Source: an uncultured Clostridium sp. (GTDB taxonomy: Bacteria > Bacillota > Clostridia > Lachnospirales > Lachnospiraceae). From it: a stretch of 25,002 nucleotides of DNA. Where the stretch lies: positions 1 to 25,002 of the forward strand of contig URFM01000051.1 in the NCBI GenBank assembly GCA_900547035.1, given 5' to 3'. The notes beneath the pieces are model-generated. The model was not told the origin of the DNA. It saw only the letters and a list, made by a program, of their open reading frames with translations, and did no database searches. Both the position numbers and the translations under genes were made by a program. Positions 1 to 25,002 of the stretch are shown here, in pieces (position 1 is the first letter of the stretch; every line of letters starts with the position of its first letter).

Positions 1-61
1 CTGCCGCAGCAGCATCCGCTAATGTGAATGTTCCTTCTTTCAACCGGATTAAAAGGTTCAT
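1..61 (-). CDS. possible 5' end of an unidentified gene running off the window
   Basis: Reading leftward from an ATG at 61 the frame stays open to the window edge and gives a natural-looking peptide (begins MNLLIRLKEGTFTLADAAAA). An in-frame TAG sits directly before the ATG, so the gene would have to start exactly here. No good ribosome-binding site precedes it, and other frames are also open over such a short distance. The sequence from 1 to about 103 does not look like the serine recombinase that should follow the truncated gene at 86-244, so it may be foreign to the element. Function not recognised. Confidence 0.2.
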   Translation of the reverse strand, partial: MNLLIRLKEGTFTLADAAAA

Positions 62-85
62 CTAATCTGACGGATGGAGCCTCAG

Positions 86-244
86 CTAATTTGCCGGACA
101 ACACATATCCTCTACGGAAAGGCGACAATAGAGTGCGGTGATTTTATCAGTTGCCCGTAACATTTCTGTTTCCTCCTTCAAAGGGGCAACTGCCAGTACA
201 GGATTGGTTGCTTCTATTGTACCAAGAGTCTGTGAATTTGTCAT
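86..244 (-). pseudogene. large serine recombinase, N-terminal remnant (52 aa)
   Basis: The frame starts at ATG 244, inside an ATGA overlap with the upstream gene, and ends at TAG 88-86. An internal ATG at 157, preceded by AAGGAGG, is the other possible start. The peptide contains MLRATDKITALYCRLSVED, the N-terminal catalytic segment of Tn4451/TndX-type large serine recombinases; the serine in YCRLS is the expected nucleophile. Intact family members have roughly 500-560 residues. Here recognisable homology stops after about residue 46 and the frame ends seven codons later. This enzyme would normally excise and integrate the element, so the copy cannot be functional. The break near position 103 reads as a recombination or deletion junction. 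The identification of the family rests on the motif; the cause of the truncation is inference. Confidence 0.75.
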
Positions 245-603
245 TCGGAATCCTCCAACTTTTCTGTAAACTTTTCAGCCATAATGCGCTCCATTTTCTT
301 ATCCAGCGTTTCCGTCCCGTCATAGCTGCCTGTGACGGAGTAGATCGTGCCGCCGATCTCTTTCTGCAAAGTGAACTCCGGTAGCCAGAAAGCGGATGGA
401 TTTTTCACGCAGATGTGTCCGTCCTCATCAAACCAGAAATTGTGTTTGAGGTGGTCGGGCGGCAGCGGTGCGGGTTTCAGATACGGGTCGGGATTTGAGA
501 AGTAATATCCCCCTGGCTCGTCATGCTCCTGCTGCTCCCATTTCTCAATCTCTGCCAAAAGCTCCGGGTCGAGTTCATGCTCAAATGGTTTCATCTTGCT
601 CAT
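241..603 (-). CDS. TnpW-like transposon-encoded protein (120 aa)
   Basis: Small soluble protein between the relaxase and recombinase genes of the mobilizable element. An AGGAGG lies five bases before ATG 603, and the stop overlaps the recombinase start as ATGA, implying translational coupling. The C-terminal 45 residues (about 77-120; IGGTIYSV, then DKKMERIMAEKF) fit the pattern of the TnpW family of Tn4451-type elements, a short module with an IGxTxY strand followed by a basic helix, whose role is unknown. The N-terminal 75 residues are acidic, Pro-rich and Trp/Tyr-containing (about 30-70) and I do not recognise them; typical TnpW proteins are much shorter, so this is an extended form. No membrane segment or signal peptide. 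Assignment is by motif resemblance only. Confidence 0.6.
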   Translation of the reverse strand: MSKMKPFEHELDPELLAEIEKWEQQEHDEPGGYYFSNPDPYLKPAPLPPDHLKHNFWFDEDGHICVKNPSAFWLPEFTLQKEIGGTIYSVTGSYDGTETLDKKMERIMAEKFTEKLEDSE

Positions 604-629
604 AAGTGCCTCCTAAAAATGTGTAAAGA

Positions 630-2105
630 TTAGTGTTCGATTTCCTGCTTTTTCTGCCGTGTAACGGCGTTCTGACGCTCCTGCTCATGCTGTACCTCAT
701 AGATGCTGTAATGGATGGCCCAGAGCTTTTTTGTGTCGGCATACAGGGGCGTAAGCTCCGTCTGCAAATCCCTGTACTCCGTTTCCAGATGGGCCTTTTC
801 TGTACGCCATGCAGCAGCGGGCAGCTTGCCGTCCACCACTTGTCCTTTCAGCTTGCGCTCAGCCATGTAGAACAGCTGCAGTTCCTCGTCATGCTCGGCC
901 TTGTACTTCTGGCGGGATTTCTCAAAACGGATGGTTTTCAGTTTGTCGGCAACGGGTTTTCCGGCCTTGTAGTAATCCGCCATGCGCAGCAGCTCGTCCA
1001 CTTCCTTGATGCGGGCCTGTTTCCCGGATGCGGACTTTTTCAGCGCGTCGATTTTGCCCTGCATGGTATGCAGAGCTGCGGCCAGATCGTCAGTGGTGTA
1101 GAGGTGTTTGGCTTCCAAATAGCTGACCGCCTCAGACAGCTTTTTCAGATTGGCGATCCTGGCCTTGCTGCTGTATGCGCCCTTGTTGCGGTTGTCATAG
1201 TAGGCGGACAGAAGCTCCACCAGCGTAGGCGGCTGGGGCTTGGACAGCTCAGCTTTTACTTCTTTCAGCCAGTTGATCAGGGCGGCAATTTTCTGTTTTG
1301 CCTCTCGAATCATGGCGTTAGTTTTCCTGATCCAGCGGTTGAGATCACCTTTGTCGGTGCGGATGCCCTTAGCTTCCATCGCCCGGACGGTTACACCTTC
1401 ATGGATGGTGGGGAGTTGGTCGATGCCCTGTCGCTCATAGCTGCGGTGGTCGATCCGGCAGCTCAAGTCCTTTTCCGCAAACTTCTGATTGCACAGATCA
1501 GCCCATGCTTGTCGCCAATGTTCCAAGGTGTCGGGACTACCCCAATCGGTAGTCGGTACAGCATTGAATACATAGTTTCCTGCTTCATCCCGGATGCGCT
1601 CACCGTTCTCGTCAAGCAGATATTCCCGCCGTTGTTTGTTGCCCCATCTGCCGTGTTCATTCAGAGGACGGATAGGACACATGACATGAAAGTGAGGATT
1701 GGAAATGCCGCCGTCCTCCTTGTCGGGTGCGTGAACAGCGAAGTCCACCACCATACCCCGGCTCACGAAATTGTCCAATAAAAATTGCCTTGCAATGTCG
1801 ATGTTCTCCTGCATGGAAAACTCGTTCTGCAAAGCAATATCGAAACTGTATGCAAGCTGGGCGTTCTTTCCGCGATCGGCTTTTTCAGCGGCATTCCAGA
1901 GGGTTTCACGGTCTGCGTACTCTGGCGGAGTATAGGATGGCAGTAGGATTTCCGAACAGATCACGCCGCCCTTGCGGGTGTAGTCGCTGTCCTCTCCATA
2001 ATACTCGCTGTGCAGCTTTTCGCCGGAGCGATAGGCGGCAGCAGCCACGGCAGACTGTCCGGCGCTGCGCTTGATTTGTGTCACATGAAAATGGAATAAT
2101 GCGAT
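630..2105 (-). CDS. mobA: MobA/MobL family (MobQ) relaxase, ATC start
   Basis: DNA-strand transferase that nicks oriT and pilots the strand during mobilization. Taking the start at ATC 2105 gives 491 aa beginning IALFHFHVTQIKRSAGQSA. The catalytic tyrosine is Y25 in AAAAYRSGEKL, the same position as in RSF1010 MobA. The metal-binding histidines are H125 (AVHAP) and H138/H140 (NPHFHVM). The DHRSYERQGI and GIRTDKGD motifs follow, then a long basic coiled-coil tail (about 240-490). A GGGAGG sits eight bases before the ATC, exactly where an ATG is expected; the next conventional start, GTG 2084, lacks a ribosome-binding site and would remove the FHFHV strand. CTG 2111 is another possible start but lies too close to the ribosome-binding site. 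The upstream gene stops at 2108, so the genes are coupled. The relaxase fold is certain from motifs; expression level from ATC is uncertain. Confidence 0.9.
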   Translation of the reverse strand: MALFHFHVTQIKRSAGQSAVAAAAYRSGEKLHSEYYGEDSDYTRKGGVICSEILLPSYTPPEYADRETLWNAAEKADRGKNAQLAYSFDIALQNEFSMQENIDIARQFLLDNFVSRGMVVDFAVHAPDKEDGGISNPHFHVMCPIRPLNEHGRWGNKQRREYLLDENGERIRDEAGNYVFNAVPTTDWGSPDTLEHWRQAWADLCNQKFAEKDLSCRIDHRSYERQGIDQLPTIHEGVTVRAMEAKGIRTDKGDLNRWIRKTNAMIREAKQKIAALINWLKEVKAELSKPQPPTLVELLSAYYDNRNKGAYSSKARIANLKKLSEAVSYLEAKHLYTTDDLAAALHTMQGKIDALKKSASGKQARIKEVDELLRMADYYKAGKPVADKLKTIRFEKSRQKYKAEHDEELQLFYMAERKLKGQVVDGKLPAAAWRTEKAHLETEYRDLQTELTPLYADTKKLWAIHYSIYEVQHEQERQNAVTRQKKQEIEH

Positions 2106-2107
2106 GG

Positions 2108-2425
2108 TCAGGACCTCCCTTCGTATTCAGCACGGTTGTGTTCGTTGACGGCCTCCATGAGCAGGCCCTTGACCTCCGGCAAGACCAGGGCTTTTTCCAC
2201 GAAGGAATAGAACTCGGTTTCGTTTAACACCTTTGCAAGCGGAGCCACACTCTCTATGGCAGCTCCACGGGTAATGAGCCTGTGCGCCCGTTTCCGGCGG
2301 TCACCTTTTTCGTAGTAGGCGGCACGATTTTCAAGCTGCTGCTGTTTGTGCCGGAGCTGGGCAAACTGGCGCTCATTGGCGGCGATCTTGGCTTTCAGTT
2401 CGGGGACGGTCTTTTGTTTCGGCAT
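2108..2425 (-). CDS. DUF3847 family protein (105 aa)
   Basis: Start chosen at ATG 2425 (MPKQKTVPELKAKI), eight bases after AAGGAGGT; longer upstream readings in this frame run through the hairpin-rich oriT region and are not credible. The protein is basic and helical: residues 5-45 form a heptad-like coiled coil rich in Gln, Arg and Lys, followed by RRKRAHRLITRGAA and a C-terminal helix. Proteins of this family sit between oriT and the MobA/MobL relaxase in many Firmicutes mobilizable elements, and they are commonly supposed to be relaxosome accessory proteins; that role is inference. It ends at TGA 2110-2108, three bases before the relaxase start, so the two are probably translated as a coupled pair. 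Confidence 0.8.
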   Translation of the reverse strand: MPKQKTVPELKAKIAANERQFAQLRHKQQQLENRAAYYEKGDRRKRAHRLITRGAAIESVAPLAKVLNETEFYSFVEKALVLPEVKGLLMEAVNEHNRAEYEGRS

Positions 2426-2474
2426 AGTACATGACCTCCTTGTGATGGGATGGATAGGATAGATGGGATGAAAA

Positions 2475-2503
2475 AGACCGCCTACATTTTCAGTAGACGG
2501 TCT
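2475..2503 (-). terminator. rho-independent terminator or attenuator between oriT and the mob genes
   Basis: Arms AGACCGCCTAC (2475-2485) and GTAGACGGTCT (2493-2503) form an 11-bp stem with one mismatch and a 7-nt loop. On the minus strand the stem is followed directly by a T run (complement of A 2471-2475). It lies upstream of the DUF3847 and relaxase genes and downstream of the helicase gene, so it could separate helicase-cargo transcription from the mob genes or attenuate readthrough into them. Confidence 0.6.
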
Positions 2504-2587
2504 GACTGGCGGTATGGGATTTCCAGACTTTGCGGCGGGGACTGTCTGCGTCAGCAGATTGTTCCCGTTGCAAAGTGCGCTGGGATA

Positions 2588-2735
2588 GCTGCGTAAGCAG
2601 CGCAAGGGGTGCAGCCCCTTGTACGGAACGAAGTGACGCAAAACAGCCCGGACTTCCAAGTGTCCGGGCTGTCGCCTCGCAGAGCGCACATACAGGGCTT
2701 GCCCCTGTATAGAAGTGCGCCCTTGTTACCAAGGG
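2588..2735. other. oriT: putative oriT with MobQ-type nic site and hairpin cluster
   Basis: The plus strand carries AAGTGCGCCCTT at 2713-2724, matching the conserved nic region of MobQ (RSF1010/pSK41-like) origins, whose core is TAAGTGCGCCCT. Immediately before it is an inverted repeat: TACAGGG 2691-2697 with CCCTGTA 2703-2709, extended outward by GCGCAC 2684-2689 with GTGCGC 2715-2720. Just after the expected nick is CCCTTG 2720-2725 paired with CAAGGG 2730-2735. Further hairpins occur at 2645-2653/2662-2670 (AGCCCGGAC), 2603-2609/2615-2621 (CAAGGGG) and 2588-2592/2597-2601 (GCTGC). The region lies between a MobQ relaxase operon and its cargo and has no credible gene. The nic match and layout are seen directly; nicking at GCG/CCC is inferred from the family. 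Confidence 0.75.
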
Positions 2736-2736
2736 A

Positions 2737-5700
2737 TTATTTGAGAGAAATCTGCTCGCCATCTACGATAATACGGCCTTCCAGAATACGCAACGCAGTA
2801 TCCATCGCTTCATTGACAGCTTTACCAACGCGGGCAACTCCACATTGCGCTGCAAGTGAGCGATACAGGCCAGCTTTATCAGCAGTCACATTTTGTTTGA
2901 GAATTTCGAGCATTCCTGCTGCCAGTTCTTCGGGCGCTATCTGCTTGATATCGCGTTCAATATCGCCCGGTCCCCGGAACTGTACCTCTTTTCCATTATC
3001 CAGATACAAGAAGCCATTTCTGCGGATAATACCGTAACGCTGATATCCGTACATTTGCTGTTCATAGGCACGTTGCACAACACTTGTAACTTTCTCACGA
3101 TCGAAATACCAAACGATACGTTTCAAAAACAAATCTTCTGAGAGAGGGGCTTCTACTTCCAAAATGTCTTTAACAATTGCTTTAAAGTCACTGTAACGGT
3201 GTTGTCGACATATCTCATAAAAATCTGCTGCTATATATGGAGGAAATTCGAAGTGCTTTTCAGTAACGATTTCTTCAAATGTTTCTGTTGGTTGACTATC
3301 CGCTGGTTTTCTTTCCGCTTTTGTCGGGGTCTTAACTGCATTAGCGGCAGCCTCCAAAAGACGGAGTTGCTCAATTGATTTGTTCCTAAACCAGTCAGTA
3401 GACCAGATGCGGTAGAATTTCCAGCCCATGCGCTCCAGAATTTCTTGCCGCAAGCGGTCACGGTCACGTGCGTTTTTGGAAGAGTGGTAGGTTGCACCAT
3501 CACATTCGATCGCAAGAACGTAGTCGGAGCTGTTGGGCATCTTTAAGCCGAGATCAATCCGAAAACCAGAGCATCCGACTTGCGTGTCCACAGAGAACCC
3601 CTTGGAGCGCAAGAAGTCGCATACCTCCAGCTCAAAATCAGAGTCAAATTGCTCGAATGGACTGACGCTGATAGCACGTTCCAGTGCAACATCTCCGTTC
3701 TCTGCATAATCGAGATATTCCCGAAGCAGTTTCGCACCTTCTGCGGATGTCCGTTTCAAATCAATATCCGTATAGTGCATAGAGGAAACCAACTGGACAT
3801 TGCATTTTGCACGAGTGACGGCAACGTTCAATCTTCGCTCTCCTCCAACACGGTTCAACGGACCGAAGTTGTGAAGCAAACGCCCCTGTGCGTCTATGCC
3901 ATAGGCAATGCTGAAAATAATAGTATCTCTTTCGTCGCCTTGTACGGTTTCGAGGTTCTTGATAAAGAATGGCTCGTTGCCGTCATTCTTGAAGAAGAAC
4001 TCTTTTTCCGGTGTATTCTGCCGCCGTTTGGAAAGCAATTTGTCGATCAAATCCTGCTGGGCAAGACTGAATGCAACAACACCAAGACTCCGGTTCGGGT
4101 ATTTTTCAATGTTCTGATAAATCAGATCAACAATAAACTCTGCTTCCTTCCGATTGGTGTGAGCTTTGCGATCAAAAATGCCGTCCACGTGGTAATAATC
4201 CACACCGATCCACGGCGCATCAGCCTTAGAGGACGGGAAGGTCACAAGATCACTGTCATAGAAATTCTTGTTGGAGAACGTGATAAGCTGTTCATAGCGG
4301 CTGCGGTAATGCCAGCGTAGCCGGAGCTGCTGCATAGATGTTGAACACAAATCCAGAATAGATTCAAAGTCCGTTACATCTCCAGTTTCTTCATCGCTGT
4401 CGTCTGCTTCGATGGAAGCATTGAAGAAGTTGCTGGGCGGCATTTGCTTAGAGTCACCCACGACAATCAGTTGCTTGGCTCGATAGATTGCGCCAATAGC
4501 ATCCTGTGGGAAAATCTGCGACGCCTCATCGAATACTACAACATCAAAGTGAACGGAGTCTGGTGCGAGGAGGGTACTGACACTCAACGGCGACATCAGA
4601 AAGCACGGTTTGATTCTCTGGACAAGTTCACCGGTTTCTGCAAGTAAGGAGCGGATGCTTTTCTGTTTCCGTTTTTTCTCTCCTTCGCGGAGTAGAATTG
4701 CCAATGCGCTCCCTGAAGCAATCATATCAAGCGATGGGCGCTTAGAAGAAAGATCTGCGCGAATTTTTGCTTTGTTGATTTCAAACTGCTCGGTATCCTT
4801 CTCGGAAAATGTACTGATTGCTTGATCTTGAGAAATCCGAGTGAAAGCAGACAAAACAGGAGTTCCAGACAAAATCGAATCAATCCACTGATAGTAGAAT
4901 TGCTTTTGAAATACGCCAACAATCTGCTTTGACTCAACATTTTGACCGATAGCAGCATCTATATAAGGCACAACTTGCTGATCATCCAGCTTTGAAAGCA
5001 GGTTCCTAAAATGACACCAGTTGTCCAGCTTGTCCATTTCACACAGACAGTCGTTCAGCCGTGCCAATATCAGAGAACAAGGCGCGACATGGATATTCAA
5101 AATTGAATTGTCAAAATACATTGCAATGCGCTTGAGTACTTCATCATCACAGATTGAAAAGATCTTTTCAATCTTTTGACTATAATCTGCAAAAGCGTCC
5201 CGCTCAGAGGAAAAATCAGAATAACTCTCTAAAGCGCCAAAAGAAATGCCTTTGGAGAATATGGCTTTCAACGCGGACATTTGCTCAGTGACATAATCCC
5301 ATTCTGTTTCAACGCCATTATAGGCTGCTCCCAAAAATGCTTTAATTGGAGCCTCTGCGTCGGCGTATTCCACGCTTTTTTGCTGATAATAGGCAAGATA
5401 TTCTGTCATCGTGACAGCTTCACTGTAAGAGGGTTTCTTACCGTCTTTTTTGCATAAACGCAGATCAGTGGTAAGATGTTTATACTCACCATTGAAAAGT
5501 CGGGAAAATGTCCCGCTGAATTGCTTTGCCAGTTTCTTGTGATATGCTGCACCATCAAGTTTGTAAATATCATCATCAAATACCGCACTCAATACTGAGC
5601 GAGAAGCGAGAATATCCGAACTCTGTGCCTGTAAGTCATGCAAAGCGGAATTTACCGTTTCAAAGTGTTCTTTGTCTAAGAGTGATGGCGTGATAAGTTG

Positions 5701-7386
5701 GGAGGTTGCGGCAAAGCCGAGAAATGTGTTCCATATATGTGCATCTTCGATGCTGACACATTGTATTCCATATTTTTCGGATATTTCTTGCTGCAAAGGA
5801 ACCAATACGCGTAAGAGTTGCACAGCGGCAGAAAGGTCTTTTTTCACCTCCGCTTTTGTCTGATATGATGTATCCTGATTGATGTAGCCATACCAAGGGT
5901 TCTTTCTGTAATCGTATCCAACGGACGGAATATAATCTACGTATTGTTCCAAAAGTGAAATTGTTTCCGTTAAGTACGCCTCACCTTTGGAAGAGAGCTG
6001 CGGAACAGGCCATTCTACATCTGGCATAGCGCGAAATGCAGCGTAAGCCTCATACAACTGGTACAGGCTCTTTTCAATAACCGGCCGCTGCTTATGAAGC
6101 TCCACGGCATAAGCATCTAACTGGCGCTGTACCTTTTCTTTGATGGCGATTTCAGCGTCAGCCTTGGAAGAAACGACACTTTTACCAGAACGAAGCGTAT
6201 GGCAAATGTCCGCAATAACATCCTTCTTGTTTGCCTTGTGGCTGTGAAGCTGTAAGCAGAACTCCGCGAGTCCTGCCTGCTTCAATTTATCATAAACCAC
6301 ATTAAGAGCTGCCAGCTTTTCGGAAACGAACAGAACTTTTTTCCCATCGCTGAGACATTCTGCAATGATGTTGGTAATCGTCTGGCTCTTGCCAGTTCCG
6401 GGAGGTCCCTGCAAAACAAAACTCCTTCCGGTTTTTGCCATTTCAATTGCTTCAATTTGGCTAGAATCTGCATCTACTACGCTATGCAGTTCAATCAACG
6501 GATCAGAAACAAGCATGGATGTTCCATCATCCTCGCCCGCTTTCTCAGTGTCGGTTGGCTCACCCAAAAGCTGACGGACATTCTGATTTGCAAGAATCGT
6601 TGCTGCATTATCTTTCAGATCCCGGTACATATTGATTTTTAAGAATGAGAAAATACCGATTTTACATTCCGACGTGACTGTCCATTGCAGTTTTGAGACA
6701 AGACGTTTTACCTTTTCAAGATAGGCAGTCAGTCCCTCATCATTATACTCAGGTAGCTTTACCCCGTGTTCTGCGTCCATCTTATAGGCAAAGGTTGGGT
6801 TGACAATGATATCATCCTCTGCTGATTTGATGAAATACGGTTCCACAGCAGACGCTTGTTCTAACTGAATTGGTACAAGCAAAACGGGCGCACGAAATAC
6901 ATAGCTTGAAGAATCACTTTCTTTCCAGTGAATAAAGCCGAACGCCATATACGCAACATTGACGCCGGTTTCTTCAATAAATTCCCGCGCCTTTTTATCA
7001 ATATTTTTCACCGCTGTAAGCGGATTTGTTGCTGAGTTATAAAGAAGGATTTGATTCTGCCGCTTGATTTTTCCCGAGTATTGGGCCAAAAATGCAGCCT
7101 TTCCACTCGAAATATGCGACTCTTCTGGCGGCTCAATTTGTAGCTGCTCAGTCTCAGAGAATTCCTCAGACTCTTCATCTTCTTCGATGATTTTTGGGTC
7201 AAACACTTCAAAAGAAGTAGATCCATCGATTTTCTCAAATAGAGCGTCAGCCGTGGGAATTAGCACCTCTACGGTTGAAGCTCTTGTATCCTTGAAATTG
7301 ATTAGGTTATTGCGTTTACCCGTATCCAGCAGTAAGTCAGCCCACTTGTCCAGCTTTTTTGTATCCACCGTCCAGCTCGCCTCCAC
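2737..7386 (-). CDS. DUF4011 / SF1 helicase / DUF559-type nuclease / DUF3320 giant protein (1549 aa)
   Basis: Large soluble ATP-dependent nucleic-acid enzyme. Domains in order: DUF4011 (about 1-270, KWADLLLDTGKRNNLINF); SF1 helicase motor with Walker A GPPGTGKS 327-334; a long helical insertion (about 400-900); Walker B VVFDEASQ 950-957; GDSKQMPP 977-984; WHYRSR 1025-1030; VQGDERD 1148-1154; VAVTRAK 1188-1194. A Vsr/DUF559-like (MTES_1575) nuclease follows at about 1245-1345, with D1278 in GFRIDL, E1294 and D1296 in IECDG and a downstream RDRDRLRQEIL helix. A C-terminal DUF3320 occupies about 1395-1490. All motifs look intact. Proteins of this build occur in defence islands (Hhe-type helicase-nucleases), so anti-phage or anti-plasmid action is likely but inferred. 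Start is GTG 7386 with no clear ribosome-binding site; it is in frame with and 18 bases after the XRE gene. It looks AT-richer than the mob genes, suggesting captured cargo. Confidence 0.9.
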   Translation of the reverse strand: MEASWTVDTKKLDKWADLLLDTGKRNNLINFKDTRASTVEVLIPTADALFEKIDGSTSFEVFDPKIIEEDEESEEFSETEQLQIEPPEESHISSGKAAFLAQYSGKIKRQNQILLYNSATNPLTAVKNIDKKAREFIEETGVNVAYMAFGFIHWKESDSSSYVFRAPVLLVPIQLEQASAVEPYFIKSAEDDIIVNPTFAYKMDAEHGVKLPEYNDEGLTAYLEKVKRLVSKLQWTVTSECKIGIFSFLKINMYRDLKDNAATILANQNVRQLLGEPTDTEKAGEDDGTSMLVSDPLIELHSVVDADSSQIEAIEMAKTGRSFVLQGPPGTGKSQTITNIIAECLSDGKKVLFVSEKLAALNVVYDKLKQAGLAEFCLQLHSHKANKKDVIADICHTLRSGKSVVSSKADAEIAIKEKVQRQLDAYAVELHKQRPVIEKSLYQLYEAYAAFRAMPDVEWPVPQLSSKGEAYLTETISLLEQYVDYIPSVGYDYRKNPWYGYINQDTSYQTKAEVKKDLSAAVQLLRVLVPLQQEISEKYGIQCVSIEDAHIWNTFLGFAATSQLITPSLLDKEHFETVNSALHDLQAQSSDILASRSVLSAVFDDDIYKLDGAAYHKKLAKQFSGTFSRLFNGEYKHLTTDLRLCKKDGKKPSYSEAVTMTEYLAYYQQKSVEYADAEAPIKAFLGAAYNGVETEWDYVTEQMSALKAIFSKGISFGALESYSDFSSERDAFADYSQKIEKIFSICDDEVLKRIAMYFDNSILNIHVAPCSLILARLNDCLCEMDKLDNWCHFRNLLSKLDDQQVVPYIDAAIGQNVESKQIVGVFQKQFYYQWIDSILSGTPVLSAFTRISQDQAISTFSEKDTEQFEINKAKIRADLSSKRPSLDMIASGSALAILLREGEKKRKQKSIRSLLAETGELVQRIKPCFLMSPLSVSTLLAPDSVHFDVVVFDEASQIFPQDAIGAIYRAKQLIVVGDSKQMPPSNFFNASIEADDSDEETGDVTDFESILDLCSTSMQQLRLRWHYRSRYEQLITFSNKNFYDSDLVTFPSSKADAPWIGVDYYHVDGIFDRKAHTNRKEAEFIVDLIYQNIEKYPNRSLGVVAFSLAQQDLIDKLLSKRRQNTPEKEFFFKNDGNEPFFIKNLETVQGDERDTIIFSIAYGIDAQGRLLHNFGPLNRVGGERRLNVAVTRAKCNVQLVSSMHYTDIDLKRTSAEGAKLLREYLDYAENGDVALERAISVSPFEQFDSDFELEVCDFLRSKGFSVDTQVGCSGFRIDLGLKMPNSSDYVLAIECDGATYHSSKNARDRDRLRQEILERMGWKFYRIWSTDWFRNKSIEQLRLLEAAANAVKTPTKAERKPADSQPTETFEEIVTEKHFEFPPYIAADFYEICRQHRYSDFKAIVKDILEVEAPLSEDLFLKRIVWYFDREKVTSVVQRAYEQQMYGYQRYGIIRRNGFLYLDNGKEVQFRGPGDIERDIKQIAPEELAAGMLEILKQNVTADKAGLYRSLAAQCGVARVGKAVNEAMDTALRILEGRIIVDGEQISLK

Positions 7387-7404
7387 ACATCTAATTTCTA
7401 TTGT

Positions 7405-7617
7405 TTATTTTTCAAAGTTTTCTGTGATCTCCATAATGTCGCCAATATCACATTGTAGAGCTGTGCAAATCTTCACCAAAACATCAGTGGTGACATTTTC
7501 GTTCTTTCCGAGTTTTGCCATTGATGCATGGCTGATCCCAGCTGCTGCGCATAGATCTTTTTTTTTCATGTCACGGTCAATCAACAGTTTCCAGAGTTTT
7601 TTATAGCTAACAGACAC
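7405..7617 (-). CDS. XRE/Cro-C1 family HTH regulator (70 aa)
   Basis: A single helix-turn-helix domain fills the protein (YKKLWKLLIDRDMKKKDLCA, then GISHASMAKLGKNENVTTDVL, then CTALQCDIGDIMEI), the short YozG-like XRE form. Start is GTG 7617, with AGAGG eight bases upstream. A strong sigma-A-type promoter lies about 75 bases before it. It is directly upstream of the giant helicase-nuclease, in the same frame and separated by one TAA plus six codons, so both are surely co-transcribed. Small XRE proteins paired with defence genes usually act as autorepressors; that role here is inference. An alternative is a translational leader that delivers ribosomes to the helicase, which lacks a visible ribosome-binding site. 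Confidence 0.85.
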   Translation of the reverse strand: MSVSYKKLWKLLIDRDMKKKDLCAAAGISHASMAKLGKNENVTTDVLVKICTALQCDIGDIMEITENFEK

Positions 7618-7688
7618 AATCTACACCTCTGTCGTTTAAAGACTTGTATTCACTAATTGCATCATAATAATCTGCAATCGCTGAAATT

Positions 7689-7717
7689 AGTATAGCACGA
7701 AGCTCTATCATACTCAA
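7689..7717 (-). promoter_or_regulatory. promoter of the XRE-helicase operon
   Basis: On the minus strand, -35 TTGAGT (7717-7712) and -10 TATACT (7694-7689) are separated by exactly 17 bases. It lies about 75 bases before the XRE start codon. Both boxes are close to the housekeeping consensus, and no better pair was seen in the gap between 7618 and 7745. Confidence 0.65.
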
Positions 7718-7745
7718 GCCTATAATTGTAAATCCTTAGTGACCT

Positions 7746-8027
7746 TTACTTAAAACCGTTTCGTGTCGCCCACTCACTCGCTGCATGTTTTCGTTCCTCA
7801 CTGTATGGCGCAGTCAGCCGGAAACTCAATCTGCCTTTTTCAATCTCAAAGGTCAGCCCGCCTTGTTCGTCGTCATCAATCTGGCGGCAACAATCCGGGT
7901 ACTTCGCCGCAAATGTGGACAGTCTCTTTTTCAAATCGGTGTTGTGGGTCTGCACCTCAATGATACGGCTATGCTCGTCAAAGTAAATCATGGTTGTCTT
8001 TTGCTTCTTGGTAAGCCCTGTTCTCAT
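7746..8027 (-). CDS. conserved mobile-element hypothetical protein (93 aa)
   Basis: Small soluble alpha/beta protein starting at ATG 8027, with AGGAG five bases upstream. It contains MIYFDEHSRIIEVQTHNTDL near the N terminus, a CCRQIDDDEQGGLTFEIEKG segment, and ends in a basic helix (SEERKHAASEWATRNGFK). Proteins of this type recur in Clostridia conjugative and mobilizable elements next to excisionase-like and sigma-like genes, as here; no function is known to me. No membrane segment, signal peptide or enzyme motif was seen. The neighbouring XRE-helicase pair begins on its far side with its own promoter, so this protein belongs to the element backbone and not the cargo. Confidence 0.7.
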   Translation of the reverse strand: MRTGLTKKQKTTMIYFDEHSRIIEVQTHNTDLKKRLSTFAAKYPDCCRQIDDDEQGGLTFEIEKGRLSFRLTAPYSEERKHAASEWATRNGFK

Positions 8028-8055
8028 AAAATCTCCTGATTTTCATAGATTTTTC

Positions 8056-8168
8056 TCAGCTCTTGAGTTGGAAAAATGATACAATTTTTCGATGGAAATA
8101 CCCCAAACGATGCGGAAGTACATTTCGCCTTGTCCTATCGGCTGATTTGCCATTTTTTCAGCTCTTGA
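8056..8168. repeat. 11-bp direct repeat pair in the xis/93-aa intergenic region
   Basis: TCAGCTCTTGA occurs at 8056-8066 and again at 8158-8168, same orientation, 102 bases apart. Between them is an inverted repeat GAAAAAT 8071-8077 / ATTTTTC 8084-8090 around GATACA. The pair fills most of the 149-base gap between the excisionase-like gene and the 93-aa gene. It may be a regulator binding region or an insertion footprint; nothing decides between these. Confidence 0.4.
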
Positions 8169-8176
8169 CCGCATTT

Positions 8177-8377
8177 TCACGGTGTTCTGTTTGTGCGACT
8201 TTTCAGCCACTCCACCAGTTCATTTTTCATCACCAATTTGCGCCCGCCGATCCGCAAGGTCGGGAAATCCGGGCTGCTCAAAAGGTTGTATGCACCCGCT
8301 TTGGAAATCTGCAACGCTTCGGCAAGCTGCTTTGCGTCCATCACATCGGGCATGGCTTCAAACGGTTCTCTACTCAT
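8177..8377 (-). CDS. excisionase-type helix-turn-helix protein (66 aa)
   Basis: DNA-binding protein of the MerR-like/HTH_17 excisionase class. Start taken at ATG 8377 (MSREPFEAMPDVMDAKQLA), which has AAAGGAAA just upstream; the longer reading from 8416 adds an unrelated N terminus. The wing and helix pattern is AKQLAEALQISKAGAYNLL, then the hairpin FPTLRIGGRKLVMKNELVEWL, typical of Xis proteins that bend attachment-site DNA or of small transcription factors in mobile elements. Its natural partner would be the serine recombinase, now truncated at 86-244, so an excision role may be lost. Assignment to the HTH family is firm; the excision role is inference. Confidence 0.75.
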   Translation of the reverse strand: MSREPFEAMPDVMDAKQLAEALQISKAGAYNLLSSPDFPTLRIGGRKLVMKNELVEWLKSRTNRTP

Positions 8378-8446
8378 AAAATTTCCTTTCCCGCATGAAA
8401 AAGCAGCAGCCACCATTTCGGTAACTGCTGCCGCTTCTGCGTCTGT

Positions 8447-9379
8447 TTACTTGTCCAAATACTTCTGATACTCCGCTGTCACATAGTCCTCATAGGCGTC
8501 GGCGATTTTGGCGATCCGCTTATGGACTGCGCTGGCGGTCTTGTAGCCAACCTTGTCTGCAATCTCCTGCTCGGTGTAACCCGCCATGCGTAGCTTCAAT
8601 ATCTCCCGGTCTTTCTCCGTGATGGTACTTTCTGAAAAGGAAGCAATCTGCATTTCAGAAATAACAGAGTTCTCAAAATCGCTGCGGGGGTCTGCCACAT
8701 CGAAAATGTCTCCGTCCTCGCTCTCCATCATTTCATCCAGAGAGATCGGCTTGCCGGAACGGTTGTGGTGCCACTTCCGCATAAAATCGGTTTTGACGGT
8801 GCTGCTTGTGGTTTCGTAATCCTCTACGGTGCGGTTTTCCCAGATAGCATCAATCATAGGCTTCCATTCCTGCTCCGCAACCACCATATCGGTGACATTG
8901 CCGATCAGATTACTAAATTGCTGATAGGTCAGCCACGGCACTTCCGCACCTTGCGGGATGCTGTAAAGGTTTTGGAAGCCGAGTCCGTTTTGTTCAAACT
9001 TCATTCGGATGTAGGGGATAATGTTGTATGACAAACGCAACAAGGGGAAATATCCTGCGTACTGTGTCCATGCGCCGGGGATGTCACGATAATTGCCCTT
9101 GCGGTCTTTCACTTGGAAAAACTGCCATGCGCTCCATGCGTAGCAGTCCCAAACAAGCAGTTTGAACATATCGTCACATACGATGTGGTCATACTTGTCC
9201 GTCCGTAAAACCTCGTAGGGACAGCGGGGCAGATCGTAAGCGGTTTTCCACTTTTCTGCAAGCTCCCTCGGTAGGCTGTAAAACAAGGTCAGCCACGATT
9301 TATCGCTATCCTGTGGTATCTCGATGATCTCGCCTGGCAGCACTACAATGAAACCCTTCGGGCTTTTCCGCTTCTCCAT
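8447..9379 (-). CDS. sigma-70 region 4-like mobile-element regulator (310 aa)
   Basis: The C-terminal 50 residues (TEKDREILKLRMAGYTEQEI, then ADKVGYKTASAVHKRIAKI) form a sigma-factor region 4/LuxR-like helix-turn-helix. The larger N-terminal part (about 1-240) is aromatic-rich and conserved in Clostridia conjugative elements but has no domain I can name. Start is ATG 9379, because GGAGGTG lies six bases before it; a TTG 15 bases upstream falls inside that ribosome-binding site. It is the first intact gene of the minus-strand element, preceded by a TATAAT promoter. It probably regulates element genes or recognises its promoters; this is inferred from the HTH and position. No canonical region 2 was seen, so it is unlikely to be a complete sigma factor. 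Confidence 0.7.
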   Translation of the reverse strand: MEKRKSPKGFIVVLPGEIIEIPQDSDKSWLTLFYSLPRELAEKWKTAYDLPRCPYEVLRTDKYDHIVCDDMFKLLVWDCYAWSAWQFFQVKDRKGNYRDIPGAWTQYAGYFPLLRLSYNIIPYIRMKFEQNGLGFQNLYSIPQGAEVPWLTYQQFSNLIGNVTDMVVAEQEWKPMIDAIWENRTVEDYETTSSTVKTDFMRKWHHNRSGKPISLDEMMESEDGDIFDVADPRSDFENSVISEMQIASFSESTITEKDREILKLRMAGYTEQEIADKVGYKTASAVHKRIAKIADAYEDYVTAEYQKYLDK

Positions 9380-9509
9380 AAGCGTCACCTCCAATCGTTT
9401 TGAAATAGCCCTCTACTATATATGGCATGAGAAAGGCTGAATTGTTCCAATGTTCCCAAAATTTTTTGAAAAAATCTCGGAATGGATGGGATAGGATGAT
9501 TATGGCTAC

Positions 9510-9538
9510 ATTATACTCGAAATCTGTGAATAAATCTA
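9510..9538 (-). promoter_or_regulatory. promoter upstream of the sigma-like gene
   Basis: A perfect -10 TATAAT lies at 9515-9510 on the minus strand; 17 bases upstream is a weak -35, TAGATT (9538-9533). The long leader to the ATG at 9379 (about 125 bases) includes an AT-rich block (ATTTTTTGAAAAAAT at 9461-9475 on the plus strand) and a pyrimidine-rich stretch of repeated ATCC units near 9479-9499, so regulation in the leader is possible. Confidence 0.5.
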
Positions 9539-9562
9539 TTGCTTCCACGCACAAGCAAAAAA

Positions 9563-9598
9563 ATAACGGGTACTCGGCTTTCACCGAATACCCGTTAT
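9563..9598 (-). terminator. strong rho-independent terminator on the minus strand
   Basis: Arms ATAACGGGTACTCGG (9563-9577) and CCGAATACCCGTTAT (9584-9598) with a 6-nt loop give a 15-bp stem. In the minus-strand transcript the single mismatch becomes a G-U pair, and the stem runs straight into a seven-base U run (A 9557-9563 complement). On the plus strand it is a C-A mismatch with no T run. It therefore terminates minus-strand transcripts arriving from the right, although no intact minus-strand gene now lies there. Confidence 0.8.
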
Positions 9599-9647
9599 CT
9601 CGTTTACCAACCCCGTCTGACAGATGCCATAATCGAAATTTCTGGAA

Positions 9648-9730
9648 TTACTTTCTTATGAGCACCCGTCCGAATACGGGCAGCTTTTTAAGTTTTGCCA
9701 AAAATCCCCGAGTTTTGCCAAAAACTTGTA
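9648..9730 (-). pseudogene. possible C-terminal remnant of a truncated element gene
   Basis: A minus-strand frame ending at TAA 9650-9648 reads RGFLAKLKKLPVFGRVLIRK at its end, a basic, natural-looking C terminus. The strong minus-strand terminator at 9598-9563 follows it by 50 bases, as expected after a real gene. Upstream the frame runs into the promoter and start region of the divergent DUF1292 gene, so any homology must stop near 9725-9730. The frame also contains the near-palindromic repeats at 9691-9724, which could have a different origin. I do not recognise the protein; the call rests on the terminator and peptide character. Confidence 0.35.
9691..9724. repeat. two copies of AGTTTTGCCAAAAA, 20-bp period (possible operator)
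   Basis: AGTTTTGCCAAAAA occurs at 9691-9704 and 9711-9724. The core TTTTGCCAAAA is a palindrome around a central C (TTTTG/CAAAA). A 20-bp period places both copies on the same helix face, as expected for a dimeric regulator binding twice. They end about 64 bases before the first gene of the T4SS operon, next to weak promoter-like boxes (TTGTAT near 9727, TAAAGT near 9750). Confidence 0.5.
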
Positions 9731-9787
9731 TTGCCGGAAGGCGGCTGATAAAGTAAATGTAGAGAGAGGATGAATGGAGGTGTAAGT

Positions 9788-10201
9788 ATGCCCGGGGAGG
9801 AATCTCTGCGATTGATCCTTGAAGACGAAACAGGAGAAGAGCAGGAGTATGAACTGATCGGTACCTTTGCTTTTGAGGACCGGGATTATATGGGACTCCT
9901 TCCGGTGGAAAAGCCAGAAGAGGGAGTGCTTATTCTGGGCTTCCATCCGGGTAAGGAGGATGAGATTCTTCTGGATCCGATTGAGGACGAGGAGGAGTAT
10001 CAGAGAGCGGCAGAGGCTTTTGAAGATATTTTTAATCAAAGAATCCCGATGGATACCTTTGAGGAGCAGGAAGAATTTGAAACCGGGGAGTTTGAACCGG
10101 AGGAGTTCGAACCAGAGGAGTTTGAACTGGAAGATTTCGATGAAGAATTCGATATAGAAGAAATTGAAAACGAGACAATAGAAGAAAAGGGGAATGAATA
10201 A
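9788..10201 (+). CDS. DUF1292 family acidic protein (137 aa)
   Basis: First gene of the T4SS operon. Start taken at ATG 9788 (MPGEESLRLILEDETGEE) because GGAGGTG lies seven bases upstream; an ATG 18 bases earlier overlaps that site. Residues 5-85 fit the DUF1292 (YrzB-like) pattern: a small beta-strand domain with EYELIGTFAFEDRDYMGLLP, then DEILLDPIEDEEEYQRAAEAF. The last 50 residues are an extremely acidic tail of tandem five-residue units (EFEPEEFEPEEFELEDF) encoded by a 15-bp DNA repeat. DUF1292 proteins are small cytoplasmic Firmicutes proteins of unknown function; the acidic tail suggests nucleic-acid mimicry or binding of a basic partner, which is inference. Its stop overlaps the next start by one base (TAATG). 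Confidence 0.8.
   Translation: MPGEESLRLILEDETGEEQEYELIGTFAFEDRDYMGLLPVEKPEEGVLILGFHPGKEDEILLDPIEDEEEYQRAAEAFEDIFNQRIPMDTFEEQEEFETGEFEPEEFEPEEFELEDFDEEFDIEEIENETIEEKGNE
10073..10147 (+). repeat. 15-bp tandem repeat coding EFEPE units
   Basis: About five degenerate copies of GAGTTTGAACCGGAG are tiled in frame: near 10073-10087, then 10088-10102, 10103-10117, 10118-10132 and 10133-10147. Third-position differences between copies show some age. The unit count sets the length of the acidic tail of the DUF1292 protein, so copy-number variation between strains is expected. Confidence 0.75.
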
Positions 10202-10485
10202 TGAGTGAAGCAACTGTATACCAAACACCAGCAAGAATCGATGCCTCCAGCGCGCCGGCAGTGGATCAGGAGATTAAGGATCTGATTGCCGGAGGAGTTT
10301 TGGATCTTCAGATTGATATGTCAAGGACGATTTACATAAGCTCTGTGGGACTTCGGGTAATCCTGGCAACTAAAAAAAGCCTGGATGCCAAGAAAGGAAA
10401 ACTGGTTTTAAAACAGGTCTGCCCTCAGGTAAAGGAGATTTTTGACGTTACCGGTTTTTCGGGATTCCTGATGATGGAGGACTAG
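10201..10485 (+). CDS. STAS domain protein, anti-anti-sigma (SpoIIAA/RsbV) type (94 aa)
   Basis: Single STAS domain over the whole length. The phosphorylation loop reads IDMSRTIYISSVGLRVILAT; S47 or S48 in ISSVGL matches the DSSGL serine of SpoIIAA/RsbV, although the usual Asp just before is replaced by Ile or Ser. Such proteins bind RsbW/SpoIIAB-like anti-sigma kinases when unphosphorylated and so release a sigma factor. No kinase, phosphatase or sigma factor is in the window, so the partner must lie elsewhere, or was separated by the element on the left. Placement at the head of a secretion operon suggests regulated assembly; that is inference. The start ATG 10201 shares one base with the preceding stop, and a purine-rich AAGGGG precedes it. 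Confidence 0.88.
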   Translation: MSEATVYQTPARIDASSAPAVDQEIKDLIAGGVLDLQIDMSRTIYISSVGLRVILATKKSLDAKKGKLVLKQVCPQVKEIFDVTGFSGFLMMED

Positions 10486-10486
10486 A

Positions 10487-11323
10487 ATGAAGACGGAATG
10501 GACGGTCCAGCAGAGACTCTGGATTTGGGGAAGGACCTTCCTGAAAGCCATGGTGCCGCTGGCTCTCTATATTTTGATGCCGGCGCTGTGCTTGTCTCTG
10601 GGCTATGTGCTTTTCCATTCGGAGATGTCCGCTCAGGATTTTTTTACATATGGCGGTAATTTTTATTCCGCAGTGGGGATGGTGCTGACGGTTTTGGTGC
10701 TTTTTTGGAGGAGCAAGTCCAAAAATCACAGTTTTTTTGAGGACACCACCCTTTATTTTGATCAGATGAACGTCCGCAAGGCGGGAGCCTTTCTGGTGTT
10801 CGGAATGTCGGCGGCTCTGGCTTTTTCGGCGGCCCTTACTCTGCTTCCAAGGTGGGGGATTACGGAGGCTTATACCCGTGCATCCGGCACAATGTTTAAC
10901 GGACAGGATATGTTTTTCACTATTTTGACTACGGTGATTACTGCGCCTCTGGCAGAGGAAATTATTTTTCGGGGATATATGCTGAATATCTTTCTGGAAA
11001 CTTTTGAGGAGCGGAAGGCGATTTGGATTGTAAGCCTGATTTTTGCCGTTTGTCATGGTCAGGCGCTGTGGATTCTTTATGCCCTTGTGATGGGACTGGC
11101 CCTGGCTTGGGTATCAGTCCGGGAGGACAATATTTTATATGGATTTTTTCTCCATGTCGGATTTAACCTGCCTTCCGCTTTAATCTGGCTTGCTGAGAGC
11201 TTTGAGGGTACAAGAGAGCTGTTTTTTGGAAGCGATTGGATGATCGCAGCTTACGGCCTCATTGGCCTGCTCCTCAGCATTTTGCTGATTCGCCGGTACC
11301 TGGAAGGGGAGAAAAAGAACTGA
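10487..11323 (+). CDS. CPBP family intramembrane metalloprotease (CAAX/Abi type, 278 aa)
   Basis: Polytopic membrane protein with about seven or eight hydrophobic segments. The three CPBP motifs are present: EEIIFRGY with E157, E158 and R162; FAVCHGQ with H190; and HVGFN with H223 and N227. These are the catalytic and metal-site residues of Rce1-like intramembrane proteases. Relatives in Firmicutes act in bacteriocin self-immunity, peptide maturation or regulated intramembrane proteolysis. Here GGAGG lies six bases before ATG 10487, and the gene sits between a STAS protein and the T4SS genes. It might process an anti-sigma factor, a membrane component or a secreted peptide; no substrate is visible in the window. 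Family assignment is firm, the role is inference. Confidence 0.9.
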   Translation: MKTEWTVQQRLWIWGRTFLKAMVPLALYILMPALCLSLGYVLFHSEMSAQDFFTYGGNFYSAVGMVLTVLVLFWRSKSKNHSFFEDTTLYFDQMNVRKAGAFLVFGMSAALAFSAALTLLPRWGITEAYTRASGTMFNGQDMFFTILTTVITAPLAEEIIFRGYMLNIFLETFEERKAIWIVSLIFAVCHGQALWILYALVMGLALAWVSVREDNILYGFFLHVGFNLPSALIWLAESFEGTRELFFGSDWMIAAYGLIGLLLSILLIRRYLEGEKKN

Positions 11324-11356
11324 AAATAGTTGCTGCTGAAATAAGGAGGAGACGGG

Positions 11357-12562
11357 GTGGCATCGCTTTTTGATTACATATTTAATAGAAAAATGAAAAG
11401 CGCACCTGTTTCTCCGGAGGAGAAGCCGGGAGGAGATGAGTTGTGGAAGAGAGAACCGGAGCCGGTTTTAAGGGCGGACCAAATGGAAGCCCTTTCCCAG
11501 AGGGGGGTCCGCAGCGGACTTCGCAGGAGCGCCGAAGAAAGCCTGAGAGGCTGCAATTTGAGCCAGACGGAAACAGACTTTGGAAAGGTGGTTCTTCCGG
11601 AGGGGGGCGCAAACAGCAGTCTTCTTTTTATGAATAACCCGGAGGTTCGGGATACTTTAAAGGCCATGTATGAGCGGAATATCTCTGAGACGGAACCGAG
11701 AAGGTTTGAGGATCTGTTCAGTTCGGACAGCAAGGAAGACAGGAGAAGGATTGCGTCTGCCCTGTCAGGTATGCTGCTGGAGTTTGACCGGCAGAAGGTT
11801 CCGGCTATTGAGTTTACGGATGAGAACAGTATTCGTCAGGGAGTACCGACCTTGCTGCGCAGAGGCTTTGAGGCCATGGTGCTGACGAAAAGCGTTCAGG
11901 GAGAACTGAGAGATCAGGTGAATACCTGGATTTCTCTGGAAACCGGGGAGGAGAAGAGCGAGGCACAGGCCCGGTGGAGGCGGTTGGATGTGCTGACCGG
12001 AGCCAGAAACGCAGCTCTGGACATCTGCCGTTATTTTTCCACAGATGAATTTGAAACAGGGGATCTTCCACAAACGGGAGATGAGAAAATGAGGAGGCTT
12101 CTGGTAAATTGTGCCTGCTCTCTTCATTATGTAAATGATTCTTCCTATAAAGGCGTGGAGGAAAAACCCCTGATCCAGGTGAGCCGGGAACAGGCGTCTT
12201 ATATACGGAGGGGCGGAGATTACCGGGCATTTTACGACGCCGCAAGCGAAGAACTCTCCGCGTTTTTGAAAGGGGAGTCGGCAGGAGTGACCGTTCGCCA
12301 CAGACCGGACTATCTGGTTTCATGGGAAGCTGTCCGAAAGGAACGAATGGAGCGCGGGGAGAGAGCCCCTGTGAAAGTAACCTTGTCGGATCTGCAGAAG
12401 CAGGAGATGGGCAAAGACAGTGAGAGGAGCAGAGGATATGAAATGGATCAAAAAGGCAGGACTTTACGCTCTGGCAGGGCTGGCCTCGGTTATGGTGCTG
12501 GGAAGCATGACGGGGATGCTGCTGGGAAGTCTCGGCAGCGTGATGGAGGGAGACGGCTTTAA
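11357..12562 (+). CDS. T4SS-operon protein of unknown function (up to 401 aa)
   Basis: GTG start at 11357, with AAGGAGGA six bases upstream. The protein is soluble, charged and mostly helical. It has a disordered N terminus (about 1-70, Pro/Glu/Arg-rich) and a globular part of about 75-330 (for example RRFEDLFSSDSKEDRRRIAS and RRLLVNCACSLHYVNDSSYK). I recognise no domain; no signal peptide, membrane segment or ATPase motif is visible. The position directly before the coupling ATPase suggests a cytoplasmic partner such as a substrate adaptor or chaperone; this is inference. The last 42 residues are Gly/Arg-rich and come from 125 bases that also encode, in another frame, the start of VirD4. The true C terminus may therefore be nearer residue 360, if a frameshift or lost stop has extended it. 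Confidence 0.65.
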   Translation: MASLFDYIFNRKMKSAPVSPEEKPGGDELWKREPEPVLRADQMEALSQRGVRSGLRRSAEESLRGCNLSQTETDFGKVVLPEGGANSSLLFMNNPEVRDTLKAMYERNISETEPRRFEDLFSSDSKEDRRRIASALSGMLLEFDRQKVPAIEFTDENSIRQGVPTLLRRGFEAMVLTKSVQGELRDQVNTWISLETGEEKSEAQARWRRLDVLTGARNAALDICRYFSTDEFETGDLPQTGDEKMRRLLVNCACSLHYVNDSSYKGVEEKPLIQVSREQASYIRRGGDYRAFYDAASEELSAFLKGESAGVTVRHRPDYLVSWEAVRKERMERGERAPVKVTLSDLQKQEMGKDSERSRGYEMDQKGRTLRSGRAGLGYGAGKHDGDAAGKSRQRDGGRRL

Positions 12563-14459
12563 GGTCAGTTTTAACCTGGGGCTGATTCTGAATCCTGCTA
12601 CCTGGCTGACAGGCGTGGTGGAAACGGCCCTGATTGTTTTGCTGTTTCTCCTTTTTGGCAGCAGCACAGCAAGAGCCTCCAAACGTATGCTGAAAAGCAA
12701 GGCCCAGCGTATCGAGGGAGCGCTGGAGAATTCCAGGTTTATGAATGATAAGGAGAAGGATGAGCTGTTCCCTCACAAGCGTTTTACAAAGCTGAAGGAG
12801 GAAAAGAAGGACGGAATTCCCATGTATGCGGTGTACAGCCACAAGAAGAAGGAACTGGACATCAATCTTTCCGCCCCGGCCCACGGCCTGATTATCGGCG
12901 CTACCGGAAGCGGAAAAACTACCACGTTCATCAATCCGGTCATTCAGATTCTGGGACATACCAGCGCCGGTTCTTCCATGATTTGTACAGACCCAAAGGG
13001 CGAGCTGTTTCAGCTTCATTCCAAATTTTTAAAGGAACAGGGCTACCAGGTGATGGTTTTGGATTTGAGGGACCCCTACAGCTCTTTCCGCTGGAATCCT
13101 CTCGGAGATATCTATGACCGTTATCAGCTTTACCTTCAGACCGGCAACGAAATCTATGAGCGGACAGATCAGGCAGATCCGGAAGAGTTGGAGCTAGTGA
13201 ATCGGCCGGAAGAGTATGGTGATGTTTGGTATGAGTACGCAGGAAAGGCTTACGCCTCCAGAAGAGAACTGATCAACAAAGTTAAGATTGAAAAACAGAA
13301 GATTTACGATGAACTCTACGAGGATTTAAATGACTTGATCAGCGTTATCTGCCCCATTGAGTCCAAGGATGATCCGGTATGGGAGAAGGGGGCCAGGTCT
13401 ATTATTATGGCTACTTGTCTGGCTATGCTGGAGGACAGCGAGAATCCGGAACTGGAGATGACACGGGAAAAGTTCTGTTTCTACAATATCAATAAAGCGA
13501 TCAGCAATTCAGAGAATGAGTTTGCCGCGTTGAAAGACTATTTTAAAGGAAGGCCCAAGCTTTCGAAGGCGGTAGGACTGTCCCGCCAGGTGCTGTCGGC
13601 AGCGGATCAGACTCTTTCCAGCTATATGTCCATTGCCTTTGACAAGCTTTCTATGTTTAACGACGAAGGCCTGTGCGCCCTGACCTCTGCCACGGATATT
13701 GAGCCGGAGCGCTTCGCCTCAGAGCCTACGGCACTGTTCTTAAAGATACCGGATGAGAAAGACACCAGACATGCTCTGGCCGCGGTTTTTATCCTGTGCA
13801 TCTATAAGGCGCTGATCAAGGTGGCTTCGGCAAGAGAGGATTTGTCCCTTCCCAGAAACGTATATTTCCTGTTGGATGAATTCGGAAATATGCCGAAAAT
13901 TGATAAGTTTGACAAGATGATTACAGTAGGCCGCAGCCGTAAAATCTGGTTCCATATGGTGGTTCAGTCCTATGCTCAGCTGAATAATGTGTATGGGGAT
14001 ACGGTGGCGGATATTGTAAAGAGCAACTGCGGAATCAAGATGTTTATTGGTTCCAACGATATCGCTACCTGCGAGGAGTTTTCCAAACTTTGCGGCAATA
14101 TGTCCGTGGCAACTACCAGCGTCTCCTCGTCCACTCACGATACCAGCGGACAGATCAACTACTCCAGCCAGATACAGGACCGTCCTCTGATTTATCCGTC
14201 GGAGCTGATGAAGCTGAACAACAAGAAGGATACGGGCAATGCCATTATCGTGACATTTGGAAACTATCCCTTAAAAACAAAGTTTACCCCCAGCTACAAG
14301 TGTCCCCTGTATGAGTTCGGCACTATGGATCTGACGGATGTAAGGAGCAATGCTTTCTTTGGAGACGAGGTATTTTACGATCTGGACGAGCGCAACTACC
14401 TGGTGCTGGATACCGGGGAAGAGGCAGTGAACGGAGAGATGACCGAAGGAGAAGTATGA
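12438..14459 (+). CDS. VirD4/TraG type IV coupling protein ATPase (673 aa)
   Basis: Hexameric inner-membrane ATPase that delivers substrates to a type IV secretion channel. Start at ATG 12438 (MKWIKKAGLYALAG), eight bases after AGGAG. Two N-terminal membrane helices (about 8-35 and 57-75) precede the cytoplasmic motor. Walker A is GATGSGKT 154-161; CTDPKGELF at about 183-191 follows; Walker B is LLDEFGN 478-484; and the VGRSRKIWFHMVVQSYAQL segment 497-515 is the classic TraG/VirD4 motif. Length is normal for Firmicutes coupling proteins. It contacts the VirB4-like ATPase in this operon by analogy. No relaxase is encoded beside it, so its natural substrate is open; it might also serve the neighbouring mobilizable element. 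The stop overlaps the next gene as ATGA. Confidence 0.95.
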   Translation: MKWIKKAGLYALAGLASVMVLGSMTGMLLGSLGSVMEGDGFKVSFNLGLILNPATWLTGVVETALIVLLFLLFGSSTARASKRMLKSKAQRIEGALENSRFMNDKEKDELFPHKRFTKLKEEKKDGIPMYAVYSHKKKELDINLSAPAHGLIIGATGSGKTTTFINPVIQILGHTSAGSSMICTDPKGELFQLHSKFLKEQGYQVMVLDLRDPYSSFRWNPLGDIYDRYQLYLQTGNEIYERTDQADPEELELVNRPEEYGDVWYEYAGKAYASRRELINKVKIEKQKIYDELYEDLNDLISVICPIESKDDPVWEKGARSIIMATCLAMLEDSENPELEMTREKFCFYNINKAISNSENEFAALKDYFKGRPKLSKAVGLSRQVLSAADQTLSSYMSIAFDKLSMFNDEGLCALTSATDIEPERFASEPTALFLKIPDEKDTRHALAAVFILCIYKALIKVASAREDLSLPRNVYFLLDEFGNMPKIDKFDKMITVGRSRKIWFHMVVQSYAQLNNVYGDTVADIVKSNCGIKMFIGSNDIATCEEFSKLCGNMSVATTSVSSSTHDTSGQINYSSQIQDRPLIYPSELMKLNNKKDTGNAIIVTFGNYPLKTKFTPSYKCPLYEFGTMDLTDVRSNAFFGDEVFYDLDERNYLVLDTGEEAVNGEMTEGEV

Positions 14460-16180
14460 AGATGAAACAGAAACGATGGATCAGACAGACGGCTGTTGCC
14501 GCAGCTTTGGGAATTGTCCTGACAGGACCGGCAGCAATGGCAGGGAATTTGGGACAGATTCTGGGGGCGGAGACCTCTCTTTATGAACGGATTGTCAATG
14601 CCCAGGGAGGTCTGACTTCCACAGTGGTGGATGAACGGCATTATACCGCATACCAGTCCGAAGATGGGAGCGAGGAGCGCAGTGAAAGCCGGATAGTCCG
14701 GGAGGAGGACCGCACTACAGGACCGGGAGCGGCTGCAAAGGTAGAGATTGTAGAAGATGAGGAGACGGAGGGGCCTCAGGTAGAGGAGGTTAGTTTGTCT
14801 GAGCGCTACCACGAGGACTATGGCGTTTATGAGGAAGGTATGGGAAACCGGTATTTCCTCTATGCCACAGTGGAAAACGGCGGTATTACGGACCAGCCGG
14901 TCAGCGTAGACATACCGGCAGGACTTACCTTCGTAATGGAGAAGGATGGAGTACAGATTCCTTATTCCAGTGGGCAGACGGTCAGTGAGCGGGGATCCTA
15001 TATGCTGACCTTGACCGGGCCAAATGACTCATCTCTTCCGTTCTCAGAGCAAACCATCTATAAATCGGTATTCCGGTTCCGGATTCAGGAAAAGCTTCCG
15101 GTGGCGGATGAAGAGGCAGCGGAAGCCTTTGCTCCGGGGATCCCTTCTTCGACCCAGGCCGCGGCGGAGACCGTTCCGGAGACAGAAGAAGCTCCTCAGG
15201 AGGAAACAGAGTCTGAAAGCATGGAGGCGGCGGATGAAAGCGCTCCGGCAGAGGTGTTTAACGAAGACGGTTCTGTAAATGAGGAGGCTCTGGATCAAAG
15301 CCTGGAGGAAATTGTGGGCGCCGGAGAAAGCAGAATTGATATGAGCATCTTCAGCCAGGCTTCCGGGCTTGCCTCCCAATATGACGCAGCTGCCGGACTT
15401 TTTAAGAATCATCTGCTGACAGGCGCTGCTTTCTACACCAATGTACCCAATGGAATGGTGACCAACAGCGGGGTAAGACTTCAGACCACAGATGAGATCG
15501 ATTTTCAGGTGTTTTTAAACGGGGAGCTTCTGGAGTATGAGACGGGTACGACATTTGACCAGCCGGGAAGCTATATGATCTATCCTTCCCAGAATACATC
15601 GGTTTATCTTGGGGAGTATGGAGACCGTTCAAAGCCGGTATTCCATTTTCGGATTGTAACCGGCCCCATCCGGGATATGGGCATTTTCAATGCACCTCAG
15701 GATTATCGGATAAAAGAGATAACCTTGGACGGAGAGCCGCTGACGGAGGGAATTTCCCAGGATGGAGGCTGGTGCTATTTGGCGCAGGATGGGGAATATG
15801 AAATTCGCCTTGAACACAAGAGCGGAATGACGCCGGACTTGAATACTTCCTTTATAAGAGACAGCATTCAGCCCAGGTTCCTGATGAGCGTACAGGACAG
15901 CACCGCCTATTTCCAGTATCAGTCTCAGGATATTGCTTACTGCCTGCTGTACAGGGACGGGGAGCTGATTTCAGACAGCCAGATTCCCGCCCAGATATCG
16001 GGAAGCGGCACTTACCGGCTGGAGGCCTATGATGAAGCGGGAAATATGGCCTACGGGGAATTCCAGATTGACTATCACTTTAACACTGGGGCGATCGTGG
16101 TGATCGTGCTGGTAATTGCGCTGATTGTGGCGCTGGTATTGTTTTTGCGGAGGGCCAGAAAGCAGGTTCGCGTTCGGTAG
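14456..16180 (+). CDS. exported Ig-like single-pass surface protein A (574 aa)
   Basis: An N-terminal signal peptide (basic MKMKQKRWIRQ, then a hydrophobic core to about residue 29) is followed by repeated beta-rich Ig-like units. Each unit carries a dG pair and a GSY/GTY turn (for example ERGSYMLTLTG, FDQPGSYMIYP, GSGTYRLEAYDEAGN). An acidic Pro/Glu/Ala-rich linker occupies about 215-290. One transmembrane helix lies at about 546-564, with the basic tail LRRARKQVRVR inside. It therefore sits outside the membrane, anchored at the C terminus. It is paralogous to the protein encoded at 23668-24909, sharing the unit order and the NAP...DGxY...AGN end region. By position it could be the extracellular part of the secretion apparatus or an adhesin; not recognised as a named family. 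Translation is coupled to VirD4 by ATGA. Confidence 0.75.
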   Translation: MKMKQKRWIRQTAVAAALGIVLTGPAAMAGNLGQILGAETSLYERIVNAQGGLTSTVVDERHYTAYQSEDGSEERSESRIVREEDRTTGPGAAAKVEIVEDEETEGPQVEEVSLSERYHEDYGVYEEGMGNRYFLYATVENGGITDQPVSVDIPAGLTFVMEKDGVQIPYSSGQTVSERGSYMLTLTGPNDSSLPFSEQTIYKSVFRFRIQEKLPVADEEAAEAFAPGIPSSTQAAAETVPETEEAPQEETESESMEAADESAPAEVFNEDGSVNEEALDQSLEEIVGAGESRIDMSIFSQASGLASQYDAAAGLFKNHLLTGAAFYTNVPNGMVTNSGVRLQTTDEIDFQVFLNGELLEYETGTTFDQPGSYMIYPSQNTSVYLGEYGDRSKPVFHFRIVTGPIRDMGIFNAPQDYRIKEITLDGEPLTEGISQDGGWCYLAQDGEYEIRLEHKSGMTPDLNTSFIRDSIQPRFLMSVQDSTAYFQYQSQDIAYCLLYRDGELISDSQIPAQISGSGTYRLEAYDEAGNMAYGEFQIDYHFNTGAIVVIVLVIALIVALVLFLRRARKQVRVR

Positions 16181-16228
16181 GCCTGATGGAAAATGTTTTG
16201 CGGATATTGCGGGAGAGGAGGACACTGA

Positions 16229-17476
16229 ATGGAATATGTAAGCTTAAGCTTCACATCTCTTTTGCAGGATATACTGGGAGCGGTATTTGATGCAGTTCTG
16301 GCTCCGGTGCTGAGAGATGTGGCCAGTGTTCTGATCAATGCGGCAGGAATATTAATTCAGGAAGTACTTTCCAATTTTCTGCTGAAGCAGTGGATTATAT
16401 TTTTGAAGGCGGTTTATTTCCTGGAGTGCATTTTCGATGTCTTTTCCGGAGTCAGCCCTGTGCGGGTGGAGGATGTCAGCGAGCCTATTACCCTGATTGA
16501 ATATTTCTTCCGGATAGAGCCGGTGCAGCAGGCTTTTCTCGCCATCACTGCTATGGCAGTGGCAATATCCTTTATCACTACCATTGCCGCGGTGACGCGC
16601 TCTATGTCGGATATGTTGTGGGAGAATAAGACGCCTCTAAGCACCGTCCTGAACCAGGGCCTGAAGGCGGCAGCCAGCTTTATGCTGATTCCTATAGTTT
16701 GTCTGTTTTTTCTGCAGATGGTGACTCAGGTTACGGTGGTAATTAACAGCGCGATGGTTCAGCAGAATGCGGATACTACTATGAGTGATGTGCTCTTTAT
16801 TTCCGCGGCGGGAATGGGGGCGAAAAGCGATGAGATTCGGGAAGAATACTCCTATGGTCAGAAGTACGAGGACGCGGAACAGGTAAAAAAGGATTTTGAC
16901 ATTACGAAATTTGATTATGTGCTGGCCTACGCCAGCAGTATCCTGGTGGCCCTCCTGATGCTCTGCTCCATCCTGCAGTTTATCCAGCGGATTATTATGG
17001 TGCTGCTGCTGTTTCTAGTCAGCCCCTTCTTCGTATCGTATATGCCTTTGGATGGAGGGGCGAAGTTTAAGGAGTGGCGGGAGATGTTTGTGGCTCAGAT
17101 GATCTCCGCCTTTGGTCCAATTATCGCCATGAAGATTTATTTTCTTGTGGCGCCCACCTTGGTGGGAGGAGGAGTCAGCTATGGGGTTAACTCCTACACA
17201 GAGGCATGTATCAAGCTGTTTATTATTATCGGCGGGGCTTTCGCCGTATATAAGAGCCGCCTTCTTCTGATTTCTATAGTCAATCCTGCGGCTGCCGATT
17301 CCCTGGCTGAGAGCAGCATTATCAGCTCGTTTATTGCCGGCAGGGTGGTGGGAGTCATCGGCCAGCAGCTAAAAAGCCGCTCTTTCAAACAAAGAAGGGA
17401 GAAGAAAAGCGAATCAGGAGGCGACTCCAAGGGCGGCCAGAGCCAGATGAAGGGCCAGGCGTTTACAGGAAAGTAG
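16229..17476 (+). CDS. VirB6/TrbL-like T4SS membrane protein 1 (415 aa)
   Basis: Polytopic inner-membrane channel protein. GAGAGGAGG precedes ATG 16229. It opens with an amphipathic region of about 80 residues (SLLQDILGAVFDAVLAPVLR), then roughly five to six hydrophobic segments between about 100 and 365. A soluble loop (about 185-225, charged) sits in the middle, and the tail is basic and Gly/Ser-rich (RREKKSESGGDSKGGQSQMK). Conserved segments shared with the next protein include SEPITLIEYFFRIEPVQ, LIPIVCLFFL and SPFFVSYMPLDGGAKFKEW. The layout fits VirB6/TrbL proteins of Gram-positive T4SS. It probably forms the translocation channel with the VirB4 fusion ATPase. Family fit is from topology and context, as VirB6 proteins share little sequence. 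Confidence 0.8.
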   Translation: MEYVSLSFTSLLQDILGAVFDAVLAPVLRDVASVLINAAGILIQEVLSNFLLKQWIIFLKAVYFLECIFDVFSGVSPVRVEDVSEPITLIEYFFRIEPVQQAFLAITAMAVAISFITTIAAVTRSMSDMLWENKTPLSTVLNQGLKAAASFMLIPIVCLFFLQMVTQVTVVINSAMVQQNADTTMSDVLFISAAGMGAKSDEIREEYSYGQKYEDAEQVKKDFDITKFDYVLAYASSILVALLMLCSILQFIQRIIMVLLLFLVSPFFVSYMPLDGGAKFKEWREMFVAQMISAFGPIIAMKIYFLVAPTLVGGGVSYGVNSYTEACIKLFIIIGGAFAVYKSRLLLISIVNPAAADSLAESSIISSFIAGRVVGVIGQQLKSRSFKQRREKKSESGGDSKGGQSQMKGQAFTGK

Positions 17477-17485
17477 GTGTATGAA

Positions 17486-19708
17486 ATGGAAATAGTATAT
17501 CTGGGACTTCTTTCAACGATTTTTAACGCTATTTTTGAAGCCATTCTTTCACCTATTTTTAAGTTTATTTCCTCTTTGCTGGAAACGGTTTTGGGGTGGC
17601 TTTTCGAGAATGTGCTGGGTCCTCTGCTGGAGAATGTGCTTTGGCCTATTTTTGAAGGCGTGGTTGAGCTGGTCTTTGAAATCCTGGCTGAGATGATTTA
17701 TGGAGTTCTGGCCTCGATTCTTCAGATTGTGGACGCCATGCAGTCGGCTTTTAATATTTTTTCCGGTCTGCAGCCGGTCAGCTATGTAAATTATTCGGAA
17801 CCTCTGCCGCTGATTGAGATGCTGTTCCGAATGGATACCATACAGTGGGCGGTGATGATCGTTACGGTAATCGGCCTATGCCTCACGTTTGTGTTTGCTA
17901 TTCTGGGTACGGCCCGTTCTATGCTGGAACTGGATGTGGATAATGCCAGACCTATTTCCAGGGTGCTGCGCTCTACCGGTCAGGCGATGGTTCGTTTTGC
18001 CCTGATCCCTATTACCTGTCTGTTTTTGATTATGATGTCGGGACGGGTTTTGGAGGGAGTAGGAAGCGCCATGGGCAGCAGCGAAACCACCCTTTCCAGA
18101 ATGATCTTTGTGGTGGCCTCCCTGGATGCCAATAAGGTAGACGCGCACTACAATATCAGCGGAAAGGTGGATGACGAAGACAGTCCGGTGACGGTGGCTT
18201 CGGATATCGGGGCAGAGGATAAAATTCGGAATCCTTTTTATACCGGACAGTCCAATTATGCCGATACCGATGTGGTGGGAAGAAGCTTCGATTTTGCCAG
18301 ATTCGATTATCTTATCGGCTTTGGCGGAAGTATATTTCTGTTAATTGTAATGGCTATTTGCCTGATTAATTTTATCTGCCGGATTTTTGAGGTGTTGATG
18401 CTTTTTATTGCTTCCCCGCTTTTCGTATCTGTGATGCCTTTGGACGATGGAGAAAAATTCAAAGCCTGGCAGGATATGTTTGTGGCTAAGCTGTTCAGCG
18501 GTTTTGGAAGTGTGATTGCTATGGAGCTGTATATGCTGATTTGTCCGGTGGTAATGAGCGGAGGGATTTCCTTCATGCAGAACGGCTCAACCGAGGCGGA
18601 CTACCTGATCCGGCTGGTTTTCATGCTGGGAGGAGCATGGGCAGTGATTAAGGCTGGTCCCACCATCACTCAGCTGCTGAATTTCCAGGCTGGAGCGGCG
18701 GAACGGCAAACAGGTGCCAGCGTCACAGCAGGTCTGATGGGAGCGGCAACTACAATCGGCGGAACGGCGAAGCAGGCATTTACCGGAATCCGCGGCAGCG
18801 CTGCCGCAAGGTCGGCAGGACGCCAGTCGGCTAGGGCGGCTTCGGATGAACGGATTGCCAGGAGGCTGAACGGGCTGGAAGGCGGTCCTAGGCCGGGCGG
18901 CGGTTCTAGACCAGGTGGCGGTTCTAGACCGGGCGGAGGAACCCCGGGCGGCTCGGGAACCGGAAGCGCAGGCGGCCTGTCCGGCAGTGGAACACGGACA
19001 GCCGGTCTGCAGGGCAGGGGGCCAGGGCAGGCAAGACGTCTGGGGACCTTTGGCAAAAATGGACATATTACAGCGAATACCAGTACCGGCGGACATCGTT
19101 ATCTGGGAGTGGACTTTGGAAAGAAGCTTTCCTTTGGACGGGATCAGGCGGGCAATTTCCAGTTCCGTGTTCTTGGCGTAGGATACCGGACGGGAAAAGA
19201 CGGAAAGGTAGACAAGGTTTCTCTTCCCTTTGTGCGGTTCAAGCGCGGGGACGAGGGCTTTAAGGTATCTAAGGTGAAATTTGCCGGAGCGGTCAGCTTT
19301 AAGAGGGCGGAAACCGTGACTACCGGAGAGGATGGAACGGTTAGCCGTCAGTTCGGCGATATGTACTGCAGTGATATCAGGCCCCTTGGAATGACGGCTC
19401 TGAAGCGGCGGTATGACCAGGAAACCGGCAAAGTGGAAACGATTCAGAGAGGCGTTTCCCATTATGGCAAAAACGCTCAGGGCGAGTATGTGCTGACTAA
19501 GCGGGAAGGCCTGGGATTCAGGGCGGAGTACGAGCGCGGACAAGATGGCAAAGACCGTAAAGTACGCAGTGAAGGACTGGGTATATCCGCCAGGTATTCC
19601 TACGGCGAAGATGGTACAAAACGGATTGATAAAATAAAGCGGAATGGCGGAAATACTGCATATCGGTCCGAGGCCAAAAAGGCAGGCAAGAAGGAGAATG
19701 ATCAATGA
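17486..19708 (+). CDS. VirB6/TrbL-like T4SS membrane protein 2 with large C-terminal extension (740 aa)
   Basis: Paralogue of the preceding protein. The start at ATG 17486 (MEIVYLGLLSTIFNAIFEAI) was chosen because it aligns with MEYVSLSFTSLLQDILGAVF of protein 1 and has AGGTG six bases upstream; GTG 17477 is the alternative. Residues 1-410 follow the same plan, with FSGLQPVSYVNYSEPLPLIE, LIPITCLFL and SPLFVSVMPLDDGEKFKAW. The N terminus is lengthened by internal repeats of ENVLGPLLENVLW type. After residue 410 it differs: an Ala/Gly/Arg-rich segment, a Gly-Pro linker with three RPGGGS units (467-484), then a 200-residue soluble domain rich in Gly, aromatic and basic residues (about 525-740) with repeated GLGFRAEY / GLGISARY strands. 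That tail is not a usual VirB6 feature and I do not recognise it; it could be a substrate-binding or plug domain. Confidence 0.8.
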   Translation: MEIVYLGLLSTIFNAIFEAILSPIFKFISSLLETVLGWLFENVLGPLLENVLWPIFEGVVELVFEILAEMIYGVLASILQIVDAMQSAFNIFSGLQPVSYVNYSEPLPLIEMLFRMDTIQWAVMIVTVIGLCLTFVFAILGTARSMLELDVDNARPISRVLRSTGQAMVRFALIPITCLFLIMMSGRVLEGVGSAMGSSETTLSRMIFVVASLDANKVDAHYNISGKVDDEDSPVTVASDIGAEDKIRNPFYTGQSNYADTDVVGRSFDFARFDYLIGFGGSIFLLIVMAICLINFICRIFEVLMLFIASPLFVSVMPLDDGEKFKAWQDMFVAKLFSGFGSVIAMELYMLICPVVMSGGISFMQNGSTEADYLIRLVFMLGGAWAVIKAGPTITQLLNFQAGAAERQTGASVTAGLMGAATTIGGTAKQAFTGIRGSAAARSAGRQSARAASDERIARRLNGLEGGPRPGGGSRPGGGSRPGGGTPGGSGTGSAGGLSGSGTRTAGLQGRGPGQARRLGTFGKNGHITANTSTGGHRYLGVDFGKKLSFGRDQAGNFQFRVLGVGYRTGKDGKVDKVSLPFVRFKRGDEGFKVSKVKFAGAVSFKRAETVTTGEDGTVSRQFGDMYCSDIRPLGMTALKRRYDQETGKVETIQRGVSHYGKNAQGEYVLTKREGLGFRAEYERGQDGKDRKVRSEGLGISARYSYGEDGTKRIDKIKRNGGNTAYRSEAKKAGKKENDQ
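18884..18937 (+). repeat. three 18-bp tandem repeats coding the Gly-Pro-Arg linker
   Basis: Units at 18884-18901, 18902-18919 and 18920-18937 follow GGTTCTAGACCGGGCGGC with few differences and encode GxRPGG in frame. They lie inside the linker between the membrane part and the C-terminal domain of VirB6-like protein 2. Near-identical copies are prone to slippage, so linker length may vary between strains. Confidence 0.8.
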
Positions 19709-22488
19709 GAATCATACCAAAACGTACAAAGGTGAGGATGGAGCTCTTTAAAGGAATTGAGCTGGTGGATGTGCTGGTGGCAGGAGCCGGCATGGGGCTG
19801 AGCGCTTCCTTTCTGGTTTCAAACCTTCCGGCCCATCTGGCCTTGTCCATTGTGACGCTGATTATCACGGTAGGCCTGGTGGTTCCCATTGAGGACGATA
19901 AGGGCTATATCCTGATTTACAATGTTCTGAAATACGCGGGAAGATACAAAATCTTTTATAAACGTTCCGCGAAAGAGGCGGTTTTCAAGGAAGCAGCTTC
20001 CCGGGAGAAACAAGAGGATACAGGAAAGAAAAAGGGCCGCGGTACCAAAAAAAAGGGGCCGGTAATTTCCGGAATGTCTCTGGAGGATATTACACCCTTT
20101 ACGGAAATCGACGGAAGCTTTATCGCCTACGGCTCATCCTACAGCGCCGTGGTGATGAGCATTCCGTCCGTAGAGTTCCGCTTTTACAGCGAAAGCCGCC
20201 AGAACAGCGTGATAGACCGCTGTTTTGGCTCCATCCTGCGGACCGCTGCCAGCGATGAGGTTATCAGCATGGTAAAGCTGGACCGTCCGGTGATTTACGA
20301 CGATTTCATTCAGTCGGAGCAGGTGAAGATGGAGGATTTGAAGGAAGCTTACCTAAACGGCCTTCTGACCGACGAGGAGCTTACCATCCGGGTGGGAATC
20401 GTCCATGACCGAATCCGTCAGCTGATGGATTTTGATTATAAAAATAAGGTTTATATGCCGTTCCATTACCTCATGTTTTTCCACAAGGACCGGAATTTCC
20501 TTCAGGGACAGATTGAAAATGCCATTGCAACCTTTGCCGGAAACAATATGATTTGCCACCAGCTAAAGGGAGAGGAGCTGGCGGTATTTCTGAAATACAG
20601 CTACGGTATGGAGTTTGACGAGAGGGAGGTAAAGAACCTTTCACCGGAGGAATACATGGATTGGATTCTGCCGGATGTGGTGCGTTTTACCGGAAGGACG
20701 GTTCAGTATGACGAGCTGATAACCCACAATTTCCGTCTGAGAGATTACCCTATGGTAGTGGGAAATGCCTGGGGCAGCAGCATGTTTAATATGCTGGGAA
20801 CCCGGGTAGTGCTCAAGATGACTCCTGTGGACCGCTACAAGGCGATCCGCCAGATCGACCGTTCTATTGATGAACTGAGAGAGCAGGAGTCCAATACGGG
20901 AAAGACCAGTAAGCTGATGGAAGTATCTATGCATATCGAATCCCTCTCCGAGGTGCTGAGGCTCCTTCAGGGGGAGAACGAGGTTCTCTTTAATGTGAAC
21001 ACTTTTGTGACGGTGGACGATTACGAGCTTTCCCAGCAGCAAAAGACACCGGAGGGGAGAAAAACCAAAAATCTCACCAGCTTTAAAAAGCAGGTAAGAA
21101 GAGAGCTTTCTGAGGAAGGCTTTAAGGTAACGGATCTGTTTTTGCAGCAGTTTGAGGCTTACAGCTCCGCGCAGCTTTCCGGATACGACGCATTCAAAAA
21201 ATATCAAAGAGGAATCCAGTCCAGTTCTGTGGCGGCGGCCTTCCCCTATGTATATAAAAGTCTTTGTGACGATGGGGGAATCTATGTGGGGCAGTCATCC
21301 GGCGTTCCGGTATTTATTAATTTCTTCCAGAGAGACCGGGAGAGAGTTAACAGCAACACGGTGATTATCGGTAAGTCCGGTTCCGGAAAGTCCTACGCCA
21401 CCAAGACTATTTTGACCCAGCTGGCAGCAGAGAACAGCAAAATTTTTATTCTGGACCCGGAGAATGAGTATTCTAAGCTGGCCATGAACATGAAGGGAAA
21501 AATTATTGACGTAGGAAGCGCTACTCAGGGACGTTTAAATCCCTTCCATATCATCACGAATCTGACCGACGAGGAGGGCGACGAGGATGGAGATGAGGCG
21601 GCAGCTACCAGCTTTACCACTCATCTGCAGTTCCTGGAGGAGTTTTACCGGCAGATTCTTCCTGGCATCGACTCGGATGCCCTGGAATATCTGAACAACA
21701 TTACCATCCGTATGTACGAAGCAAAGGGCATCGACGACACAACGGATTTGAGTACCCTGACACCGGAGGATTTCCCCACTTTCGATGACCTTTACGACAA
21801 GATCCTCAATGACTTCCAGATGACCAGCGGCGAATACAGCAAGAGCAATCTGAGGGTGCTGCTAAACTACATATCCAAGTTTGCCACCGGAGGACGAAAT
21901 TCCGCTCTCTGGAACGGCGCGGCCAGCATCAGCACCAATGAAAACTTTATTGTGTTCAACTTCCAGTCACTCCTGGCCAACAAAAACAACACAATCGCCA
22001 ATGCCCAGATGCTGCTGGTGCTGAAATGGCTGGACAACGAGATTATCAAAAACCGGGATTACAACATTAAGTACAATGCCAGCCGGAAAATCGTGGTGGT
22101 TATTGATGAAGCGCATGTATTTATCGACAGCAAATATCCCATTGCCCTGGACTTTATGTATCAGCTGGCAAAGCGAATCCGAAAGTATAATGGCATGCAG
22201 ATGGTGATTACCCAGAATATTAAAGACTTTGTGGGAACGGAGGAGCTTGCCAGAAAATCAACGGCTATTATTAACGCCAGCCAGTATTCATTTATCTTTC
22301 CGCTGGCTCCTAACGATATGCAGGACCTCTGTAAGCTGTATGAGAAGGCGGGAGCCATCAATGAGAGCGAGCAGGAGGATATTGTGAACAATGGACGAGG
22401 CCGGGCCTTTGTAATTACCTCGCCGTCGGAGCGAACCTGTGTGGATATTGTGGCGGCAGAGGGAATCGAGGACCTGTTTACCATGTAA
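19705..22488 (+). CDS. VirB3/PrgI-VirB4 fusion T4SS ATPase (927 aa)
   Basis: The main energising ATPase of a type IV secretion system. The N terminus carries a short PrgI/VirB3-like module with two membrane helices (about 20-40 and 44-61), then basic residues (GKKKGRGTKKKG, 107-118). The VirB4 N-terminal domain runs from about 125 to 500. The RecA-like motor has Walker A GKSGSGKS 556-563, FILDPENEYSKLA 581-593, GRLNPF 609-614, Walker B VVVIDEAH 797-804, and the KRIRKYNGMQMVITQNIKDF segment 823-842, all characteristic of VirB4/TraE/CagE. Length is typical for the fused form. It starts in an ATGA overlap with the VirB6-like gene, so the two are coupled. All catalytic residues appear intact, so the system should be active. 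Confidence 0.95.
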   Translation: MRIIPKRTKVRMELFKGIELVDVLVAGAGMGLSASFLVSNLPAHLALSIVTLIITVGLVVPIEDDKGYILIYNVLKYAGRYKIFYKRSAKEAVFKEAASREKQEDTGKKKGRGTKKKGPVISGMSLEDITPFTEIDGSFIAYGSSYSAVVMSIPSVEFRFYSESRQNSVIDRCFGSILRTAASDEVISMVKLDRPVIYDDFIQSEQVKMEDLKEAYLNGLLTDEELTIRVGIVHDRIRQLMDFDYKNKVYMPFHYLMFFHKDRNFLQGQIENAIATFAGNNMICHQLKGEELAVFLKYSYGMEFDEREVKNLSPEEYMDWILPDVVRFTGRTVQYDELITHNFRLRDYPMVVGNAWGSSMFNMLGTRVVLKMTPVDRYKAIRQIDRSIDELREQESNTGKTSKLMEVSMHIESLSEVLRLLQGENEVLFNVNTFVTVDDYELSQQQKTPEGRKTKNLTSFKKQVRRELSEEGFKVTDLFLQQFEAYSSAQLSGYDAFKKYQRGIQSSSVAAAFPYVYKSLCDDGGIYVGQSSGVPVFINFFQRDRERVNSNTVIIGKSGSGKSYATKTILTQLAAENSKIFILDPENEYSKLAMNMKGKIIDVGSATQGRLNPFHIITNLTDEEGDEDGDEAAATSFTTHLQFLEEFYRQILPGIDSDALEYLNNITIRMYEAKGIDDTTDLSTLTPEDFPTFDDLYDKILNDFQMTSGEYSKSNLRVLLNYISKFATGGRNSALWNGAASISTNENFIVFNFQSLLANKNNTIANAQMLLVLKWLDNEIIKNRDYNIKYNASRKIVVVIDEAHVFIDSKYPIALDFMYQLAKRIRKYNGMQMVITQNIKDFVGTEELARKSTAIINASQYSFIFPLAPNDMQDLCKLYEKAGAINESEQEDIVNNGRGRAFVITSPSERTCVDIVAAEGIEDLFTM

Positions 22489-22538
22489 AAAGGCTTCTGG
22501 CCGGGAAATTAATGATTATGCAATGGAGGCAGACAGAA

Positions 22539-23345
22539 ATGAGAAAAATATGGTTAAGGTTTCTGGGACCGGCGGTTTTGGCTGCAGCGCTGCTTGCGGG
22601 CTGCTCCGGAGGCGGGGAGACCGAGAACGTGGAGAATGCCGCTGCAGATGGAGTGCTGACCGTGGGAATTCTGGCAGGGGAGGACATTTTTTCCTATACG
22701 GATGAGGCGGGACAGCTAAGAGGAGTGGAGCCTCAGCTGATGGAGCGCCTGGGAGAGAGCCTGGGTGTTTCCGTAGAGTTCGATGAGGCGGGCAGCCTGG
22801 ATGAATTATTGAACTGGTTGGACTTAGGGCAGGCAGATATTGCGTTGGGCCGTATCGCGCAGAGAGATGAGTACAATCAAAAATACCAGGTATCCAGAAA
22901 TTACGCAAAAAAGGGAATTTATCTTCTGACCAGGAAGAACGATTACACCGATACCCTGGCGGGATTGGCGGAAACCACGGTAGCCGTGGCCCCGTCAATA
23001 TCCGCGGAACTCAGAGTAGACATCCCCTATCTAGATCAGGTGGTTATGCAGGAGTATGGAAGCGTAGCGGATGCGGCGAAGGCATTGGAGGAGGAGACGG
23101 TATCTGCTGTTATTCTTACAGAGCGTGAGGCTATGGAAGAAATAGCCCAAGGCAGTTTTCAGGCTCAGGAAATGTTAAACGGGCCCAAGGAATCTTATGT
23201 GGCCTTAATGGGATCAGGCCAGCAGGAACTGGCGGCCAGTTTGAACCAGGTAATCAGCCAGTATCTGGATGAACAGGCCGGGGGCGCGGAGGAAGAAAAC
23301 CAGACAGAAGAAACCCTGCCGGCCCAGACGGGGGAGGAGGAATAG
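22539..23345 (+). CDS. solute-binding lipoprotein, family 3 type (268 aa)
   Basis: Start at ATG 22539 (MRKIWLRFLGPAVLAAALLA), with GGAGG nine bases upstream; an earlier in-frame ATG has no better site. A lipoprotein signal ends in the lipobox LLAGC (Cys near residue 23). The mature part follows the family 3 solute-binding (HisJ-like) pattern: GVLTVGILAGEDIFSYTDE, GVEPQLMERLGESLGV, then GQADIALGRIAQRDEYNQ and a second lobe (about 135-240). The C-terminal tail is Glu/Gln/Thr-rich. No permease or ATP-binding protein accompanies it, so nutrient import is unlikely to be its job here; it may sense a ligand, or serve as an extracellular part of the T4SS. The same fold is also the regulatory half of MltF-type lytic transglycosylases, but no hydrolase domain is present. 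Confidence 0.8.
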   Translation: MRKIWLRFLGPAVLAAALLAGCSGGGETENVENAAADGVLTVGILAGEDIFSYTDEAGQLRGVEPQLMERLGESLGVSVEFDEAGSLDELLNWLDLGQADIALGRIAQRDEYNQKYQVSRNYAKKGIYLLTRKNDYTDTLAGLAETTVAVAPSISAELRVDIPYLDQVVMQEYGSVADAAKALEEETVSAVILTEREAMEEIAQGSFQAQEMLNGPKESYVALMGSGQQELAASLNQVISQYLDEQAGGAEEENQTEETLPAQTGEEE

Positions 23346-23347
23346 CC

Positions 23348-23671
23348 ATGGCCTATTTTGACAGCCCTAAAAACAGAGCGATCTGGGAGCGGGAGCTAAA
23401 AGGTCTGCGCGCGGAGAAAGAGCGCCGGGCGAAGGAAGGATACCGTCCCCAGAAGGGGGAGCAGGAGATATCCGTAGAAAGCAGACAAGAGCAGAATCCC
23501 TTCCGAAAAAGAATTACTCTAAAGGAGCTGGAGCAGGCGGAACGGGAAGCGGTGCAGGCGCGAAGAGCCAGGAGGCCTCAGAGAGTGAGAGAGGCAGAGG
23601 CAAAAGAGCCAAAACGGCAGTCCTCCATAGAGCAGGAGAAGTCTTTCGGTCTGGGAGGAAAACAGCTATGA
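23348..23671 (+). CDS. small charged hypothetical protein (107 aa)
   Basis: Starts at ATG 23348, three bases after the lipoprotein stop; the preceding gene ends in GGGGGAGGAGG, giving a strong site. Highly charged and helical, with basic N-terminal (IWERELKGLRAEKERRAKEG) and Arg/Glu-rich central helices and no hydrophobic segment, so cytoplasmic and possibly coiled-coil. The stop overlaps the next gene as ATGA. No homology recognised. Its place between two exported components, and the composition, would suit an adaptor, a chaperone or even a secreted substrate; none of these can be supported directly. The translational overlaps on both sides support it being a real gene. Confidence 0.65.
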   Translation: MAYFDSPKNRAIWERELKGLRAEKERRAKEGYRPQKGEQEISVESRQEQNPFRKRITLKELEQAEREAVQARRARRPQRVREAEAKEPKRQSSIEQEKSFGLGGKQL

Positions 23672-24909
23672 GAGGGGAAAAACCGCCCGGCCTGTCAAGG
23701 ACTCTGAGCCTTTTTTTGGTCCTGTGTTTTTCCATCCTTCTTTCTATTACGGCCCAGGCAGCCCAGGAGGTGAGCTGCGTGCTGGTGGCGGAGGATGTGG
23801 GAAATGGGTACCGCTATGAGGCACCAGGAATCGGGGGATTTACTATCAACGGGCGGGAGGGGGAAACCCTGAGCGTTGGGGTGATTTCTCTGGATGAAGG
23901 ATGCGTGGCCGAGCTTTTAAAGGACGGGTACGAGGCGGATTTTAACGATGGGGTTATTCTGGAGAACGGCTCCTACGAACTTAGGATTTACCGGGAAGGA
24001 GCAGAGGATGTCTGCGGAGTATTTCGTTTCACGGTAGAAAATTCCTATGGAGATATGCTGGACTACAGCATAGAGAATCTGACCCAGGTGAATAACCCGG
24101 ATATGGAAATGACTTACGATCCTCAGACCGGACGTTTTACCTATACCCTTCCGGACGGCGAATATATTTGCGCGGAGGTACCCTTTGGAGGATGGTCCGG
24201 ACACCAGACTCAGGTGGAGGTATCAAAAAACATGAACGTATACCGGGTTTTAAAGGACGGAGAGCCTCAGGATTTTTCCGGGGGACTGGTATTCAGCCTT
24301 CCGGGAAGCTACCGCATTACCCTGTGGGACAATGAGCTGGGGCTGAACGGGGACACCAGCTACCGCGTGGATTTCTGCTTTGTCCTTTATGCCCCGGCCC
24401 CTAAGAATATTACCCATATCAATGCGCCTATGGGCTTTCAGGTCCGCTCCCTGTTATGGGAAGGCAATTCTGTGGAAGTTAAAGACAGAAGCTACGCCCA
24501 GCTGGAGCGGGACGGAACCTATGAGATCCTTTTTGAGAATCCGGAAGGAACCGTCCGCTGGCAGATGGAGCTGGAACGGGATACCACGGCTCCGGCCTTG
24601 TATTTTTCTCAGGACGTTGAGAAAGGGCAGACGTCAGAATATGTAAGCTTTACTCCCTCAGAGGGGAATGCGGATATTGAAATTCTCTGGAACGGCCAGC
24701 AGGTGGAGGCATACAGCCCGCGCCTGGCGATGGACGGCCGATACCAGCTTACTATAACCGACCAGGCCGGAAACAGCCGGCAGTACGAATTTACGCTTCG
24801 AAAAGGTTTCGAAATCCGGAGCGGATATCTGATTGTCATACCCGTATTGCTTCTTGCGGCAGCAGGAGGAACAATTTTCTACTGGCGCAGGAACATGAGG
24901 GTTTTATGA
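23668..24909 (+). CDS. exported Ig-like single-pass surface protein B (413 aa)
   Basis: A signal peptide (MRGEKPPGLSRTLSLFLVLC, cleavage likely after AQA near residue 31) is followed by four or more beta-rich Ig-like units, for example LENGSYELRIYREG, SLPGSYRITLWDNE and DGRYQLTITDQAGN. One transmembrane helix at about 387-405 precedes the basic tail YWRRNMRVL. It is paralogous to the protein encoded at 14456-16180: the shared order is FTYTLPDGEY..., LKDGEPQDFSGG, GSYRITL, INAP, DGTYEI and AGN before the membrane helix. Protein A has an extra acidic linker. The pair flanks the VirB6/VirB4 core, so both may belong to the outer part of the machine. Not recognised as a named family. The stop overlaps a 19-codon frame as ATGA. 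Confidence 0.75.
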   Translation: MRGEKPPGLSRTLSLFLVLCFSILLSITAQAAQEVSCVLVAEDVGNGYRYEAPGIGGFTINGREGETLSVGVISLDEGCVAELLKDGYEADFNDGVILENGSYELRIYREGAEDVCGVFRFTVENSYGDMLDYSIENLTQVNNPDMEMTYDPQTGRFTYTLPDGEYICAEVPFGGWSGHQTQVEVSKNMNVYRVLKDGEPQDFSGGLVFSLPGSYRITLWDNELGLNGDTSYRVDFCFVLYAPAPKNITHINAPMGFQVRSLLWEGNSVEVKDRSYAQLERDGTYEILFENPEGTVRWQMELERDTTAPALYFSQDVEKGQTSEYVSFTPSEGNADIEILWNGQQVEAYSPRLAMDGRYQLTITDQAGNSRQYEFTLRKGFEIRSGYLIVIPVLLLAAAGGTIFYWRRNMRVL

Positions 24910-25002
24910 TAATAAACCGTAACAGTTCAGAACGGCGGGAAAACAGAAGCAAAAACAGGCGTTAAGCTTGCTTATAAGCAAAGTGCCCCTTGTGGGTATG
25001 CT

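Follow-up and report, generated by a model that had tools for sequence, protein, structure and literature searches.

The window (the whole stretch of DNA analysed, 25,002 nucleotides) contains twelve plus-strand open reading frames at 9,770-24,909, every neighbouring pair of which overlaps or lies less than 60 bases apart, bearing out the compact array of twelve genes described in the initial annotation. An in-frame ATG at 9788 is an alternative operon start to that at 9770. The features are as follows:

630..2084, minus strand: MobA/MobL relaxase, outside the operon and belonging to an adjacent mobilizable element (PF03389, E 3.7e-89)
9693..9724, plus strand: putative operator TTTTGCCAAAAA in two copies spaced 20 bp apart, directly upstream of the first gene
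9770..10201, plus strand: DUF1292 protein with an acidic tail (PF06949, E 1.5e-13)
10201..10485, plus strand: STAS (RsbV/SpoIIAA-like) anti-sigma antagonist (PF01740, E 5.3e-14; TIGR00377, 52.2 bits, slightly below the 53.45 cut-off)
10487..11323, plus strand: CPBP (Rce1-like) intramembrane protease (PF02517, E 1.9e-19)
11357..12562, plus strand: 401-aa helical protein, adaptor or substrate candidate (without Pfam or NCBIfam match)
12420..14459, in-frame ATG at 12441, plus strand: VirD4-like coupling ATPase (PF02534, E 1.5e-50; NF045973, 295 bits, cut-off 250)
14456..16180, plus strand: Ig-like exported protein, anchored in the membrane at its C-terminus and with a basic tail (features judged from the sequence; Pfam match below cut-off only)
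16229..17476, plus strand: VirB6-like membrane protein a (NF045848, 195.8 bits, cut-off 90)
17477..19708, plus strand: VirB6-like membrane protein b with a long soluble tail (NF045848, 218.4 bits, cut-off 90)
19705..22488, plus strand: VirB4 ATPase with an N-terminal VirB3-like membrane segment (PF19044, E 3.2e-20; NF045975, 539.6 bits)
22512..23345, plus strand: solute-binding lipoprotein, SBP_bac_3 (PF00497, E 1e-14)
23348..23671, plus strand: small conserved soluble protein of 107 aa, N-terminus YFDSPKNRAIW (no match in Pfam, the one collection searched for this and the next protein)
23668..24909, plus strand: second Ig-like anchored protein, 413 aa (no Pfam match)

The VirB4, VirB6-like and VirD4 core of monoderm conjugative type IV secretion systems (T4SS; MPF-FA/FATA) is encoded in full in this operon, and the identities originally assigned to the DUF1292, STAS, CPBP, VirD4, two VirB6-like and binding lipoprotein genes are backed by Pfam or NCBIfam matches. 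Both VirB6-like proteins also score above the cut-off of 70 for NF045889 (118 and 115 bits). The proposed VirB3-VirB4 fusion stands for its VirB4 part, given the PF19044 match; the VirB3 part, for which there is no VirB3/PrgI profile match, we infer from the membrane segments at the N-terminus together with the coverage of residues 3-918 by NF045975, a match that falls short of the 590 cut-off. As originally stated, a VirB1-like cell-wall hydrolase is missing: no Pfam hydrolase domain is found in the 12 window proteins, nor in the four proteins downstream of the operon in the related locus L001. For a VirB8-like protein, the search with sequence profiles gave no match among the window proteins. 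The binding lipoprotein gives 39 bits to the lytic transglycosylase model MltF (NF008112, cut-off 354) over residues 23-164, which we read as a match to the binding part only.

Among 10 relatives, the 107-aa protein (31 database matches) and the 413-aa Ig-like protein are found at the same position in all ten, and same-position homologues of the first Ig-like protein are present in L001, L003, L006, L008, L009 and L010. Of the ten, L001 and L003 alone have the 401-aa protein, for which the database gave five matches, including one with the very sequence of the window protein. Its AF2 model is helical, with a pLDDT of 68; an attempt to assign its function by fold yielded no PDB match at E<=0.001.

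The putative operator TTTTGCCAAAAA has two matches in the window compared with a mean of 0.37 expected, a count of two being reached in five of 100 shuffles. The pair precedes the same operon with identical spacing in L015/L003, and again in L142, where one copy carries a single mismatch, so that it is kept in all three close relatives, the window counted among them; in the more distant G124, no pair was seen before the DUF1292 gene. Other scans of the window gave 13 promoter sites (13.2 in shuffles), 19 terminator-like sites (14.9 in shuffles), no Rfam match at gathering thresholds and no tRNA that could serve as a tRNA/att anchor.

The statement in the initial annotation that the window encodes no relaxase is incorrect, considering the MobA/MobL relaxase on the minus strand. 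This relaxase is part of another element, not of the T4SS operon. The element also carries HTH proteins, a TnpW match below the cut-off and a helicase matching the candidate defence family PDC-S37, and positions 1-9700 show no match to any of the loci compared.

Relatives of the operon, with VirB4 proteins 60-91% identical, are present in Enterocloster-like MAGs and in the strain genomes of Hungatella effluvii DSM 24995 and [Clostridium] asparagiforme DSM 15981. In these relatives, the operon is longer, adding a T4SS pilin, a large lipoprotein, an RsbW-type kinase and/or a SpoIIE phosphatase. The pilin (PF18895) is encoded near virB4 in L001 (E 2.4e-12), with homologues in nine of 11 further loci; the 93 bp with which the window ends show no pilin start. 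VirD4 and VirB4 are the most conserved proteins (91% to L001, dN/dS about 0.04). Core operon genes are under purifying selection, with dN/dS of 0.03-0.18 in eight of 11 genes, the eight being those for which it could be computed. The recurrence of the gene set in relatives, together with these values, indicates that the operon is not a chance assemblage. In the VirB4 tree, the operon VirB4s form one group (support 100/100) that takes in Clostridia assemblies of 0.8-1.2 Mb and lies at a distance from ICE-type VirB4s encoded in the same genomes. No relative of the operon was found in the viral contigs searched, and among 1448 plasmid records with a VirB4 match none covers 80% of the query and all are below 60% identity.

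Evidence of a conjugative element near the T4SS is lacking in the relatives for the families searched. No relaxase of PF03432, PF03389 or PF02486 lies within 300 kb of the T4SS on the same contig in any of 16 genomes, several of these contigs being short; MobV and MobF are among the families outside this search. For comparison, other VirB4 matches in three of these genomes have a relaxase within 25 kb in five of nine cases. The nearest same-contig tyrosine integrases (PF00589; serine recombinases were outside the search) are at 36 kb (G056) and 42 kb (G003), among the matches listed for the 16 genomes. An ordinary ICE module is accordingly rejected for the relatives. The earlier suggestion that the operon belongs to a larger conjugative element is unsupported in the relatives examined. 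To the right, where the initial annotation proposed to look for a relaxase and integrase, the operon of these relatives extends into the pilin, large lipoprotein and partner-switching genes, and neither a relaxase from the three families searched nor a tyrosine integrase among the matches listed is close by. The earlier proposal of an undescribed, relaxase-free T4SS is supported, as is its link to Rsb-type signalling genes; no description of this T4SS was found in the literature, in searches mostly short of full text.

Of the Rsb-type switch, the STAS antagonist is encoded in the window and the HATPase_c_2 kinase and SpoIIE phosphatase in relatives only. In some related loci, the switch genes are accompanied by a cNMP-binding domain and, nearby, by a CHASE2 cyclase, and a STAS or strong HATPase match is missing in three of 16 loci (G006, G010 and G124).

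Proteins resembling PI4-kinases are encoded in 14 of 21 genomes with the T4SS and in 12 of 376 without it. A strict companionship is rejected: the family is missing from seven of the 21 genomes, and in the 12 others this VirB4 was not found (weak matches of 57-67 bits in two, none at E<=1e-10 in ten). Since these proteins also occur without the T4SS, they are candidate effectors at most. Furthermore, the gene adjoins similar switch genes in three of seven examined genomes where this VirB4 was not found, so that its product may be an output of the switch rather than cargo. The candidates, a 583-aa kinase-like protein among them, were picked by eye.

On balance, the operon seems to encode a chromosomal T4SS that is non-conjugative, is controlled by partner switching and probably exports proteins. 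Such a system would no longer conjugate DNA; VirD4 and VirB4 would power a channel built of the two VirB6-like proteins and, in relatives, the pilin. The Ig-like anchored proteins and the large lipoprotein might form the surface part, replacing VirB8 and cell-wall hydrolase components, and the partner switch of STAS antagonist, RsbW-type kinase and SpoIIE phosphatase could control expression or activity of the T4SS. The substrates delivered by VirD4 would then be proteins; candidates are the 401-aa protein, the PI4-kinase-like proteins and large soluble products of genes next to related loci. More speculatively, and rather doubtfully, commensal gut Clostridia might possess a dedicated protein-translocating T4SS family, kept by vertical descent even in Clostridia as small as about 1 Mb, with an Rsb-type switch as the gate and PI4-kinase-like and other large proteins delivered into adjacent cells of bacteria, protists or animals.

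An unlikely alternative is that the T4SS acts as a surface organelle, serving attachment, uptake or sensing, and injects no cargo. The pilin, the two Ig-like anchored proteins, the binding lipoprotein and a protein weakly matching choline-binding repeats are compatible with such an organelle, and Patescibacteria offer a precedent, the T4SS role there being not yet settled according to excerpts of PMC12857230; however, the substrate receptor VirD4 is kept and, with VirB4, shows the highest conservation. It is quite improbable that the operon is a conjugation machine acting in trans, its VirD4/VirB4 channel used by relaxases that mobilizable elements outside it encode, the adjoining MobA/MobL element being one example. 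An Exiguobacterium plasmid does combine a MobP3 relaxase, CD1115-type VirD4, pilin, TrbL and VirB4 in one gene run, but five of 16 T4SS genomes (G003, G006, G085, G130 and G224; assembly completeness unstated) have no match to the three relaxase families anywhere, PF03432 is found in none of 10 small assemblies, and the left MobA element has no counterpart in the other loci compared. That the operon is what is left of a decayed integrative conjugative element, as the kinship with conjugation ATPases and the broken copies in G010 might suggest, is highly improbable and disfavoured by the purifying selection, the same gene set across many species and the deep VirB4 group.

Returning to the protein-exporting T4SS favoured here, excerpts of a 2025 review (PMC12857230) treat dedicated effector translocators among Gram-positive T4SSs as a long-standing question, the Streptococcus suis 89K system apparently being the first. 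The present locus supplies chromosomal, relaxase-free candidates, and two of these, in the deposited genomes of H. effluvii DSM 24995 and [Clostridium] asparagiforme DSM 15981, make the question testable through deletion of genes. The locus further suggests that a T4SS may be controlled by partner switching, as is known of the Bordetella type III system (PMC7498569, in excerpt).

The closest precedent is the chromosomal T4SS of Patescibacteria, likewise monoderm and mostly relaxase-free, with a VirB4/VirB6/VirD4 core and a VirB2-like pilin near virB4; most VirB2-bearing genomes there are without VirB1 (excerpts of PMC12102498 and PMC12857230). That system belongs to another phylum and is reported to have pilin arrays as well as VirB8-like parts, and the Rsb-type switch present here is unmentioned in the excerpts of the two articles. 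The T4SS of mycoplasma ICEs (Mbov_0396/0397 and MMCAP2_0566 families) is similar in that the VirB6-like proteins pass both NCBIfam cut-offs and VirB4 comes near the cut-off; these ICEs are also without VirB1- and VirB8-like parts (PMC12857230, in excerpt). They are, however, mobile elements of wall-less bacteria, whereas the present operon is from Clostridia, with no integrase nearby among the matches listed, and its relatives also encode a pilin and switch proteins. The operon VirD4 scores above the CD1115 cut-off, but, in contrast to CD1110/CD1115-type conjugation modules, no relaxase of the three families searched is near in the relatives, and the operon VirB4 is far removed from ICE-type VirB4s encoded in the same genomes. 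The S. suis 89K system is a monoderm T4SS as well, with protein export reported, but possesses VirB1 and VirB8 (excerpts of PMC12857230) and sits, going by the title of PMC3132442, in a transferable island. In Helicobacter pylori, the kinase CtkA, of a fold similar to that of the PI4-kinase-like protein (8-10% identical in sequence across the aligned part), is tied to the Tfs3 T4SS, which differs in being located on a mobile element (PMC5536186, in excerpt). Finally, Bordetella BtrU/BtrV/BtrW comprise, as here, a SpoIIE phosphatase, a STAS protein and a kinase and control a secretion machine (excerpts of PMC7498569), but that machine is a type III system, non-homologous to this T4SS.

The operon in the window spans positions 9770 to 24909 of the plus strand and consists of 12 genes, with neighbors that overlap or are separated by gaps of less than 60 bases. 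Open reading frames and profile searches bear out the compact T4SS-like operon described in the initial annotation, with respect to both the gene layout and the listed families, namely DUF1292, STAS, CPBP, VirD4, two VirB6-like proteins, VirB4 and the binding lipoprotein. The Pfam search yielded no match for the 401-aa helical protein, the 107-aa protein and the 413-aa Ig-like protein, and only a match below the cut-off for the 574-aa Ig-like protein (Ig574). The accompanying claim that the window encodes no relaxase is wrong, though the relaxase belongs to a mobilizable element that adjoins the operon:

630-2084, minus strand: MobA/MobL relaxase of the adjoining mobilizable element
2737-7617, minus strand: DUF4011/MTES_1575 helicase (PADLOC PDC-S37, 1482 bits)

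The element also holds HTH proteins, and the helicase gene adjoins one for a Cro-like HTH protein; the helicase is a candidate for phage-defence cargo of this element. Comparison of positions 1-9700 with the loci fetched by that stage gave no match.

A VirB4 scan of genome contigs identified 10 related loci, all from Lachnospiraceae or Clostridia, with VirB4 proteins 60-91% identical. VirD4 is present in all 6 loci that extend far enough (L002, L004, L005 and L007 start at or near virB4 or virB6, so that upstream genes are not covered there), and the 107-aa and second Ig-like proteins are encoded in 10 of 10. Other components are patchier: the 401-aa protein is found in L001 and L003 only, STAS has no match in L006, and the binding lipoprotein has none in L008, L009 and L010, its place in the first two being occupied by an exported protein of similar size. 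The genes for STAS and CPBP, at the operon front in the window, are located ~8-9 kb downstream of virB4 in C. asparagiforme and Hungatella. In genome G010, the VirB4 copies on contigs C59 and C3 (loci L010 and L020) are interrupted by internal stops or have split frames, which reflects either decay or poor assembly.

The T4SS itself is very probably non-conjugative and chromosomal, a conclusion that we consider well supported. The initial annotation allowed for a larger conjugative element extending to the right; in the relatives, genes do continue there, and no relaxase of the searched families or listed PF00589 integrase lies nearby. Beyond the position matching the window's edge, they encode a T4SS pilin (PF18895, 2.4e-12 in L001), a lipoprotein of 736-1268 aa, and either an RsbW-type HATPase or a single protein with cNMP-binding, SpoIIE and HATPase domains. 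The pilin starts 27-85 bp after the last gene in L001, L002 and L003, whereas no pilin start is seen in the final 93 bases of the window (24910-25002). The search covered the relaxase families PF03432, PF03389 and PF02486 and the PF00589 integrases. Across 16 T4SS genomes, PF03432 matches are on other contigs or at least ~350 kb away (~350 kb in G056 and ~430 kb round the chromosome in G009), those of PF03389 are on other contigs except in G008, at ~330 kb, and PF02486 is absent; in G001, G085 and G254, the T4SS contigs are short (28-35 kb), and the flanks are visible only in part. Among the listed integrase matches, those nearest to the T4SS on the same contig lie at distances of 36 kb in G056 and 42 kb in G003. 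As a control, 9 other VirB4 matches in G008, G009 and G010 were inspected; a PF03432 relaxase lies within 25 kb of 5 of these and not of the other 4.

Of 397 genomes sampled within the family to which C. asparagiforme belongs, 21 contain a VirB4 match (E<=1e-200), 9 at 57-75% identity and 12 at 50-54%. The latter represent a second T4SS group, whose VirB4 frames (997-1606 aa, 11 of 12 above 1,270) exceed the 900 aa found in the group that includes the window. All 7 loci examined in this second group encode VirD4, VirB6 and VirB4, in a gene order different from that in the window; Ig-like proteins and STAS are present in 6, a pilin in 5 and, no more than 20 kb away, a strong HATPase in 5. Among 391 Clostridia genomes (E<=1e-150), 14 match, 9 of them assemblies of just 0.8-1.2 Mb and a tenth an assembly of 1.5 Mb, sizes that may partly reflect missing sequence; PF03432 is absent from 10 of 10 small assemblies. 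In six of these (G409, G447, G502, G571, G669 and G683; 0.8-1.2 Mb), virB4 is upstream of a gene for a 3,000-3,600-aa protein, cut by the contig end in G447 and followed in the other five by an rpoB-like gene, with rpoC in three, and the opposite flank carries uvrA-side housekeeping genes (names by eye). This arrangement is consistent with vertical inheritance. In a VirB4 tree of 36 rows with a midpoint root, the 26 Clostridia T4SS rows form one group (100/100), separate from the VirB4 of ICEs and plasmids. The exact placement of the plasmid rows is uncertain owing to their long branches, and the 11 rows that represent the window's type do not strictly cluster as a single group.

Control of the T4SS by a partner switch is likely. 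The 16 genomes contain 26 strong HATPase_c_2 matches (at least 60 bits); 11 of these are within 20 kb of the T4SS versus 0.26 expected, and STAS or a strong HATPase is found at 13 of 16 T4SS loci, with neither detected in G006, G010 and G124. In Hungatella, a CHASE2 cyclase shares the cluster with the cNMP-binding phosphatase, and G121 encodes a similar cyclase nearby. A twin sequence precedes the operon in 3 of 3 close relatives covering that region, the window included:

window 9693-9724: TTTTGCCAAAAA twice, with a spacing of 20 bp, ahead of the operon
L015 (L003) 15604-15634: TTTTGCCAAAAA twice, with a spacing of 20 bp, ahead of the operon
L142 (G001) 308-339: twin TTTTGCCAAAAA, same spacing, one mismatch in one copy, upstream of the operon

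Elsewhere, TTTTGCCAAAAA occurs as three single copies in ~1.55 Mb; the twin was not found in the more distant G124.

In comparisons with L001 and L003, dN/dS was computable for 8 of 11 genes (all but Ig574, the lipoprotein and the 107-aa protein) and ranges from 0.03 to 0.18, with dS near saturation; these low values argue that the machine is working. Protein export is the best guess for its function, and one that we favor slightly. The PI4-kinase-like proteins are among the effector candidates; at four loci (L122, L125, L126 and L131), in genomes lacking this T4SS, their genes are beside acetyltransferase-like genes of ~280-320 aa (by eye). A member of this kinase-like family, P0050, has a precomputed annotation of PF13699, a domain linked to eCIS, which hints that delivery might take a different route.

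The VirB4 of the window does not reach the mycoplasma-type cut-off, and literature searches listed no description of this system. In its way of working, the system predicted here would be comparable to a secretion T4SS.
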